Position numbers and translations under genes: made by a program. Source: Dehalococcoidia bacterium (GTDB lineage Bacteria; Chloroflexota; Dehalococcoidia; UBA2979). Taken from it: 61,631 bases of DNA. The stretch spans positions 1 to 61,631 of the forward strand of contig WHSU01000017.1 of the NCBI GenBank assembly GCA_009379925.1. The letters run 5' to 3'. Below the pieces are notes generated by a model, which worked only from the letters and a program-made list of their open reading frames with translations, made no database searches and was not told the origin of the DNA. How positions within the stretch are numbered: position 1 is the first letter of the stretch; each line of letters starts with the position of its first letter. Shown here in pieces: positions 1 through 61,631 of this stretch.

Positions 1-695
1 AGGAGCACCGGCAATGGCAGGGAGCCGCTGTGCATCAGGGTGTCGATATCCATGCAGCCAGAATCCGTCCGCACGATCCGGCCCCGCTCCAGCACGATGG
101 CATGCCCCTGTGGGTTCTCCGGCGTTTCCTTCACGATGATGCGGTACTCGCCGGCGGGCCAGTACGGTACCGAGCGAGGAGTTGCGGGAAGTTCAACCAC
201 CGCGTACAGAGATCCTTCGACGATCGAGGCCAGCGCCGGACGCGCGTCCCGAAGGAATGTCCCTTCGCACTGAACGACCGGGAAGACGGACACGACGGTC
301 CCGGGAGGCTCGCTTGGCTCGCAACGGGGAGGTCCACCGACTTCGCCAACGGTGGTACAACCCGCCTGCTGGTATTCGACCAGGGCGATCAGCCCCTCGA
401 GGTCGCCGGCCTCGAGCATCTGGAGGACTGAGTCCACGGCCGGGATCCCGGTGGTACCCACGGCGGGCGTACTGGTACTGGCGGCAGTCGCCGTCGCGGT
501 CCCGCCGGTAACTGTCGCTGTCGCCGTCCCATGGGTGACCCCCGCGCCATCCGAGCAGCCCGCGATGAGCGCGATGCTCAGGGCAATCATCACGAACGCT
601 TGCGAACTGAAGGCTCTCGGGCCAGCTCGTTTCGGTCCCACCACCGGGGCCGGCGATTGCTCGGAGATCGTGCTCTTCGTCAACAAATGCTCCAT
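1..695 (-). CDS. predicted lipoprotein, 3' end cut by window edge
   Basis: An open minus-strand frame runs from an ATG at 695 to the window edge without a stop, so the C-terminus is missing. A basic stretch (PKRAGPR) is followed by a hydrophobic segment ending in the lipobox LIAGC near residue 49, and then by a Thr/Ala/Gly-rich linker. This predicts an exported, lipid-anchored protein. The remaining roughly 170 residues contain several Cys and show no family I recognise. The lipobox lies far from the ATG, so a GTG start about 20 codons downstream may be the real one. It lies 76 bases after the 193-residue secreted protein and may share its transcript. Confidence 0.6.
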   Translation of the reverse strand, partial: MEHLLTKSTISEQSPAPVVGPKRAGPRAFSSQAFVMIALSIALIAGCSDGAGVTHGTATATVTGGTATATAASTSTPAVGTTGIPAVDSVLQMLEAGDLEGLIALVEYQQAGCTTVGEVGGPPRCEPSEPPGTVVSVFPVVQCEGTFLRDARPALASIVEGSLYAVVELPATPRSVPYWPAGEYRIIVKETPENPQGHAIVLERGRIVRTDSGCMDIDTLMHSGSLPLPVL

Positions 696-771
696 CTTCC
701 AGTCAACGCCCCGCCGCGAGCCCGGTGCAGGCGAGGCATCCGTCCACCCTCCAGCGGGACTCCGCGTCGAC

Positions 772-1353
772 TCAGGATCCGCCAGGCGTTGGTCGGTTCT
801 CGAAGTAAAGATTCGACTCGCAGTCCAGGAACGCATCACTCGCAGGGCTTGCCAAGTACGTGTATGTCGGGCCAGCCGGCTCGTAGAACGGTCCCGATAC
901 GTTGACCTCTTCGACGAGCCGGTCGATGTCAGCCTGGGTCGCCGTGTCCGGACTGCTCGCCCACGTCCCGTAGCCGTGCCCCTGCATGCAGTGGACGAAT
1001 GCAGGCCAGCGAGGGTCATTTACGGGATCGGCTTCCTTCCGCTCGTTGGTCAGCGCTCGATCGTCGTACGGCGGTATCGAGAAGAACCCACGTTCGTCGA
1101 TGAAACGCGAAGTTGACGGTGGTGGTGGAGCTTGAGAAGGATCCGTAATCACCGCCTTAGTCAGCGGAGTATAGGTCGCCGCTTCCTTCGCCCGCTTCTG
1201 ATCCCAATCCTCGCCGACACGTGGTTGCTGAGCCCCTCCGGTCGCCACGTTCACGGCCGCGAACATTCCAAAGGCGATGGCCAAGGCGAACACCGCGATA
1301 GAGGCTCTATTAGTGTAAAGCTTGATCGCGTGCCTCGTTAGACTTGCTTTCAT
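772..1353 (-). CDS. small secreted protein of unknown function
   Basis: This encodes 193 residues with an N-terminal membrane or signal segment (about residues 16-36) and a Pro-rich stretch near residue 75. The C-terminal domain has recognisable landmarks: DPRWPAFVHCMQGHGYGTW, then TQADIDRLVEEVN, then DAFLDCESNLYFENR, with two Cys that could pair. The start overlaps the stop of the upstream gene as ATGA, so translation is probably coupled. A decayed second copy of the same domain lies at 2278-2604, so the family was duplicated here. I recognise no function. The location is probably outside the cytoplasmic membrane. Confidence 0.7.
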   Translation of the reverse strand: MKASLTRHAIKLYTNRASIAVFALAIAFGMFAAVNVATGGAQQPRVGEDWDQKRAKEAATYTPLTKAVITDPSQAPPPPSTSRFIDERGFFSIPPYDDRALTNERKEADPVNDPRWPAFVHCMQGHGYGTWASSPDTATQADIDRLVEEVNVSGPFYEPAGPTYTYLASPASDAFLDCESNLYFENRPTPGGS

Positions 1354-2099
1354 CAGTACGTCCCGTTAATGAGAGGCTGGTGGTAATAAAAGATGTCATC
1401 GACGCGGTCAGTGACGGGCTCTAAGTAGTAGCGTGCCGTGTTGTACCGCGAGTATGCGTTGCCCTCCATATGAAGGTGCTCGTTAGTCGAGCAACCAGGA
1501 GAAGGCGACGAGCCGAGTTGGGCGACATCAGCGACCAGGATACCGCCAAGGCGGAGATTGTTCAGCGTATAGTCCGGATCCCACCAATAGGGATCGGTAG
1601 AGTACGGATTGTTCCACGTGGCTATCGAACTAATGCGCTCGTTGCCGACGTGTTGGTAGATCGCATGGATCCACGTAATTATGTTGCCTGCTGTGTCATA
1701 GAAGTAGATCTTTACGTACAGTTTTCGTCCGTTCCATTCAGCGCCGGTCTTGTCAGCACAAGCGGAACTGATGTTCCAGTCCTGCATCCAACCGCCAGAG
1801 ACGTTGGTCGGCAGGTAGTCCAGCTGAGCAAAGATCCAGTGATCAGGGTTCCCGTTGCCTATGTCGAATGGAGTATTGCCTCCAGAGTGCGGGCCGGCTG
1901 CCCCACATGGCGCCCACAGTGGAGGATAGTAGCATTCCGCATTCCAGACATTCGCCCAGATCCCTGACAGCACGGCTATTTCGCCATGCGATGCTTCCGT
2001 TGGCTTCCGTACGCTCAACACCGCGGCAGCGGCGGCGAGTAGCAGTAGAAGCCATGTCGCGGTGGTTAGTACCAAGCGACGGCGTGGTATTAGTACCAA
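1353..2099 (-). CDS. secreted M23-peptidase-like protein
   Basis: This encodes 248 residues with an Arg-rich N-terminus and a hydrophobic signal or anchor segment (residues 8-30). The C-terminal half follows the order of the LytM/M23 metallopeptidase fold: H71...D79 after a Gly-rich turn, YQHV at 148-151, GILVADVAQLG at 186-196, then CSTNEHLHMEG at 203-213, which resembles the zinc-binding HLHFE motif. The first ligand pair is spaced H-x7-D rather than H-x3-D, so catalysis is uncertain. M23 enzymes usually cut peptidoglycan cross-bridges. GC content is near 52 percent, clearly below the neighbours, which suggests acquisition. It is coupled (ATGA) to the downstream 193-residue secreted protein. 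Confidence 0.6.
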   Translation of the reverse strand: MVLIPRRRLVLTTATWLLLLLAAAAAVLSVRKPTEASHGEIAVLSGIWANVWNAECYYPPLWAPCGAAGPHSGGNTPFDIGNGNPDHWIFAQLDYLPTNVSGGWMQDWNISSACADKTGAEWNGRKLYVKIYFYDTAGNIITWIHAIYQHVGNERISSIATWNNPYSTDPYWWDPDYTLNNLRLGGILVADVAQLGSSPSPGCSTNEHLHMEGNAYSRYNTARYYLEPVTDRVDDIFYYHQPLINGTY

Positions 2100-2277
2100 C
2101 TCAGCAATCCCCTCGAGCCGAATCCAGTACGTTCTTTCCGTGGAACTCCAGAGCGATGTCCCCCGGACTCGCTCCTGTTATCGCCCTGCTCGCGTTCAAC
2201 ATCCTCGCCGCCATCCTCCGCGAGCGCTTCCGCCGCGTTTAGGGTGGTGAACCCCCTTGGGACCGTCCGTGCTTCGC

Positions 2278-2604
2278 TTACTGCGGCGTCGAATCAGGGC
2301 CGGAGCCGGCGAGCCGGTTCTCGAAGTACAGGTGCGATTCGCACCCGAGGAACGCGTCACCGCCCGGGCTTTGGGATATAGGCCGTGCCGGCCGGCCTGG
2401 CTTTGTAGAACGCCCGGATGCATTGACCTGCTCGACGAGCGCATCGATGTCCGCCTGCATCGTCGCATCCGGATTGGCATAAACGTGCCGAAGCCGCGTC
2501 CTCGCATGCAGCAGACGGACGTGGGCCAGCGAGGGTTTTGCACGGGGTCGGCTGCCCGTTCCTCGTCGGTCACCTGCCGGATCGTCGTACTCCGGGATCG
2601 TCAT
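2278..2604 (-). pseudogene. decayed paralogue of the 772-1353 secreted protein
   Basis: Pieces of the same domain as in the 193-residue protein appear in order but in alternating frames. PEYDD is in one frame; EERAADPVQNPRWP and the Cys/Gly-rich stretch are in the next; ATMQADIDALVEQVN is back in the first; LQSQAG...LYPKA is in the other; and DAFLGCESHLYFENR is in the first again. At least four frame changes are needed, so no intact product is possible. It lies just left of the mobile element and points the same way as the intact copy. Confidence 0.8.
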
Positions 2605-2776
2605 CGCGCTCCGCTGTCGTTATGAGGTTGTTATGAGAGTCACAGAGACGGTAACGTTTTTGTTACCTAACATCAACCGTTTGTCCTAGCAGAGTGCTGA
2701 AAGAGGGCAGCGGAGGGGATCCGTGACCGCGCGGTGACCTGCGCGTGATCCGGGCGGGGAGGAGGCGGTGGATTCG

Positions 2777-3148
2777 CTACGCGACGGCTCGCCGGGGCAG
2801 TTTGGGGTGGCAGGCGCGCGGGTCATGGGCGCAACCTTTCCAGCCGCCGCCGCTGACCGGTTCCCCCGGGGGCTCTGTCCGCACCTCAAGCGCTGCGACC
2901 AGCTCGTCCAGGTACGCGAGCTGCCGCTCCCGGCGATCCACTTCGGCCACGGCCTGCAGCCTGGCGCGCTCGATCTGGTCGCGCTGCTCGACCACCTTGT
3001 TGCGCACGGGCAGAACGTAGAGCGAAATCACGTCGGCAACGAATCTCGTCCTCGTCTCCCTCGGCCACGCAGCTCCAGTACCTCTCATCAGAGACGGGGG
3101 AGCGGCGACACATTCAGGGATGTCAGTACAGGTATTGGCTGCGGACAT
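2777..3148 (-). CDS. small coiled-coil protein of the mobile element
   Basis: The reading frame holds up to 123 residues. The start is uncertain: a GTG reading VISLYVLPVRNK, about 40 codons in, is the most natural because what precedes it looks non-coding. That product has a short hydrophobic N-terminus, a charged helical segment (VVEQRDQIERARLQAVAEVDRRERQ) likely to form a coiled coil, and a Cys/His-containing tail (CAHDPRACHPK). It is the last gene of the minus-strand mobile-element series. No family is recognised. Confidence 0.45.
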   Translation of the reverse strand: MSAANTCTDIPECVAAPPSLMRGTGAAWPRETRTRFVADVISLYVLPVRNKVVEQRDQIERARLQAVAEVDRRERQLAYLDELVAALEVRTEPPGEPVSGGGWKGCAHDPRACHPKLPRRAVA

Positions 3149-3313
3149 GACGAGTCACCGCGGCGCTTCGTGCCCGACATGAGGGATCGTCAACGGCGCC
3201 GAGCCACCCAAGGTCACACGAACTGACACTGCTCACCGCCGATCGTGAGCAGCGACGAGAACGTCGCCCGGACCATCCTCCCCCGGCGACCCGAAGACGT
3301 CCTCCAACGCAGC

Positions 3314-3649
3314 CTAGCAGGCCGCCGCATCGCAGTCCTCGTGTGCGTCCGCCTGCTCCGGTCCCACCACCTGTGCCGCCGCTCCTGGGGCCGCACCGGC
3401 CTCCGGGTGGTACTCGGGCCAGCCCGTCACCTCCGCGACCGTGAGCAAGGCCTCGGCGAGGAACTTCAACCGTCGCTCGTTGAAGATCTCGCGGGCGATG
3501 TCGCGGGACATCTCCTCGCCGCCGAGGTCCCGCTTGAACACCGGGATCTCGGCGCCCGGCGGCAGCAGGCCGGCCAGCTCCTCGAGCAGCCCGTGCACTT
3601 GCCCTTCGATCTCGCTGCGCCGCTTAATCAACGCTCCCCTTGCTGCCAT
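3314..3649 (-). CDS. hypothetical mobile-element protein, 111 aa
   Basis: This is a 111-residue, mostly helical, charged protein (SEIEGQVHGLLEELAGLLPPG, then ARE(I)FNERRLKFLAEALLTVAEVTGW) with an Ala-rich acidic tail. It has no signal peptide and no membrane segment. It sits 11 bases after the 75-residue gene and is transcribed with it, downstream of the terminase genes where phages usually place structural or packaging accessories. The sequence is unlike portal or capsid proteins. Function unknown. Confidence 0.55.
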   Translation of the reverse strand: MAARGALIKRRSEIEGQVHGLLEELAGLLPPGAEIPVFKRDLGGEEMSRDIAREIFNERRLKFLAEALLTVAEVTGWPEYHPEAGAAPGAAAQVVGPEQADAHEDCDAAAC

Positions 3650-3660
3650 CAGTGCCTCCT

Positions 3661-3888
3661 CTACGGTGCTTCGAGCGCTTCGACGCGCTGCCGCAGGTCG
3701 TCCACGCCGTCGCCGATCCAGGCGGCGAGCTCAAGGACGTAGCGGTGGCGGCTGCCCGTCGGGTCGCTTCCGTCGTCGCGGAACTCCGGGGGCGGGACCG
3801 CCACCAGCGGCGAAAGCGCCGCGAGCACCAACTGCAGGTAGTTGTCGACATCCGCCCGACGCTGCGCCTGGACAAGTCGTGTAGCCAT
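3661..3888 (-). CDS. hypothetical mobile-element protein, 75 aa
   Basis: This is a 75-residue protein with a hydrophobic patch (NYLQLVLAALSPLVAV) and a helical C-terminus (ELAAWIGDGVDDLRQRVEALEAP). A ribosome-binding site (GGAGG) precedes its ATG. It lies 9 bases after the 125-residue gene and 11 bases before the 111-residue gene, so it belongs to the same transcript as the terminase. No family is recognised. Confidence 0.55.
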   Translation of the reverse strand: MATRLVQAQRRADVDNYLQLVLAALSPLVAVPPPEFRDDGSDPTGSRHRYVLELAAWIGDGVDDLRQRVEALEAP

Positions 3889-3897
3889 CGTTGCCTC

Positions 3898-4275
3898 CTA
3901 GAGCCTGACCCGCGCGAGTCGCGGGTGATTGCGAGCGGCGTTCTCCCGCTCCTCGATCAGCCGGCTCTTGAGCGCCGGCCACTCCTTGTCGAACTGGGAA
4001 GCGTCGCCGCCTACATCGATGTAGCGCTGCCGGCGCGACTGGCGTTCCGCCTCCCATCGCGCCCGCTCCTGCTCGCGGTGCTCCTCAGCCGCGACGTCAG
4101 CCGCCCGCTCACGCTTCTCGGCGGCCTCGAGCGCGTCCTCCAGTTCCTCGGACTCGCGGCGGTCGCGGGCCCGGGCGTTGCGGCCCGCCTCGTGACCGGT
4201 GTCCCAGCTGCCCGCCCGCTCGCGCACGTGCTTGAGGTCCTGGCGCAATTCCGCCGCCGTCCTCGTGTCGTACAT
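3898..4275 (-). CDS. highly charged helical protein of the mobile element
   Basis: This encodes 125 residues dominated by Arg, Glu and Ala, with a long predicted helix or coiled coil from about residue 35 to 85 (ARDRRESEELEDALEAAEKRERA onward). It begins 14 bases after the terminase large-subunit stop. Position and composition would fit a scaffold-like or packaging accessory role, but nothing diagnostic is visible and I do not assign one. Confidence 0.55.
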   Translation of the reverse strand: MYDTRTAAELRQDLKHVRERAGSWDTGHEAGRNARARDRRESEELEDALEAAEKRERAADVAAEEHREQERARWEAERQSRRQRYIDVGGDASQFDKEWPALKSRLIEERENAARNHPRLARVRL

Positions 4276-4289
4276 GCCTCAGTCCCTTC

Positions 4290-5927
4290 CTACCCCGCTC
4301 TGACGCTCGCCAGGCGGTCAATCACCTGCTTGCTCGCCGAAATCGGCACGACATCTCGCGCCTCGTACGCCGCCGCCCGCGCGCGGAAGCCCTCACTCAG
4401 GAAGTTCTCCAGATAGAGCAACACCTGTACCAGCGAATCGACTTGATCGTCGTGGGCGACCGACGGGAACCCGAAGAGCTCCGCCTCGAAGTCGGCGAGC
4501 CACGGCACGCCCTCAGACGGCGCCGGCAGCAGCACGCACCCGTTGCGCGTCCAGACCGCCGCCTGCGCCGCCCGGTACTCCTTGCTGCCGCCAGGCTCGA
4601 ACGGGATCAGCAGGCCGGCCAACCAACCCGGCGCCGACGCCCGCAGCGTCTGGAGCGCCGAGATGCCGCTGCCCTTGTCCTCGATCAGCACGCCGCGCAA
4701 CTTCAGGTCCCGGTTGTGCCGGCGCGCCATCGCCTCGATCGTGCTCGGCAGGTCCGGGAACGCGAGCCGCTCCCGGTAGGTCTCACGGACCGCGAGCCGA
4801 TAATCCGGCATGAGCTCGACCACCACGGCGGACGTGTAGTCGCTCGTGACGCTCTCCTTCATGGCGGTGTCGACGGAGATCCAGCGGCCGGCGCAACGGT
4901 TGACGTGGCCCCGGTCATCCGCGTCGAAGCGCAGCCCATCGAACCACTCCCGCCGGAACGTCGCGCCGCCTCGGCTGGTGGGCATGCCCTGGTAGAGCGC
5001 GTCGAAATCCACGCTGCTTGACCGGATCTTCTCGAGCCGCGACAGCGGGAAGCGGGCCGGCCACAGCGCCTCGCCCACCTCGCGGCCCAGCGGGTCGCCC
5101 GCCTCCGCGATGGCGGGCACCCGCAGCTCTTCCCACTCGCCTGGCTCCGCCTCCAGTAGCCGGCCCGCGAGGTCGTCCTGGTGCCAGCGCGTATTGCACA
5201 GGATGACGGCGCCCAGGCCCTCCAGCCGCGTGCTGGCCACGTCGGAGTACCAGTCCCACGCCGCGTCCCGGTAGACCAGCGAGTCCGCGTCGCGGCGGTT
5301 CCGGATGGGGTCATCGATGAGCAGGACATCGGCGCCCTGCCCGGTGATGCTGCCGCCCACACCCGCCGCGAGGTAGCCACCGTCGCGCCCCTCGATGTTC
5401 CACTCGTCAGCAGCCGACGAATCGTCCGCCACCGTGACGCCGGGGAAGATGGCCTGGTACTCCGTCGACTGCGTGATGTTGCGCGCTCGGCGCCCGAACC
5501 CCCGCGCCAATCGCGCGGTGTAGCTGGTCATCATCACCCGACGGTCCGGGTTCCGACCGAGGAGCCATGGCGGGGATGTCTCGGACACGAGGGTCGATTT
5601 CCCGTGGCGCGGGGGAAAGGTGACCACCAGCTTGGGCACCTCGCCGCGCTCCACGCGCTCCAGCGCGGCCGCCAGCGCGACGTGCACCGCCGCCGGGCGG
5701 TATTTCGGCTTCACGAGGCTGGTGAATTCGATCAGGCTCTCCCGCGCCGCAGCGCGCGCCCAGGGCCGCAACGTCCGGCAGACCGGGCATCGCTCCGTCC
5801 GGTCGGGCTCGCCGCGCTGAGCGGCTTCCTGTGCAGCCTGACAGGCGGAGCACGGGCCGCCGTTGGCCTTCGCCTCCGAGGCGAGGCGGCCCACGCGGCG
5901 CCGCAGGGTGCCGGCGGGATCGCTCAT
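4290..5927 (-). CDS. phage terminase large subunit
   Basis: This is the DNA-packaging motor ATPase and nuclease. The 545 residues carry a Cys pair set near the N-terminus (CSAC at 26-29 and CPVC at 47-50, possibly a zinc site), Walker A PPRHGKST at 105-112, Walker B VLLIDDP at 201-207 and the coupling motif CNTRWHQDD at 244-252. The C-terminal RNase-H-like nuclease has acidic residues D353, E416/D417 and D493/D494/D497 in the expected order. Length is typical for TerL. It is followed by four small genes and not by portal or capsid genes. It appears intact, with no frameshift. Confidence 0.93.
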   Translation of the reverse strand: MSDPAGTLRRRVGRLASEAKANGGPCSACQAAQEAAQRGEPDRTERCPVCRTLRPWARAAARESLIEFTSLVKPKYRPAAVHVALAAALERVERGEVPKLVVTFPPRHGKSTLVSETSPPWLLGRNPDRRVMMTSYTARLARGFGRRARNITQSTEYQAIFPGVTVADDSSAADEWNIEGRDGGYLAAGVGGSITGQGADVLLIDDPIRNRRDADSLVYRDAAWDWYSDVASTRLEGLGAVILCNTRWHQDDLAGRLLEAEPGEWEELRVPAIAEAGDPLGREVGEALWPARFPLSRLEKIRSSSVDFDALYQGMPTSRGGATFRREWFDGLRFDADDRGHVNRCAGRWISVDTAMKESVTSDYTSAVVVELMPDYRLAVRETYRERLAFPDLPSTIEAMARRHNRDLKLRGVLIEDKGSGISALQTLRASAPGWLAGLLIPFEPGGSKEYRAAQAAVWTRNGCVLLPAPSEGVPWLADFEAELFGFPSVAHDDQVDSLVQVLLYLENFLSEGFRARAAAYEARDVVPISASKQVIDRLASVRAG

Positions 5928-6051
5928 GACGCGCCTCCACTGGCGAGTAGATAACTGGGCGCGCGCGAGGTGGAGCAGACGCCGTTGCCGAACCTACCGA
6001 GAGCGCCGGTCGGGAGTGCCGCGAGGACATAACTGGCGAGCAGGTTCTCCA

Positions 6052-6453
6052 TCAGGAAGCGCCCTTCGCGTCCTTATCGCCCGCCCGCGCAGCCTCGATG
6101 TCGCGGACTCGCTGCTCCAACTCGCCCGCCGTGGCGGTGGCGATCATCGCCCGCGCTACAGCGGCCGCCGCCGTGGCCTGACGAGCCGTGATGCGGCCGG
6201 CCAGCACGTCTTCGAATGCCCGCTCCAGGCGTTCGAACACCGGAACCAACCGCGGCGGCATCGCCTTCTGAAGGCGGATGAGCTTGGAGCTGTTGCGCCC
6301 GCCTCTCCGGCTGGCCTCAGCGCGTTTCTCGGCCAGTCGCGGGTCGTGAGCCCAGCACACATCCACGTCATCGAGACGCGCGCCTCCGCAGCGCTCACCA
6401 TCGCGCCGGACAGATACGCAGCGTTCGGGATCGGGTGGCGGCAGAGTGTTCAT
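6052..6453 (-). CDS. probable terminase small subunit-like protein
   Basis: This encodes 133 residues with an N-terminal Cys/His cluster (C12, C22, C33, H36 in RCVSVRRDGERCGGA...CWAHDP), followed by RRGGRN and a helical C-terminus. Proteins with this Cys-rich N-terminus and an Arg/Gly segment often lie directly upstream of terL and act in DNA recognition for packaging. Its ATG overlaps the helicase stop as ATGA, and terL follows 124 bases later. The role is inferred mainly from position; a generic zinc-binding DNA-binding protein is the alternative. Confidence 0.6.
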   Translation of the reverse strand: MNTLPPPDPERCVSVRRDGERCGGARLDDVDVCWAHDPRLAEKRAEASRRGGRNSSKLIRLQKAMPPRLVPVFERLERAFEDVLAGRITARQATAAAAVARAMIATATAGELEQRVRDIEAARAGDKDAKGAS

Positions 6454-8150
6454 CGGTCATCCCCAATCGGGTGGCTGGGCGCCGGGTGTTGCGTTGGCTG
6501 GTTCGGGGTCTGTGACGGATGTGGTGGTTGCGACGGATGAATCCGTAAACCCCCCTCGGGAGAGGGGTAATTTTTGAACGAGAGAGGTTTCTGGATTGGT
6601 CCGTCAAAACCACCACATCCGTCACGCTCAGGTTCAGCGGCGAGCCCGATGCCGTAGTACGACTTCCCGGTGCGGCTCCTTGCGGAGGCGAAACGGGAGC
6701 CCACCCGGCGTCCGAATCCTTGCTTTGTCAGGCGCTCGGGCGGCTTCAGGCGCAGTTCGTCACACCACCGCTCGTAGGCCTCGAAGAGCTGCCCGGCCGG
6801 CACCCGGCAGTCCTCGCCTACGACGCATGTGTCGGACAAAAAGTCGCCCAGCGGGTCCATGGTCGTGCGGTATTCGGCGGTGGCGGCCTCGACCTGGGGC
6901 GCGGTGCCGAGGCCGTCGCGTTGCCAGGCGACGCAGCCCTCGACCAGCCACGCAAGGATTGCGCTGCCGGCGACGGATGGGTCGCGAAGCTGGGCGCGCA
7001 CACCGGGGTCGGGCTTGGCGAACACCGTGGTGAAGGGGACCTCGCGCAGGCGGCGCCAGATGCCGGAGTCGTCGTCGGGGATGCGGGGTCGCTCGTTGGC
7101 GCAGATTATGATCGTGAACTGCGGCGTGAACTCAAAGGTGCTCTGGTACAGGCCGCGCGTGGCCATGCGGTCGCCGCCGGCGAGCTGTTTGACGAGCGCC
7201 GCGGCGAGCTTCTGATTGCCTTCGGTTTCGGAGGCTGCCACGAGGCGGGCGCCGACCATGCCGGCGATTTCCGGGCGCGGTCCGCCCGTGTGGCGGCGGG
7301 CGGTGAACGCCTCGAAGTCGGCGGCCTGGCCGTAGTCGCCCACCGCCGCCAGGACGGCCTCTTTGATGGTCGACTTGCCGGTGCCGCCCGGACCGTGGAG
7401 GAAGGCGAAGATGTCTTCCGACGTGACACCGGCGAGACAGTAGCCCATCAGGCGCTGCACGAACGCCCGCGTCGCCGCATCAGGCAGCGCCTCCGCGAGG
7501 AACCGCTCCCACAGTGCGTGCTGCGCCTCCGGGTCGTGGTCGACCGGCGCCAATTTCGTGATCAGGTCGGAGCGACGGTGCGGCCGCAATTCGGCCGTGC
7601 GCAGGTCGACGGTGCCGTTGCGGCAGTTCAGCAGCCACGGGTCGGCGTCCAGGCCGCCCGGCTCCACGCTGATCCCGGGCTCCGACTTCGCCAGCTCGAC
7701 GGCCGCCTTCAGCCGGCGTTCGCCCTCCGAGGTCATCGCCCACTTGTTCAGCACAGAGACCTGCTCCTGCGACTTCGCGTAGGCCTTCTGCGCCTCCAGG
7801 TACACGTCTCCGTCCTCAGGGACGCCGCGCTCCCTGAGATCGTGCAGTTCGGCGAGCAGGCGACCGGAGTAGGCGTGGGCGTCCTCCGCTTCCCGGCGCA
7901 CCTCCCGGATGACGTCACGGGCCAGCTCGAAGATGCGCCCACCTGGATCCCGCCGCCAGCGGGCGTCATCCCACTCGAACCACGTGGCGAGCGGCCAGCA
8001 GTAGCGGATGTTGTCGCCCTGCACCCGGACCAGGCGGCGCGCGTTTCCGAGGTCAGTGCAGTTAACCGAGTCACCGAGCAGCTGCTGGTGCTGCGCCGGC
8101 AGCGTGTCGGGCGCCGAGGAGACCATCCGCATCACCTGCTCGGCGCTCAT
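6450..8150 (-). CDS. D5/P4-family replicative helicase (primase-helicase C-terminal type)
   Basis: This is a superfamily-3-type helicase of 566 residues. The N-terminal region to about residue 200 matches the D5_N layout (DPWLLNCRNGTVDL at 170-183). The ATPase core has Walker A HGPGGTGKST at 252-261, a Walker-B-like strand at 301-310 (ARLVAASETE), sensor 1 IIICANERPRI at 347-357 and an arginine pair WRRLR at 365-369. The start at 8150 is chosen because it overlaps the primase stop as ATGA; longer readings run through non-coding frame. It forms the replication module with the upstream Toprim protein. Related proteins drive replication of phages and P4-like satellites. Confidence 0.9.
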   Translation of the reverse strand: MSAEQVMRMVSSAPDTLPAQHQQLLGDSVNCTDLGNARRLVRVQGDNIRYCWPLATWFEWDDARWRRDPGGRIFELARDVIREVRREAEDAHAYSGRLLAELHDLRERGVPEDGDVYLEAQKAYAKSQEQVSVLNKWAMTSEGERRLKAAVELAKSEPGISVEPGGLDADPWLLNCRNGTVDLRTAELRPHRRSDLITKLAPVDHDPEAQHALWERFLAEALPDAATRAFVQRLMGYCLAGVTSEDIFAFLHGPGGTGKSTIKEAVLAAVGDYGQAADFEAFTARRHTGGPRPEIAGMVGARLVAASETEGNQKLAAALVKQLAGGDRMATRGLYQSTFEFTPQFTIIICANERPRIPDDDSGIWRRLREVPFTTVFAKPDPGVRAQLRDPSVAGSAILAWLVEGCVAWQRDGLGTAPQVEAATAEYRTTMDPLGDFLSDTCVVGEDCRVPAGQLFEAYERWCDELRLKPPERLTKQGFGRRVGSRFASARSRTGKSYYGIGLAAEPERDGCGGFDGPIQKPLSFKNYPSPEGGLRIHPSQPPHPSQTPNQPTQHPAPSHPIGDDR

Positions 8151-9079
8151 CCGGACGCCTCCGCCCGGTCGAGGAGGATGTCGTTGAAGTCGGCGCCGGG
8201 CTCGGGTGGCACGGCGATGTGGACGCGGCGGCCCTCGCCGCGCCAGCGGCCCGCGGCGGCCTGCGCGGCCTGGATCCCCTCCGCGTCGTGGTCGGCGGCG
8301 ATCAGCACCTCCGAGGCCAGCGGCAACGCGGGCAGCACCAGGCGGCGGATTCCGACCGCCGACAGCGCGGCCCACGCCGGCATCCGTGTCGCCTGCAGCA
8401 CGGACAGGGCCGTCTCGATGCCCTCGGCGACGATGAGCTGGTCCGTGGCCCGCGCGAGGCGTACGGCGCCACCGGCGACGTGGCCCAGCATCATCCGGAC
8501 GGGCTCGATGGTGGACTTGTGCCCCGCATCGTCGAGGTAGGTGCGGGCGACGGCGGACACGCCGGCGTGGCCCTCGTGTTGCACGGCGGCGACCATGGTC
8601 CACAAATGCCGCGCGCTTGGCGCATGCTTGGTGCGGTTCGCGCGCAACGTGGGGATCCGGGCGGCCTCCAGGCCGCGGCCGCGCAGGTACACCTCGACCG
8701 GCGTGCCGGTGATCGCCCCCGCGCGCCGCCAGATGGCGGCCGCAGCCTCTCGGCGAGCCTCGTCTCCGTCGCGCACATCGTGGAGACGGTGTTGATCTCG
8801 ATCCGGATCCCGTGGTGCTGCGATGCCACCGTGGACGCGCCCGCAGCCACATGGCGCGTCGAGGCGGTGGGGGTAGAGGCCATCCGGGCCAGGCATGAGG
8901 GCGCCGGCGTGCTGCTCGCGCTGGCAGCGGGCATACGCGCCGTCCGCCGAAAGGAATCCGCCACAACGGCGGGCCTGGCCGCGACGCAGGCCGTCGTGTC
9001 CGCCACAGACCGGGCAGGGCCGCGAGGCCGTCCACCGCTGACCAGGGGTCACCGACGTCGGCGTCGGGCCGGTGGTCAC
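8147..9079 (-). CDS. Toprim-domain primase of the mobile element
   Basis: This encodes 310 residues from a GTG that overlaps the previous stop as GTGA. An N-terminal zinc finger (CPVCGG...RRCGGF...ARCQRE) recalls bacteriophage primase CHC2-type fingers. The Toprim domain follows: IVAEGIETALSVLQA supplies the conserved Glu, VLIAADHDAEG the DxD, and a PGADFNDIL tail is typical of phage and plasmid Toprim_3 proteins. It would make RNA primers for the SF3 helicase encoded immediately downstream. Both genes are intact and tightly coupled. Confidence 0.88.
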   Translation of the reverse strand: MTTGPTPTSVTPGQRWTASRPCPVCGGHDGLRRGQARRCGGFLSADGAYARCQREQHAGALMPGPDGLYPHRLDAPCGCGRVHGGIAAPRDPDRDQHRLHDVRDGDEARREAAAAIWRRAGAITGTPVEVYLRGRGLEAARIPTLRANRTKHAPSARHLWTMVAAVQHEGHAGVSAVARTYLDDAGHKSTIEPVRMMLGHVAGGAVRLARATDQLIVAEGIETALSVLQATRMPAWAALSAVGIRRLVLPALPLASEVLIAADHDAEGIQAAQAAAGRWRGEGRRVHIAVPPEPGADFNDILLDRAEASG

Positions 9080-9381
9080 TTCGCCCACCACGGAATTTCC
9101 CGGCGACGCTCCGCACGGCGGGCATCGGCGGCCATTGCTCGGCACCGTCGCTCGGCGTCGCGGCGGTCGCGTGGCCAGTAGGGGAGCGAGCACCACCCGC
9201 ACCTGCATACCAACTTGCAGAGGCCGCGAGGGTGCCGCAGCTCCGTGAGGCTGTGTCCGCAACGCGGACACGCCGGCGAGGCGGGTGCGGGGCCATGGCT
9301 GTCACCCCGCATCCCCCCGCCGGACGCACCCGAAGACGGACCGATGCCCGCGGCCAGTCTCTGGGTGGCTGAGGAGGTCAC
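9076..9381 (-). CDS. small zinc-ribbon protein of the mobile element
   Basis: This encodes 101 residues from a GTG that overlaps the upstream stop as GTGA. The core is a likely zinc ribbon: CPRCG followed by CKLVCRCGWCS, then a basic helical tail rich in Arg and Ala that ends in EIPWWAK. Overlaps at both ends make it part of a tight early operon just before the primase. Zn binding and nucleic-acid binding are inferred from the motif; function unknown. Confidence 0.65.
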   Translation of the reverse strand: MTSSATQRLAAGIGPSSGASGGGMRGDSHGPAPASPACPRCGHSLTELRHPRGLCKLVCRCGWCSLPYWPRDRRDAERRCRAMAADARRAERRREIPWWAK

Positions 9382-9647
9382 CCCTGCGACTTCTTCCGGC
9401 GCGCCGTCGCCGACTTCAGGGCGAGACCGGCGAAATGCCGGCGGCGCGCGCGATCGAGTCGCTCGGCCCGTTCGGCCTCCGTGAGGCCGGGAGCGACGGC
9501 ATCGATGAGATCCAGGAGCCGCTCGTCGAGCGACCGCCGCGCCGCGGCACGCGCCGGTGCGGTGAGGTCGCGAGGATCATGAAGGGTGTGGGCCGTCAGC
9601 CCGCCGAGGCGGGCGCGCAGGCGCCTCTCGGTTGCGGATAATGTCAC
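9378..9647 (-). CDS. hypothetical early mobile-element protein, 89 aa
   Basis: This encodes 89 residues, GTG start, helical and very Arg/Ala/Leu-rich (RRSLDERLLDLIDAVAPGLTEAERAERLDRARRRHFAG), with a basic tail ARRKKSQG. Its stop overlaps the next gene as GTGA. Basic composition and operon position suggest nucleic-acid binding, but no motif proves it. Confidence 0.5.
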   Translation of the reverse strand: MTLSATERRLRARLGGLTAHTLHDPRDLTAPARAAARRSLDERLLDLIDAVAPGLTEAERAERLDRARRRHFAGLALKSATARRKKSQG

Positions 9648-9712
9648 TGGTGGTTCGCTCTCGCTCGGACCGCCCGATGTGAGTCGGGTCGCCGGCGAGA
9701 GCGGTCAGAAAG

Positions 9713-10165
9713 TCAGCGCGCCGGCGGCCCCATCGAAGCGGGCGGCGCGGCGAGGCCGTCGAGGGCACGCGCACGGAGCGCCGCGCTGGCGGCGGGCGTC
9801 AGGCGCATACGTAGGGGAAGATCCTCGGCGGGCAGACCGGGAGCGTATGGCGCGTCGCCGGCGTCCGTGACGAGAAGGTCCGCCGCGACGGCCTCGCGGA
9901 CCGCGGAGCGGGCGGCGGCGCGCAGACCACGGACTTCCGCGAGTTGCCGGCGGCCGTCCGCCTCGCGGAAGTCACGGATCTCCCGGCCGTGGCGCGCCTG
10001 CGTCTCCGCGCCGATCACGCCGGTGCGCGCTTCCTCTGCCGTCGGGAGCGATACCGGCGCCAGCGTGCGCGCCCGCACGATGCCCTCGTCATCGAGGTCG
10101 CGGGCGGCGCCCCAGGAGGCTTGCACAGCGCTCCAAACAGCGTCCGAACGTCTGTTCGTTTTCAT
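9713..10165 (-). CDS. hypothetical early mobile-element protein
   Basis: This encodes 150 residues from the ATG at 10165 (MKTNRRSDAVWSAVQASWGAARDLD); an earlier in-frame ATG at 10195 adds ten residues and has no ribosome-binding site. It is helical, rich in Ala and Arg, with the central segment REIRDFREADGRRQLAEVRGLRAAARSAVREAV, and carries no Cys or membrane segment. It is the first gene after the integrase, 41 bases away. No family recognised. Confidence 0.5.
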   Translation of the reverse strand: MKTNRRSDAVWSAVQASWGAARDLDDEGIVRARTLAPVSLPTAEEARTGVIGAETQARHGREIRDFREADGRRQLAEVRGLRAAARSAVREAVAADLLVTDAGDAPYAPGLPAEDLPLRMRLTPAASAALRARALDGLAAPPASMGPPAR

Positions 10166-10206
10166 TGGGCGGGACGGTACCATGTGTTGCAGCACAAGTC
10201 CAGCGC

Positions 10207-11223
10207 TCAGAGCCGGTCGCCGGGACTACGGGCACGGTGCGCGGCGATCGCCCGCTCCTGGGCGCGGCTGGCGCCGTAGCGCTGGAGCATCTGCGGCGAA
10301 CTCCAACCGGCGATCTTCATCAGGTCGCCCTCCGAGCCGCCGCCCGCAAGCCATGCGCTGGCGAAGCTGTGTCGCAGCTGGTGGGGATGCACATGCCCCA
10401 GCCCGGCGTCCTCCGCCCGGCGCTTCACGATCTGGCGGATGCCGTTGTCCGTCAGGCGGCCCCTTCTTCCGAGCCAGAGCGATGGGTCGCGGGCGGCCGG
10501 ATGCCGCGCCCGTGCCCGCGTGTAAAGGTCGAGGGCACGGGTGGACTTGTCGCCGATCGGCACGGGCCGCAACCGGCCGCCCTTGCCGAGCACGACCAGG
10601 ATCCCCTGGTCCAGGTCGACGTCGTTGCGCCCGTCCTCGCGGTCATCCCACCCGGAGATGCCGCGGGCGTGCGGGTCCCACTGGAGCCCCGTCAACTCGC
10701 CGAGACGCAGTCCGCAGTCCAGGAACACACGGACGATGGCGAGGTCCCGCTTCGCTTCGAACGTGCGGCCCTCGCACGCCGCCACGAGCGCCCGTTGCTC
10801 ACCCTCGGACAGCGACTCGACGGGCTGCTCTACCACGCGCGGCTGCGGCATGCGCGCCATCGGATTGGCCTCGACCTCGCCGTCCTGCACTGCCCAGTCC
10901 CAGAACCGCCGCAACGACATGAAGCGGTTCTTGACGGTCGCGCTGGAGCGGCCGCTCTCCGAGAGCGCGATCAACCAGTGCTCGATGTGCTCCCGGCGCA
11001 CGCTTCCGAGCGGCTCCACGGGCATGCCGGCGTCCAGGGCGAACACGAAGAACTGCCGGACGGCCTCCTCGTAGATGCGCACCGTCTTGGGGCGGAGGCC
11101 CTGGTAGCGGCACCAGCGCACGAACGACACGATCTCGGGCTCGACCGGCAGGGCCGGACGCTCGCCCGGATTGACCCGCGGTACGGCGCCCTCGACAATG
11201 GTGGATGCGGAGTCGGAGGTCAT
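10207..11223 (-). CDS. tyrosine recombinase / integrase
   Basis: This encodes 338 residues. The N-terminal SAM-like core-binding domain (about residues 28-120: [27 protein letters not shown]...) is followed by the catalytic domain. All catalytic residues are visible: R173 in GLRLGEL, K214 in GKGGRLR, H281-x-x-R284 in [11 protein letters not shown]307 in the H/W position of IAGWSS, and nucleophile Y316 in QRYGAS. It is intact and reads away from tRNA-Thr, whose 5' end is 118 bases from its start. It would integrate and excise the 2.8-11.2 kb element. A housekeeping XerC/D role is less likely given the phage genes downstream. Confidence 0.92.
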
Positions 11224-11341
11224 GGTTCTCCCTCGATGTGCCGTAACTGGGCGATAACCGGTCGCGATAGTTATCTTCTCATGGGAGCGCTGGACTTACC
11301 ACCTGCAACGGGTTATCTACTGTAGATGAACCTGGTACCGA

Positions 11342-11416
11342 GCCGGTGTAGCTCAGTGGTAGAGCAGCTGTTTCGTAAACAGCAGGCCGAGGGTTCGAAT
11401 CCCCCCGCCGGCTCCA
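11342..11416 (+). tRNA. tRNA-Thr (anticodon CGT)
   Basis: A 75-base cloverleaf. The acceptor GCCGGTG pairs with CGCCGGC (one G-T), the D arm contains GCTCAGTGGTAGAGC, and the anticodon stem GCTGT/ACAGC encloses loop TTCGTAA with anticodon CGT. The T arm contains GGTTCGAATCC. The 3' CCA is encoded. It is the only tRNA seen in the window and lies beside the integrase. Confidence 0.95.
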
Positions 11417-11470
11417 TGTCACCACACGCCCGTAGACAACCGGCGCGGACCGCGCCGCACCAGGGATCGT

Positions 11471-12202
11471 ATGAGCAAACTTCGCACTCGAATTCGCGAG
11501 ATCGGCCGTCCCGGCGATGGCCCGCTGGGCTTTGCGCGGCTCGCCGGCCGCGATGAGCGCCGCCACATGCTGGTCATGGCGCAGGTCTCGGACGGCGAAG
11601 CCGCCCGGGCCGCCATCGAGGCGGGGGCGGACGTCCTGCTGGCCGGCAGCCCCTCGGCGGTTGCCGCCGCCGTGGAGGCCGCGGGGAGCCGGCCCGTGGG
11701 CGTGCGCCTGGAGTCCGGCACCGCCGCGGAGGCCAGCACGGCCGTGGAGGCCGGCGCAGACTTCCTCGTCTTCGACGACGCCCGGACCGAAGCCCGCGCG
11801 CTCAGCGGGCACGACGCCGGGCGCGTGCTGCTCCTGGACGACGACCGCAGCGAAGAGCGCCTGCGCTCGCTCGCGGGGCTGGCCCTGGACGCGGTCCTCG
11901 CCGGCGACGCGACCCCGCGGATGACCGTGCGCGACCAACTGCGCCTCCGTCGCATCGTGGAACTGTCCGGCGCACCCCTGATCATCGAGGCGGGCACCGG
12001 GGCCGAAGAAGCGGCGCTGGAGACCTGGCGTGATGCCGGGGCGCCTCTCGTCCTGGTGGGCGGCGCTGAGGCCGTGCGAGCCGTTGTAGAGGCCGCAGGG
12101 CGCGTGCCGGCCCCTCGAAAGCCCCGCGCGTCCGGCGCGATGCCCCTGGTTCCGGCTGCCTCCACCACTGCGTCGCACGACCACGACGACGACGACGATT
12201 GA
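11471..12202 (+). CDS. TIM-barrel-like protein with Asp/His-rich tail
   Basis: This encodes 243 residues. Repeating alpha/beta units (HMLVMAQVSDGEAARAAIEAGADVLLAGS, RPVGVRLES, AGADFLVFDD, PLIIEAGTGAEEAALETWRDAGAPLVLVGGAEAVRAVVEAAG) resemble a small (beta/alpha)8 phosphate-binding barrel such as flavin- or phosphosugar-binding enzymes, but no catalytic motif identifies a reaction. The last nine residues are HDHDDDDD-like, an unusual acidic tail that could bind metal. It starts 54 bases after tRNA-Thr and may be read from the same direction. Enzymatic role not assigned. Confidence 0.65.
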   Translation: MSKLRTRIREIGRPGDGPLGFARLAGRDERRHMLVMAQVSDGEAARAAIEAGADVLLAGSPSAVAAAVEAAGSRPVGVRLESGTAAEASTAVEAGADFLVFDDARTEARALSGHDAGRVLLLDDDRSEERLRSLAGLALDAVLAGDATPRMTVRDQLRLRRIVELSGAPLIIEAGTGAEEAALETWRDAGAPLVLVGGAEAVRAVVEAAGRVPAPRKPRASGAMPLVPAASTTASHDHDDDDD

Positions 12203-12243
12203 CGCGGCGGCTGCAGGCAAATCCTGCCGCTTGTCGGTCTTCC

Positions 12244-12273
12244 TTGACGGTCTTTTCGCGGGCTCCATAGGAT
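12244..12273 (+). promoter_or_regulatory. sigma-70-like promoter for a leaderless merR-type gene
   Basis: A -35 box TTGACG (12244-12249) and a -10 box TAGGAT (12268-12273) are separated by 18 bases. The GTG start codon at 12280 begins six bases after the -10 box, where transcription would start, and no ribosome-binding site fits between them. This points to a leaderless mRNA. Confidence 0.6.
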
Positions 12274-12279
12274 GCACTC

Positions 12280-12792
12280 GTGACAAGCAGCGAACAGGCC
12301 GAACGCACCGATGCCGAAGCCCGCTACCAGATCGGCGAAGTCGCCGAGCGGACGGGTGTCACGCAGCGTACCCTGCGCTTCTACGAGGAGAAGGGCCTCC
12401 TCAAGCCGCCGGAGCGCATGGACGGCGGCTTTCGCCTCTACTCCGACGCCGACATCACCACCATCGAGTTCATCAAGCGGCTGCAAGACCTGCTGGGCTT
12501 CACCCTCTCCGAAATCAAGGAGATGGTGGAGGCTGAGGATCTGCGGCAGCAGATCCTGGCGACCTTCCGGCCGGACCGGGACTTGGCCGCGCGCAAAAAG
12601 CGCATCGAGCAGATCATCTCCACGCTCGAGCGACAGCTCGGGGTCGTCGACCACAAGGTCGAGCAGCTCACAGTGATGCAGGCCGAACTGACCGAGCGCC
12701 TGACCTACGTCCGAAGCCGCCGCGAGGAGATCATCCAGGCGATGGAGACCGGAGAGCCGGTGCCGGAGCGGACCAGGCCGGGCCGGACGTAG
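12280..12792 (+). CDS. MerR-family transcriptional regulator
   Basis: This encodes 170 residues. The N-terminal winged helix is clear: YQIGEVAERTGVTQRTLRFYEEKGLL at about 17-42, then FRLYSDADITTIEFIKRLQDLLGFTLSEIKEM. A long coiled coil follows (about residues 105-155: ARKKRIEQIISTLERQLGVVDHKVEQL) for dimerisation. The effector region lacks a Cys set, so metal sensing as in MerR/CueR/SoxR is unlikely. Its stop is six bases from that of the convergent HTH gene. GTG start at 12280 with a probable leaderless promoter. Confidence 0.88.
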   Translation: MTSSEQAERTDAEARYQIGEVAERTGVTQRTLRFYEEKGLLKPPERMDGGFRLYSDADITTIEFIKRLQDLLGFTLSEIKEMVEAEDLRQQILATFRPDRDLAARKKRIEQIISTLERQLGVVDHKVEQLTVMQAELTERLTYVRSRREEIIQAMETGEPVPERTRPGRT

Positions 12793-12798
12793 ACGCCG

Positions 12799-13239
12799 CT
12801 ACGCGGCCAGCGTCTCCACGAAGACCGAGCGCACCTCGACCGTCCAGCCGTCGCGCGCGAGGGTGGCCGCGACCTGCAGTGCCTCCTCCGGCGACTCGTA
12901 GCGCATCGCACTCCGCAGCGAGCTGACGAATCGCGGCCCGGCGCCTGTCGGCGTCCCAAGCCATGCGAGGGTGCGCCGGTCACGCACCGCCCACGCCGCT
13001 GCCACCGAGGGCTGCGCGGCGGCATCGACGGAAGCGGCGAACGGCGTGACGTTGGCGGGTGTCGGCGCTGCTCCCACCTCGACGGCCGTCCCCTCGAGGA
13101 GCACCCACCGCCGCCGGCCGTCTCGCAGCGCGCGCAGTTCGCCCGCCGCCACGCGGCGACGCACCGTGCTGGTGCTCACCCCCAGGCGACGTGCCGCCTC
13201 GGCTACGCTCACTCGGTCATCGGTCGGTCGCTCTGCCAT
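12799..13239 (-). CDS. excisionase/MerR-like helix-turn-helix protein
   Basis: This encodes 146 residues from the ATG at 13239, preceded by AGGAG at good spacing; a longer in-frame start at 13293 lacks this. The N-terminal DNA-binding segment RVSVAEAARRLGVSTSTVRRRVAAGELRALRDGRRRWVL (about residues 9-47) is a typical helix-turn-helix with wing, as in excisionase-like families. The C-terminal half (residues 75-146) is an uncharacterised alpha/beta domain with FVSSLRSAMRYESPEEALQVAATLARDGWTVEVRSV. It is convergent with the MerR gene. The target is unknown. Confidence 0.6.
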   Translation of the reverse strand: MAERPTDDRVSVAEAARRLGVSTSTVRRRVAAGELRALRDGRRRWVLLEGTAVEVGAAPTPANVTPFAASVDAAAQPSVAAAWAVRDRRTLAWLGTPTGAGPRFVSSLRSAMRYESPEEALQVAATLARDGWTVEVRSVFVETLAA

Positions 13240-13314
13240 GACAGCTCCTACGTGCCGCGCACCGTGGGTCTCCCGGTGATCATCGGCGGTCACGCCGCAC
13301 GCCGAAGTCCGATG

Positions 13315-14568
13315 TCATCGGCAGGACTCAGTCCGTGCGGATGCTGCGGTATCGACGACCTCGAAGGCGGTGCCCGGCACCGTCTTGAGCTGGTTGAGGT
13401 CGTCGTCGTCCCATCCTGGGTCGGTGGCGCCGGAGATATACCAGTTCGACCCGTTGTCGGCCACGATCATGCCGTAGCGGCGCAGCGCCTCCAGGATCAA
13501 GCGGGCGTCGCCGCTGTAGTCGGAGATGTCGAAGTCCGAGCGCAGGCGCAGCCGCAAGCCCATCGGCGGCGCGTCGGTGTCCATCTCGCTGCTCGCGAAG
13601 TGCGTGGCGGGGTGGATGAAGCCGCGCTGCGTGCGGCTCACGGTGAATCGCAGCGCGTGGTCGATGCGCCCCGAACGCACTTCGGCCACCTTCGCCAGGC
13701 CGGGGAGGATCGGCAGCCCGGCGGCATCGGCGGAGGTCCACGTGTCCGGCCGCAGTGTGTTCGAGCGTAGGTCGAACACCGCACCCGAACCCGCGTGCCA
13801 GCCCGCCGAGCCGCCCAGGTACTCCGCCGCGAACAGCTCGTAGAGGCGGCAGTCGCCCTGTTCCACGACCAGCACGTGGCGGTCGCCCCCGCTCTCGACG
13901 GGCGCGTTGGCGGGGATCGGGTAGGGACCGGGGTCGCTTTCGTCGTCGTAGTCGAAGCTCACGGGGACCCGTGCCTGCCCCTCGGGCACCACGACATAAG
14001 GGATCCCATAGTCGGGATTCTCGCCGAAGTCCGCGTGTGGCCGCTGATTGCCGCCGAGCCCGGTGATGTAGCCGATGTAGCCGTCCGAGTTCGCGTGTAC
14101 GGGGTAGGACGAGATGTCCGTGTTCCAGGGATTGTCGGAGGGGAACACGGGGCACCCACCGATCACCGGGCTCCCGGCCGTGCTCATGGGCGCGTGGCAC
14201 ACCACGAGCAGGGGAGTGGCCGGCGGCACCAAGTCGCTCGCAAACCGCCCCGACCAGGCCGTGTTCACGAAGGACGGCGCGCCCACCAGGTAGCCCGCCA
14301 GGCGACCACCCGAGGCGTTCGCCCAGACGCTGCGCATCGAACAACCTTGCGCCTCGGCCGCGGCTGCGAGGTCAGCGGCCGTGCCTCCGCCCCAGGTCAC
14401 CAGCGCCACACCGCCGCCCGAGGGCAGTTGCCCGACGATCGGCGCCTGCGCTCGGACCGGCGAGCCGGTCACGAGCGCGGCGACAAGCGCGAAGAGCAGG
14501 GCCACGGCGTGACGATGATTCACGGCAGGATCATCGGCCCGGATCCGGACTTCGGGAGCCGCGGACAT
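13315..14568 (-). CDS. secreted protein of unknown function
   Basis: This encodes 417 residues with a signal peptide ending near VRAQ at residue 41. A GTG at 14523 would give a more usual signal length. The mature part contains a Gly-rich start, a Cys-containing segment (CPVFPSDNPWNTDISSYPVHANSDGYIG), a stretch rich in acidic residues (SFDYDDESDPGPYPIP), DRHVLVVEQGDCRLYELF, and a C-terminal region with NGSNWYISGATDPGWDDDDLNQL. The pattern looks like a conserved secreted beta-rich domain, possibly polysaccharide-related, but no catalytic motif is certain. It is probably extracellular. Confidence 0.65.
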   Translation of the reverse strand: MSAAPEVRIRADDPAVNHRHAVALLFALVAALVTGSPVRAQAPIVGQLPSGGGVALVTWGGGTAADLAAAAEAQGCSMRSVWANASGGRLAGYLVGAPSFVNTAWSGRFASDLVPPATPLLVVCHAPMSTAGSPVIGGCPVFPSDNPWNTDISSYPVHANSDGYIGYITGLGGNQRPHADFGENPDYGIPYVVVPEGQARVPVSFDYDDESDPGPYPIPANAPVESGGDRHVLVVEQGDCRLYELFAAEYLGGSAGWHAGSGAVFDLRSNTLRPDTWTSADAAGLPILPGLAKVAEVRSGRIDHALRFTVSRTQRGFIHPATHFASSEMDTDAPPMGLRLRLRSDFDISDYSGDARLILEALRRYGMIVADNGSNWYISGATDPGWDDDDLNQLKTVPGTAFEVVDTAASARTESCR

Positions 14569-14616
14569 CGCTGTGATGGGCCCCCTCCTGGTCGACCGCG
14601 GGGCGCCACGGTGGCC

Positions 14617-15135
14617 TCAGCGGTCGAACCGCCAGCGCGTCCCGCCGTGGGGCTCCTCTGTGGCGACCCCGAAGGCTGTGTGGAACGTGAAGCGATAGAG
14701 GTACCAGGGCGGCGGCCCGGCGCTCGGCGCACTGTAGGGCGCCGTGAACGCGTCGCCCTCGACCTCCGCGGGCCACCCGGACGCGCGGTACAGCGCGGCC
14801 ACGTGCTCCAATGCTGGCCCGTCGGTGACCCTCGTGGCCTCACCCTCTAGGACGAGATCGATGCCCTGTACAGCGGCGGAGATCGTACAGGCCGGGTTCG
14901 CGGCCAGGTTCCGGGACTTGAGGGTATCGGGGCCGCTCACGACGTAGAAATCGCCGTCGGACCAGAGGGCGCCCACACCTGCTGCGTGCGGTTGGCCATC
15001 CGGCCGGGTCGTCCCGAGGAAGAATCGATCGCTCGGGGACGGGGCGGCGAGGGTGTCGCGGACCCTGCTCCACAGCAACGCCGGGTTGCCGTAGCGGTCG
15101 AGGTTGGTGGCTTCTGCGGGTTCTCGCTGGGGCAT
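14617..15135 (-). CDS. pyridoxamine 5'-phosphate oxidase-fold protein
   Basis: This encodes 172 residues starting at the ATG at 15135 (MPQREPAEATN); the frame is open further upstream but without coding character. The split-barrel flavin-binding signature is visible: RFFLGTTRPDGQPHAAGVGALWSDGDFYVVSGPDTLKSRNLAANPACTISA. Such proteins bind FMN or F420 and reduce varied substrates; the substrate cannot be read here. A second, shorter member of the fold lies at 48053. Confidence 0.75.
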   Translation of the reverse strand: MPQREPAEATNLDRYGNPALLWSRVRDTLAAPSPSDRFFLGTTRPDGQPHAAGVGALWSDGDFYVVSGPDTLKSRNLAANPACTISAAVQGIDLVLEGEATRVTDGPALEHVAALYRASGWPAEVEGDAFTAPYSAPSAGPPPWYLYRFTFHTAFGVATEEPHGGTRWRFDR

Positions 15136-15326
15136 GACTGCGCTCCGTTCGCTCTCCTGGCTCTGGGCTGGTCGGGTCGACCGGTTCCGAAGATCGTCCC
15201 TACCAGAACGTCGAAGGGGAGCAGCCAAAATCGACACGCCTCGTCAGCGCGGGGCAGCAGCGCGCGGCGATGGTCCGGTGGACAGTTCGCGCTCAGGGCG
15301 ACCTCGGAAGCGACGGGCGGGACATC

Positions 15327-17000
15327 CTACGCAGGCGCAACGACCGCCCCGCGCGCCTCGAGCCGCTCGCGGTACCCGGCGTAGCTGGCGTGCTCCACCA
15401 GCCGCCCGTCGCGCAGCTCCACGATGCGCGTGGCGATGCGCTCCAGGAAGTATCGGTCGTGGGAGATGGCGAGCACCGTCCCCCGGTAGTCCTCGAGCGC
15501 GTCCTCCAATACCTCACACGACGGGATGTCGAGGTTGTTGGTCGGCTCGTCGAGCAACAGCAGGTTGGCCTGTGTCAGCATCAGCTTCGCCATCTGCAGC
15601 CGGCTCTTCTCGCCCCCACTCAACGTGCGGATGGGCCGCCGCGCCAGTTCGTAGTCGAAGAGGAACCGCCCGAGGAAGGCGACGGCGTCGCCCTCGTGCA
15701 TCTGACGCAGCCGGCGCACCTCCTCCAGCGCGCTGCGGCCGGGGTCCAGCGTCTCGTGCTGCTGCGCGTAGTAGCCGACCTCGATACTCGGGCCGAGCTT
15801 GATAGCGCCGCCGTCCGGCTCGTCCTCCCCCAGCAGCAACTGGAAGAGCACGGACTTCCCCGCGCCGTTCGGTCCGACGAGGCCGACGCGTTCGCCGGAC
15901 CAGATCAGCAACTCCAGGCCGCTGAGCACCTCGATGTCGTCGAAGCGCCTCTCGAGACCCGTGACCTCCAGCACCTTGCGGCTGCCTCGCTCCGCCGACA
16001 GCTCCAGGCCCATGCGGCGCCGGTCGAGGACCGGCCGTTCGACGCGATCCATCTTGTCCAGGCGCTTCTGCATGCTCTTCCAGCGGCGCACGAACTTCTC
16101 GTTCGCACCGCCTCGGGAGAAGACCTTCAAGCGCTGGATGGATTGCTCCAGGCGCGTCGCCTCGCGCTCCTGCAGCACGTGGTCCTTCTGCTGCTGTTCG
16201 AGCGCCCCGCGCTTGTCCACCACGTACTCGGAGTAGTTGCCCGGCCACACCGTGAGCTGCGGGCGGCCGGGATGCAGCCCGGTCGTCTCCACCTCGGTGA
16301 TCTCGTCCGCCACGACATCGAGCAGGTAGCGGTCGTGCGAGATGATCACGACCGTGCCGGGGTGGTCCAGGATGACGCGTTCCAGCAGCGCCTTGCCGTC
16401 CAGGTCCAGGTGGTTGTCCGGCTCATCGAGCAGCAGGATGGCGGGCTGCGCGACCAGCACCTTCGCTAGCGCCAGCAGCTTCCGCTGCCCGCCGCTCAGT
16501 GCCTCCACCGGCAACGTGAACTCCTCCGGCGCGAAGCCAAGCCGCCGAAGGGTCCGCTCCACGCGTCCCGCATAGCCCCCGCCATCGAGGTGCTCCCACG
16601 CATCGAGGGCCGCCTGGTGGGCTTCCATGACCTGCGCCAGCCGCTCGCCGTCCTCATAGACCTCCGGCAGTCCCATCTGCGTCTCGAGGTCGCGCATGCG
16701 CGCCTCGGCGGCGCCCACGCGCTCATCGGCGGCGAGACACTCCTCCAGCACCGTGCAGCCGGAGGTGAGGACGGGCTCCTGCGCCAGGTAGCCGACCGAC
16801 GCGCCGGGGCGGCGGTAGATGGAACCGCTGTCCGGCTCCTCCGCGCCCATCAGCAGGCGGAAGAGCGTGGACTTCCCGGCGCCGTTCGGCCCCACGAGGC
16901 CGACCTTCATGCCGTCGTTGATTTCCCACGACACGTCGCGCAACACCGGCCGCGCGGCGAACGACAGGGATACGCCCGCAAAGTTGACCGCTGTCGCCAC
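15327..17000 (-). CDS. ABC-F family ATPase
   Basis: This encodes 557 residues, GTG start at 17000 preceded by GAGGGG. Two ATP-binding cassettes occupy one chain without membrane segments. The first has Walker A GPNGAGKST at 37-45, signature LSGGQRKLLAL and Walker B ILLLDEPDNHLD; the second has GPNGAGKS, LSGGEKSRLQMAK and LLLLDEPTNNLD. The linker between them is a long charged helix pair. ABC-F proteins act on ribosomes in translation or antibiotic protection. The first Walker B reads DEPDNHLD rather than DEPTNHLD. Sub-family cannot be fixed by eye. Confidence 0.9.
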   Translation of the reverse strand: MATAVNFAGVSLSFAARPVLRDVSWEINDGMKVGLVGPNGAGKSTLFRLLMGAEEPDSGSIYRRPGASVGYLAQEPVLTSGCTVLEECLAADERVGAAEARMRDLETQMGLPEVYEDGERLAQVMEAHQAALDAWEHLDGGGYAGRVERTLRRLGFAPEEFTLPVEALSGGQRKLLALAKVLVAQPAILLLDEPDNHLDLDGKALLERVILDHPGTVVIISHDRYLLDVVADEITEVETTGLHPGRPQLTVWPGNYSEYVVDKRGALEQQQKDHVLQEREATRLEQSIQRLKVFSRGGANEKFVRRWKSMQKRLDKMDRVERPVLDRRRMGLELSAERGSRKVLEVTGLERRFDDIEVLSGLELLIWSGERVGLVGPNGAGKSVLFQLLLGEDEPDGGAIKLGPSIEVGYYAQQHETLDPGRSALEEVRRLRQMHEGDAVAFLGRFLFDYELARRPIRTLSGGEKSRLQMAKLMLTQANLLLLDEPTNNLDIPSCEVLEDALEDYRGTVLAISHDRYFLERIATRIVELRDGRLVEHASYAGYRERLEARGAVVAPA

Positions 17001-17083
17001 GCCGCACCCCTCGCTGCTCGATGACGATCGAGCATAGGACGCGCGCGGGCCGGACGCGAAGGCGCCGGCGGGTACCGAGAGCG

Positions 17084-17815
17084 CTACCGGCGCGCGGTCG
17101 CCAGCAACCCGCCTAGCGCGGCGATCGACGCGGCGGCGACCACCGCCAGCCACGGCTCAACGAGGCCACCGCCGCGCCCCTGGCGGGCGAGGACGCCGTG
17201 ACCGGACGGCGCGGGCGCCGGGGCTGCGCCCTGACCGGCCGGCGCTTGCTCGAGGAAGCCATCGGCCGTCCCCGGGCCGAGGCCGTCACTCAGGCCCGGC
17301 AGCGGTTCAGCCGTCCCGGCGGCCCACACGAGCAGGTCGGCTTCCTCCGGCGAGCTGGCCGGCGAACACTCGCTAGCGATGACGCCCAGGTCGCGCAACA
17401 CGCGAGCGAGTTCGATGCTCAAGCTCTTGCCGACCGCGAGCGCCTCTGCGTCCGGCGCCCAGACGCGGCACGTGCGGGCCTGCTTCAGCAGCAGCGGCCC
17501 CCCGGTCGGCGGGGCGAGGCCCGCGGCAGCGAGGAGCAACGGGGCGTCCTCCGGGGCCTGCTCGGCGAGCCGTGCGACGCTTTCGTTGGCGTAGGTCAGT
17601 TGGTCCGGCGCCAGTTCGCGCTGCTGCTCGATGGCCGCCTCGTCGACGAGGATGGCGAACGCCGCCTCGGCGCGTTCGTCGGAGAACGGAAAGCGGTCGG
17701 CGAAGGCCCACAGGTAGCCGCCGGGACTGTCCTGTGCGCTCGCCGGGAGGGCGCCGGTAGCCGCGTAAGCGAGCGCGCAGCATAACGCGAGGAGTGCGCG
17801 GGTCGGTCGGAGCAT
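17084..17815 (-). CDS. secreted, membrane-anchored protein of unknown function
   Basis: This encodes 243 residues from the ATG at 17815. It has an N-terminal signal peptide (MLRPTRALLALCCALAYAATGALPASAQ) and a C-terminal hydrophobic segment (about 219-240: PWLAVVAAASIAALGGLLATAR), so it may be anchored at both ends of maturation with an external domain. The middle has two Cys (TCRVWAP and ASECSPA) and a segment (GKSLSIELARVLRDLGVIA) that resembles peptidoglycan- or lipoprotein-type domains only weakly. It is divergent from the GlnR-like regulator, 165 bases away. Confidence 0.55.
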   Translation of the reverse strand: MLRPTRALLALCCALAYAATGALPASAQDSPGGYLWAFADRFPFSDERAEAAFAILVDEAAIEQQRELAPDQLTYANESVARLAEQAPEDAPLLLAAAGLAPPTGGPLLLKQARTCRVWAPDAEALAVGKSLSIELARVLRDLGVIASECSPASSPEEADLLVWAAGTAEPLPGLSDGLGPGTADGFLEQAPAGQGAAPAPAPSGHGVLARQGRGGGLVEPWLAVVAAASIAALGGLLATARR

Positions 17816-17980
17816 GCCTTTGTCTCCGGTCCTCGGTGGGAGGTCCCTGGGGAGCCGCTGCCAGCCTAACCGCCAACGGCTGTCACCGTCGACCGGTAGC
17901 GCCGTCAGGAGGTACGTCCGATATAGTGGCGGCAGGAGAGGCGTCCCGCGGCGGGCGCCGCCAGTCGAAGGCCGCGCTCC

Positions 17981-18655
17981 ATGCAGCGGGTGCTCATGCT
18001 CTCGGACGATGCGGCCCGCGTGGCGGCCGTGAGCGCCGCCCTCCGACGCGACGGTCATGACGTACGCGCCGAGAACAGCGCGGAACGCTGCCTCATCGTC
18101 GCGCGTGACTGGCGTCCGGCGCTCATCCTGCTCGACCTCGACCTCGGGTTCACGTCCGGCGGGCTCGCCGCGGTCCTCGCGGACCCGGCCGTCGCCGAGG
18201 GCGCCGGGACGATCGCGATCACGCCTCCGCAGCACCTCCACCTGGTGGGCGCCGGCGTGAAGGTGGACGACCTGATCGTGCCACCGCTGGACGAGGACGA
18301 ACTGCGCACGCGCGTCGCACGGGTGCTCTGGACGTACACGGGCGCCGAGGACGGCACAGTGCTGCGGCACGGCCCGCTGGAGATCGACCTCGAGCGCTAC
18401 CGGGTCACCGTGGACGAAACCGTCGTAGACCTGACGTACAAGGAGTACGAGCTGCTGCGGTTCCTGGCGACGAACCCAGGCAAACCGTTCACGCGGGAGG
18501 CGCTGCTCAACCGCGTCTGGGGGTACGACTACTACGGGGGATCGCGCACCGTGGACGTCCACGTGCGGCGTATCCGCTCCAAGATCGAGGGCCGCCAGCA
18601 GTTCATCGATACCGTGCGCAACGTCGGCTATCGGTTCATCGAACAGAACCGCTAG
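17981..18655 (+). CDS. GlnR-like OmpR-family transcriptional regulator
   Basis: This encodes 224 residues. The receiver-like domain (1-110) keeps an Asp at 52 (LILLDLDL) and acidic D9/D10, but the conserved Lys is absent (IVPPLDED where KPFD is expected), so classical phosphorylation is doubtful. That degenerate receiver is typical of actinobacterial GlnR. The winged helix (about 125-222) is strong: DLTYKEYELLRFLATNPGKPFTREALLNRVWGYDYYGGSRTVDVHVRRIRSKI. No histidine kinase is adjacent. The amt-glnK-glnA genes lie just downstream, so a nitrogen-control role is likely. A TATAGT -10-like box lies at 17922-17927. Confidence 0.75.
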   Translation: MQRVLMLSDDAARVAAVSAALRRDGHDVRAENSAERCLIVARDWRPALILLDLDLGFTSGGLAAVLADPAVAEGAGTIAITPPQHLHLVGAGVKVDDLIVPPLDEDELRTRVARVLWTYTGAEDGTVLRHGPLEIDLERYRVTVDETVVDLTYKEYELLRFLATNPGKPFTREALLNRVWGYDYYGGSRTVDVHVRRIRSKIEGRQQFIDTVRNVGYRFIEQNR

Positions 18656-18680
18656 CGGGGCGCCTCGGGCGGCGTGAAGC

Positions 18681-18863
18681 CTACCGCTTCAGGCCGACTC
18701 GCCTCAGCAAGCCGTTCAGTCCACCCTCGCGGTTGTTAGGCGCGTCGTCTCCCTGTCCGTACGGGTCGATCAGGTTGGCCGAACAGGTGCGGCATGTCGA
18801 GGCAGTGGCCGTGTTGATCGCTCCGCACTTCGGGCACGGCACATCCGGCAGATTCGAGGCCAT
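18681..18863 (-). CDS. small zinc-ribbon protein
   Basis: This encodes 60 residues from the ATG at 18863, with GGAGG seven bases ahead. A double-knuckle zinc ribbon is clear (CPKCG at the N-terminus and CRTCS, spacing CxxC-x13-CxxC), followed by a Gly/Asp/Asn linker and a basic tail ending LLRRVGLKR. It lies convergent with the GlnR-like gene, 25 bases from its stop. The following 205 bases to the winged-helix gene hold no other gene. Function unknown. Confidence 0.7.
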   Translation of the reverse strand: MASNLPDVPCPKCGAINTATASTCRTCSANLIDPYGQGDDAPNNREGGLNGLLRRVGLKR

Positions 18864-19068
18864 GGTGGTTCCTCCCGGACCGCCCACCCCGCGGACGCGC
18901 GGGTAGTGGCGATCCGAACGGAACCCTAGACGTGAGCCTTTGCCGGAAGCATAAACTACGTCATATCCATCGTTACAATGCCATCACATCGGAAGGTGGG
19001 GCGGCTGGCCGGTGGCGTTTTGTCAGCCCGAGGTCAGCCCGCGCCGCACGAGACGTCCGTGCGGCGCC

Positions 19069-19464
19069 TCACCCGGCCGCGAGGCGGTAGCCCACCCGCG
19101 TGACCGTGTCGACGCAGGCCGCACCCGGCTCGCCGAGCTTCGAGCGCATCCGCGAGACCACCACAGCCAGGCGCCGGCGCGTCCTCGAAGTGCGTTCGCC
19201 CCAGAGCGCGTCCGCCAGCGCCTCGTAGGTCGCGACGCGGCCATCGAGTTCCGCGATGAGCCACAGCACGTTGAACTCCAGGTACGTCAGGCGGACCGCG
19301 CCTCCCCGCACCGTGACCTGGTAGCGGTCGCGGTCGATCGAGAGGTCCCCGGCGTGGATCACGGACGGGCCGGAGTGGAGCAGTCGGGGCGGGGCGTCCC
19401 GCGTCGTCCGCTCGTCGTCACCGCTCGATGGGTGAGGAAACAGTCGAGGCGATGGGGGTTGCAT
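19069..19464 (-). CDS. orphan OmpR-type winged-helix DNA-binding protein
   Basis: This encodes 131 residues from the ATG at 19464, preceded by GAGAGGA. There is no receiver domain: a short low-complexity N-terminus (about 40 residues) is followed directly by an OmpR/PhoB winged helix (LTYLEFNVLWLIAELDGRVATYEALADALWG...RLAVVVSRMRSKLG...CVDTVTRVGYRLAAG). It has the same polarity as amt-glnK and follows glnK by 85 bases, with a GC-rich hairpin between, so it may be a downstream member of the nitrogen cluster. It could act with the GlnR-like protein at 17981 at OmpR-type direct repeats. Confidence 0.7.
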   Translation of the reverse strand: MQPPSPRLFPHPSSGDDERTTRDAPPRLLHSGPSVIHAGDLSIDRDRYQVTVRGGAVRLTYLEFNVLWLIAELDGRVATYEALADALWGERTSRTRRRLAVVVSRMRSKLGEPGAACVDTVTRVGYRLAAG

Positions 19465-19502
19465 GGGATCCTCTCCGCGGGTCGGGCCGTACTGGCGGGG
19501 AG

Positions 19503-19538
19503 GGCATCCGGCGCGCCGCAGGGCGGCGCCCGGATGCC
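19503..19538 (-). repeat. GC-rich hairpin between glnK and the winged-helix gene
   Basis: GGCATCCGG (19503-19511) pairs with CCGGATGCC (19530-19538), and an inner stem GCGCCGC/GCGGCGC continues it. No T-run follows on the minus strand, so it may attenuate or protect mRNA and need not be a terminator. Confidence 0.5.
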
Positions 19539-19549
19539 GGCGGTCGAGG

Positions 19550-19888
19550 CTAGAGCGCGGCCTCGTCCCGCTCCCCGGTGCGGATGCGGATCGCCGAGGT
19601 GACGGGGGCGATGAAGATCTTCCCGTCGCCCACCTCACCGCTACGCGCCGCTTCCACGATGCGCGAGACGATCGGCTCCACGTCCTCGTCCCGCACGACC
19701 ATCTCCACCTTCACCTTCGTGAGGTACTCGACGGGGAAGGTCTGGCCACGCCACTGCTCTGTGATGCCACGCTGCACGCCGTGCCCGCGCACCTCCGTCA
19801 GCGTCATCCCGGCGTGGTCGAGGTCCTCGAGGGCCTTCTTCACCACCTGGAGCCGGTCCGGCCGGATGATGGCTACGATCTTCTGCAT
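19550..19888 (-). CDS. glnK: P-II nitrogen regulatory protein
   Basis: This encodes 112 residues, exactly the usual P-II length. The N-terminal strand MQKIVAIIRPDRLQVVKKAL, the B-loop/C-loop region (GDGKIFIAPV) and the C-terminal signature IRIRTGERDEAAL are intact. In the T-loop, position 46 is Trp, 49 Gln and 51 Phe (RGQTF), so the tyrosine that GlnD uridylylates (Tyr51) is absent, as is a serine at 49. The loop could still bind a partner by ATP/ADP/2-oxoglutarate switching. It follows amt by 10 bases and most likely gates that transporter, in the usual GlnK-AmtB pairing. Confidence 0.95.
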   Translation of the reverse strand: MQKIVAIIRPDRLQVVKKALEDLDHAGMTLTEVRGHGVQRGITEQWRGQTFPVEYLTKVKVEMVVRDEDVEPIVSRIVEAARSGEVGDGKIFIAPVTSAIRIRTGERDEAAL

Positions 19889-19898
19889 CGGTGACCTC

Positions 19899-21425
19899 CT
19901 ACCCCTGCTGCGGCCGCGGTGCGGGGTTCGGGACGGGCTGCGTGGCCATGGCGGGCGCGCCGGCCGGCGCGGGTGCTCCGCCGGAGTAGCCGCTGAAGGG
20001 GTCGCGGCCGCCCGTGAATTCGGGGTAGGACTCCATGCCGTGCTCGCCCACATCGAGGCCACTCAGCTCCTCGGCCTCTGTGACGCGCAGGCCCACGGTC
20101 AACTTGATAAGCCCGAACAGCACCACCGATGTGCCCACGGCCCAGGCCGCGACGGACGCGACACCGAGTAGCTGGACCAGCAACATGTTGACGCCGCCGC
20201 CCATGAACAGGCCGTAGCTGGCGGTTTCCACGCCGTACGCGTCCCCCATGTAGCCCTGCGTGGTGAACAGGCCGACGGCCAGGGTGCCCCAGATGCCGTT
20301 GAACAGGTGTACCGGCACGGCGCCCACAGGGTCGTCGATCTTCAGCCGGTCCAGCAGTTCCACGCCGAACACGATCACACCGCCGCCGATGCCACCGATG
20401 ATGACCGCGGCCCACGGCTCGACGGTCGCCGTGCCGGCGGTGATCGCCACCAGACCGCCGAGCACGCCGTTCAGCGAGAGGCTGAGGTCGGACTTCCCGT
20501 AGCGCACCCACGAGATGAGCATCGACACGGTGGCACCGGCAGCGGCGGCAAGCGTCGTCGTGACGGCCACCCGCGCCGCGATCGCAGCGAAGCCGCCGGT
20601 CAGGCCGAGCGTGGAGCCCGCGTTGAAGCCGTACCAGCCGAGCCACAGCACCAGCACGCCGAGCGTGCCCAGCGGCATCGAGTGACCCACGATGGGGTTC
20701 ACCCGGCCGTCCGCCGTGTACTTGCCCAGCCGAGGGCCAACCATGATCGCGCCGACGAGGGCGGCCCAACCGCCCACGGAGTGGACCACCGTGGACCCGG
20801 CGAAGTCCACGAAGCCGTTGTCGCCAATCGGGTCATCGGTAAACGCGGTCAGCCAGCCCGACCCGTCCCACACCCAGTGCGTAACGATCGGGTAGATCAA
20901 CGCGGTGATCGCGATCGTGTAGAGGATGTACGCGCCGAACCTTGTGCGCTCCGCCATCGCCCCGGACACGATCGTGGCGGCCGTGGCGGCGAAGACGAAC
21001 TGGAAGAACCACGTCGGGTAGTCAGTGAAGTCGGTGAGGAAGAAGTTCCCGGCGCCGAAGAACGAGGTGGAGGCGCTGGACACGCCATAGGCCAGCCCGT
21101 AGCCGACCGCGAAGTACACGAGCCCGCCGAAGCACGCGTCCAGCACGTTCTTCATCAGGATGTTGACGACGTTTTTGGAGCGGACGAAACCGGACTCCAC
21201 CAGCGCAAATCCGGCCTGCATAAAGAAGACCAGGATCGCCGCCAGCATCAGCCAGCCGGTGTCGATCGCAGCCGCCAGGTCGTCCAGGACCTCCGTGCCC
21301 TCTTGCGCCGCTGCGAAGCCGGGGATGGCGAACGCCGCCAGGGCCCCCACGAAGACCGCCGCGGCCCTCGTCCGTGGTCGTACCAGTAATCGCCGGATCG
21401 GTAGTCGTCGGGTCAGTACGTGCAC
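19899..21425 (-). CDS. amt: ammonium transporter, Amt family
   Basis: This encodes 508 residues, GTG start with AGGAGGAGAG upstream. An N-terminal signal-like helix (residues 20-40) precedes eleven expected membrane helices. The twin pore histidines are visible at H215 (STVVHSVGG) and H373 (VPVHLFNGIWG), and the phenylalanine gate region precedes them (FVFAATAATIVSGAMAER). The cytosolic C-terminal segment (LSGLDVGEHGMESYPEF) matches the conserved Amt tail that GlnK contacts. A Pro/Ala-rich extension follows it. In the membrane; takes up ammonium. Co-transcribed with glnK. Confidence 0.97.
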   Translation of the reverse strand: MHVLTRRLPIRRLLVRPRTRAAAVFVGALAAFAIPGFAAAQEGTEVLDDLAAAIDTGWLMLAAILVFFMQAGFALVESGFVRSKNVVNILMKNVLDACFGGLVYFAVGYGLAYGVSSASTSFFGAGNFFLTDFTDYPTWFFQFVFAATAATIVSGAMAERTRFGAYILYTIAITALIYPIVTHWVWDGSGWLTAFTDDPIGDNGFVDFAGSTVVHSVGGWAALVGAIMVGPRLGKYTADGRVNPIVGHSMPLGTLGVLVLWLGWYGFNAGSTLGLTGGFAAIAARVAVTTTLAAAAGATVSMLISWVRYGKSDLSLSLNGVLGGLVAITAGTATVEPWAAVIIGGIGGGVIVFGVELLDRLKIDDPVGAVPVHLFNGIWGTLAVGLFTTQGYMGDAYGVETASYGLFMGGGVNMLLVQLLGVASVAAWAVGTSVVLFGLIKLTVGLRVTEAEELSGLDVGEHGMESYPEFTGGRDPFSGYSGGAPAPAGAPAMATQPVPNPAPRPQQG

Positions 21426-21466
21426 AGTGCTCTCTCCTCCTTGGACAGGAAGGCTAGAGAGCCGCT

Positions 21467-21599
21467 GTTACGACCCGGCGACAGTGATATGAAGGCCCGG
21501 TTGCTACGTCGTGACGCCGAGGTGTCCGTACGGTTACTCGCGCGTTACGGGCGTGTCACACTCGCATCACGCCGTCCGACGGTTACCGCACGGGTTAAC
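21467..21599 (-). promoter_or_regulatory. cluster of GTTAC repeats upstream of amt (candidate GlnR/OmpR-type boxes)
   Basis: GTTAC occurs at 21467-21471, 21533-21537, 21544-21548 and 21582-21586, with GTTAAC at 21594-21599 overlapping the glnA1 stop. Two copies are spaced GTTAC-N6-GTTAC (11-base period), the reverse complement of GTAAC-N6-GTAAC, which fits the gTnAC-n6-GaAAC style of actinobacterial GlnR boxes. OmpR-family proteins bind direct repeats about one helical turn apart. Binding by the neighbouring regulator is inference. Confidence 0.5.
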
Positions 21600-23010
21600 C
21601 GTTGAAGTACAGCTCGTACTCGTATGCGGTGGGACGCGCATTCAGTCCCAGCACCTCGGCGCGTTTGAACTCGATCCAGCGCTCGATCAGGTCCTGCGTG
21701 AAGACGTCACCCTTCTTCAGGAAGTCGCAGTCCTTCTCCAGCGCGTCGAGCGCGGCGTCGAGGGTGGGCGGCACCGTCGCCAGCCGCCGGGCGTCCTCGG
21801 GCGGCAGTTCGTAGATGTTCTTGTCCAGCGGGTCGCCGGGGTCGATGCGGCTCTGGATGCCGTCCAGGCCGGCCATCAACATCGCCGCGAATGCCAGGTA
21901 GGGGTTCGCCGTGCCGTCCGGCGGGCGGAACTCGATGCGCTTCGCGGCGCCCGACTGCGAGTACGTGGGGATGCGCACGGCCGCCGAGCGGTTGCGCACG
22001 GAGTACACCAGGTTCACCGGCGCCTCGAAGCCCGGTACGAGGCGCTTGTACGAGTTCGTGGACGGACTGGCGAAAGCCAGCACCGCCGGCGCGTGCCGCA
22101 GCAGCCCGCCGATGTAGTAGCGCGCCGCCTGTGAGAGGCCCGCGTAGCCGTTGCTATCGAAGAAGATCGGGTTGTCGTCGTGCCAGAGCGACTGGTGCGT
22201 GTGCATTCCACTGCCGTTGTCGCCGTACACCGGCTTCGGCATGAACGTCGCGACCTGGCCGAAGGCACGCGCCACGTTCTGGACCAGGTACTTGTACCAC
22301 TGCACCTCGTCCGCCTTGTGGCGAAGTGTGCGGTATGTCGTCGCGATCTCCCCCTGGCCGCCCGTCGCGACCTCGTGGTGGCTCACCTCGACCGTGAGGC
22401 CGACGGACTCGAGCGCCTCGACGACCGCCCAGCGCAGTTCGGAGTGGGAGTCGAAGGGTGGGGTAGGGGAGTAGCCGGCCTTGCTGGGCACCTTGTAGCC
22501 CAGGTTCGGCGCCTCGTCGCGGCCGCTGTTCCAATCGGCCTCGCTGGAGTCCACGAAGTAGAAGGAGGTGTTGGGCGTCTGCTGGAAGCGCACGTCGTCA
22601 AAGATGAAGAACTCCAGCTCCGGCCCGAAGTACGCCGTGTCCGCGAGTGCGGTGGTGCGGAGGTGCGCTTCGGCCTTCTCCGCGACATAACGGGGATCGC
22701 GCGAATACCGCTCTCGCGTGATCGGGTCCACCACGTCGCAGATCAGGCTCAGGGTGGGGTGCTGCGGCACCGGGTCGAACGCGGCGGTCTCCAGGTCCGG
22801 CACGAGCAGCATGTCAGAGTCCTCGATCGGCTGGAAGCCGCGCAGGCTGGAGCCGTCGAAGCCGAGGCCCTCGGCGGCCAGTTCGGGCGTGAACCGGTCG
22901 ATCGGCATGGAGAAGTGCTGCCAGCGGCCCAGCAGGTCCGTCACCTTCAGGTCGACGCGCCGCGCGCCACGCGACTCCGCCAGCTGCTTCACCTCCTGCA
23001 GCGTCGCCAC
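21595..23010 (-). CDS. glnA: type I glutamine synthetase (adenylylatable class)
   Basis: This encodes 471 residues from a GTG with GGGGGGAG ahead. The catalytic landmarks are visible: FDGSSLRGF (51-59), FGPELEFFIFD (128-138), MPKPVYGDNGSGMHTHQSLW (257-276) and RIEFRPPDGTANPYLAF. The sequence DKNIYELPPE at 396-405 holds the tyrosine (Y400) adenylylated in E. coli type enzymes, which marks the GSI-beta class. It makes glutamine from glutamate, ammonium and ATP. Same strand as amt-glnK but upstream, with the GTTAC cluster in between. Confidence 0.95.
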   Translation of the reverse strand: MATLQEVKQLAESRGARRVDLKVTDLLGRWQHFSMPIDRFTPELAAEGLGFDGSSLRGFQPIEDSDMLLVPDLETAAFDPVPQHPTLSLICDVVDPITRERYSRDPRYVAEKAEAHLRTTALADTAYFGPELEFFIFDDVRFQQTPNTSFYFVDSSEADWNSGRDEAPNLGYKVPSKAGYSPTPPFDSHSELRWAVVEALESVGLTVEVSHHEVATGGQGEIATTYRTLRHKADEVQWYKYLVQNVARAFGQVATFMPKPVYGDNGSGMHTHQSLWHDDNPIFFDSNGYAGLSQAARYYIGGLLRHAPAVLAFASPSTNSYKRLVPGFEAPVNLVYSVRNRSAAVRIPTYSQSGAAKRIEFRPPDGTANPYLAFAAMLMAGLDGIQSRIDPGDPLDKNIYELPPEDARRLATVPPTLDAALDALEKDCDFLKKGDVFTQDLIERWIEFKRAEVLGLNARPTAYEYELYFNG

Positions 23011-23206
23011 CCGCGTACTCCCCCCGACGGCCCGACGCCGCCCGCACTTCCCGCCTCAGCCGGCTGATCCACCCACCCCGAGCCCGCCGACGGGGCTCGC
23101 GCACGGCCCGCTCGCCCGGGCGGCGGCGACAGCGTACGCCACGCGCGCCGCTCGGGCACGGTGTCAGGGAGAGATGCGCCGATTCGCGGTCAGGGTGTCT
23201 GAATCG

Positions 23207-24559
23207 TCAGACCGGAGGGGCCTCGGGCTTGCGGATGGCTTCCGCCAGCTCCGCGCCGAGGAGCAGCGCGAGGCTGGAGAGGTAGAACCACAGAAGGAGC
23301 AGGATCACGCCCGCGAGCGCACCGTACGTGGCGTCGTAGGACGCGAACCGCCCTACATAGATCCCGAAGCCGAGCGTAGCGAGCAGCCACACCACCACGA
23401 AGAAGGCGGCCCCGGCGAACACCGCCCGCCACGGCACTCGGACGTTGGGGGCCAGCCGGTAGAGCACGGCGGTCGCCAGGATCAGCAGCAGCGCCGCCAG
23501 CGGCCACCGCCCGACCTGCGCCGCCCGCTCGTACGCATCGCTCAGTCCGAGACCCTCGGCCACGCGGTCGCCGGCGACCTGCCCCACCACGATCAGCAGG
23601 AACGCCCCAAGGATGCCGACGCTCGCCAGCAACGTGAGCCCGATCGCTACGGCGTAGCGCGGCACCAACGGTCGCCGCTCCTGCACGCCGTGGACGCGGT
23701 TCAGCGCCTTCATCACCGCGTTCATCCCACCGCCCGCGGCCCACAGCGCCAGCACGGCGCCGACCGAGAGCACCCCACCCCCAGAGTTGCCGACCAGCGA
23801 CTCCAACTGGTCGGAGACGAGCCGTCGGGCGTCGTCCGGCAACGTCGCGCCGAGGAACTCGAGCACGTCGTCCGTCGGGTTGGCCACGTCCGCGGCCCGG
23901 GCGATCGTGCCGCCGAGCGCCGCCAGGAAGATGATGAAAGGAAAGAGCGCGAAGAAGAACCGATACGCGATCGCGGCGGACTGTCCGCCCAGGTCATGCT
24001 CCTGGTAGCCGTCCTTCATCTGCATCGCGAGCCGCATCTTGCGCTCGCCGGCCCCCGCCGGCTCGGCCCTCGCCGCAGCCACGCCGGGCATCGCCCCCGC
24101 GGTGGCGCCACCGCCATCGAGGCCGGCGAGCGCAAGATCGGCTGACTCCAGCCGCCCGTCCGGCGCTCGGCCGGACGCCATCGCGCGGGCCGCCAGCCCC
24201 GGTGCGGTGCCGGGGGAGCGCTTGCGCCGCTCGTACTCTGCGTACTGCTCGGCGACTGCGCTCTCGTACTCCTCGCGGGCGGCGCCGACGGCGGACCACA
24301 CGCGCTCCCCGACGCCCTCCGGGATGGCGCGTGCCCGCGCCTCAAGTCGCTCGCGCCGCGCCGGACCATCCCCAGGAGCGGCCGGGTGGCCCTCCGACGG
24401 CGCCGGTGCGGGCTTCGGCGGCTCGGCGCGCACCCGCTCGCCGCGGCGCGGGTGCGGCAGCCGCTCCGACAGGCGATGGCCGATGCCCCGGGGCATAGCG
24501 CCAGGTAGCCCGACGGGCAGCCGCCGCGTCAGGCGGCCCAGCAGTCGCGGCCGTTTCAC
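23207..24559 (-). CDS. YihY/BrkB family membrane protein with long N-terminal extension
   Basis: This encodes 450 residues, GTG start. Residues 1-about 170 are basic, Ala/Pro/Arg-rich and probably disordered. The BrkB-type core begins with GYQEHDLGGQSAAIAYRFFFALFPFIIFLAALGG and has about six helices; the family signature lies in the last third (DATYGALAGVILLLLWFYLSSLALLLGAELAEAI). These proteins sit in the cytoplasmic membrane and have no agreed substrate. It follows a small membrane protein (24576-24953) by 16 bases in an apparent operon. Confidence 0.85.
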   Translation of the reverse strand: MKRPRLLGRLTRRLPVGLPGAMPRGIGHRLSERLPHPRRGERVRAEPPKPAPAPSEGHPAAPGDGPARRERLEARARAIPEGVGERVWSAVGAAREEYESAVAEQYAEYERRKRSPGTAPGLAARAMASGRAPDGRLESADLALAGLDGGGATAGAMPGVAAARAEPAGAGERKMRLAMQMKDGYQEHDLGGQSAAIAYRFFFALFPFIIFLAALGGTIARAADVANPTDDVLEFLGATLPDDARRLVSDQLESLVGNSGGGVLSVGAVLALWAAGGGMNAVMKALNRVHGVQERRPLVPRYAVAIGLTLLASVGILGAFLLIVVGQVAGDRVAEGLGLSDAYERAAQVGRWPLAALLLILATAVLYRLAPNVRVPWRAVFAGAAFFVVVWLLATLGFGIYVGRFASYDATYGALAGVILLLLWFYLSSLALLLGAELAEAIRKPEAPPV

Positions 24560-24575
24560 CGCGCCTCGCCCATCG

Positions 24576-24953
24576 TCACGTGCCCACCTCGCGAAGGGCG
24601 CGCAAAGCGGCCCTCAGGCGAGAGAGCAGCAAGACCGAACTCACGAGCAGCCGTAGCTGTCCCGCGATGTTCATCGCCATGCGCAGACGCTGGATGGTGC
24701 GGACGCCGGTCCGTACGTTGCGCACGCCGTAGTCATTGAAGAACGTGGCGGTCGCTTTCGCCTCGGTGACCATGCCGACCACCTGCGCGACGATCGGGTC
24801 GACGTCGCTGGCGCGCAGCCGGACGAGGGCGCGGCGCGTGCGCCGGTACAGCAGGAAGAGGTAGACCGCGAAGGCGAGCACGATCACCAGGAAGAGGACC
24901 GAGACGGCGCCTCCCACCACGATCACGATGTCGCGCACGACCTCGAGGCTCAT
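24576..24953 (-). CDS. small membrane protein of unknown function
   Basis: This encodes 125 residues from the ATG at 24953. A single N-terminal membrane helix (about 8-35: IVIVVGGAVSVLFLVIVLAFAVYLFLLYRR) is followed by a basic, helical cytosolic part (ALVRLRASDVDPIVAQVVGMVTEAKATATFFNDYGVRNVRTG) and an apparent hydrophobic segment near the end. It is upstream of and co-oriented with the YihY-like gene. It is divergent from the small protein at 25144, with 190 bases between that hold no gene. Confidence 0.65.
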   Translation of the reverse strand: MSLEVVRDIVIVVGGAVSVLFLVIVLAFAVYLFLLYRRTRRALVRLRASDVDPIVAQVVGMVTEAKATATFFNDYGVRNVRTGVRTIQRLRMAMNIAGQLRLLVSSVLLLSRLRAALRALREVGT

Positions 24954-25143
24954 CCGGCCATCCCCCTCCCACACCAGCGTCACGCGCGCTTGCGCGCTCC
25001 ACCGGGCTCGTACCAGCGTACCGCATCGCGGATATCCGCTGACGCGGACAGTCTCAGCGTTGCGTTGCAACCTCATCTACGTCGGAAGGGCGGTCACCAG
25101 GGTGCGCTATAGTGGGCGGACAACGGCGTGAATCGGAGGAACC

Positions 25144-25347
25144 ATGAGGTACGCACTGACCCTGGCAGTGATCATCGGCTGTTCATTTCTGGCCTTCCGG
25201 TTGATCAAGCGGCGCAAGGAGCCGAAGCGGGTCGATCGCATCCTGGACCGGGTGGCGGACGGGCTGGACCGCGCCAGCGTCGCCGCCGAGCAGGCGCGCA
25301 GGATCGCCGACCAGGGCCGAGTCGTCGCATCGGAGCTGCGGCGCTAG
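25144..25347 (+). CDS. small single-pass membrane protein, 67 aa
   Basis: This encodes 67 residues: a hydrophobic N-terminus (MRYALTLAVIIGCSFLAFRLI) and a basic, helical tail (KRRKEPKRVDRILDRVADGLDRASVAAEQARRIADQGRVVASELRR). A GGAGG lies six bases before the ATG, and a TATAGT -10-like box lies at 25108-25113. A hairpin terminator follows immediately. Divergent from the membrane-protein pair at 23.2-24.9 kb. Function unknown. Confidence 0.7.
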   Translation: MRYALTLAVIIGCSFLAFRLIKRRKEPKRVDRILDRVADGLDRASVAAEQARRIADQGRVVASELRR

Positions 25348-25375
25348 GCCCGGCCCCACACTCCGCGCACGCTAG

Positions 25376-25398
25376 GAGGCCCGCCACCGGCGGGCCTC
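25376..25398 (+). terminator. intrinsic terminator after the small membrane protein
   Basis: GAGGCCCGCC (25376-25385) and GGCGGGCCTC (25389-25398) form a perfect 10-base stem with loop ACC, followed by TTCGTT. It lies 28 bases after the stop at 25347. Confidence 0.8.
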
Positions 25399-25491
25399 TT
25401 CGTTGCTCGCTCCGCCCCCCGACTCCCGGCGTCCCGGAATATGGAGGCCCGCGAAATACCCCCGAAACAGTCCGCGGGCTAACATCTCCCC

Positions 25492-26823
25492 ATGAACGAC
25501 TTCGACTCGCGCCAGCATGTGCTCCAGGCGTGCCGCTCCCACGACGTGAAGTTCATCCGTCTCTGGTTCACCGACATCCTGGGCATGCTGAAATCCGTCG
25601 CGATCACCATCGAGGAGCTGGAACACGCCCTCGCGGACGGCATCTCCTTCGACGGCTCGTCCATCGAGGGCTTCGCGCGCCGCGACGAAGCCGACATGAT
25701 CGCGGTCCCGGACCCCGCGACGTTCCAGATCCTGCCGTGGCGGCCTCGGGAGCAGGCCGTCGCGCGGATGTTCTGCGACGTGATGGCGCCGGACGGCAAG
25801 CCCTTCGAGGGCGACCCGCGCTGGGTGCTAAAGCGCACGGTGGAGCGGGCGGGCGACAGCGGCTACACGTTCTACGTCTCGCCCGAGATCGAGTTCTTCT
25901 ACTTCAAGGACGCGAAGGACCCGGAACCACTGGACCAGGGTGGCTACTTCGACCTGACACCGCTCGATGGCGGCTCCGACCTGCGGCGCGAGACCGTGCT
26001 GACGCTGGAGGACATGGGCATCGGCGTGGCCCTCAGCCACCACGAGGGCGCACCCAGCCAGCATGAGATGGACCTGCGCTACACGGACGCGCTCACCATG
26101 GCGGACGCCGTCATGACCTTCCGCCTGGTCGTGAAGGAAGTGGCCATGCGCCACGGGGTCTACGCCACCTTCATGCCGAAGCCGCTCCGCGACCAGAACG
26201 GCTCCGCGATGCACCTCCAGCAGTCGCTCTTTCGAGGCGAGCGCAACGTCTTCTTCGATGGCGGAGACTCGCTCCAGATCTCGAAAGGAGCGCGGCACTA
26301 CATGGCGGGGCTCCTGTACCACGCGCCGGAGATGATGTTGATCACTAACCAGTGGGTGAACTCCTACAAGCGCCTGGTGCCGGGCTACGAGGCGCCCACG
26401 CACTCCACCTGGTCGCCACGCAACCACGCAGACCTGGTGCGCGTGCCGGAGGGCCGCCCCGGCCTGGAGGAGGCGACACGCATCGAGTACCGCGCCCCCG
26501 ACCCGGCCTGCAACCCGTACCTCATGTTCGCGGCGGTGCTCGCCGCCGGCCTCGCCGGCATCGAGGGCGAGTACCCGCTGCCGGCGCCCCTGGAGCGCTC
26601 GGTTGCCGAGCTGAGCAGCGACGAAGTCCGCGACCGCGGCCTGGGCGAGTTGCCCTCGTCGCTCGACGAAGCCATCGAGCGATTCGAGGGCTCGGACCTG
26701 ATGCGCCGCACGCTGGGCGAACACGTCTGCGACACGCTGGTCGCCAACAAGAAGCTCGAGTGGTCCGAGTACCGTTCGCAGGTGAGCCGGTACGAGTTGG
26801 ACCGCTACCTGCCGCAGTTGTAG
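25492..26823 (+). CDS. glnA: type I glutamine synthetase, second copy (non-adenylylated class)
   Basis: This encodes 443 residues. The GS landmarks are present: FDGSSIEGF, YVSPEIEFFYF, the ATP/Glu-binding stretch FMPKPLRDQNGSAMHLQQSLF and RIEYRAPDPACNPYLMFAAV. The DKN-Y adenylylation segment of the first copy is missing (here PAPLERSVAELSSDEV). The C-terminus LVANKKLEWSEYRSQVSRYELDRYLPQL is the GSI-alpha type. It is on the opposite strand to glnA1, 2.5 kb away. Its own promoter is not obvious. It may make glutamine under different nitrogen conditions or use another amine. Confidence 0.93.
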   Translation: MNDFDSRQHVLQACRSHDVKFIRLWFTDILGMLKSVAITIEELEHALADGISFDGSSIEGFARRDEADMIAVPDPATFQILPWRPREQAVARMFCDVMAPDGKPFEGDPRWVLKRTVERAGDSGYTFYVSPEIEFFYFKDAKDPEPLDQGGYFDLTPLDGGSDLRRETVLTLEDMGIGVALSHHEGAPSQHEMDLRYTDALTMADAVMTFRLVVKEVAMRHGVYATFMPKPLRDQNGSAMHLQQSLFRGERNVFFDGGDSLQISKGARHYMAGLLYHAPEMMLITNQWVNSYKRLVPGYEAPTHSTWSPRNHADLVRVPEGRPGLEEATRIEYRAPDPACNPYLMFAAVLAAGLAGIEGEYPLPAPLERSVAELSSDEVRDRGLGELPSSLDEAIERFEGSDLMRRTLGEHVCDTLVANKKLEWSEYRSQVSRYELDRYLPQL

Positions 26824-26885
26824 CCGGGCTCCGCGACCCGACGCGCGATCGCCGGCGCGCAGTAGCGGCCATCAGCCGAGTCGTT

Positions 26886-27332
26886 TCACCATCCGGTAAC
26901 TCTCCGGTCCGAAGCCGGGCCGCGCCAGGCCTCCACGCCCGCGGTGTTCGCCGCCATCACGTTGAGCCGGACGATCTCGATGCCCTGCTCGCGGCACCAT
27001 GCTTCGGCGCGCTCGAGGAGCGCCCGTCCCACGCCGGCGTGGCGCAACCGCTCCACGACGAACGCGTTGTCGAGGGCGAAGCTACGCTCGTCGAACACAG
27101 GGTGCTGCCGCACAGCGCCATTCAGGAACCCGACCGCCTCCGCTCCCTCCCGGGCGACAAGCACGATGCCGTCCGGGGGCGCGCGAAGCACTGTGCGCTG
27201 CGCAGCCTCCCAGCCCGCGGCCAGCTCAATGCCGGTCAGCGGCCGGTGGTACTGGTGGAGCGCGAGGAACAGCTGCGCGAGTTCGGCCCACCCGGCGTCG
27301 GGGTCATCGATCAGCTCGATGCGCACAGACAT
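26886..27332 (-). CDS. GNAT acetyltransferase, frameshifted near the C-terminus
   Basis: The frame encodes 148 residues from MSVRIEL. The GNAT core is clear (HAGVGRALLERAEAWCREQGIEIVRLNVMAANTAGVEAW), where the Gly-rich loop binds acetyl-CoA. After AW the reading frame ends with GPASDRRVTGW. A minus-strand reading shifted by one base at about 26918-26924 gives PGFGPESYRMVKRLG and stops at 26872, which is the normal family ending. A single base is therefore probably missing, by mutation or error. Substrate unknown. Intended span 26872-27332. Confidence 0.75.
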   Translation of the reverse strand: MSVRIELIDDPDAGWAELAQLFLALHQYHRPLTGIELAAGWEAAQRTVLRAPPDGIVLVAREGAEAVGFLNGAVRQHPVFDERSFALDNAFVVERLRHAGVGRALLERAEAWCREQGIEIVRLNVMAANTAGVEAWRGPASDRRVTGW

Positions 27333-27466
27333 GGCGGCGAGCATACCGCGGGGGGAGCCTTGCTGTTGGCGAGGCGATGACGTGCGGGGTATGCTGCCGC
27401 CCGGCAGCCGAACGGGCCCGTGGGGCCCGTGTGGTCAGCAGAACAACGAGCGAAGGAGGAGGGTCG

Positions 27467-27970
27467 TTGGTACAGCAAGACGTTCAGGTTACCGACGCAG
27501 AACGAGCCGCCGTTGAAGAGATGAAGAAGTCGGTCGGGCAGGCCGGCGCGCCGACGCGATACGAGGTGACCTCCACGGACATCCGTCTCTTCGCGCGCGC
27601 CGTGGGGTACACCAACCCCATCTACTACGACGAGGCCGCGGCGAAGGCGGCGGGGCATCGAGCGCTCCCGGCGCCGCCCGGACTGCACGGGCGCCCGGTC
27701 TTCAATCCCGCCAACGAGGGCCGCGGTGGTGGCGGCCAGGGCGGCCGCAACGAGCACTTCCCGCGCGGCCTGAATGGCGGCACGGAGGTCGAACCGATCA
27801 AGCAGGTCTACGCCGGCGACGTGCTCCAGGGAGTCTCCACCAGCACCGGTGTCGACCTGATGCCCAGCCGGGCGTACGGCCGCATCGTCGTCCGCAAGAC
27901 GGAGACGGTCTTCACCAACCAGGATGGCGAGGTCGTGGCGAAGACGCGCGGCACCGGCATCTCGTACTAG
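27467..27970 (+). CDS. MaoC-like dehydratase, N-terminal-type subunit
   Basis: This encodes 167 residues from a TTG at 27467, four bases after an AGGAGGAGG-type ribosome-binding site. The hot-dog region reads YEVTSTDIRLFARAVGYTNPIYYDEAAAKAAGHRALPAPPGLHG, matching the non-catalytic N-terminal subunit of HadA-like dehydratases, without the catalytic Asp-His pair. It is followed 20 bases later by the catalytic partner. Together they would dehydrate (R)-3-hydroxyacyl chains on CoA or ACP. Confidence 0.8.
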   Translation: MVQQDVQVTDAERAAVEEMKKSVGQAGAPTRYEVTSTDIRLFARAVGYTNPIYYDEAAAKAAGHRALPAPPGLHGRPVFNPANEGRGGGGQGGRNEHFPRGLNGGTEVEPIKQVYAGDVLQGVSTSTGVDLMPSRAYGRIVVRKTETVFTNQDGEVVAKTRGTGISY

Positions 27971-27990
27971 AGCAGACGGGACGGCAGACG

Positions 27991-28422
27991 ATGGCTGATC
28001 AGGTCTATTGGGACGACGTCCAGGAGGGGCAGGACATCCCCGCGCTCGACGAGGAGATGAGCTCGCAGCGGTTGATCGTGTGGGCCGCCGCCTCTGGCGA
28101 CTTCTACCAGATCCACTACGACGACAACTTCGCGAAGAACAACCGGCTCCCGGACATCATTGTCCACGGCGCACTGAAGGGCATGCTCATCGGACGGCTG
28201 CTCGATGAGTGGCGCGGCGAGCAGGGACGCATCGTGAACTGGGGCGTCAGCTATCGCGGCATGGACCCCGCGCGCCAGAACATCAAGGTGTGGGGCAAGA
28301 TCACGAAGAAGTACGAGCAGGACGGCGAGGCGCTGGTCGACCTAGACGTCGGGTGTGCCCAGCCCGACGGCACGCAGACCACGCCCGGCACCGCGACGGT
28401 GGCGCTGCCGAAGCGCGGCTAG
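27991..28422 (+). CDS. MaoC-like (R)-specific hydratase/dehydratase, catalytic subunit
   Basis: This encodes 143 residues. The hydratase-2 motif is present: ASGDFYQIHYDDNFAK, with D37 and H42 in the catalytic positions, then LPDIIVHGALKGM. The partner gene upstream supplies the second half of the heterodimer, as in mycobacterial HadAB. Likely role is fatty-acid chain processing on CoA or ACP. A bidirectional hairpin terminator follows, facing the nuo cluster. Confidence 0.85.
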   Translation: MADQVYWDDVQEGQDIPALDEEMSSQRLIVWAAASGDFYQIHYDDNFAKNNRLPDIIVHGALKGMLIGRLLDEWRGEQGRIVNWGVSYRGMDPARQNIKVWGKITKKYEQDGEALVDLDVGCAQPDGTQTTPGTATVALPKRG

Positions 28423-28463
28423 CGCTCGCGGCACCCTCTCGCGGCCCTCATCGAGGGCAACAG

Positions 28464-28489
28464 GAAGCCCGGCCAGCTGGCCGGGCTTC
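28464..28489. terminator. bidirectional terminator between the dehydratase pair and nuoN
   Basis: GAAGCCCGGCCAG (28464-28476) and CTGGCCGGGCTTC (28477-28489) are perfect inverted repeats, giving an 11-base stem with an AGCT loop followed by TTCGT on the plus strand. Convergent genes end on both sides. Confidence 0.85.
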
Positions 28490-28518
28490 TTCGTGTGCCG
28501 GCAGGGTGGCGGTGCCCG

Positions 28519-29982
28519 CTACGAGAACAGCGCCACGGTCGCGCGGTCGGCGGCAGTGTAGAGCGGCGAGGCGTAGATACCGAGGACGACGGTCGCCACC
28601 AGGAGCACCCCGGTCGCCAGGTAGCCCGTGGGCGACAGCCGCCAGCGCGCCGGGTTGCCGGAGGGCTCGTACAGGTACATCTGCTTGACGACCTGCAGGT
28701 AGTAGTAGAGCGACACGGTGCTCATGATCAGCGCGATCATCACCAGCCAGGTGTAGCCACCGTCCACGACCGACTGGAAGAGGATGAACTTCGTGAGGAA
28801 GCCCGCGAGCAGTGGCATTCCGGCCAACGAGAACAGGCCGGCCGTCATCACCAGCGCCAGGAACGGGTTGGTCTGCGCCAGCCCTCGGAACTCGACGATG
28901 TCTTCCTTCTGCGTCTGGTTATAGAAGGCGATCACCGCCATGAACACCGCGAGGTTCGTGACCAGGTAGCCCCCCATGTGCAGCAGCAGTGCCGACGCGG
29001 ACACCTCCGAGATGGTCACGATCGCCATCAGCATGAAGCCCACCTGGCCGATGGAGGAGTAGGCGAGCAGGCGCTTGATGTTGCGCTGCTGGAGCGCCAC
29101 CAGGTTCCCCAGCACCATGGTCGCCACGGCGACCACCGCGATCATCCACTGCCAGTCGTCGATCGCCGGCAGCAGCGGACCGGCGAACCAGCGCAGGAAC
29201 AGCGCCATGGCCGCGGCCTTCGAGGTGGCGGACAGGTAGGCCGTCACCGGCAGGGGGGCGCCCTCATACGCGTCGGGGGCGTACATGTGGAAGGGCACCG
29301 CGGACGCTTTGAAGCCGAGCCCGCCCACGATCAGCACCAGGCCGAGCAGCAGCGGCAGCTCGACATCCTCGACGCCCGCGCTGAGCGCGGCCGCGATCTC
29401 CGGGTACTGCGTCGAGCCCGCCACGCCGTACAGCAGGCTGAGCCCGTACAACAGCATCGCCGAGGCGACACCACCGAGGAGCACGTACTTCAAAGCCGCC
29501 TCACCGGAGCGTTGGTCGTTCCGGGCCAGCGAGACGATCGTGTAGAGGGAGAACGAGAGCACCTCGAGCGCCAGGTACGCCGTCAGCAGGTCGCGCGCGG
29601 CGGCCATGTAGATGGCGCCGGCGGTAGAGAGCAGCAGCAGGCCGTAGAACTCCGCGTTGTGCGCCACGTACCGCTCGATGTACTCCCACGACCCCACGAT
29701 GATCACCAGCGCCGTCGCGATGAAGAGCAGCCGGAAGAACGTGGTGAAGTTATCGATCGTGATCAGGCGCGCGAAGTCGGTGTCGGAATCGATCCAGGTG
29801 AGGCTCAGGCCACCCGCGATCACCAGCCCGAGGATGGCGAGGCCGGGAAGCGTGCGGCGGCCCAGGTTCAACTCGGTGCGGAAGGCGTCCAGCCCGACGA
29901 TCAGCATCGCGGTGACCGCGAGCACGATCTCCGGGAGCAGCAACTCGTACTGGAAGTTCAGCTCGTTGCCCAGGACGTCCAC
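28519..29982 (-). CDS. nuoN: NADH-quinone oxidoreductase subunit N
   Basis: This encodes 487 residues, strongly hydrophobic with about 14 membrane helices, as expected for an antiporter-like complex I subunit. Typical stretches include AYLALEVLSFSLYTIVSLARND with the conserved Glu, KRLLAYSSIGQVGF and GGYLVTNLAVFMAVIAFYNQ. It is the last gene of the cluster, 135 bases after nuoM. It contributes to proton translocation in the membrane arm. Confidence 0.95.
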   Translation of the reverse strand: MDVLGNELNFQYELLLPEIVLAVTAMLIVGLDAFRTELNLGRRTLPGLAILGLVIAGGLSLTWIDSDTDFARLITIDNFTTFFRLLFIATALVIIVGSWEYIERYVAHNAEFYGLLLLSTAGAIYMAAARDLLTAYLALEVLSFSLYTIVSLARNDQRSGEAALKYVLLGGVASAMLLYGLSLLYGVAGSTQYPEIAAALSAGVEDVELPLLLGLVLIVGGLGFKASAVPFHMYAPDAYEGAPLPVTAYLSATSKAAAMALFLRWFAGPLLPAIDDWQWMIAVVAVATMVLGNLVALQQRNIKRLLAYSSIGQVGFMLMAIVTISEVSASALLLHMGGYLVTNLAVFMAVIAFYNQTQKEDIVEFRGLAQTNPFLALVMTAGLFSLAGMPLLAGFLTKFILFQSVVDGGYTWLVMIALIMSTVSLYYYLQVVKQMYLYEPSGNPARWRLSPTGYLATGVLLVATVVLGIYASPLYTAADRATVALFS

Positions 29983-30117
29983 TACTTCGCTCCGCTGCTT
30001 CCTCCGGCGGCCAGGCGGGCCCCGCCCGGCAGCCTACCGTTGCCCGTCGCTACGTTCACGTTCGCTCCGTCCGTCGAGGCACCCGTGGGATCTCTCGGAA
30101 GGCTGCCCCTCGCCGCG

Positions 30118-31608
30118 CTAGAGCGTCACGCCCGGTATCACGTCGATGATGCTGGGGCTGATGCGGTCGATCCATGGCGCCGGCCAGAGGCCGAGCAGCA
30201 CGATCGAGCCGGCGAGGACGGTCGCGCCCGCGCGCTCGCCCCAGGTGATCTCGTTCAACCCGCCCCACTGCGGGTTCGGCTGCCCGAAGAAGGCCTGCGC
30301 GAACATCCTCAGCAGGTAGGTCGCCGTAATGGCGGCCGTCAGGACCGCCAACCCACCCACGATTGGGTAGGAGCGGAAGGTGCCGATGAAGATGTGGACC
30401 TCCGCGACGAACCCGGAGAGACCGGGCAGTCCCAGCGACGCGAGGCCGGCGATCACGAAGAAGATCGACCAGATAGGCATCTGCTTGGCCAGGCCGGAGA
30501 AGTGCGGGATCTCGCGGTCGTGCGACTGGTCGTACATCCCGCCGATCAGGAGGAAGAAGAGGGCCGTCATCACGCCGTGCGCGAACATCTGCAGCACGGC
30601 GCCGTTCCAGCCGATCACGTTCATCGTCCCGAGCCCCAGGAAGACGTACCCCATGTGGGAGACCGAGGAGAACCCGGTCATCAACTTCAGGTCGGTCTGC
30701 CGCAGCGCGGAGACCGCGCCGTACAGCGCAGCCACGATGCCGACCACGATCATGGCCGGCGCCCAGAACTCGCCGCCCTCCGGCATCATCTGGAAGCCCA
30801 GCCGGATCACGCCGAAGGCGCCCAGCTTCATCAGCACGCCCGCGTGCAACATCGAGACGGCGGTCGGCGCGGCAGCGTGGCCGTCGGGCGACCAGGAGTG
30901 GAAGGGGAAGATGGCGCCCAGCGTGCCGCAGCCGACCAGGATCATCGGGAAGAAGATCTTCTGGAAGTCCTCGTCGAAGTTGGCGGCGAAGAACAGCTCC
31001 ATGTCGAAGCTGCCGGCGCCGAGTTCCGTGTACATGGCGAAGATGGCGGTGAAGATGAGGATGGAGCCGGCCAGCAGCATCATCATCAGCTTCATCGCGC
31101 CGTACTCCTTGCGCGTGGAGCCCCACACGGCGATCAGGAGGTACATCGGCAGCAGCGCCGTCTCGTACAGCAGGAACCAGAAGAAGAGGTCCAGCATCAC
31201 GAAGGTCCCGAAGACCCCCGCGACCAGGATGTACAGGAGGATGAAGAAGTCCTTGAGGCGGTCCTCGATCTTCCAGGACACCCACGTCCCGGCGAGGATT
31301 ACGATGCCGGTGAGCAGCACCATGGAGGCAGCGATGCCATCGACCCCGACCTTGAGCTGGATCCCCTTGTCACCCAGCACGCCAACGTTCTGCATCCACG
31401 TGAAGGCCAGGACGGCCTGGAACTGGTCCCCGTTGAACGAGTACGCCACGAAGGTGTAGACGGAGAGGGCGAACATCGCGAGGCTCGCGAGCCCGGTCAG
31501 CCCGATGATGGCGGTGCGCTCGCGCGACGGCGTCAGCATGAGCAGCAGGGCAGTGCCCAGTGGCACCAGGAAGAGTGCCAGCAGTACGTAGCCGTCGGAT
31601 TCGGTCAT
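30118..31608 (-). CDS. nuoM: NADH-quinone oxidoreductase subunit M
   Basis: This encodes 496 residues of multi-spanning membrane protein. The conserved acidic helix LFFWFLLYETALLPMYLLIAVWGS carries the functional Glu, and HSWSPDGHAAAPTAVSMLHAGVLMKLGAFGVIRL is the antiporter-family signature with its key Lys and His. It lies between nuoL and nuoN with the same polarity. A proton-pumping channel of the membrane arm. Confidence 0.96.
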   Translation of the reverse strand: MTESDGYVLLALFLVPLGTALLLMLTPSRERTAIIGLTGLASLAMFALSVYTFVAYSFNGDQFQAVLAFTWMQNVGVLGDKGIQLKVGVDGIAASMVLLTGIVILAGTWVSWKIEDRLKDFFILLYILVAGVFGTFVMLDLFFWFLLYETALLPMYLLIAVWGSTRKEYGAMKLMMMLLAGSILIFTAIFAMYTELGAGSFDMELFFAANFDEDFQKIFFPMILVGCGTLGAIFPFHSWSPDGHAAAPTAVSMLHAGVLMKLGAFGVIRLGFQMMPEGGEFWAPAMIVVGIVAALYGAVSALRQTDLKLMTGFSSVSHMGYVFLGLGTMNVIGWNGAVLQMFAHGVMTALFFLLIGGMYDQSHDREIPHFSGLAKQMPIWSIFFVIAGLASLGLPGLSGFVAEVHIFIGTFRSYPIVGGLAVLTAAITATYLLRMFAQAFFGQPNPQWGGLNEITWGERAGATVLAGSIVLLGLWPAPWIDRISPSIIDVIPGVTL

Positions 31609-31657
31609 CGGGCCCTCTCGTCGTCTCCGCCCACGCTCGCTAGCGGTCGCGCGCCGG

Positions 31658-33565
<1,908 letters not shown>

Positions 33566-33741
33566 GTGGAGCGCCTACCCTTCCTCCGTGCCGGCGCGGC
33601 CCGTCCCCCGGGTGTCCACGCGCCGCACCCACCATCCCCGTCTGACTAGGCCGCGTCCGATGTCCTCGGCGCAGTCTGGCCCACCGGGCCGTTACGGTCT
33701 TGTGCGCGACGCGGCGTCCCCCAGGGGCGCCCTCGGCATCG

Positions 33742-34050
33742 CTACCACTTCAGCTCGTCGATGGCATCCACGTTGGCCGTCCGGCGCTCCCGGAAGATCC
33801 GCAGCACGATACCCAGCGCCAGGCCGACCTCGGCGGCGGCCACGGTAATCACGAAGAGCGCGAAGATGAGTCCGCTAAACGCCTCCGGGTCCAGGTAGGA
33901 GGCGAACGCCACGAAGTTGATGGAGACGCCGGCCAGCATCAGTTCCACGCTGATCAGGATCAGGATGGCGCTGCGCCGGGCGAGCACCCCGTAGAAGCCG
34001 ATGCCGAAGAGCACCGCGGACAGCAGGAGGAAGTTCTCCAGCGGGATCAC
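33742..34050 (-). CDS. nuoK: NADH-quinone oxidoreductase subunit K
   Basis: This encodes 102 residues with three membrane helices: LLSAVLFGIGFYGVLARR, ILILISVELMLAGVSINFVAFA (with the conserved membrane Glu) and LFVITVAAAEVGLALGIVL. Its ATG overlaps the nuoJ stop as ATGA. A membrane-arm component at the junction with nuoJ. Confidence 0.96.
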   Translation of the reverse strand: MIPLENFLLLSAVLFGIGFYGVLARRSAILILISVELMLAGVSINFVAFASYLDPEAFSGLIFALFVITVAAAEVGLALGIVLRIFRERRTANVDAIDELKW

Positions 34051-34691
34051 GCGCGCACCTCCTCGTCCGCGGCCGGCTCCTCGACGCGCTCGCGGCGGGC
34101 GTTCACGAACGCACCCGTCAGCGCGATGTCCAGCAGGATGGCGACCACGATCACCGGCACCAGGAAGTCACGGAAGAGCCGCTCGCCGAACAGCTCGAAG
34201 GGGACGATGTTGGCCACGTCGCCCGCCCACTCGGCGTCCAGCGCCGCCGCGGCGAAGATGCCGATGAGCAGCACGCCCACGAGGGCGGCGAACGGCTTCT
34301 GGGAGCCGTCCGTCACCACCGGGTCATCCGCGGCATTGGTGAGCATGAGACCGAAGAGGAGGAGGATGACCACGCCGCCGCCGTAGACCAGTACCTGCAC
34401 CAGCGCGATGAACTCGGTGGCGAGCAGCAGGAAGATCGCGGCGACGCCAAGCAGGGTCGCGACCAGCGCCAGGGCAGCGTGTACGACGTTGGGCACCAGC
34501 ACGGCGCCCAGGGCACCGGCCACGATGACCGCCGAGGCCATCCAGAAGACCAGTTCGGCGCCCGAGATCTGACCGGCGGTCAGCAGGACGAGCAGGACGA
34601 TGAGGATGGGGAGCCCGACCAGCGCCACCACGGTAGTGCCGGTGACGATGATGCGGTCGAACTGCGATGGGAGCGGTAGTCGTTCGAACAA
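34047..34691 (-). CDS. nuoJ: NADH-quinone oxidoreductase subunit J
   Basis: This encodes 214 residues, hydrophobic, with the family core AALALVATLLGVAAIFLLLATEFIALVQVLVYGGGVVILLLFGLML. An N-terminal helix and a hydrophilic, charged C-terminal stretch are present. It lies 156 bases after nuoI and overlaps nuoK. A membrane-arm subunit. Confidence 0.95.
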   Translation of the reverse strand: MFERLPLPSQFDRIIVTGTTVVALVGLPILIVLLVLLTAGQISGAELVFWMASAVIVAGALGAVLVPNVVHAALALVATLLGVAAIFLLLATEFIALVQVLVYGGGVVILLLFGLMLTNAADDPVVTDGSQKPFAALVGVLLIGIFAAAALDAEWAGDVANIVPFELFGERLFRDFLVPVIVVAILLDIALTGAFVNARRERVEEPAADEEVRA

Positions 34692-34847
34692 GCGCGGCCT
34701 TCTCTGTTCCCCTACCCCGGCCGGGACGGCCTCTCGGCTCGCCCGCGTCCACCCGGCCGCCTCGATGTCGGCGGCCTCGTGCAGGGTGACGCATCCGGGC
34801 GCTGACCGCCAGTCCGGGCGGCCCGCACAACGGACCAGGCGTGGCGG

Positions 34848-35318
34848 CTAGTCCGCCACCCACTCCTTCAGGTTCCCGGTCTTCGACTGCGCCAGCAGCT
34901 GCGGCAGGTCCATGACCAGGTCGCTCCGGTCGTGGACCGACAATTCGTGGCCCTGCCACGTGTTGTTCATCGCGATGGCGTCGAAGTTGCAGACCTCGAC
35001 GCAGATGTTGCAGCGCATGCAGCGCGCGTAGTCGATCCAGAACTTGTCGATGATCTTGCGCCGGCTGGAGTCGCCGCCCTGCGAGCGGTGGTTCGGGTTG
35101 TCCTTCATGAGGACGGTCATGCACTCCACCGGGCAGGCCCGCTCACAGGCGTGGCAGCCGGTGCAGAACGGCTCGTCGATCTCGAAGTCCCACAGCAGCA
35201 GCGGGAACGCGCGGTCGCGCTCCGGGATGGGCTTGTGGTAGTTCGGGTAGTCCCGCGTCACCGGCTTGCGCGCGAAGACGGAGAGGGTCGTCATCAGGCT
35301 CTTGGCCAGGCCCTTCAT
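34848..35318 (-). CDS. nuoI: NADH-quinone oxidoreductase subunit I (2x4Fe-4S ferredoxin-like)
   Basis: This encodes 156 residues. Two cluster motifs are visible: CTGCHACERACPVEC and CMRCNICVEVCNFDA, each with the four-Cys pattern of a [4Fe-4S] site. Its start overlaps the nuoH stop as ATGA. It passes electrons from the peripheral arm to NuoB and the quinone site. Confidence 0.97.
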   Translation of the reverse strand: MKGLAKSLMTTLSVFARKPVTRDYPNYHKPIPERDRAFPLLLWDFEIDEPFCTGCHACERACPVECMTVLMKDNPNHRSQGGDSSRRKIIDKFWIDYARCMRCNICVEVCNFDAIAMNNTWQGHELSVHDRSDLVMDLPQLLAQSKTGNLKEWVAD

Positions 35319-36451
35319 GCGGTCACAGCCTCACTTTGCGCCACAGGGGCCGGTCGCGGCCGCGGCCGGCGCACGCTGCGGTCGATGATTGCGTACAGCA
35401 GGACGATGCCAGCCAGGCCGGCGACCCCGAGGGCGACGCGGGACACCCAGTAGTCCCACTCGTAGGCGAGCACCAGCCCGTTCACCAGCACCTGGGCGAA
35501 CGTCAACGGCAGCAACACCTTCCAGGAGAAGGCCATCAGCTGGTCGATGCGCAGGCGCGGCATGCTGGCGCGGACCCAGAACACCAGGAAGATGAAGGCC
35601 GAGGTCTTCACGGTCATCAGGATGACCTGCCACCAGCGCCCCAGCTCCTCGCCCAGCGGCCACGCCCAGCCACCGAGGAACACCACGGAGGCCAGCAGCG
35701 CCATGATGAAGAGCGCCGTGTATTCGCCCAGGAAGAACATGGACCAGCGGATGCCGGAGTACTCGACGAAGGGGCCGCCCACCACCTCGGACTCGCCCAC
35801 CGGGATGTCGAAGGGGGGGCGGTTCATCTCCGCGAGCGCGGCGACGAAGAAGATCATGAAGGCCAGCGGTTGCCAGAGGATGTTCGGCGTCTGGCCCTGG
35901 AAGAGGATCATCTCCTCCAGGTTCAGCGTCTGGTTGAAGATGGCCACCGCGACCAGCGACAGCACCAGCGGCAGCTCGTAGGAGATGCCCTGTGCCACCG
36001 CGCGCAGGGCGCCCAGCATGGCGTAGCGGTTGTCCGAGCCCCAGCCGGCCATCACCCAGCCGACCAGGTTGATGGAGGAGATGGCGACGAAGTAGAGCAG
36101 GCCTAGTTCGAACAGGCGGATGTGCCAGTCGAACACGAGCGGGATCGCGAGGAAGGACATGAAGATCGGGATGAAGACGAGGTAGGGGCCGAGCTCGAAG
36201 GTCCACGGGTCCGCGTTGCGCGGGCGGAGGTCTTCCTTGCCGATCAGCTTCAGGGCGTCGGCGACGGACTGCAGCAGTCCCATCGGGCCGGTCTTCTGAG
36301 GGCCGATGCGCGCCATGAAGCGCGCCAGCACCTTGCGTTCGAGGTAGATGAGGCCCATGGCGACGACCGTCATGAAACCCACCCACATAAGCAGGCGCAC
36401 GATGGCGTCCACCCACGGGTTCAGGTCCGCACCGAAGAGTTCGCTTGTCAC
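35315..36451 (-). CDS. nuoH: NADH-quinone oxidoreductase subunit H
   Basis: This encodes 378 residues of a multi-spanning membrane protein with FMARIGPQKTGPMGLLQSVADALKLIGKEDLRP, ALAEMNRPPFDIPVGESEVVGG and FFLGEYTALFIMALL, the conserved NuoH signatures that line the quinone channel. It begins 13 bases after nuoD and overlaps nuoI. Confidence 0.97.
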   Translation of the reverse strand: MTSELFGADLNPWVDAIVRLLMWVGFMTVVAMGLIYLERKVLARFMARIGPQKTGPMGLLQSVADALKLIGKEDLRPRNADPWTFELGPYLVFIPIFMSFLAIPLVFDWHIRLFELGLLYFVAISSINLVGWVMAGWGSDNRYAMLGALRAVAQGISYELPLVLSLVAVAIFNQTLNLEEMILFQGQTPNILWQPLAFMIFFVAALAEMNRPPFDIPVGESEVVGGPFVEYSGIRWSMFFLGEYTALFIMALLASVVFLGGWAWPLGEELGRWWQVILMTVKTSAFIFLVFWVRASMPRLRIDQLMAFSWKVLLPLTFAQVLVNGLVLAYEWDYWVSRVALGVAGLAGIVLLYAIIDRSVRRPRPRPAPVAQSEAVTA

Positions 36452-36464
36452 CCGGCTACCCCGC

Positions 36465-37595
36465 TCAACGGTCCACTTCGCTCAACACGATGTCGATCGA
36501 GCCGAGGACGATGATGGCGTCGGCCACGTACTGGCCTACGGACATGTGCTTCAGCGCCTGCAGGTTGGAGAGGCAAGCGCTGCGCACCTTCAGCCGGTAC
36601 GGCCGGTTGCCGCCTTCGCTCACCAGGTAGATGCCGTACTCGCCGCGCGGCGCCTCCGTGCGGATGTACACCTCGCCGGGCGGCGTGCGCAGCATGCGCG
36701 GCATCTTCTCCGGCATGATCGGGCCGTCCGGGAGCTTCTCCAGGCACTGCTCCACGATGCGGACCGACTCGCGCAGTTCTTGCAGCCGGCAGAGGTAGCG
36801 GTCGTACACGTCGCCGTTCTGACCCACGACGACGTCGAAGTCGACCTCGGCGTACTTCAGGTAGGGCTCCGTGCGCCGGATGTCCAGCGGCACGCCGGAG
36901 GCGCGGAGCGACGGTCCACTCATCCCGAAGTCGATCGCGTCGGCCGCGGAGATGGCCCCCACGCCTCGCGTGCGGGCGATGAAGACCTCGTTCTCGGTCA
37001 GCAGGCCATCGAAGTCCTTGATGCCCTGGTTGACGGCCTTCAGGACCTCGCGGACACGCTCTGTGAAGTTGACCGGCACTTCCCAGGCCAGGCCGCCTGG
37101 GCGGAAGTAGGCGTACATCATGCGGTCGCCGGAGACTTCCTCGAACAGGTCGAAGATCGCCTCGCGCTCTCGCCAAGCGTAGATGAACGGCGTACCGAAC
37201 ACGCCGACATCGATGCCGAACGCACCCATGAACATCAGGTGGCTCGCGATGCGGTTCATCTCGCAGAGGATCATGCGGAGCCACTGGGCGCGGTCCGGCA
37301 CCTCGAGGCCCGCCAGTTCCTCCACCGCCATCACGTACGACAGCTCGGCGTTGAAGGCCGCCAGGTACTCCGTGCGGTCCATGAACCCGATGCCCTGGCG
37401 GTAGTCCATGGTCTCGCAGAGCTTCTCGGCGCCACGGTGGAGGTACCCGATGTACGGGACGACGTCCTTCACCAGCTCGCCGTCGATCTCCATGACCATG
37501 CGGAACACGCCGTGGGTGGAAGGGTGCTGCGGACCCACATTGAGCAGCAGGTCCTGTGTCTCGAACTCGCGCTCGATCTCCGGCCGGACGACCAT
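36465..37595 (-). CDS. nuoD: NADH-quinone oxidoreductase subunit D
   Basis: This encodes 376 residues, starting at an ATG that overlaps the nuoC stop as TAATG. The 49-kDa subunit core is visible: GPQHPSTHGVFRM, IGYLHRGAEKLCE (quinone-site His), FREVTGDRMMYAYFRPGG-type region and PRGEYGIYLVSEGGNRPYRLKVRS. It joins NuoB and NuoH at the quinone-binding site. Not fused to nuoC here. Confidence 0.97.
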   Translation of the reverse strand: MVVRPEIEREFETQDLLLNVGPQHPSTHGVFRMVMEIDGELVKDVVPYIGYLHRGAEKLCETMDYRQGIGFMDRTEYLAAFNAELSYVMAVEELAGLEVPDRAQWLRMILCEMNRIASHLMFMGAFGIDVGVFGTPFIYAWREREAIFDLFEEVSGDRMMYAYFRPGGLAWEVPVNFTERVREVLKAVNQGIKDFDGLLTENEVFIARTRGVGAISAADAIDFGMSGPSLRASGVPLDIRRTEPYLKYAEVDFDVVVGQNGDVYDRYLCRLQELRESVRIVEQCLEKLPDGPIMPEKMPRMLRTPPGEVYIRTEAPRGEYGIYLVSEGGNRPYRLKVRSACLSNLQALKHMSVGQYVADAIIVLGSIDIVLSEVDR

Positions 37596-38146
37596 TAGAG
37601 GTCCTCCTCGGTGTAACCCATGCCCTCGCCCTGCAACACCTCGATCTCCGCCAGCGGGTGCGTCTTGCGGAGGGGGAACGTGTCGTCCATGTCCTCCGGC
37701 ATCAGCAGGGTGCGTGGGTCCGGGTGGTTGTTGAAGCGGATGCCGAACATCTCGGCCGTCTCGCGTTCCAGCCAGTTCGCCGCGCGCCACACGACCGTGG
37801 CGGTGTCCAAAGTCAGATCGTCACTCGGCAGCGTGGCCTTCACGGTCAGGTTGTGGTTCTTCCCGATCGAGTAGAGGTGATAGACCACGTCCATCCCCTC
37901 GTCCTCGTTGTCCACGGCCGTCAGACAGCGCAGGTAGTCGAAGTCCAGTGCCTCGTCCTGGCGCAGCACACGCAGGCCACGGATGAGCTCCTCGCGCGGG
38001 ATGTGCACGATCACGTCGATCGCACCACGCTCCGGCCGGGCGGAGATGCCGGACAGCGCCCGGTCCACATCGGGCCAGATCGTGCCCTCGAACGACTCCG
38101 GCGCCTCGGCCGGCGCCTCCGCGGCCCCGTTTCCGTCTGAGGTCAT
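37595..38146 (-). CDS. nuoC: NADH-quinone oxidoreductase subunit C
   Basis: This encodes 183 residues from an ATG overlapping the nuoB stop as ATGA. After an Ala/Glu-rich N-terminus of about 25 residues, the 30-kDa subunit signature is present: [38 protein letters not shown]. It is a separate gene, not fused to nuoD. A peripheral-arm component. Confidence 0.95.
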
Positions 38147-38772
38147 CGGCCGATCACCCCGCGCTCCTCCATGATCAGCTCCTGGAGGGCGATGAAGGAG
38201 TCGATGAGCGCCTCCGGGCGGGGCGGGCAGCCCGGGACGTACACGTCCACCGGGATCACCTTGTCCACGCCCTGTAGCACGCGGTCGTAACGGGTGTAGG
38301 GGCCGCCGTTGGTCGCGCAGGCGCCCATGGAGATGACCCACTTGGGGTTCGGCATCTGCTCGTAGAGCAGCTTCACGGCCGGCGCCATCTTCTTGGTCAC
38401 CGTCCCGGCCACGATCATCACGTCAGACTGACGCGGGGACGGCCATGGCACGATGCCGAAGCGGTCCAGGTCGTAGTGCGCCATGTAGGTCGCGATCATC
38501 TCGATGGCGCAGCACGCGAGGCCGAACGTCATCGGCCAGAGCGAGGACTTGCGGGAGGCGGCGAGCACCAGGTCCGCGGGCACCTGCATGACGCCCGGCA
38601 GGATCTGCTTGTAGAGCGCCTTGCCCGGCTGGAACTCCACCGGGGTCAGCCGCGGCGCCTCGTTGGGGTGTTCGCCCGGGAAGACCGGCAGCGGCGGCTC
38701 GAGCGGCGTCGGGGCCGTCTCGGGAGCCGTCGTGGGTGCGGGTCGGGTCGTGGTGTCCGGTGTTACCGCCAC
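38143..38772 (-). CDS. nuoB: NADH-quinone oxidoreductase subunit B (N2 cluster)
   Basis: This encodes 209 residues from a GTG that lies within the end of nuoA. After a Pro/Thr-rich N-terminus, the N2 cluster ligands appear as [19 protein letters not shown] and [11 protein letters not shown]. It is the last electron carrier before quinone. The N-terminal 35 residues are longer than usual and low in complexity. Confidence 0.96.
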
Positions 38773-39140
38773 TGGAGCGCCCCTTTCTTCCACGCGTAAC
38801 CGAGGCCGAGCGCGAGGATGGCGATGAAGATCACCATCGTCCAGTACGCCATGGGGCCGATGCCGACGAAGGAGAGCGCCCATGGGAAGATGAAGACGGC
38901 CTCTACGTCAAAGATGACGAAGAGGATGGCGTACAGGTAGAACCGCATCCCCACGTTCGTCGACGTCCGGCGCAGCGGCAACATGCCGCACTCGTATGTC
39001 GTCGACTTCTCGCGGTCCTGCGAGAACGGCGCGAGCAGCCGGGAGCCGATCAGCGCCGACAGGACCAGGATGAAACCAACGATCGAGGCCAGGAGGACGG
39101 GGATGTAGTTGTTAAAGAGCTGGTCGGTCTGCAGTTCCAC
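38763..39140 (-). CDS. nuoA: NADH-quinone oxidoreductase subunit A
   Basis: This encodes 125 residues from a GTG at 39140 with GGGAG ahead; the frame is open further upstream but without coding character. Three membrane helices flank the family signature [41 protein letters not shown]. It is the first gene of the cluster, so the promoter lies in the 212 bases upstream. Confidence 0.95.
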
Positions 39141-39311
39141 CAGTCTCCCGCTCTCGCCCCGCACGGGCCGCAGGGCACAATAATGCGTCGCGCCTGATGC
39201 GCCGACTGCCATGCGGCCCAACCGTAGCAATGGCCTATCTCAGCGTCAACGAACGCGGTGGGGCCGTCCCGGTTGGCCGTCGGACCGTCCTCGCCGCCTC
39301 CGTTCGCTATT

Positions 39312-39317
39312 AGTATA
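39312..39317 (-). promoter_or_regulatory. possible -10 box of the nuo cluster
   Basis: On the minus strand the sequence reads TATACT (39317 to 39312), five of six matches to TATAAT, about 170 bases before nuoA. I see no convincing -35 at standard spacing, so the assignment is tentative. The rest of 39141-39352 shows no gene. Confidence 0.3.
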
Positions 39318-39352
39318 CGCCTTCACAAGCGCCGTCGACGGCGGGGCCGGCC

Positions 39353-40015
39353 CTAATTGTCGGCCTCCAGGCACAGATTCTCACCACTCGCGTCGAACAG
39401 GCAGTTGCCGTCCGGCCCCAGGACCACCACCCGGTCGATTCCGGGCAGCGCCGACAGCGTCGCCGCCATCTGCGCCTCCGCCCGCGCGTCCGAGAGCACG
39501 CCGCTCAGCGCCGGTTGCTGGCAGAACCGCACGGTGGCCGTGACCTCCTCGACCCCCACCTCGAACGGCTCGCCGTCGCACGGCTCGCCCGAGTACTCGA
39601 ACTGCGCCCACTCGGAGCGGAAGCCCTCCGCGAACTCCGCCTCCGTCGGTCCCTCGATGAGCGCGACCACCGCCGCGCCCGGCAGGTCCGAGGCGTTCGC
39701 GGAGCGCTCGGACGCGTACACGATGGTCGGGTCCTCCGGCACGGGCTCCCGCGTGAAGAAGACCTGGTAGTTCGTGTCGCCGGCCGGCGTGGCTGTCGCC
39801 GTAGCGGTGGGGCTCGCGGTCTCCGTCGGCGTCGCGGTCGGACTCGCGGTCTGGGTGGCAGTCGCCTCGGCCGTCGGCTCGGCCGTTGCGGTCGGGGTCG
39901 CCGTGACCGTGGGCGTGGGGTCGGGGTCGTCATCTCCGTCGCAGGCCGCGAGCAGCAGCGTAGCGGCGAGGACGGTAAGGCCGAGGAAGCGGAGGGGACG
40001 TCGATGCCGGGACAT
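39353..40015 (-). CDS. GerMN-domain lipoprotein
   Basis: This encodes 220 residues from the ATG at 40015, with GGAAGGA ahead. A signal peptide ends in the lipobox LLAAC (Cys near 25), then a Thr/Ala/Pro linker of about 50 residues leads to a GerMN-type domain (VFFTREPVPEDPTIVYASERS...VVALIEGPTEAEFAEGF...TATVRFCQQPALSGVLSDARAEAQMAATLSALPGIDRVVVLGPDGN). Such domains occur in envelope lipoproteins and in spore-germination proteins; no spore genes are seen here, so an envelope role is more likely. It lies upstream of the nuo cluster on the same strand. Confidence 0.8.
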   Translation of the reverse strand: MSRHRRPLRFLGLTVLAATLLLAACDGDDDPDPTPTVTATPTATAEPTAEATATQTASPTATPTETASPTATATATPAGDTNYQVFFTREPVPEDPTIVYASERSANASDLPGAAVVALIEGPTEAEFAEGFRSEWAQFEYSGEPCDGEPFEVGVEEVTATVRFCQQPALSGVLSDARAEAQMAATLSALPGIDRVVVLGPDGNCLFDASGENLCLEADN

Positions 40016-40163
40016 GCGGTCCTTCCAGGCGGTACGCGGATGACGCACGATCAGTCGTGCGGGGTGTGAGCGTCTATCGATCAGAACGCACAGTGTCCGT
40101 GGCTGGTTCCCCACGGTCGAGGGTCGAGAGGGGATCGCGACGTCCGGCGCTTCTCGGGGCCGG

Positions 40164-40997
40164 CTAACCCGCGGGCGAGGCGCTCGCCCCCGCCTCGGCC
40201 TCGCGGACGAGTGCGCGCAGCGGCTCGAAGAGCGCGGCGCCGGCCGCGATCACAGAGCCGGGTACCGGCGGGCCGCCATCGATGGCCCCCACCATGCCGC
40301 CCGCCTCGCGCACGATCACGTCGCCCGCAGCCAGGTCCCACAGCTGCAGCCCGCGCTCGTAGTAGCCGTCCAGGCGGCCGCACGCGACCCAGCACAGGTC
40401 GAGGCTCGCGGCCCCGGCCCGGCGGATGTCACGGACGCGCGGGAGCAGTGCCCCCACGGCCCGGCCCTGCGCGGCCCGCACCTCCGTCGCGTACGCGAAC
40501 CCCGTCCCGATGAGCGACGTGGACAGGTCGGCGGCCGTGGTGACCTGGATGCGCGAGTTATCGAGCCATGCCCCACCACCGAGGGCCGCACTGAACGTCT
40601 CGCCTCGTGAGATGTCGTGGACGGCGCCGGCGGCGCGCTCGCCGCTCACCTCGACGCCCACGGACACGCCCGAACCCGGGATGCCGTAGACGTAGTTCAC
40701 CGTCCCGTCGAGCGGGTCGACGATCCAGCGCACCCCGGAGGTCCCCGCGCGCGCCGCACCCTCCTCGCCGATCAACCCGTCGCCGGGGCGCAGCAGGGCG
40801 AGGCGCTCTCCGATCAGCGCTTCGGAGGCGCGGTCCGCCTCGGTCACCAGGTCCGTAAGCGTGGACTTCGTGCCGACCACGCCGCCCCGTCCGGCGCTGC
40901 GCGCCGCCAGCAGCGCCCCGGCTTCGCGCGCGACCTCGACGGCGAGCACGCGCAGGGCTTCGAAGGTCGGGACGTCCGAGGGCGTGGGGGAAGGCAT
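40164..40997 (-). CDS. inositol monophosphatase-family phosphatase
   Basis: This encodes 277 residues. Metal-binding motifs are in order: GEEG near 77, WIVDPLDGTVNY near 91-102 and LWDLAAGDVIVREAGG near 219-234. These define the Mg-dependent lithium-sensitive phosphatase family (inositol monophosphatase, CysQ or histidinol-phosphatase-like). The substrate cannot be told by eye. The inositol-phosphate synthase gene lies far away at 53.1 kb, so a pathway link is only suggestive. It starts at an ATG near the divergent methyltransferase gene. Confidence 0.88.
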   Translation of the reverse strand: MPSPTPSDVPTFEALRVLAVEVAREAGALLAARSAGRGGVVGTKSTLTDLVTEADRASEALIGERLALLRPGDGLIGEEGAARAGTSGVRWIVDPLDGTVNYVYGIPGSGVSVGVEVSGERAAGAVHDISRGETFSAALGGGAWLDNSRIQVTTAADLSTSLIGTGFAYATEVRAAQGRAVGALLPRVRDIRRAGAASLDLCWVACGRLDGYYERGLQLWDLAAGDVIVREAGGMVGAIDGGPPVPGSVIAAGAALFEPLRALVREAEAGASASPAG

Positions 40998-41055
40998 CGC
41001 CAGAGCATACGGGCGCTATCGTCGATACGCTGCTCCGTGCGGGGAAGGAACCGAG

Positions 41056-41916
41056 GTGGACTTCGACGATGCGCAACGGTGGCTCCGCCCATCCGCAGAC
41101 GAGGCCTTCGCGGCCTGGCGCTCGCTCGTAGATGCGAACTACGAGCAGATCGAGCGGCTGCGGGAGGACCATGAGGAGGCGCCCGCGGACTTCTACGCGC
41201 CGCGCGCCCGCGCCTTCCGCCCCGGCGGCCCGCCGCCACCCGAGGTCCCCGCGCTGCTGGAGTTGCTTCGGCCGTCCGATTCGCTCCTGGACATCGGCGC
41301 AGGTGGCGGGCGATATGCTGTCCCGCTCGCTGCGCGAGTGCGCGAGGTGCTGGCCGTCGAACCGTCGTCCTCGATGCGCTGGACGCTACAGGACGCCGCG
41401 CGCCACGCCGGCGCGAGCAACGTGCGGCTCTACCCGTCGCGCTGGCCGGCGGCCCACCCGCTCGGCATCCCGAGCGTCGACGCCACCTTCGTGGCGCACG
41501 TGCTGTACGACGTCCCGGACCTGCGGACCTTCCTGGAGGCGACCGAGGCACACACCCGCCGCCTCTGCGCCGTGGTCCTGGGCGACATGGCGCCCAGCCG
41601 CGGCATCGAGGCGGTGTGGGCGGAACTGCACGGCGAGCCGGCACACGTGCTGCCGGCGCTCCCGGAGTTCCTGACCGTGCTGGCCGGGTGGGGGCGCCGC
41701 TTCGACGTCCGCACCTTCCCGCTGCCGGCGCCCCCGCGCGTCACCCTGGATGAGGCGGTGGCGAGCCAGCGGTCGCGGTTTTGGTTGCGCGAAGGGTCGC
41801 CGAAGGACGAGCGGCTGCGCGCGCTCCTCGCGGAGCACTTCGGCTCACCCGATGGCCTGGTGCGGCTCCCCCCGCGGCTGCGCTACACCGCGCTCGTCAC
41901 GTGGCGCCCGCGGTAG
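41056..41916 (+). CDS. class I SAM-dependent methyltransferase
   Basis: This encodes 286 residues from a GTG at 41056, preceded by GGAAGGA. The SAM-binding motif LLDIGAGGGRYAVPLAARVREVLAVEPSSSM (about 79-110) with its GxGxG loop and acidic end is clear, followed by VDATFVAHVLYDVPDL in motif IV position. No fused domain is seen. The substrate is unknown. Divergent from the phosphatase gene; the start codons are 58 bases apart. Confidence 0.8.
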   Translation: MDFDDAQRWLRPSADEAFAAWRSLVDANYEQIERLREDHEEAPADFYAPRARAFRPGGPPPPEVPALLELLRPSDSLLDIGAGGGRYAVPLAARVREVLAVEPSSSMRWTLQDAARHAGASNVRLYPSRWPAAHPLGIPSVDATFVAHVLYDVPDLRTFLEATEAHTRRLCAVVLGDMAPSRGIEAVWAELHGEPAHVLPALPEFLTVLAGWGRRFDVRTFPLPAPPRVTLDEAVASQRSRFWLREGSPKDERLRALLAEHFGSPDGLVRLPPRLRYTALVTWRPR

Positions 41917-41992
41917 CCGGGGCGGCGCGGCCGGCACCCCGCTGTACAATGCGCCGGGCCGCGCGAGCACGCCGCGGCGATAGGGGGCAGCG

Positions 41993-43497
41993 ATGGCGGT
42001 CGTCCAGACGACACACGGCAAGGTGCAAGGCCTGGAGCGCGGCGGCCACGAGGCATACTTCGGCATCCCCTACGCCGCGCCGGTGGACGGCGCCGCCCGA
42101 TTCCGCGCACCTCGACCCGCCGAGGCGTGGAGTGGCGTCCGCGAGGCAACGGAGCGCGGGCTCGCGGCGCCGCAGGGCACCCACCCGGTACAGGGCTTCG
42201 CCGCCAGCGGCCCCCGGGGTGAGGACTGCCTGAACCTCAATGTCTTCACGCCCGCCTCGGACGGCCGGCATCGGCCGGTGATGTTCTGGATCCACGGCGG
42301 CGGCTACACCCACGGCGCCGGCTACGAGGACCTCTACAACGGTGGCCCGCTGGCTGAGCGCGGCGACGTGGTGGTCGTCACCATCAACTACCGCCTGGGC
42401 GCCCTCGGCTACCTCCACCTCGGTGAGTCGGGTAGCGACGACGACGCGGAGAACCGTGGCTCGCTGGACCAGGTCGCCGCGCTCCAGTGGGTGCGCGACA
42501 ACATCGAGGCGTTCGGCGGGGACCCCTCGGATGTGACGATCTTCGGCGAGTCGGCCGGCGCAGGCGCGGTCGCCGTGCTGCTCGCCATGCCCGCGGCGCG
42601 CGGGCTCTTCCGCCGTGCGATCATGCAGAGCGGCGGCGCGCGAGCACTGAGCCCGGAGGCCGCGACGAAGGCGACCGACACGCTGCTCGCCGAACTCGGC
42701 CTCGACCGCCCGCGCTTCCAGGAGCTGGCGGAGATCCCCCACCAACGCATCGTTGAGGCGCAGGAGCGCGCCCTCGCCACACTGCGCCCACAGGGCATCG
42801 GCTTCTCGCCCGTGCGCGACCCGAAGACGCTGCCCGACTCGCCTCGCGACGCCTTGCGCGACGGCGCTGCCGCCGGGATCCCGCTGCTCATCGGCACCAA
42901 CCGCGACGAGGTGAAGCTGTTCCTGCCGCCCCGGCGCGAACCGATCGCCGACGCCGACCTGCCCGCCGCCGTCCGTCCCTCGCTGGGCAGAGCGCCACCG
43001 AGGACAACGCAAGCGCAGTCGTGGACGCCTACCGCGCCGCGCGCGGCGCTCGAGGGCAGTCGACGGACAACATCGACCTGCTGGACGCCGTGAACACGGA
43101 CGCGCGGTTCCGCATCCCCACGCAGCGCGTGGCGGGCCTCCAGCGGGCGCACGAGCCGAACACCTACAACTACCTGTTCACCTGGGAGTCACCCGCGCGG
43201 CGGGGCGCCTTCGGTTCGTGTCACGCCCTCGAGATGCCGTTCGTCTTCGGGACGCTCGATGCGCCGACGCAGGACAAGTTCGCCGGCGCCGGGCCGGAGG
43301 CGGAGCGCCTGTCCGCGAACATGATGGACGCGTGGCTCGCCTTCGTGCGTTCCGATAACCCCTCGCACGAGGGGATCGGAGAGTGGCCGGCGTGGGACGC
43401 CGATCGACGCCCGGTCATGGTCTTCGGCCGCGAGTCGGCCACGGAGCAGGACCCCTTCGGCGAGGAACGCGCCGCCATCGAGCCGTTCGTACCGTAG
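41993..43497 (+). pseudogene. type-B carboxylesterase split by a frameshift
   Basis: The first frame, from the ATG at 41993, carries the family core: YFGIPYAAPVDGAARF, EDCLNLNVFTP, WIHGGGYTHG (oxyanion hole), the nucleophile motif FGESAGA and RAIMQSGGA. It loses sense after PAAVRPSLG and ends at 43093. Coding resumes one frame over from about 42990 (ATEDNASAVVDAYRAA...) and continues to 43497 with CHALEMPFVFG, where the catalytic His belongs. A single-base change near 42990 joins the halves to about 500 residues, the normal length. A TACAAT -10-like box lies at 41945-41950. It could be assembly error. Confidence 0.85.
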
Positions 43498-43529
43498 GCG
43501 AGAGCACCGAGGCGACGGCAACCAGCACC

Positions 43530-43603
43530 CGCTCGCCCTGAGCCTATCGCCCGAAGGGCGACGGGTGCGGCGCGCGTCCTTCGACGGGCTCAGGATGAAC
43601 GGA
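43530..43603. repeat. inverted pair of REP-like palindromic repeats
   Basis: In the gap between the esterase and tsaD, one unit reads CGCTCGCCCTGAGCC...GAAGGGCGA (43530-43561) and an inverted unit reads TCCTTCGACGGGCTCAGGATGAACGG (43577-43602). They share the CCTGAGCC-TCGAAGG core in opposite orientation. A third copy lies inside moaC at 50983-51010, so the repeat is dispersed in this genome. The 160-base gap holds no gene. Confidence 0.7.
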
Positions 43604-43657
43604 GCGCGCGCCGCTCAGCGCTTCCAGAACCCGGATTGCACCGGACTGGACCGAACC

Positions 43658-44647
43658 TCACCTCACCCGCGAGCGGTAGGCCATCGGGCGGATGTCCAGC
43701 GGGGCCTCCGCTGGGCGCGCGTCATCGAGGTGACGGAAGGCCGCTGCCGCAATCATCGCGGCGTTGTCCGTACACAGGTCGGGTGGCGGGATGAACACCG
43801 GCACCGACGACCGCTCCTCGATGCGTTCGCGGATGCGCCGGTTCGCGGCGACGCCGCCGGCGACCAGCACCGAGGCGACCCCCTCGCGCTCGGCGGCGCG
43901 GGCGGCCTTCTTCGAGAGCACGTCCGCGACCGACTCCTCGAAGGCCCACGCCACCTCGGCGGCGGGTGGCGCGTCCGGCGCCTGCACCGTGTGTAGCACG
44001 GCCGTCTTCAGGCCGGAGAACGAGAAGTCGTCCGAGCCGGACAGCCAGGCGCGCGGCAGTTTCAGCCGCCGCTCGGGCGCCGTCGCCGCCAGGCGCGACA
44101 CCGGTGGCCCGCCGGGGTAGCCGAGGTCAAGCAGCCGCGCCACCTTGTCGAAGGCCTCGCCGGCCGCGTCGTCGCGGGTCCCGCCCAGCCGCTGGTACCG
44201 GCCGTGGTCCTCCATCAGGAGCAGCTCCGTGTGCCCGCCCGAGATCACCAGGGCCAGCGCCGGCAGCGGCGGCTCGTCGTCCAGCAGCCAGTTGGCGCAT
44301 ACGTGGCCTTCGATGTGGTCGACCGGAATGAGCGAAAGCCCGCGCGCGTAGGCGAGGCCGCGCGCGCCGTTCAGCCCGACGAGCAACGCGCCCGGCAGGC
44401 CCGGACCCACCGTCGCGGCCACGTAGTCCAGGTCATCCCAGTCGCACTCCGCCTCGCGGAGCGCCTGGCGCACGACGAGGGGCAGCGCACGCAGGTGCTC
44501 CCGTGCGGCCACCTCCGGCACCACACCGCCGGTCTCCGCGTGCAGCAACTGCTGCGAGGCGACCACGTTCGAGCGCACGCGACGGCCGTCCGCCACCACG
44601 GCGGCGGCGGTCTCGTCGCACGAACTCTCGATGCCCAGGATCAGCAT
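43658..44647 (-). CDS. tsaD: tRNA N6-adenosine threonylcarbamoyltransferase
   Basis: This encodes 329 residues. The ASKHA ATPase fold is clear: ILGIESSCDETAAAVV, the metal-binding HIEGH at 111-115, ALVISGGHTEL, GEAFDKVARLLDLGYPGGP and VLVAGGVAANRRIRERI. It transfers threonylcarbamoyl to A37 of ANN-reading tRNAs with TsaB and TsaE, and it is essential in most bacteria. The gene stands alone, convergent with the esterase, with palindromic repeats in between. Confidence 0.97.
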   Translation of the reverse strand: MLILGIESSCDETAAAVVADGRRVRSNVVASQQLLHAETGGVVPEVAAREHLRALPLVVRQALREAECDWDDLDYVAATVGPGLPGALLVGLNGARGLAYARGLSLIPVDHIEGHVCANWLLDDEPPLPALALVISGGHTELLLMEDHGRYQRLGGTRDDAAGEAFDKVARLLDLGYPGGPPVSRLAATAPERRLKLPRAWLSGSDDFSFSGLKTAVLHTVQAPDAPPAAEVAWAFEESVADVLSKKAARAAEREGVASVLVAGGVAANRRIRERIEERSSVPVFIPPPDLCTDNAAMIAAAAFRHLDDARPAEAPLDIRPMAYRSRVR

Positions 44648-44678
44648 GTCTCGAGCATACCCTCACCGTCCGGAGTGC

Positions 44679-46727
44679 TCACGGCTGGGCGGCCGCGGCC
44701 GGGGGTTCTTGCAGCGGGTCGAAGGCGTAGATCCCGCTACCCGTTAGGACGTACGCGGTGGAGCCGTCCGCGGAGAGGGTGATGCCGCGCAGGTCCAGGA
44801 ACTCGGGGTGGAGGAACTGTGCGAGGAATGGACCCTCGCGGTTGCCCGCCACCACGCGCTCGTTGCCCCGGTCCGCGATGTAGATGCGGCCGCGAGCCGC
44901 GTCCTCCACCAGCCCCGCGGCCGACTCAGGCGGGGTGTCGATGCCACGGAGCAGCGGTTCCTGCTCCTGCGCCAGCCGGAAACGCCTCAACACACCCTCG
45001 TCCAGCACGTAGATGTCACCATCGACGCCCAGCGCCGAGGCGCCCGCCAGGTCGATCCCGCCGAGCAGCCCCGACCGCTCCGAGTCGAAACCGTTGCCCG
45101 CCTGCAGGTAGCGCCACACCTCGCCGGCCTCCGCGTCCAGGATGTAGAGGTTCCCCACGTACGCCGCCATGGCGCCCACCGAGGTCATCTCCTCCGCGTC
45201 CCGCAACGTGAGCACGGTGGGCTGCGGCGCCTCCGGGTCGATCGCGAAGAGGGTGCGCGCCGTGTCCAGCACCAGCAGCCGGCCACTGGTCGACTCCCAA
45301 GTGATCGCCAGGGGCTCGCGCGCCTCGGTCTCCTCGTAGCGCTCGCCGGTGCGGTAGACCTCCGTCGGGTCGCCGCCTCCCTCCGGGATACGGAAGACGC
45401 GCCCGCGCTCGCCGTCCAGCATCCAGAGGTCGCCGCGCCCGTAGACGACCGCGGCCGGTGTCAGCGGCGCGGTGATCCGGCCTTCGAACGTAATCACCTC
45501 CCGCAGGTCGGCCACCTCTACCACCGCGTCCAGCACGGCCACCAACGACTGTGCCTCCGCCTGCAGTGGCGCCACGCGCGGGTCCTCCGCATCGATGGCG
45601 CGCGCCTCCTCGATGGCCGCGAGGGCGGAGGTCAGCGCCTGGCGTTCCTGCGCCGGGTCGACCGTGCCCTCGGCGACGGAGAGGAAACCCTCTGCGCGCC
45701 CGAGGGCGTCCGTCAGTTGCGCCTCGCGGTCTTCGCTCAGCAGGCCGGGCACCACCAGCCAGACGGCGGCCGCAAGCGCGAGCAGCACCGCCAGGGCGCC
45801 CGCAAGCCAGCGCCACGGCAGGCCCGTGGGCATACCGGGCGCGCGGTGCCCCACCACCCGAGGGGGCCGGCGGATCTGCGGCATCGGCGAGGGCGGGCGG
45901 CGCTCCTCACTGGGACGCTCGCGCGGCGCCGGTCCGGCGGGCGCCATGCGGCGGACCGGCGACGGCGTACCCTCCACCGGCGCTGGCGCCACTGACGGCG
46001 CCTCGCCGAGGATGACCCGGCGCCCCTCGACCTCCTCGTCCTCGTCCCACGTCTCGATAGGTGGCGGTGGCTCTTCGTCCTCGTCGATGTCGAGGTCGGC
46101 GATCAGCACCGCGGTCATATCGGACAGCTGGCGCGTGCGCACGAACAACTCGGCAAGCGCGCGCTCCGGGCCGGCGGCGAGCGAATGGCCGATGGCGCCC
46201 GCGCCGATGGCGCCCTCGACATCGCTGGTGAGCAGGAGCAGTTGCTGCTTGTCCAGGTCGGCTGCGTGAAAGGCCGGCTCCACAGGCTCCGGGCCGCCGA
46301 GCGGCGCCGCCGCCGGCAGGTCATCCGTCACGAACTTCTCGAGGCCCTCCGGGCCCGCGACATAGACGCTACCGGGTCCCACCTGCGCGATGGTCGCCAC
46401 ACCCTCTCGGATCGCGATGCAGGTAAGGCCCACGGCGACCTGGTGTTCGCGCAGGGAGCGGCGGTTCCACTCCGCCAGGTTGGTGTGCGCCTGCTGGAGC
46501 GAACGCAACAGGCCGCCGGTCAGCGACAGCGCCTCGCGTCCGAACAGGGCGGCGACCGCCTCTGCCACTTCCGCGCAGAACTCACCGGAGCGCTCGTCCA
46601 GCGGCTCCGCCAGGACGATGAGGCGCACCGTCTCGTCCTCGCGGCGGCGCTCGCGGTCGACCAGCCACGGGCCATGCTCGCGCACCTCGCCGCCGACCAT
46701 GGCGTAACGGCCCACCCAGATGGCCAC
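44679..46727 (-). CDS. PP2C-like domain plus beta-propeller membrane protein
   Basis: This encodes 682 residues, GTG start. Residues 1-about 215 have the PP2C (PPM) fold order (GLTCIAIREGVATIAQVGPGSVYV, LLLLTSDVEGAIG), but the metal-binding Asp positions are altered, so catalysis is doubtful. A Pro-rich acidic linker follows, then one membrane helix (about 309-331: WRWLAGALAVLLALAAAVWLVVPGLL). The external part has a helical coil (EAQLTDALGRAEGFLSVAEG) and then a repeat-rich beta-propeller-like region (AAVVYGRGDLWMLDGERGRVFRIPEGGG..., GDIYVLDEGVLRRF). It may sense an external signal and act in the cytosol. Function unknown. Confidence 0.7.
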   Translation of the reverse strand: MAIWVGRYAMVGGEVREHGPWLVDRERRREDETVRLIVLAEPLDERSGEFCAEVAEAVAALFGREALSLTGGLLRSLQQAHTNLAEWNRRSLREHQVAVGLTCIAIREGVATIAQVGPGSVYVAGPEGLEKFVTDDLPAAAPLGGPEPVEPAFHAADLDKQQLLLLTSDVEGAIGAGAIGHSLAAGPERALAELFVRTRQLSDMTAVLIADLDIDEDEEPPPPIETWDEDEEVEGRRVILGEAPSVAPAPVEGTPSPVRRMAPAGPAPRERPSEERRPPSPMPQIRRPPRVVGHRAPGMPTGLPWRWLAGALAVLLALAAAVWLVVPGLLSEDREAQLTDALGRAEGFLSVAEGTVDPAQERQALTSALAAIEEARAIDAEDPRVAPLQAEAQSLVAVLDAVVEVADLREVITFEGRITAPLTPAAVVYGRGDLWMLDGERGRVFRIPEGGGDPTEVYRTGERYEETEAREPLAITWESTSGRLLVLDTARTLFAIDPEAPQPTVLTLRDAEEMTSVGAMAAYVGNLYILDAEAGEVWRYLQAGNGFDSERSGLLGGIDLAGASALGVDGDIYVLDEGVLRRFRLAQEQEPLLRGIDTPPESAAGLVEDAARGRIYIADRGNERVVAGNREGPFLAQFLHPEFLDLRGITLSADGSTAYVLTGSGIYAFDPLQEPPAAAAQP

Positions 46728-46913
46728 GGCGCTACCGCCGCCCCACGTCGCACCGCCCTCGAGGGTGGTGCGGGGCGAGCGAGCGGACGCGCAAGCGCGT
46801 CCCGGAACGCCACGGGTACCAGTGCAGCCGCATCAACGGGGCAGGATACGGCACGCGTCCGGGACTCTCATCCCGCAGGCCAGGGAGTGTCGTGATGGCG
46901 GCGGCGTGAAACC

Positions 46914-47600
46914 TCAGTCGGAGGTGCGCGAAGCCGCTACCGAGGTGACGGGAAGCCGCAGCGAGGGGTCGGACGCCAGCGGGACCGGCTGACCGGGGAC
47001 CATGCGGTACGTGCAGCCCTCGTCGCCGTGCATGCGGCAGCACTCCAGCTCCACGCGCATCCCCGTGAGCTGGGCGATGTACGCCACGTCCACGTCGCAG
47101 GCCGCGCGGTGCTGCTGAGCGACCTCCAGGTAGGGGCAGGTGCGTTCGTGCAGCAGGAACGCCCCGTCCTGCTCTTCCCAGTCGGCGATCAGTTCCTGGT
47201 CGCGCAATACCTGGCACGCCGCCTCCACCCGCTCGGCCGCTGTCAGGCCCTCGAGGCGCGCCAGGTGTGGCCGCGCCAGTGGTTCCGCCGCGCGCCGTAA
47301 CAACTCGCCGAATGCGGCGTCGTCCAGCGTGTCGCGGGCGGCGGTCAGCAGCGCGCTGGCCAGCTGGTCGTACGACTTCGGATACGTGGCCTCACCGCTC
47401 TCGGTGAGGGAGTAGACCAGCGCCGGGCGCCCCACCTTGCCGCGCAACTCGCGGCTCCCTACCAGTCCCTCGCGCTGGAGGATCGTGAGGTGCTGTCGCA
47501 CGCCCGTGGCCGTGAGGTCCAGGTGCTCGCCCAGCTCACGCACACTGGCGTCCCCGTGGTCACGGAGGAAGTCGAGGATCTGCTGACGTGTCGCCTGCAT
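46914..47600 (-). CDS. SufR-like Fe-S transcriptional regulator
   Basis: This encodes 228 residues from the ATG at 47600. The N-terminal winged helix is clear (QQILDFLRDHGDASVRELGEHLDLTATGVRQHLTILQREGLVGSRE...GRPALVYSLTESG). The C-terminal part has Cys155 and Cys168 separated by 12 residues (CPYLEVAQQHRAAC), then C187/C188 and C196 in LECCRMHGDEGCTYRM, a set suited to an Fe-S cluster. This resembles SufR, although the last spacings differ. It is divergent from the hypothetical gene at 47659, with 58 bases between, so it may regulate it. No suf genes are visible here. Confidence 0.7.
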   Translation of the reverse strand: MQATRQQILDFLRDHGDASVRELGEHLDLTATGVRQHLTILQREGLVGSRELRGKVGRPALVYSLTESGEATYPKSYDQLASALLTAARDTLDDAAFGELLRRAAEPLARPHLARLEGLTAAERVEAACQVLRDQELIADWEEQDGAFLLHERTCPYLEVAQQHRAACDVDVAYIAQLTGMRVELECCRMHGDEGCTYRMVPGQPVPLASDPSLRLPVTSVAASRTSD

Positions 47601-47658
47601 AATGGTGCCATCAGCATAACCCACCCGCCCTGCCGAATTACTGACGGATGAGGGACGC

Positions 47659-48045
47659 ATGGCAGACGATCCGCTGCAACATCGAGCCTACGCGGACGCC
47701 ATTGTGGAGCGAGCCGCCGGACAACTCCGCGATCTGCTGAAGACGCTGGCCGGCCAGCTACAGCCCTTCCCGGCGTTCCCCGGCGCCATGTTCGCCTACG
47801 GCATCGAGGTGGACCCACCGGGCGGCGCCGACCTGGGCTGCGTCATCCTGGCGGACGACGGTGAGCTGTACGAACTGCAGATCGGCCTCGACGACGAGGA
47901 GATCGCCCGAGGCGGCGACCATGTCGCGACGCGCCAGGAGGAGACCGTGAAGCTCGACCTGCCGCCGGCGGACTACGTCACCTACGCGCATCGGGCCGTG
48001 CAGGCCGCGATCGCGGAACTCGAACGCCGGCAGGAGGCAGGATGA
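47659..48045 (+). CDS. hypothetical protein, 128 aa
   Basis: This encodes 128 residues with no signal or membrane segment. It has a moderately conserved-looking core (FPAFPGAMFAYGIEVDPPGGADLGCVILADDGELYELQIGLDDEEIARGGDH) and a helical C-terminus (YAHRAVQAAIAELERRQEAG). It is divergent from the SufR-like regulator and is followed by the PNPOx-fold gene eight bases after its stop, so the two are probably co-expressed. No family recognised. Confidence 0.6.
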   Translation: MADDPLQHRAYADAIVERAAGQLRDLLKTLAGQLQPFPAFPGAMFAYGIEVDPPGGADLGCVILADDGELYELQIGLDDEEIARGGDHVATRQEETVKLDLPPADYVTYAHRAVQAAIAELERRQEAG

Positions 48046-48052
48046 CCGCCGG

Positions 48053-48490
48053 ATGACCTGGGCCGCCTTCGCCGAGGGCGCACCGGACCTCGCCACGTTC
48101 GCGCGCGAGCGGTTGCATGGGCGCGTCGCCTACGTTGCGACCGCGACTCGGGAGGGCGCGCCGCGCGTGCACCCGGTCACGCCGATCATCGATGGTGAAC
48201 GGCTCTTCCTCTTCATGGAACCCACCTCGCCGAAGGGGCATGACCTGCGGCACAACCCGCGCTACGCGCTCCACTGCTCGGTGGAAGATAGCCACGGCGG
48301 CGGTGGCGAGGTGTTCCTGCGCGGCCGCGCCGAGCCCGTGGAGGACCCGGCGCTCCGAGCACTGGCCGTCGCGGCCGCCTCGTACGAGGTCGCGGAGCGC
48401 TACGTCTGCTTCACGCTGAGCGTGGAGCAGGCGGTGGCGACCCGCTACACGGACGCCGGGCCTGCTCGTGAACGCTGGCGGGCGGATTAG
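48053..48490 (+). CDS. pyridoxamine 5'-phosphate oxidase-like protein
   Basis: This encodes 145 residues of split-barrel flavoprotein fold (RVAYVATATREGAPRVHPVTPIIDGERLFLFMEPTSPKGHDLRHNPRYALHCSV...GEVFLRGRAEPVEDP). Members bind FMN, F420 or haem. The substrate is unknown. It overlaps the start region of the convergent coiled-coil gene by a few bases at its end. Confidence 0.75.
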   Translation: MTWAAFAEGAPDLATFARERLHGRVAYVATATREGAPRVHPVTPIIDGERLFLFMEPTSPKGHDLRHNPRYALHCSVEDSHGGGGEVFLRGRAEPVEDPALRALAVAAASYEVAERYVCFTLSVEQAVATRYTDAGPARERWRAD

Positions 48491-49299
48491 AACAGCGCGA
48501 AGGCCTGGTCGCAGCTGTATTCGACGGCCTCGAGCGCCCAGATCGCCTCGTCCCAGTACTCGTACGCCAGGTACTGCAAGGAGAGCGAGACGCCCGCCAG
48601 GCAGTCCTTGAGCACGGCAATCTGGCCCGACTGCAGTGTGGCGCGTTGCTGCTGAGTGGCCAGGTCGCCCTGCGTCTCGTCCAGGCTCCCCTGCAACCCG
48701 GCGATCTCTGTCTCCGCGGCGTCCAGTTCGTCGCGGGCTTCATCGCGCTCGGCCGTCCGCCGGTCGAGCGTGGCGGCCGTGTCATCGAGGTCGGCTTGCA
48801 GCGAGACCAGCTCCTCGGAGCGCTGCGTGAGGTCCGCCTCGGTGGCGCTCAAGGTCGCGCGCGTGTCCTCCAGTGTGCCGCTGGTCGCGAGCAGTTCGGC
48901 GGTGGTGTCGTCCAGTTGCGAGTGCGTATTGAAGGCGAACAACCCGAGCGCCGCGAACGCCGCCAGCGTAGCCACGACCGCCAGCGCCCCGAGCGCGACC
49001 AGCCATCGCGGACGTCGCGAGCGCCGCCCGGTGTCCGCCTCGGGCGTCACGACCGAGGCCGGGGCCGCCGTACGCTCCGGTGCTCGGTGGCGTCCACCGG
49101 TGGCGACGGCCACACCCGTCGCGGACAGTGAGCGCTGGAGCACCGCCGCAGCGGGGGCCCGCCGGGCGGCCTCGGATGCCACGCCCGCCGAGGAGCCGCC
49201 AGCTTCAAGTTCGGACGAGCCCGGGCGCAGGTCCTGGCCGCAGTGGTGGCAGAATTTCCACCCACCTTCGCTCTGGCCGCCACATCTCGGACAGGGCAT
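48487..49299 (-). CDS. zinc-ribbon, membrane and coiled-coil protein
   Basis: This encodes 270 residues from the ATG at 49299, two bases after the protease stop. An N-terminal zinc ribbon (CPRCGGQSEGGWKFCHHCGQDL) is followed by an Ala/Ser-rich linker, one membrane helix (about 100-122: WLVALGALAVVATLAAFAALGLFAF) and a long coiled coil (LDDTTAELLATSGTLEDTRATLSATEADLTQRSEELVSLQADLDDTAATLD). A short C-terminal part contains two Cys (LKDCLAGVS and YSCDQ). It has the same architecture order as the adjoining protease (ribbon, helix, coil), which suggests that they work together at the membrane. Confidence 0.7.
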   Translation of the reverse strand: MPCPRCGGQSEGGWKFCHHCGQDLRPGSSELEAGGSSAGVASEAARRAPAAAVLQRSLSATGVAVATGGRHRAPERTAAPASVVTPEADTGRRSRRPRWLVALGALAVVATLAAFAALGLFAFNTHSQLDDTTAELLATSGTLEDTRATLSATEADLTQRSEELVSLQADLDDTAATLDRRTAERDEARDELDAAETEIAGLQGSLDETQGDLATQQQRATLQSGQIAVLKDCLAGVSLSLQYLAYEYWDEAIWALEAVEYSCDQAFALF

Positions 49300-49301
49300 C
49301 G

Positions 49302-50210
49302 TCACTCCTCGCACGAGGTGACGGTCAGGCACACGGTGTCGATGGGGATCGCGAACGACAGCCCCTCATACCCCACGCCCGCCACCTTCTCCACGACGAC
49401 GCCCACGACGGCGCCACTCTCGTCCACCACCGGCCCGCCGCTGTTGCCGGGGCTGATTGGGGCCGAGAACTGGATGCGGTCCTCCCGAATGGCCGAGACG
49501 ATTCCGCTCGACACGGTGCCCTCCAGCCCGTACGGCGAACCGACCGCCACCACCAGCGCGCCCACCTCGGGCGGCGCGCGCTCCAGGTCCAGCGGGGTCA
49601 GCGCGTCCGAGGGAACGATGACAGCCAGGTCGTGCTCGACGCTGACGTTGGCGATGCGGCCCGTGAGCGCGTGCTCCTCGCGGTGGAGGGTGACCTCGCG
49701 GCCGCCCGTGCGCCACAAATCCGCGACCACGTGGTAGTTCGTGATCACCACGGCCTCGCCGGTGCGTGTGCTCATGACGAAGCCGGTGCCGATGGCCCAG
49801 GCGGTTTCCACCGTGAACACCGACGGGCGCACCATGCGCGCGATGTCCGCGATCTCCACGTCAGACTCGAGGATCGCCTCCGCCTCGGTGATGCGGCGTA
49901 GCGCCTCCTGCTGCTGGTCGCCCTGCGCGCTCAGCAGTTCGCGCTGCCCCTCGACGCGCTCGTTCGTGGCGTGGAGTTCCAGCGACAGGCGGGCGACATC
50001 ACCCCGCACCAGCTCGATCTGCGTCGACAGCTCGCGGGCCGTCAGCGTGAGCAGGGCGAGCGCGGCGACCACGCCGGCGAGAAGCAGCCCCGCGACGATG
50101 GTCGGCGCGAGCCGCTGGAGGCGGGCGCCCAGCAGCGTGCGCGACGCGTTGTGCCGCGGGCAGCGTCCGCGCTGCAATGTCAGGCCGCATTCAGTACAAA
50201 AGAGCGCCAC
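49302..50210 (-). CDS. membrane-anchored trypsin-like serine protease with zinc ribbon
   Basis: This encodes 302 residues, GTG start. A short zinc ribbon (CTECGLTLQRGRCPRH, residues 5-20) precedes one membrane helix (about 37-57), a coiled coil (about 60-115) and an S1-type protease domain. The catalytic triad is visible as H160 (NYHVVAD), D194 (VEHDLAV) and S257 (SPGNSGGP). DegP/HtrA-like fold without a PDZ domain. It likely works on envelope proteins. It is coupled to the ribbon/coil protein downstream. The 281 bases beyond its start to moaC hold no gene. Confidence 0.85.
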   Translation of the reverse strand: MALFCTECGLTLQRGRCPRHNASRTLLGARLQRLAPTIVAGLLLAGVVAALALLTLTARELSTQIELVRGDVARLSLELHATNERVEGQRELLSAQGDQQQEALRRITEAEAILESDVEIADIARMVRPSVFTVETAWAIGTGFVMSTRTGEAVVITNYHVVADLWRTGGREVTLHREEHALTGRIANVSVEHDLAVIVPSDALTPLDLERAPPEVGALVVAVGSPYGLEGTVSSGIVSAIREDRIQFSAPISPGNSGGPVVDESGAVVGVVVEKVAGVGYEGLSFAIPIDTVCLTVTSCEE

Positions 50211-50491
50211 AGACCGACCCCGCCCGTCTTCCTTCTACGGGCAGTATCACGGACGGAGGCCTCGCCCTATATCGCGAAACCGTCAGAATTCGCGAAGAAT
50301 CGAGTCCTCACACACCTACGCGCACCGAGCGGGACGCGCGCACCGCCACCGATGACGGCCGGCGCTTGCCCCATGACGGTGACCGAGGCGCACTCGGTGC
50401 GGGCGGGCAAGGTCGCGCGAAGCGGGAACCGATACTCGCCTTCAACGAGATCCGAACACCCTGCTTCAGGAGCACACGGCCGCATGAGCCA

Positions 50492-51040
50492 CTATTCGTC
50501 GGCGCGGTAGTCGCCGGAGGCGCCGCCGGACTTCGCGACCAGCCGCACGGCCTCGATGCGCATCGTGCGTTCGGCTGCCTTGCACATGTCGTAGACCGTC
50601 AGAGCCGCGACCGACACCGCCGTCAGCGCCTCCATCTCCACGCCGGTCTGCGCCGTCGTGCGCACCGTCGCCTCGATGTCTACCGCGCCGTCCGACGGTG
50701 TCAGCGTGACCTCGATGCCGGTGAGGGGGAGCGGATGGCAGAGGGGGATCAGGTCGCTCGTGCGCTTCGCGGCCATAATGCCGGCCAGCCGGGCGGTCGC
50801 CAGCACGTCGCCCTTCGGCACGCGTCCTTCGACGATCAGCGCCAGCGTCTCCGGCTGCATCACCACGCGTCCTCGGGCGGTCGCCTCGCGTGCGGTGACG
50901 GCCTTGGCGGAGACGTCCACCATGCGCGCGTGCCCCTCAGCATCGAGGTGGGAGAGCGCCGGCGAGGCCGGCGCGTCCGCGCGCCCTTCGACGGGCTCAG
51001 GGTGAGCGGATTGTCTGCTGGCGGAGTCTGGTCGGGTCAC
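50492..51040 (-). CDS. moaC: cyclic pyranopterin monophosphate synthase
   Basis: This encodes 182 residues from a GTG at 51040, with AGGAAG seven bases ahead. The MoaC domain begins [25 protein letters not shown] and contains [20 protein letters not shown] and [22 protein letters not shown], the conserved family core. The preceding residues ([14 protein letters not shown]) are encoded by a palindromic repeat, so the N-terminus carries a translated insertion. It converts the MoaA product to cyclic pyranopterin monophosphate for molybdenum cofactor. It follows moaA by 91 bases. Confidence 0.93.
50983..51010 (-). repeat. REP-like palindromic repeat inside the moaC 5' coding region
   Basis: The plus-strand sequence GCCCTTCGACGGGCTCAGGG and following GTGAGCGGA matches the inverted unit at 43577-43602 except for a few bases. 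It is read in frame by moaC as HPEPVEG. Confidence 0.8.
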
Positions 51041-51056
51041 GCGGCATCTTCCTGCT

Positions 51057-51083
51057 CCCCTCGCCCGCAGCGCGGGAGAGGGG
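51057..51083. repeat. hairpin repeat between moaA and moaC
   Basis: CCCCTC (51057-51062) with CCCGC pairs with GCGGG and GAGGGG (51072-51083), loop AGC, one mismatch in the stem. It lies 17-43 bases before moaC, and its form (CCCCTC...GAGGGG) is a common dispersed palindrome. It could influence moaA/moaC mRNA. Confidence 0.55.
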
Positions 51084-51131
51084 CCGCCTGCCGGGTATCC
51101 CGGCAACTCGTCGTGCGTGAGGGCTCTGCGC

Positions 51132-52187
51132 CTACCCCCCGATGTACGACATCTCCACCTTGGGCAGCCCCGCCGTCTCCGACGACCGCAGCTCCGAGTA
51201 ACGGTCGGAGCGCCGCTCCCACGTCGAGCGGAGTAGCGCCTCGACTTCCTCGTCGCTGGCGCCGGAGCGCAGGATCTCCCGCAGGTCGGTGCCACCCGCG
51301 GCGAAGAGGCACGTGTAGAGCTTGCCGTCCGCGGACAGGCGGGCACGCGTACACGTCGCGCAGAAGGGCTGCGTCACGGAGGTGATGAAGCCCACTTCAC
51401 CGGCGCCATCGCGGTAGCGGTAGCGCTGCGCTACCTCGCCGGTGTAGTTCGGGTCAAGCGGCTCCAGCCGGAACTCGGCGTCGATGCGGTCGCGCAACTC
51501 GCTGGCCGGCACCACCTCGTCCATGCGCCAGCCGTTGGTCGTCCCTACGTCCATAAACTCGATGAAACGCAGGATGTGACCGGTGCCGCGGAAGTGGCGT
51601 GCGAGGTCGAGCAGGGTGTGGTCGTTCACGCCTCGGCGGACGACCGCGTTCACCTTGACCGGCGCCAGGCCGGCGCGTGCGGCCGCCTCGATGCCCTCCA
51701 GCACCAGGTGGACCGGGAAGTCCATGTCGTTCATCTGCCGGAAGGTGGCGTCGTCCAGCGAGTCGAGGCTGACGGTCACGCGGTCCAGCCCGGCCGCCGC
51801 CAGCGCCTCGGCCTGCGAGGCGAGGAGCGTGCCATTCGTGGTCAGTGTGACCTCGAGGCCGTCGATGCCCTTGAGCAGCTCCACCAGAGTCGGCAGCTGG
51901 GACCGCAGCGTTGGTTCGCCGCCGGTCAGCCGCGCCTTGCGCACACCGAGGCCTGTGAAGATGCGCGTCAGCCTCGTGATCTCCTCGAAGGAGAGCACCT
52001 GGTCGCGCGGCAGGAAGGCAAAGCCCGGCCCGAAGACTTCCTTCGGCATGCAGTACTGGCAGCGGAAGTTGCAACGGTCCGTGACGGAGATGCGCAGGTC
52101 ATGCACCGGCCGCCCGAGGGTGTCCACGAGCGAGCCGCCGGCCGCCACCGGGCGCTCGAAGTCGTCGCCGAAGTCCGGATGGGTCAT
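51132..52187 (-). CDS. moaA: GTP 3',8-cyclase (radical SAM)
   Basis: This encodes 351 residues. The radical SAM motif CxxxCxxC is present in [28 protein letters not shown] is the next conserved segment, and the second [4Fe-4S] cluster motif is [20 protein letters not shown]. The C-terminus ends in the conserved Gly-Gly (YIGG). It catalyses the first step of molybdenum cofactor synthesis from GTP. Upstream of moaC and downstream of rdgB on one strand. Confidence 0.97.
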
Positions 52188-52240
52188 GACACCAGTGTAT
52201 GGCCCTCGGAGGCGTCTCGCATCGTTCGCTGGCGGGCGCG

Positions 52241-52918
52241 CTACCGATTGAGGTCGCGCAGCACGTCCCGCAGCGCCGCCAGCGCCAGCGCCCGATGCGA
52301 GATGCGCTGCTTCTCGTCGCCGAGTTCCGCCATGGTCTGGCCGCCCGGCAGCAGGAAGACCGGGTCGTAGCCGAAGCCATTGGCGCCGCGCGGCTCGAGG
52401 GCAATGCGGCCCTCGACGACGCCCTCGCGGACGATCGGCTGGTTGCCGGGGCGCGCGACGGCGACCGTAGCGCGGAAGCGGGCGGTGCGCCGGGAGAGCG
52501 GGACGCCCGCCAGTTCCTCCAGCAGCCGCTCGTAGCGACGCTGGTCGTCCATGCCCGGGCCGCCGTAGCGCGCGGAGAGCACGCCGGGCCGGCCGCCGAG
52601 CGCGTCGACCTCGAGGCCGGAGTCGTCGGCGAGTGAGGGGAGTCCCGAGGCGCGCACATAGGCGGTCGCCTTCGCGACTGCGTTCTCGACATAAGATCGA
52701 CCGGTTTCCGCGACCGGCGCGATGTCGACACCGGCCTCCGAGGGGGTGAGCAGCTCCCAGCCGCTGCCCCCGAGAATCGCGCGGATCTCGCGCACCTTGC
52801 TCGCGTTGCCGGTGCCAAGCACCAGCCGTCGCGGCCGGTCGCCGGGTGCGGCGACGGTGGCCGCGTGACTCGCAGGGGAGATCGGGTCGCCGCTTCGCGG
52901 CGTGGTCGGTGCAACCAT
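52241..52918 (-). CDS. rdgB: non-canonical purine NTP pyrophosphatase
   Basis: This encodes 225 residues from the ATG at 52918 ([10 protein letters not shown]...); longer frames are non-coding. The N-terminal motif [18 protein letters not shown] is characteristic (GTxNxxKxxE), followed by [25 protein letters not shown] and [17 protein letters not shown]. It removes deoxyinosine- and xanthosine-type triphosphates from the pool. It lies 53 bases upstream of moaA. Confidence 0.95.
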
Positions 52919-53059
52919 GTAGGTATCGTGCCGGAACCCGCTCCTTCTGGCGAGCGATGAAGCGGTGGGGAGGACCGGTGCGCCGCGGCCGCTGGCTGTG
53001 GTCGAGTCCACCCCTCGGCCAAGCCAGATTGCCAGGCCGGTGGACATCCGTGACCCCAA

Positions 53060-53088
53060 CTGACAGCTAACGAAAAACTTGGTATCCT
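53060..53088 (+). promoter_or_regulatory. promoter of the inositol-phosphate synthase gene
   Basis: CTGACA (53060-53065) and TATCCT (53083-53088) form -35 and -10 boxes at exactly 17 bases spacing. The ATG at 53098 follows nine bases after the -10 box without room for a ribosome-binding site, so the mRNA is probably leaderless or nearly so. Confidence 0.6.
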
Positions 53089-53097
53089 ACGGGCACC

Positions 53098-54621
53098 ATG
53101 AATTCCGCAGAACGCATCATCCAGCGATTCGGGGGGCAGTCGGCCCTCGCAACTCTCATCGGAAAGCGGCAGAGCACCGTCCAGCACTGGGCCGCTACGG
53201 GCATCGTTCCCGCGCAGTGGCATCGCACGCTGCTTCAGCTCGCGCTGCAGCACAACATCTCCCTGGAGGCGAAGGACTTCGTGACAACACCTACTCGCAC
53301 CATCGAACCCGCAAACGGAAAGCTCGGCGTCATGCTCGTCGGCCTTGGGGCCGTGGCAACCACCTTCATCGCCGGCGTGGAAGGCGCGCGGCAGGGCATC
53401 AGCGCGCCCATCGGCTCCCTCACCCAGATGGGCAACATCCGTCTTGGCAAGCGCACGCAGAACCGCAACCCACTGATCAAGGACTTCGTACCCCTCGCCG
53501 GTCTCGACGACCTCGTCTTCTGCGCGTGGGACCCCATCCCTGACGATGCATACGACTCGGCTCTGAACGCCGGCGTCATCGACAAGCATGAGCACATCGA
53601 GCCGGTCAAGGACTTCCTCAAGACCATCCCCGCTCAACCGGCTGTCTTCGATGACAACTATGTGAAGCGCCTCCACGGCAAAAACATCAAGTCAGGCAAC
53701 AACAAGCGCGACCTGGCCGAACAGATCCGCGCCGACATTCGCAACTTCAAGTCGACATCCGGCGCGGACCGCCTCGTGATGGTCTGGTGCGCTTCGACAG
53801 AGATCTTCATGGAAGAGTCCGAGGTCCACCAGACGCTCAAGGCCTTCGAGACGGCCATGGAAGCCAGCGACGAAGCCATCGCGCCGTCGATGCTCTACGC
53901 CTACGCCGCCATCATGGAAGGCGTGCCCTTCGCAAACGGCGCACCAAACCTCACCTGCGACGTCCCTGCCCTCGTGAAGCTGGCGCAGGACCGAGGCGTC
54001 CCGATTGCCGGCAAGGACTTCAAGACGGGCCAGACGCTGATCAAGACCGTGCTCGCCCCGATGTTCAAGGCCCGCATGCTGGGCGTGAACGGCTGGTTCT
54101 CCACCAACATTCTCGGCAACCGCGACGGCGAAGTCCTCGATGACCCGGAAAGCTTCAAGACGAAGGAAGAGTCCAAGCTCGGCGTCCTCGAGTACCTTCT
54201 CCAGCCGGACCTGAACCCCGAGCTCTACAGCGACCTCTATCACAAGGTCCGCATCAACTACTACCCACCGCGTGGCGACAATAAAGAGGGCTGGGACAAC
54301 ATCGACATCTTTGGCTGGATGGGCTACCCCATGCAGATCAAGGTCGACTTCCTCTGCCGCGACTCCATCCTCGCGGCACCGATCGTGCTCGACCTCGCGC
54401 TGTTCATGGACCTGGCGAAGCGCGCGAACCTCGCGGGTATCCAGGAATGGCTCAGCTTCTACTTCAAAAGCCCGCAACACGCGCCTGACCTCTACCCCGA
54501 GCACGACCTCTTCATCCAGCAGACGAAGCTGAAGAACACACTTCGCTACCTCATGGGCGAAGAGCAGATCACTCACCTCGGCATCGAGTACTACGAGAGC
54601 GAGGTGCCGGTGGAGGGGTAG
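53098..54621 (+). CDS. myo-inositol-1-phosphate synthase with N-terminal helix-turn-helix
   Basis: This encodes 507 residues. Residues 1-about 60 look like a small Cro/YdaS-type helix-turn-helix (IIQRFGGQSALATLIGKRQSTVQHWAATGIVPAQWHRTLLQLALQHNI). Residues 75-507 are the IPS domain: NAD-binding GVMLVGLGAVATTFIAGVEGAR at 77-98, DRLVMVWCASTE, IAGKDFKTGQTLIKTVLAPM and GWFSTNILGNRDGEVLDDP. The enzyme makes inositol 1-phosphate from glucose 6-phosphate for inositol lipids or solutes. The fused HTH is unusual and may allow self-regulation. It has its own strong promoter and lies divergent from rdgB. Confidence 0.9.
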   Translation: MNSAERIIQRFGGQSALATLIGKRQSTVQHWAATGIVPAQWHRTLLQLALQHNISLEAKDFVTTPTRTIEPANGKLGVMLVGLGAVATTFIAGVEGARQGISAPIGSLTQMGNIRLGKRTQNRNPLIKDFVPLAGLDDLVFCAWDPIPDDAYDSALNAGVIDKHEHIEPVKDFLKTIPAQPAVFDDNYVKRLHGKNIKSGNNKRDLAEQIRADIRNFKSTSGADRLVMVWCASTEIFMEESEVHQTLKAFETAMEASDEAIAPSMLYAYAAIMEGVPFANGAPNLTCDVPALVKLAQDRGVPIAGKDFKTGQTLIKTVLAPMFKARMLGVNGWFSTNILGNRDGEVLDDPESFKTKEESKLGVLEYLLQPDLNPELYSDLYHKVRINYYPPRGDNKEGWDNIDIFGWMGYPMQIKVDFLCRDSILAAPIVLDLALFMDLAKRANLAGIQEWLSFYFKSPQHAPDLYPEHDLFIQQTKLKNTLRYLMGEEQITHLGIEYYESEVPVEG

Positions 54622-54658
54622 GCCTCTCCGTCCGCCCAGTGCTACGAGGTACTGGAAC

Positions 54659-54686
54659 GTCCTTCCGCTCTACGGAGCGGAAGGAC
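54659..54686 (+). repeat. strong hairpin after the inositol-phosphate synthase gene
   Basis: GTCCTTCCGCTC (54659-54670) pairs with GAGCGGAAGGAC (54675-54686), loop TACG. No T-run follows (GGGG), so it may be a terminator of weak form or an mRNA-protecting hairpin. The 204 bases from 54622 to the cupin hold no gene. Confidence 0.6.
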
Positions 54687-54825
54687 GGGGACATCCGGGC
54701 GAGCGCACCCTCAAGGCGGCTCCGAGGAGAAGCACCCCAACACGACAGCTGGCTGCTCGACGACGATGATCCGTGACGCACCAGCGAGGTCGACCCTCCG
54801 CCGGGCGTGCTCAAGTGAGCCACCG

Positions 54826-55242
54826 CTATCCGCGCGGTACGCCGAGGCGGTACTCGTTCCGGAACGTCCACAACATCCGGAGCATGCCGAGTTTGCCAGG
54901 CTTCCTGTCGATCGCCCGGAACATCTCCTCGGTGCGGTGTGCTGGCGTGATGCGCCAGCGCGCCCGGCAGAACGCCGAGCCAGCGTTCCACATCGCATGC
55001 GTGGTTTGCGGTGGCACCTCAAAACTTCCCCCGGCCGTTACCACCCTCGGTGATCCGCCACCCATCGCTATGGTCAGCTCGCCTTCGAGCACCTCGAAAT
55101 GCTCGGTCTGCCTCGGGTGCCAGTGTGCGCGCGGCGGCGAGCCACCCGGCTGCCAGGTCGATTCGACCTCGAGTGCCTCCGGACTTGATCGGACGATCTC
55201 CAGACTCTGCGACTCGCCCATCCTGATGCGCTCGGCAGTCAT
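54826..55242 (-). CDS. cupin-fold protein
   Basis: This encodes 138 residues from the ATG at 55242 with AGGAGG nine bases ahead. The cupin motif is clear: GGSPPRAHWHPRQTEHFEVLEGELTIAMGG (metal-binding His and Glu), then FEVPPQTTHAMWNAG. It has one domain. The C-terminus (MLWTFRNEYRLGVPRG) is short for the family, so a late truncation is possible. It is convergent with the inositol-phosphate synthase gene. Substrate unknown. Confidence 0.75.
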   Translation of the reverse strand: MTAERIRMGESQSLEIVRSSPEALEVESTWQPGGSPPRAHWHPRQTEHFEVLEGELTIAMGGGSPRVVTAGGSFEVPPQTTHAMWNAGSAFCRARWRITPAHRTEEMFRAIDRKPGKLGMLRMLWTFRNEYRLGVPRG

Positions 55243-55408
55243 CGGTCGTGGCCTCCTGCTCGTCAGTGGCTGGTCTCCGACCGACAGTACCGGCGACGGC
55301 GCCGCGCGGGCGGCGGATCGGATAGCGATCTGCCGTCCCAGCACGGACGGGCAAGGCGCTCGCGCCGCCGGCCCTCTCGACTGGCGGCGACCACCCCGGT
55401 TCGCGTCG

Positions 55409-57718
55409 CTACCCCCCGTCGTCCGGGTCGTTCTGCACCTGGAACGTGGCGCTGAGCGTCACCGTCTCGCCTGACGCCAGCTCCGCCTGGACCGCCAGCG
55501 TGTGCTCGCCGTCTTCGAGGCGCGTCGTGTCGAACGGGTTCCGCGGGCTCCCCGGCATCGAGAGCAGCGCGTTCCCCGCGAACTCGGCGAAGGGGCGGCC
55601 GTCCAACGCGACACGCACGAGACGGACGTCCGCGGCCGGCTCGAGGGACGCGACGACCTCACCACTCAGGACGGCGCCGTCCAGGGCGAACGGCTGCCCC
55701 GCCTCCGAGGCCGGCGCGACCATCAGTGTGAACGCCGCTGTGTCGCCCTCGTCGCCACCGTCCGCCGGCTCGCCATCGTCGGAAGCCCCGTCGTCCGGTG
55801 GCTCGCCGTTCGGGTCCCCACCGGCATCCGAGCCGACCTCGAAGGCCGCATTCAGCACGTGCTCAGTGCCGTCGTCCATGAACACGGTGGCGGTGACGGT
55901 GTGCGTGCCGGCCCCGAGCGACGCGAGGTCCAGCGGCCACGCGGAGCCGTCGCCCGCCGTGCCGGCGAGGTCGTACGGCTGGACGTTTTCCACCTGGTAC
56001 GCCAGCCCGGACCGCGACGGGTCGTCCACGAAGAACGCGACGAAGTCCACGCCGTCCTCCGGCACCAGGACGTAGGCCGCGCCCGCCTCCAATGTCGCGC
56101 CGTCAAGCGGCTGCGCACCGCTACGGTCCGCCGAGGCGCTCACGAGCAGGGCCAGGTCGGCCGGGGGCTCGCTCGGCGCCTCTCCGCCGACCTGCACGGC
56201 CAGAGAGAACTCCGACGTGTCACCGGTGCGCAGGTTGGTCGCGGTCGCCGTCAGCCACTCGCCGGGGGTCAGGTTGCCCTCGCCGAGGTCGACCGTAAAC
56301 GGCGCGTCGCCGCCCGGGTGCACCTCGATGGTCGTCGCGCCGATGAGGCGCGCGCCCTCGCCGTAGCCGCTGGCGTCCGGCTCCGCGCTCGCGAAGACCT
56401 CGATGCGGTAGTCGTCGCCGGGCCGGCTGTCGAGCGTCCCGGCGACATGACCGGCCGCCAGTTCGTCCGCGTCGAGCACGGGGAAGTTCTGCAGGTTATT
56501 GGCGATGCCCTCGAAGCCCGGGTCCAGGTCGCCCGGGTCGTTCGCCGTCACGCCGTCGCCGTTGAGGTCGATGCCGAGGCCGCCGTTGGCGAAGATCGAG
56601 TTCCCCAGCACCAGGTTGCCGGTGGCCGCGCCCTGCACGTCCGAGACCAACACGCCGCCGAGCCCGTTATGGGCGATCACGTTGCCCGCGCCCGCGTCGG
56701 CGCCGCCAATCCGCACATCGTGGCCGCCCGCGGAGACGCGGATGCCCGCGCCGCCGTTCGGCAGCGCGACCGTGCCGGACGCGTCCGTGCCGATGAGGTT
56801 GCCACGAATGAACGCCGCCTCGGGGCCGGTGGAGGAGTAGTCGATGCCGTCACCGGCGTTGCCCGACACCACGTTCCCCACAATGTCGGTGCCGACGCCG
56901 AACACCTGCAGCCCGGTGCCGGACCCCAGCGCCTGGACGCCGTCCGTGCCGATCAGGTTGCCGGCCACCAGGTCGCCGAACGAGCGCGCGAGCCGGATGC
57001 CGTCCGTGACGGTGTTCCCCTGGCCCGCCTCGAGCCCTCCGATGGTGTTCAGGGCGGATTCGAGCACCTCGATGCGCTGGATCGTATTGGCCTGCACGGT
57101 GTTGAAGGCGGAGCCGCCTTCGACGCCACGCACGATCGAGAGCTGGCCGATCTCGTTGCCCGCGCCGGCCGAACCGATGACGTTGCCATCGGTGTTGTCG
57201 GTCAGTTCGAGGACATCGAGGACGCTGTCCTGGACGGTGTTTTCGTTGGCCGTGGACAGGAGCAGGCTCGGTCCGTCGAACGAATGCACGGTCAGCCCTC
57301 GTACGGTGCTCTCGCCGCCGGCGATGTGTAGCCCGGGGGCGTCGGGACCCGCGCTGGAGCCGTCGAGCGTGACGTCTGCAGCGTCGAGGGCGACCGCGTC
57401 GGACACCACGGGCAGCGCCGCGGCCGGGGTGATCGTCGTCGCGCCGTCGAGCGTGAACGTGATGCTGTCCAGGCCGGCGACCGCGTTCGCCTCCTGGATG
57501 GCCGCGCGCAGGGTGCAATCGCCGTCCGCGGTGGCGCACTCGCCATCTCCCGGCTCGACATCCGCCGCATCGCCCGGACTTGTGACGACGAATGTCTCTT
57601 GCGCCCCGGCTGTAGACATCGAGAGCCACGCCGACCCGACGAGGGCGGCGAGAAGTACGACCGCGAGCGCCAGGTGCCGTGGGCGGAGTGGGCTGTGGAT
57701 CCGGGCCGCGGTATCCAT
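55409..57718 (-). CDS. large secreted parallel beta-helix protein (CSLREA-type)
   Basis: This encodes 769 residues with a signal peptide (about 1-40, AGAQ end). A CSLREA-type segment (CTLRAAIQEANAVAG) begins a parallel beta-helix rich in GNxIG repeats (NTVTDGIRLARSFGDLVAGNLIGTDG, AFIRGNLIGTDASG, GNVIAHNGLGGV). The C-terminal third has two further beta-sandwich-like repeats (LLVSASADRSGAQPLDGATLE... and FTLMVAPASEAGQPFALDGAVL...) separated by an acidic linker (DGASDDGEPADGGDEGD). It has no catalytic motif that I can see. Likely an extracellular adhesin or surface carbohydrate-associated protein. Confidence 0.8.
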   Translation of the reverse strand: MDTAARIHSPLRPRHLALAVVLLAALVGSAWLSMSTAGAQETFVVTSPGDAADVEPGDGECATADGDCTLRAAIQEANAVAGLDSITFTLDGATTITPAAALPVVSDAVALDAADVTLDGSSAGPDAPGLHIAGGESTVRGLTVHSFDGPSLLLSTANENTVQDSVLDVLELTDNTDGNVIGSAGAGNEIGQLSIVRGVEGGSAFNTVQANTIQRIEVLESALNTIGGLEAGQGNTVTDGIRLARSFGDLVAGNLIGTDGVQALGSGTGLQVFGVGTDIVGNVVSGNAGDGIDYSSTGPEAAFIRGNLIGTDASGTVALPNGGAGIRVSAGGHDVRIGGADAGAGNVIAHNGLGGVLVSDVQGAATGNLVLGNSIFANGGLGIDLNGDGVTANDPGDLDPGFEGIANNLQNFPVLDADELAAGHVAGTLDSRPGDDYRIEVFASAEPDASGYGEGARLIGATTIEVHPGGDAPFTVDLGEGNLTPGEWLTATATNLRTGDTSEFSLAVQVGGEAPSEPPADLALLVSASADRSGAQPLDGATLEAGAAYVLVPEDGVDFVAFFVDDPSRSGLAYQVENVQPYDLAGTAGDGSAWPLDLASLGAGTHTVTATVFMDDGTEHVLNAAFEVGSDAGGDPNGEPPDDGASDDGEPADGGDEGDTAAFTLMVAPASEAGQPFALDGAVLSGEVVASLEPAADVRLVRVALDGRPFAEFAGNALLSMPGSPRNPFDTTRLEDGEHTLAVQAELASGETVTLSATFQVQNDPDDGG

Positions 57719-58036
57719 GGGGCGGGGTCCTTCCCTGGCGCCGTCCTATGGGCGGCGCGCTGCGCGGGGGACGGGAGTATGTCAGCGGGCGCCGGAGACG
57801 CGGCTCGTTACGTAGGGAGGCGCTACAGTTGTAATGACCGTGCAAGAAAGACGGGCTGCACGGTGATGCTCGCGGCAGGTGGACGCCCGTACCGTGGCCG
57901 AAGCGCAGCGCCGTACGACCACGCACACTCGCGTGCGCGTCAGTCCACCGCGTACCCGCGTCGCTCAACGGCTCCACCGGGGCCGGACGGGTCGCCATTG
58001 GCCGTCCGGCACCCTCAACCTGCCAGGAAAGAACTC
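57719..58036. other. intergenic stretch
   Basis: No open reading frame with coding character, RNA gene or repeat is visible in these 318 bases. They presumably hold the promoter of the beta-helix gene and whatever lay upstream of the broken permease gene. Confidence 0.4.
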
Positions 58037-58719
58037 GTGAACCTCGCCCTGGCCGCGGCAGCCCTGGTCATGGTGGGGCTCGGCACCGCCCTCGGCCTCG
58101 AAGCCGCCGACCCATCCGAACTCCGCGACGAGTCGGCATGGACACCGGCCAGGTTCATCACGATGCCCGCGCAGCTCCCACTCCTGGGTCTTGCCCTGAC
58201 CGCGTCACTTCCGACTACACAACCGGCGGAATCGTACTGGCGCTGCAGTGGACGCCACAACGCACCATCCTCTTCGCCGCTCGCACCGCCGTGACCGTAG
58301 CCGTCGCCACCGGCGCGGGTGTGCTGCTCGCGGCCTGCGGACTAGCCGCATTCGGCACCGCCGGATCAGCCCCCACCCAACCGTGGGATGAGGCCCTGAA
58401 CCTGCTGGGGGCCGCCGCCTTCGTGTTCGCTTCCGGGACCGCCCTCGCGGTCGGGCTCGGGTTCCTGCTACGTACCATGGCCGGAGCCCTGATCACGGTG
58501 TTCCTCCTGATGCTGGTACTCCCTCTGCTGCTAGCAGCCTTCCGCGGTTGGATATCGACTCTCGGCGCGGCCCTACCAGGGTCCGGCGCAGCATTCCTCC
58601 TTGTCGGAGAGCCGTCCAGCATGACCACGGCTTCGTCCGTAGTGGTCCTGCCCGCCTGGGCGGGCGGAATTCTGCTACTCGGCTGGCTCCGACTGACCCG
58701 TGATGACGCGAACCGGTGA
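58037..58719 (+). pseudogene. ABC-2 type permease, frameshifted
   Basis: A GTG at 58037 (AGGAAAG ahead) begins a hydrophobic frame (VNLALAAAALVMVGLGTALGLEAADPSELRDESAWTPARF...LPLLGLALTA). Near 58195-58205 the meaningful frame changes to one reading VTSDYTTGGIVLALQWTPQRTILFAARTAVTV and on through several membrane helices to 58719. That joint matches the usual ABC-2 permease motif (VTSDYATGGI-like) across two frames. An ATP-binding partner is absent. It is a broken or mis-sequenced gene. Confidence 0.7.
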
Positions 58720-59002
58720 CTGGCAGTCGTGTCAGGGACACGAAACCGACGAACGGGGAGGACGTGCGGGTCACCGAGCATCAGCGCCGTGCCCACAAGT
58801 GGGGCCGGCGAGAAGCCAGGCGTCGTCTCGACACGACTAGGCTGCAAGATGGAAGGGTCGGTCGATCGCTCGGTGACCGCCGGCCATGACCGTGAGCGGC
58901 AACGGTCGGTGATGCCGGGACTGTGTCCGTTCAGTGATGAGTTTGTCGTCGTACGGACGGGCGGACAGACCGCCCCACGGCATGAAGAGAAAGGGAAGTA
59001 CC

Positions 59003-59479
59003 ATGAAGGAGATCATTACCCACCTCGCGTTCCCGGCGGGCATCGAGGAAGCGGTGCACTTCTACACCGGCCTGTTCCCCGACTCCCGCATCACCGGCGA
59101 GACCCGGTTCGGTCCCAGCGAGCCTGGACCCGAGGGTGAAGTCCGCACGCTGCGGTTCGAACTGCTCGGACGCAAATACCTCGCCGTCAACGGCGGCGCG
59201 GACTTCCAGTTCGCCGAGGGCACCAGCCTGTTGGTGCAGTGCGACACCCAGGAGGAGATCGATCGCCTCTGGGACGCGCTCGGCGAGGGCGGACAGCCCG
59301 CTGACTGTGGCTGGGTCACCGACCGATTCGGCCTCACCTGGCAGATCACCGCAACCATCGCGGAGACCTACCTGTACGGATCCGATCCGGCTGCGGGACA
59401 ACGTGCCGTCGAAGCGACCTACGCGATGAAGAAGATCGACATCTCAAGCCTGGAGCGCGCGGCGCGTGGCGACAGCTGA
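59003..59479 (+). CDS. VOC-fold protein (PhnB-like)
   Basis: This encodes 158 residues from an ATG preceded by AAGGGAAG. The glyoxalase/PhnB-type fold is clear (ITHLAFPAGIEEAVHFYTGLFPDSRI, LRFELLGRKYLAVNGGADFQFAEGTSLLVQCDTQEEIDRLWDALGEGG, CGWVTDRFGLTWQI). It probably binds a small metabolite or metal. A sigma-factor fragment begins 13 bases before its stop. No substrate can be named. Confidence 0.85.
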   Translation: MKEIITHLAFPAGIEEAVHFYTGLFPDSRITGETRFGPSEPGPEGEVRTLRFELLGRKYLAVNGGADFQFAEGTSLLVQCDTQEEIDRLWDALGEGGQPADCGWVTDRFGLTWQITATIAETYLYGSDPAAGQRAVEATYAMKKIDISSLERAARGDS

Positions 59480-59575
59480 ACGATCACCCAGCCCATCGGG
59501 CGAAGCGGATCGGCTGGCCGCAGCGCCACGCGGCGACCGGTCCGCCTTCGATGCCCTCGTCGCGGCACACGACGC
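59466..59575 (+). pseudogene. stub of a sigma-70-type gene
   Basis: A GTG at 59466 overlaps the end of the VOC gene and reads ATAERSPSPSGEADRLAAAPRGDRSAFDALVAAHD, matching the N-terminus of ECF sigma factors (LAAARxGDxxAFxALV-type). After about 36 residues the frame loses this character and runs into sequence antisense to the truncated integrase. The stub therefore appears cut by an insertion. ECF/VOC gene neighbours are common in related bacteria. Confidence 0.5.
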
Positions 59576-59915
59576 GAACTGCACGTTTCGCGATACGTTT
59601 GACTGTGGACGGCCGTCCGCTCTTTCCGAGCGGACGGCCGTCGAGGGTCAGAAAGAAGTAGACGTCTGGGCCCACCGGCGCCGCCCGGTAGTGGTTCTGG
59701 TAGCGCCAGAGCGAGCGCTGCGCGGCCGCTCCAAAGGGGACGATGCGTTCCTTGCCGCCTTTCCCCAGCACCTTGAGCCGGCCCGCCTGAAGGTCGAGGT
59801 CGACCGTACGTAGTCCAGTCACCTCGCTGATACGCAGCCCCGCGTCAAGCATCAGCGTGAGAATGGCGTGGGCGCGGTCACCCCTGTCTGTCCTGGGGTC
59901 GGATGCCGTCACCAT
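59484..59915 (-). pseudogene. truncated tyrosine recombinase
   Basis: Readable from the ATG at 59915: AHAILTLMLDAGLRISEVTGLRTVDLDLQAGRLKVLGKGGKERIVPFG holds the first catalytic Arg (GLRISEV) and the Lys (GKGGKER). Sense fades after ITKRIAKRA-like sequence before the His-x-x-Arg, His/Trp and Tyr residues, so the enzyme cannot be active. The frame overlaps the sigma stub on the other strand. It is the remnant of a second integrating element. Confidence 0.75.
59608..59642. repeat. 15-base perfect inverted repeat in the integrase remnant
   Basis: GACGGCCGTCCGCTC (59608-59622) and GAGCGGACGGCCGTC (59628-59642), loop TTTCC. It falls inside the integrase-derived sequence close to where the reading frame fades. 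It could be part of an old recombination site or a chance palindrome in coding DNA. Confidence 0.6.
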
Positions 59916-59931
59916 ACGATTGCATCGGAAT

Positions 59932-59947
59932 CGATACAGTCGTATCG
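59932..59947. promoter_or_regulatory. candidate TetR operator
   Basis: CGATAC (59932-59937) and GTATCG (59942-59947) form an inverted repeat with spacer AGTC, seven bases before the tetR start at 59955. This is the usual position for autorepression; a related half ATACGATTGC lies just upstream. Confidence 0.55.
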
Positions 59948-59954
59948 TAATCGC

Positions 59955-60638
59955 GTGACCACTCGTACGAATCCCACCGATGTCACTGCGCGCGCCCGGA
60001 TCCGGGATACCGCCATCGTGCTCTTTGCCGACCACGGGTACCGGGGGGTCTCGATCCGGGACATCGCCGCGGGCTCGGGCGTGTCAGCAGGGCTCGTGCA
60101 GCACCACTTCGGGACGAAGGAGCGGTTGCGCGAGGAGTGCGATGTCCACGCCTTCAGCGTGCTGCGGTCAACCAAGATCGCCGGGCTAGAGCCGGAAGCG
60201 ACGAAGGATCCGCTGTTCCTCGCCGCCGCCTACCAGAACGCCATCCCCGTCGTGCGCTACATCGCCCGGGCACTCGTCGACAGCTCGCCTGGAGCGGCCA
60301 CGTTGTTCGAGGAGATGGTCGCCATGACGGAGGACCTCATCCAGCGCGGACAGTTCAACGTGCAGACGGATGACATCCGCGCCTTCTCGACCGTTCTCAC
60401 ATCCCAGGCCCTGGGCGTGCTCGTGCTGCACCAGCATGTCTCGCGCTCGCTGGGCGCTGACGTGTTCACGATGCCCGGTTACATCCGGCTGGCACGCGCG
60501 ACGCTGGAGCTCTACTCCTCGCCGGTGATTCCGTCCGAGATGGCCGCATCGATGCGCGAAGGCCTCGGTGGGCTCGATCCGAATGACGACAACCGGCCGC
60601 CAAGTCGGCCCACGGACGAATCGTCGATCGACGTCTGA
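59955..60638 (+). CDS. TetR-family transcriptional regulator
   Basis: This encodes 227 residues from a GTG at 59955. The N-terminal helix-turn-helix is clear: ARIRDTAIVLFADHGYRGVSIRDIAAGSGVSAGLVQHHFGTKERL. The C-terminal ligand domain is helical (AAYQNAIPVVRYIARALVDSSPGAATLFEEMVAMTEDLI). Its end lies ten bases from where the SRPBCC gene on the other strand loses its frame. It may repress the divergent remnant or itself. Confidence 0.85.
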   Translation: MTTRTNPTDVTARARIRDTAIVLFADHGYRGVSIRDIAAGSGVSAGLVQHHFGTKERLREECDVHAFSVLRSTKIAGLEPEATKDPLFLAAAYQNAIPVVRYIARALVDSSPGAATLFEEMVAMTEDLIQRGQFNVQTDDIRAFSTVLTSQALGVLVLHQHVSRSLGADVFTMPGYIRLARATLELYSSPVIPSEMAASMREGLGGLDPNDDNRPPSRPTDESSIDV

Positions 60639-60948
60639 GGATGGCCGGCTGCAGCTCCGTTTCCTGGTCGGCGGCGAAACTGGCATGCCGCCAACTGAGC
60701 ACGAGGCGGCATGGTGGGTCCCACACGCGGATGTGACCGACGACGAACAGGCCGCCGTCGGCGTAGGTCTCCATCAACCGTCCGCCGAGACCGGGTTCCA
60801 AGGCGAGCGTTCCCGTCCGCCCCGCGGTGAACTGGAACAGGCTGTTTGGCTGCCACCACGCGGCGATCTCCTTGGTGAACGCCGCGAACGCTCGCTCCGC
60901 CGGTACCGGCACCCGGAGCGTCACCAGGACGCGCGAGCGCTCGGTCAC
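60466..60948 (-). pseudogene. SRPBCC (AHSA1-like) gene, 3' half lost
   Basis: From a GTG at 60948 overlapping the arsR stop as GTGA, 100 residues of a typical AHSA1 domain are readable (VTLRVPVPAERAFAAFTKEIAAWWQ, RLMETYADGGLFVVGHIRVWDPPCRLVLSWRHASFAADQETELQ). At about 60648 the meaningful sequence stops and antisense of tetR begins; the frame runs on to 60466 as nonsense. Full members are about 150 residues. The normal partner of an ArsR regulator is thus truncated. Confidence 0.7.
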
Positions 60949-61283
60949 GGTTCCTGTCCGAGATGCGCGGCAAAGGCTGTCAACTGTTCGACCCAGGCAC
61001 GCTCTGCCGTGTCGAGCCAGATACGCAGCTCGGCGATCGGCGCCGAACGCAGCGCGTAGATCCGCACCCGCGCATCGAACTCCGGATGCCTCTCCGTGAC
61101 CAGATCGCTCTGGCGCAGGACCCGCAGGTGCTTGCTCATGGCGGACCGCGTGGCGCCGAGCGCCTCCGCCAGCTCGCTGGCCCGTCGCGGTCGCTCCGCC
61201 AGCAACTCGACCGCCCGACGCCGGAGGGGATCGGCCAACGCGGCCAGCGTGCCGTCCACGCCGGCGACCGCGGGCTCGGTCAT
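60945..61283 (-). CDS. ArsR-family transcriptional regulator
   Basis: This encodes 112 residues from an ATG at 61283 that overlaps the upstream VOC stop as ATGA. The winged helix is clear (ADPLRRRAVELLAERPRRASELAEALGATRSAMSKHLRVLRQSDLVTERHPE). Metal-binding Cys residues are absent, as in the ArsR-SRPBCC family pairs that control a small-molecule pathway. It is followed by the SRPBCC gene. Confidence 0.85.
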   Translation of the reverse strand: MTEPAVAGVDGTLAALADPLRRRAVELLAERPRRASELAEALGATRSAMSKHLRVLRQSDLVTERHPEFDARVRIYALRSAPIAELRIWLDTAERAWVEQLTAFAAHLGQEP

Positions 61284-61631
61284 TGCCAGTCGCGGGCCAC
61301 GATCGGGTGCCCGAGCGCCGCCTCCGCTTCGGCGCGGGTGACGTCGCGCACATGGACCGAGAACGTCCAGCGGTGCCCTTCGAGGTCGATCGCCCGGTAG
61401 GTGCGGTCGCCGTAGAACTGCTCTTCTGGCTCGGCCTCGATCTCCGCGCCGGCGGTCCGGGCGCGCTCGCAGTGCTCGTCGAGGCCATCGGGCAACTGAA
61501 CCTCGATCGACTGGGTATTCACGCCGCCGATGCTGGAGGGACTGCGGACTCGCTCCGTCCACTCGGCGCCCACCATGATCCGGCCGCGACCGGCGCAGCT
61601 CATCTCGTAGTGGCACATCTCGGGCGCCTCG
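61280..61631 (-). CDS. VOC-family protein, 5' end cut by window edge
   Basis: The frame is open at the right edge, so the N-terminus lies outside. The visible 117 residues include GRIMVGAEW, GVNTQSIEVQLPDGLDEHCERARTAGAEIEAEPEEQFYGDRTYRAIDLEGHRWTFS, a glyoxalase-like ending. It is the first visible gene of a VOC-ArsR-SRPBCC operon, all coupled by four-base overlaps. Confidence 0.8.
   Translation of the reverse strand, partial: EAPEMCHYEMSCAGRGRIMVGAEWTERVRSPSSIGGVNTQSIEVQLPDGLDEHCERARTAGAEIEAEPEEQFYGDRTYRAIDLEGHRWTFSVHVRDVTRAEAEAALGHPIVARDWQ

Follow-up and report, generated by a model that had tools for sequence, protein, structure and literature searches.

The window analyzed here, i.e., the whole stretch of 61,631 nucleotides, carries at its left end an integrated element designated E1; a second element of the same genome, E2, is described below. 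Twelve genes, all on the minus strand, run from position 11223 to 2777, as the first-pass annotation had reported. The features of E1 within the window are as follows:

11342..11416, plus strand: tRNA-Thr(CGT), restored by E1 (ARAGORN; 75 of 75 bases identical to the tRNA of the relative G006)
11337..11378, plus strand: attR core of E1, 42 bp, in the 5' half of tRNA-Thr(CGT); copy on contig C60
11224..11336, no strand: attR arm region with short repeats TTATCTACT and CTGCAACGG, recurring in the attL arm on C60 (sequence comparison)
10207..11223, minus strand: tyrosine integrase (PF00589, 9.2e-22; PHROG integrase, 3.1e-46)
9713..10195, minus strand: x160, without a significant Pfam or PHROGs family and without a homologue in E2
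9378..9647, minus strand: x89, without a Pfam or PHROGs family
9076..9381, minus strand: x101, zinc-ribbon-like by a weak match; E2 homologue 73% identical
8147..9271, minus strand: Toprim primase (DUF7146 and Toprim_3; PF23639, 5.3e-21; PF13362, 1e-18)
6450..8150, minus strand: D5_N helicase/primase ATPase (PF08706, 1.2e-29; PHROG DNA primase, 1.2e-122)
6052..6453, minus strand: TerS-like protein, predicted small terminase subunit with an N-terminal zinc knuckle and a helical hairpin; immediately precedes TerL
4290..5927, minus strand: TerL, large terminase subunit (Terminase_6N/6C; PF03237, 1.7e-13; PF17289, 2.9e-08; PHROG, 3.1e-100)
3898..4275, minus strand: x125, in place of the portal-sized gene of related phages; E2 homologue 43% identical
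3661..3888, minus strand: x75, without a Pfam or PHROGs family
3314..3649, minus strand: x111; E2 homologue 52% identical
2777..3148, minus strand: x123, without a homologue in E2
1..2776, minus strand: left cargo part of E1, inside the att sites
772..1353 and 1353..2099, minus strand: secreted-looking cargo proteins, no PHROG family for either
about 2196..2604, minus strand: cargo paralogue in the left cargo, broken-looking by eye

The integrase, the Toprim primase, the D5 helicase, and TerL were recognized by Pfam and PHROGs. The active-site motifs are intact in the integrase (GLRLGE, HQLRH, and the terminal RY), the helicase (GPGGTGKS), and the Toprim primase (AEGIETA and DHD), and the motifs that we take to be Walker A, Walker B, and the nuclease motifs of TerL are kept in the aligned E1 and E2 copies. 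The earlier description of TerL as complete and of the core genes as not visibly decayed is borne out, as is that of a Chloroflexota-like host, the phylum being judged from G713, a genome of the same phylum that includes the Anaerolineales MAG contig JASEHI010000040.1. The real start of the Toprim primase is probably near 9090 rather than at 9271. The call of a small terminase subunit is based on the position of the gene and on its zinc motif; no PHROGs match was obtained at E ≤ 1. The element had also been described as capsid-less, which holds for its assembled parts, where the comparison of E1 proteins with PHROGs (10, then 2, then 2 proteins) gave no head, portal, or tail family besides terminase; x125, x75, and x111 matched no structural family in PHROGs.

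Borders and insertion site of E1

The borders of the element, previously placed at 2777 and 11223, had to be revised. The right border is the 42-bp attR core within tRNA-Thr(CGT). No convincing direct repeats for E1 were found within the window alone, and a whole-genome repeat search revealed an identical 42-bp copy, attL, on the minus strand of contig C60 (positions 467-508). E1 is therefore split over contigs C60 and C4 with an unassembled gap between them. Since the left att core is located on C60, positions 1-2777 of the window also belong to E1, and, as position 1 is the first base of the contig, the element runs past the left end of the window. One reading frame of the cargo is still open at this contig end.

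The tRNA-Thr insertion site is undisrupted in all four relatives for which the context was fetched. By sequence comparison, the arm repeats TTATCTACT and CTGCAACGG shared by attR and attL are likely integrase arm sites. The C60 end of E1 resembles the left end of E2 (84% over 68 bp and 91% over 35 bp).

Element E2 and the common packaging block

E2 occupies positions 29024-39796 of the 86-kb contig C66 and is gap-free over its 10.77 kb. Its insertion site is the 3' end of nrdJ, and an att repeat of 15 bp, identical in both copies, bounds it at 29024 and 39782. The peptide CMNCGSTSGCS* is encoded on both flanks in different codons, which identifies E2 as an integrase element restoring its target gene. 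No portal, capsid, or tail genes were found between the att sites, and none of the 11 proteins compared with PHROGs (8 and 3; a few very short frames were left out) gave a structural family.

The packaging block, composed of the TerS-like protein, TerL, x125, and x111, is common to E1 and E2, with one additional zinc gene between the TerS-like protein and TerL in E2. The integrase and the replication module differ between the two elements, the latter containing a DnaB-like helicase in E2 vs. the Toprim primase and D5 helicase in E1. The TerL proteins are 69% identical (31% divergence), TerL is directly followed by x125 in both elements, and neither block contains a stop. The dN/dS ratios between E1 and E2 (NG86) are 0.35 for TerL and 0.36 for the TerS-like protein, while the values for x125 (0.83) and x111 (0.60) correspond to weak constraint; x101 yields 0.36 (YN00). 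In a word-limited search among 5.77 billion database proteins, x111 was represented only by the E1 and E2 copies.

The first-pass annotation had named a deletion scar, or portal or capsid genes adjoining the element in a related genome, as signs of a defective prophage. When these were looked for, E2 proved to have the same TerL-x125 junction, to lack a portal, and to be complete between its att sites; apart from the broken-looking cargo paralogue of E1, neither decay nor structural remnants recognizable by PHROGs, the marks of a defective prophage, were found in E1 or E2.

Possible modes of transfer

Judging from gene content, we propose with moderate confidence that E1 and E2 spread as phage satellites, their own predicted terminase loading their DNA into a shell provided by another element. 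Two features expected of satellites were found, namely site-specific integration by an own integrase and an incomplete set of particle genes (for E1, in the assembled parts). The integrase would excise the element, and replication would depend on the Toprim primase and D5 helicase in E1 and on the DnaB-like helicase in E2. The TerS-like protein would then pick the DNA of the element and TerL would dock on a foreign portal. Standing in the gene order where a portal would be, x125 and x111 might, as a guess, adapt TerL to the borrowed shell or reshape the shell. The distribution of the TerS-like family agrees with the satellite reading: its E1 member had zero matches in 50,697 phage and 72,556 plasmid records, but the family was detected in 27 out of 400 genomes from the phylum, the genome studied included. 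One instance is a 5.98-kb element (L284) with att repeats in the 5' half of tRNA-Arg that encodes an integrase, D5, a primase, the TerS-like protein, and a second recombinase. An IMG/VR scan with the TerS-like protein confirmed no relative. TerL usually fits its own portal, which makes a portal-less motor mechanically awkward. Spread of E1 was not seen: a search of 43 further genomes from the host family found no E1-like TerL.

It is unlikely, although several observations on the TerS-like family point this way, that E1 and E2 are integrative plasmid-like replicons with an integrase, a primase, and a zinc protein engaged in replication, segregation, or regulation, TerL being a chance gain in their lineage. 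The family is found beside integrase, recombinase, or replication genes and without an E1-type TerL in one-half of the other loci (9/18; one of the nine, L275, matched only query proteins derived from itself), compared with none of the 16 control loci. The G434 element has five recognized genes. The family also marks small integrated elements without an E1-type TerL elsewhere in Chloroflexota. For the structure model of the protein (mean pLDDT 88.8, pTM 0.49), no match, to a solved TerS or otherwise, was found when PDB and BFVD were searched at E ≤ 0.001. Given this lack of a fold match and the occurrence of the family without an E1-type TerL, the TerS-like protein may not be a terminase subunit. 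On the other hand, it is encoded just before TerL in both E1 and E2, and the block survives the swap of the neighboring modules. Zinc-knuckle proteins also directly precede TerL in two phage contigs (L342 and L343), a resemblance noted by eye. Weak matches to the TerS-like profile, obtained when retrieved loci were searched with E1 and E2 profiles, adjoin TerL in five loci (L009, L011, L012, L042, and L095).

The relatives of TerL bear on another reading, in which E1 and E2 descend from a prophage lineage long since stripped of structural genes, the terminase genes being leftovers and the elements moving otherwise or not at all. The E1 TerL falls within phage TerL diversity, being 39-51% identical to TerLs from phages or phage-like loci; its closest metagenomic relatives are P0005-P0009 (53-59%). 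A first scan of genome contigs with both TerLs gave 64 pattern-matching stretches and no confirmed relatives, the closest match among the best 80 of 581 loci in a second scan was 51% identical over part of TerL, and IMG/VR scans (16, at least 80, and 18 loci) yielded a best segment identity of 47% among the matches listed; an IMG/VR scan with x125 confirmed no relative. A portal-sized gene directly follows TerL in two-thirds of the related loci read (8/12), the nearest such TerLs being 44-51% identical to that of E1 in the best segment among the matches listed. It is also missing in three loci (L362, L364, and L365), so E1 and E2 are not alone in lacking it next to TerL; the remaining locus (L368) ends too soon to judge. 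L365 lies beside a valS-looking gene. The resemblance of at least this one locus to a portal-less remnant agrees with the leftover reading, as does the weak constraint on x125 and x111. A leftover TerL is, however, expected to decay, and TerL, the TerS-like protein, and the TerL-x125 junction are intact at two sites despite the divergence of TerL; the lack of PHROGs structural families for x125, x75, and x111 also argues against this origin, which we regard as quite improbable.

Four capsid, portal, and terminase families were searched for in the genome, of which PF03354 and PF04860 had no match, and PF05065 and PF05133 matched on contigs C59 and C27, away from E1 and E2. A helper prophage in the same genome was considered, but no prophage was seen at these places; the matches are part of a class-wide gene-transfer-agent-like cluster of head genes. 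We consider it very doubtful that E1 and E2 are satellites of this chromosomal shell, borrowing the portal from C27 and the capsid from C59. They would then bring the integrase, the replicase, and the terminase, whereas the shell would be kept in the own chromosome of the host lineage. Finally, although the gap between C60 and C4 is real, it is highly improbable that E1 represents a complete prophage interrupted by the assembly, its capsid genes hidden in this gap, since the gap-free E2 of the same architecture shows none, related phages have portal and capsid genes after TerL where E1 has four small genes and then cargo, and the capsid and portal matches of the genome lie outside both elements.

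Comparison with known satellites

The satellite interpretation invites comparison with described families. SaPIs are not known to carry a TerL. E1 and E2 resemble PICIs of the SaPI type in their small size, site-specific integration, own integrase and replication genes, and a small terminase subunit redirecting packaging. They differ in having their own TerL, whereas the PICIs use that of the helper (available text of PMC10690885), and in that no AlpA or SaPI-type regulator was recognized. cf-PICIs also encode both terminase subunits but, according to the same text (PMC10690885), additionally a capsid, protease, portal, and connectors, none of which were found between the att sites of E2. P4-like satellites share the integrase and primase/helicase and the absence of shell genes, P4 relying on the P2 terminase and Sid (PMC10690885, available text). 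PICMI is likewise a minimal element with an integrase and a primase and without capsid remodeling; no packaging gene is identified for it in the available text of PMC10803314, in contrast to the TerL of E1 and E2. The Streptomyces phage satellites MulchRoom and MiniFlayer have their own small and large terminase subunits and, in the excerpt of PMC10690885, a portal and a capsid without a primase, which makes them the reverse of E1. The Pseudomonas prophage AH14b, a 16.8-kb satellite packed in the capsids of another phage, shares the Toprim primase with E1 and differs in that no terminase is found for it in the part of PMC4936722 available.

The compared satellites, as far as these sources describe them, either borrow the motor of the helper (P4, PICI, and PICMI) or bring both motor and shell (cf-PICI and MulchRoom), and the combination of an own terminase with a borrowed shell is absent from them, tycheposons and VEIMEs aside. 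A motor-only element, if true, would be a missing intermediate, would make it testable whether a terminase drives a foreign portal, and would place satellites in Chloroflexota; a full-text literature search returned no paper combining Chloroflexota, satellite, prophage, and terminase. Terminase genes are present in some tycheposons. Marine tycheposons and VEIMEs, both named in the available text of PMC11389934, resemble E1 and E2 as small integrated elements that are proposed satellites.

Borders and gene content of E1 and E2

Gene calling on E1, the element in the window, recovered the twelve minus-strand genes at 2777-11223 named in the first-pass annotation, which noted that capsid genes were missing and proposed a phage satellite or a reduced prophage. 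The integrase, Toprim primase, D5-type helicase and large terminase subunit (TerL) reported there were recognised by protein families, and the active-site motifs are indeed intact in the integrase, helicase and Toprim. The element, previously taken to span 2777-11223, is larger, comprising positions 1-11378 of the window and the end of another contig, C60.

The borders of E1 and of the related element E2 on contig C66 are marked by the following features:
11342-11416 (window), tRNA-Thr(CGT), adjoining the E1 integrase (ARAGORN)
29024 and 39782 (C66), exact 15-bp repeat bounding E2

The window covers contig C4 in full, from its first base. A genome search with 11224-11460 demonstrated that 11337-11378, the 5' half of tRNA-Thr up to the anticodon loop, has an exact copy at C60 467-508, where ABC transporter ATPase and permease genes precede the tRNA half and 466 bp of other DNA separate it from the contig end. 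For the MerR gene on the right-hand side of E1, matches turned up in 43 of 44 genomes, and the ATPase, permease, tRNA-Thr, a homologue of the gene at 11471 and MerR occur together in all four contexts fetched (G006, G008, G020 and G022). Because this neighbourhood is uninterrupted in the four relatives and the repeat is present on C60, we place the left flank of E1 and its initial 466 bp on C60, and the remainder of the element in window 1-11378, the two parts being separated by an unassembled gap. These 466 bp are similar to E2's left end, at 84% over 68 bp and at 91% over 35 bp. The repeats TTATCTACT and CTGCAACGG, found at both sides of E1, are likely integrase arm sites.

The studied genome is a draft of 71 contigs (87% complete). 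At the left end of E1, 772-2604 encodes paralogous secreted-looking proteins, one apparently broken; the C60 end has a short stretch similar to this region (22 bp at 95%), and a repeat may therefore be what interrupted the assembly at this point.

E2 was found through a second TerL copy in a search of 99 related genomes, which gave no match in the remaining 43 host-family genomes. E2 is 10.77 kb long and lies without a gap on a single 86-kb contig, the right copy of its repeat falling inside the 3' end of nrdJ. The peptide CMNCGSTSGCS and a stop are encoded on both flanks of the E2 core by different codons, which indicates that E2 supplied its own nrdJ end and left the old one at the left attachment repeat.

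Five genes share their order in the two elements: x101 (73% identity; small proteins are named by length), the predicted small terminase subunit (TerS-like, 49%), TerL (about 67-69%), x125 (43%) and x111 (about 51%). The integrases differ. E2 also encodes an HTH_17 protein, a DnaB-like helicase with an open frame that continues into the TerS-like domain, and an FDXHR zinc protein whose gene separates TerS-like from TerL. No head, portal or tail families were found in the 11 E2 proteins compared with PHROGs, a selection excluding a few very short frames.

The two TerLs differ at 32% of 534 aligned residues with zero stops. NG86 dN/dS between E1 and E2 is 0.35 for TerL, 0.36 for TerS-like, 0.24 for x101, 0.60 for x111 and 0.83 for x125; x111 and x125 show little apparent constraint at the sequence level. 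TerL and x125 are 14 bp apart in E1 and 8 bp in E2. Relatives of x111 were confined to E1 and E2 among 5.77 billion proteins, in a search limited to shared words.

Relatives of the packaging genes

A portal-sized gene directly follows TerL in two-thirds of the related loci (8/12: L290, L342, L343, L360, L361, L363, L366 and L367), the next gene is not portal-sized in three (L362, L364 and L365), and L368 ends too soon to judge. Three post-TerL genes were compared with PHROGs: that of L361 was named portal, that of L342 weakly so, and that of L363 had no match; a capsid was also named in L361. The nearest TerL with readable context among the best 80 of 581 loci is L104 (51% over residues 285-545), on the same contig as L360. 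L362 (G609:C96) and L364 (G447:C49), from two large Chloroflexota genomes, possibly represent another locus with terminase but no shell (capsid/portal particle). By eye, a radical-SAM-looking protein follows TerL in both, and L362 additionally has a DNA-ligase-like protein.

The TerS-like protein of E1 had no match in phage and plasmid records and none confirmed in IMG/VR. Its profile matched weakly (E 4e-11 to 8e-4) beside TerL in three IMG/VR loci (L009, L011, L012) and two genome contigs (L042, L095). The AlphaFold model (mean pLDDT 88.8, pTM 0.49) combines short strands at the N-terminus with a long helical hairpin; no structural match was found at E <= 0.001, so the TerS label is derived from gene position.

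The family numbers 84 members in a protein search, the E1 protein included, mostly on short contigs. Among 400 genomes of the phylum, 27 carry it, counting the studied genome, with 41 matches beyond E1 and E2. Half of the 18 wide stretches taken from these 41 carry integrases, recombinases or replication proteins of the types present in E1, E2, L275 or L280, vs 0 of 16 non-random control stretches fetched for other purposes; one of the nine, L275, matched solely query proteins taken from L275 itself. E1-type TerL was present in none of the 18. The clearest case, L284 (G434:C2, 8780-14847), is an element of about 5.98-6 kb bounded by an 83-bp repeat (43 + 39 bp, one mismatch between) that spans the 5' half of tRNA-Arg. 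Its integrase, D5 helicase, primase, TerS-like protein and second tyrosine recombinase make it similar to E1, minus the terminase.

L275 and L276 (G696:C1, a near-complete genome) have large serine recombinases, differing replication proteins, an apparently identical TerS-like gene and similar downstream genes; no attachment repeat was found at either. A third, more distant TerS-like gene of the studied genome lies near tRNA-Phe (C46, about 41038-41352) and is perhaps a remnant.

Proposed mechanism and chromosomal shell genes

As described in parts of four articles (PMC10690885, PMC10803314, PMC11389934, PMC4936722), P4, PICI and PICMI borrow the terminase, and cf-PICI and MulchRoom bring both terminase and shell. 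E1 and E2 differ in showing, in their assembled parts, a terminase without recognisable shell genes, a combination absent among these five in the parts cited. A literature search covering few subscription papers, and leaving out the papers on tycheposons and VEIMEs, found no such element. The integration and gene content were directly observed; from excision onward the scheme is one we infer, in which the integrase would excise the element, its own replication proteins would copy it, and the terminase pair would load its DNA into a shell from elsewhere.

A shell encoded in the host chromosome is one candidate that E1 and E2 might use. PF04860 and PF03354 had no match in the studied genome, which has one capsid gene on C59 (PF05065) and one portal gene on C27 (PF05133), in clusters whose surrounding genes are host-like in appearance:
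9318-13012 (C59), part of cluster: capsid, SU10-type adaptor and 668-aa protein
30982-34045 (C27), part of cluster: divergent TerL and portal

The capsid was found in 35 of 98 genomes and the C27-type TerL in 48, with both in 31 (Fisher p = 3e-9, kinship not accounted for). The head genes, split in two in the studied genome, form one run in G074 and G084, in the order small gene, TerL, HTH, portal, scaffold-like, capsid, adaptor and 660-990-aa protein (several named by eye), except that a single gene on the opposite strand interrupts the G084 run; genes for an integrase or for replication were seen in neither. This head cluster, kept across the class, looks like a candidate gene transfer agent; such agents tend toward multi-locus encoding, according to a review (PMC11841831).
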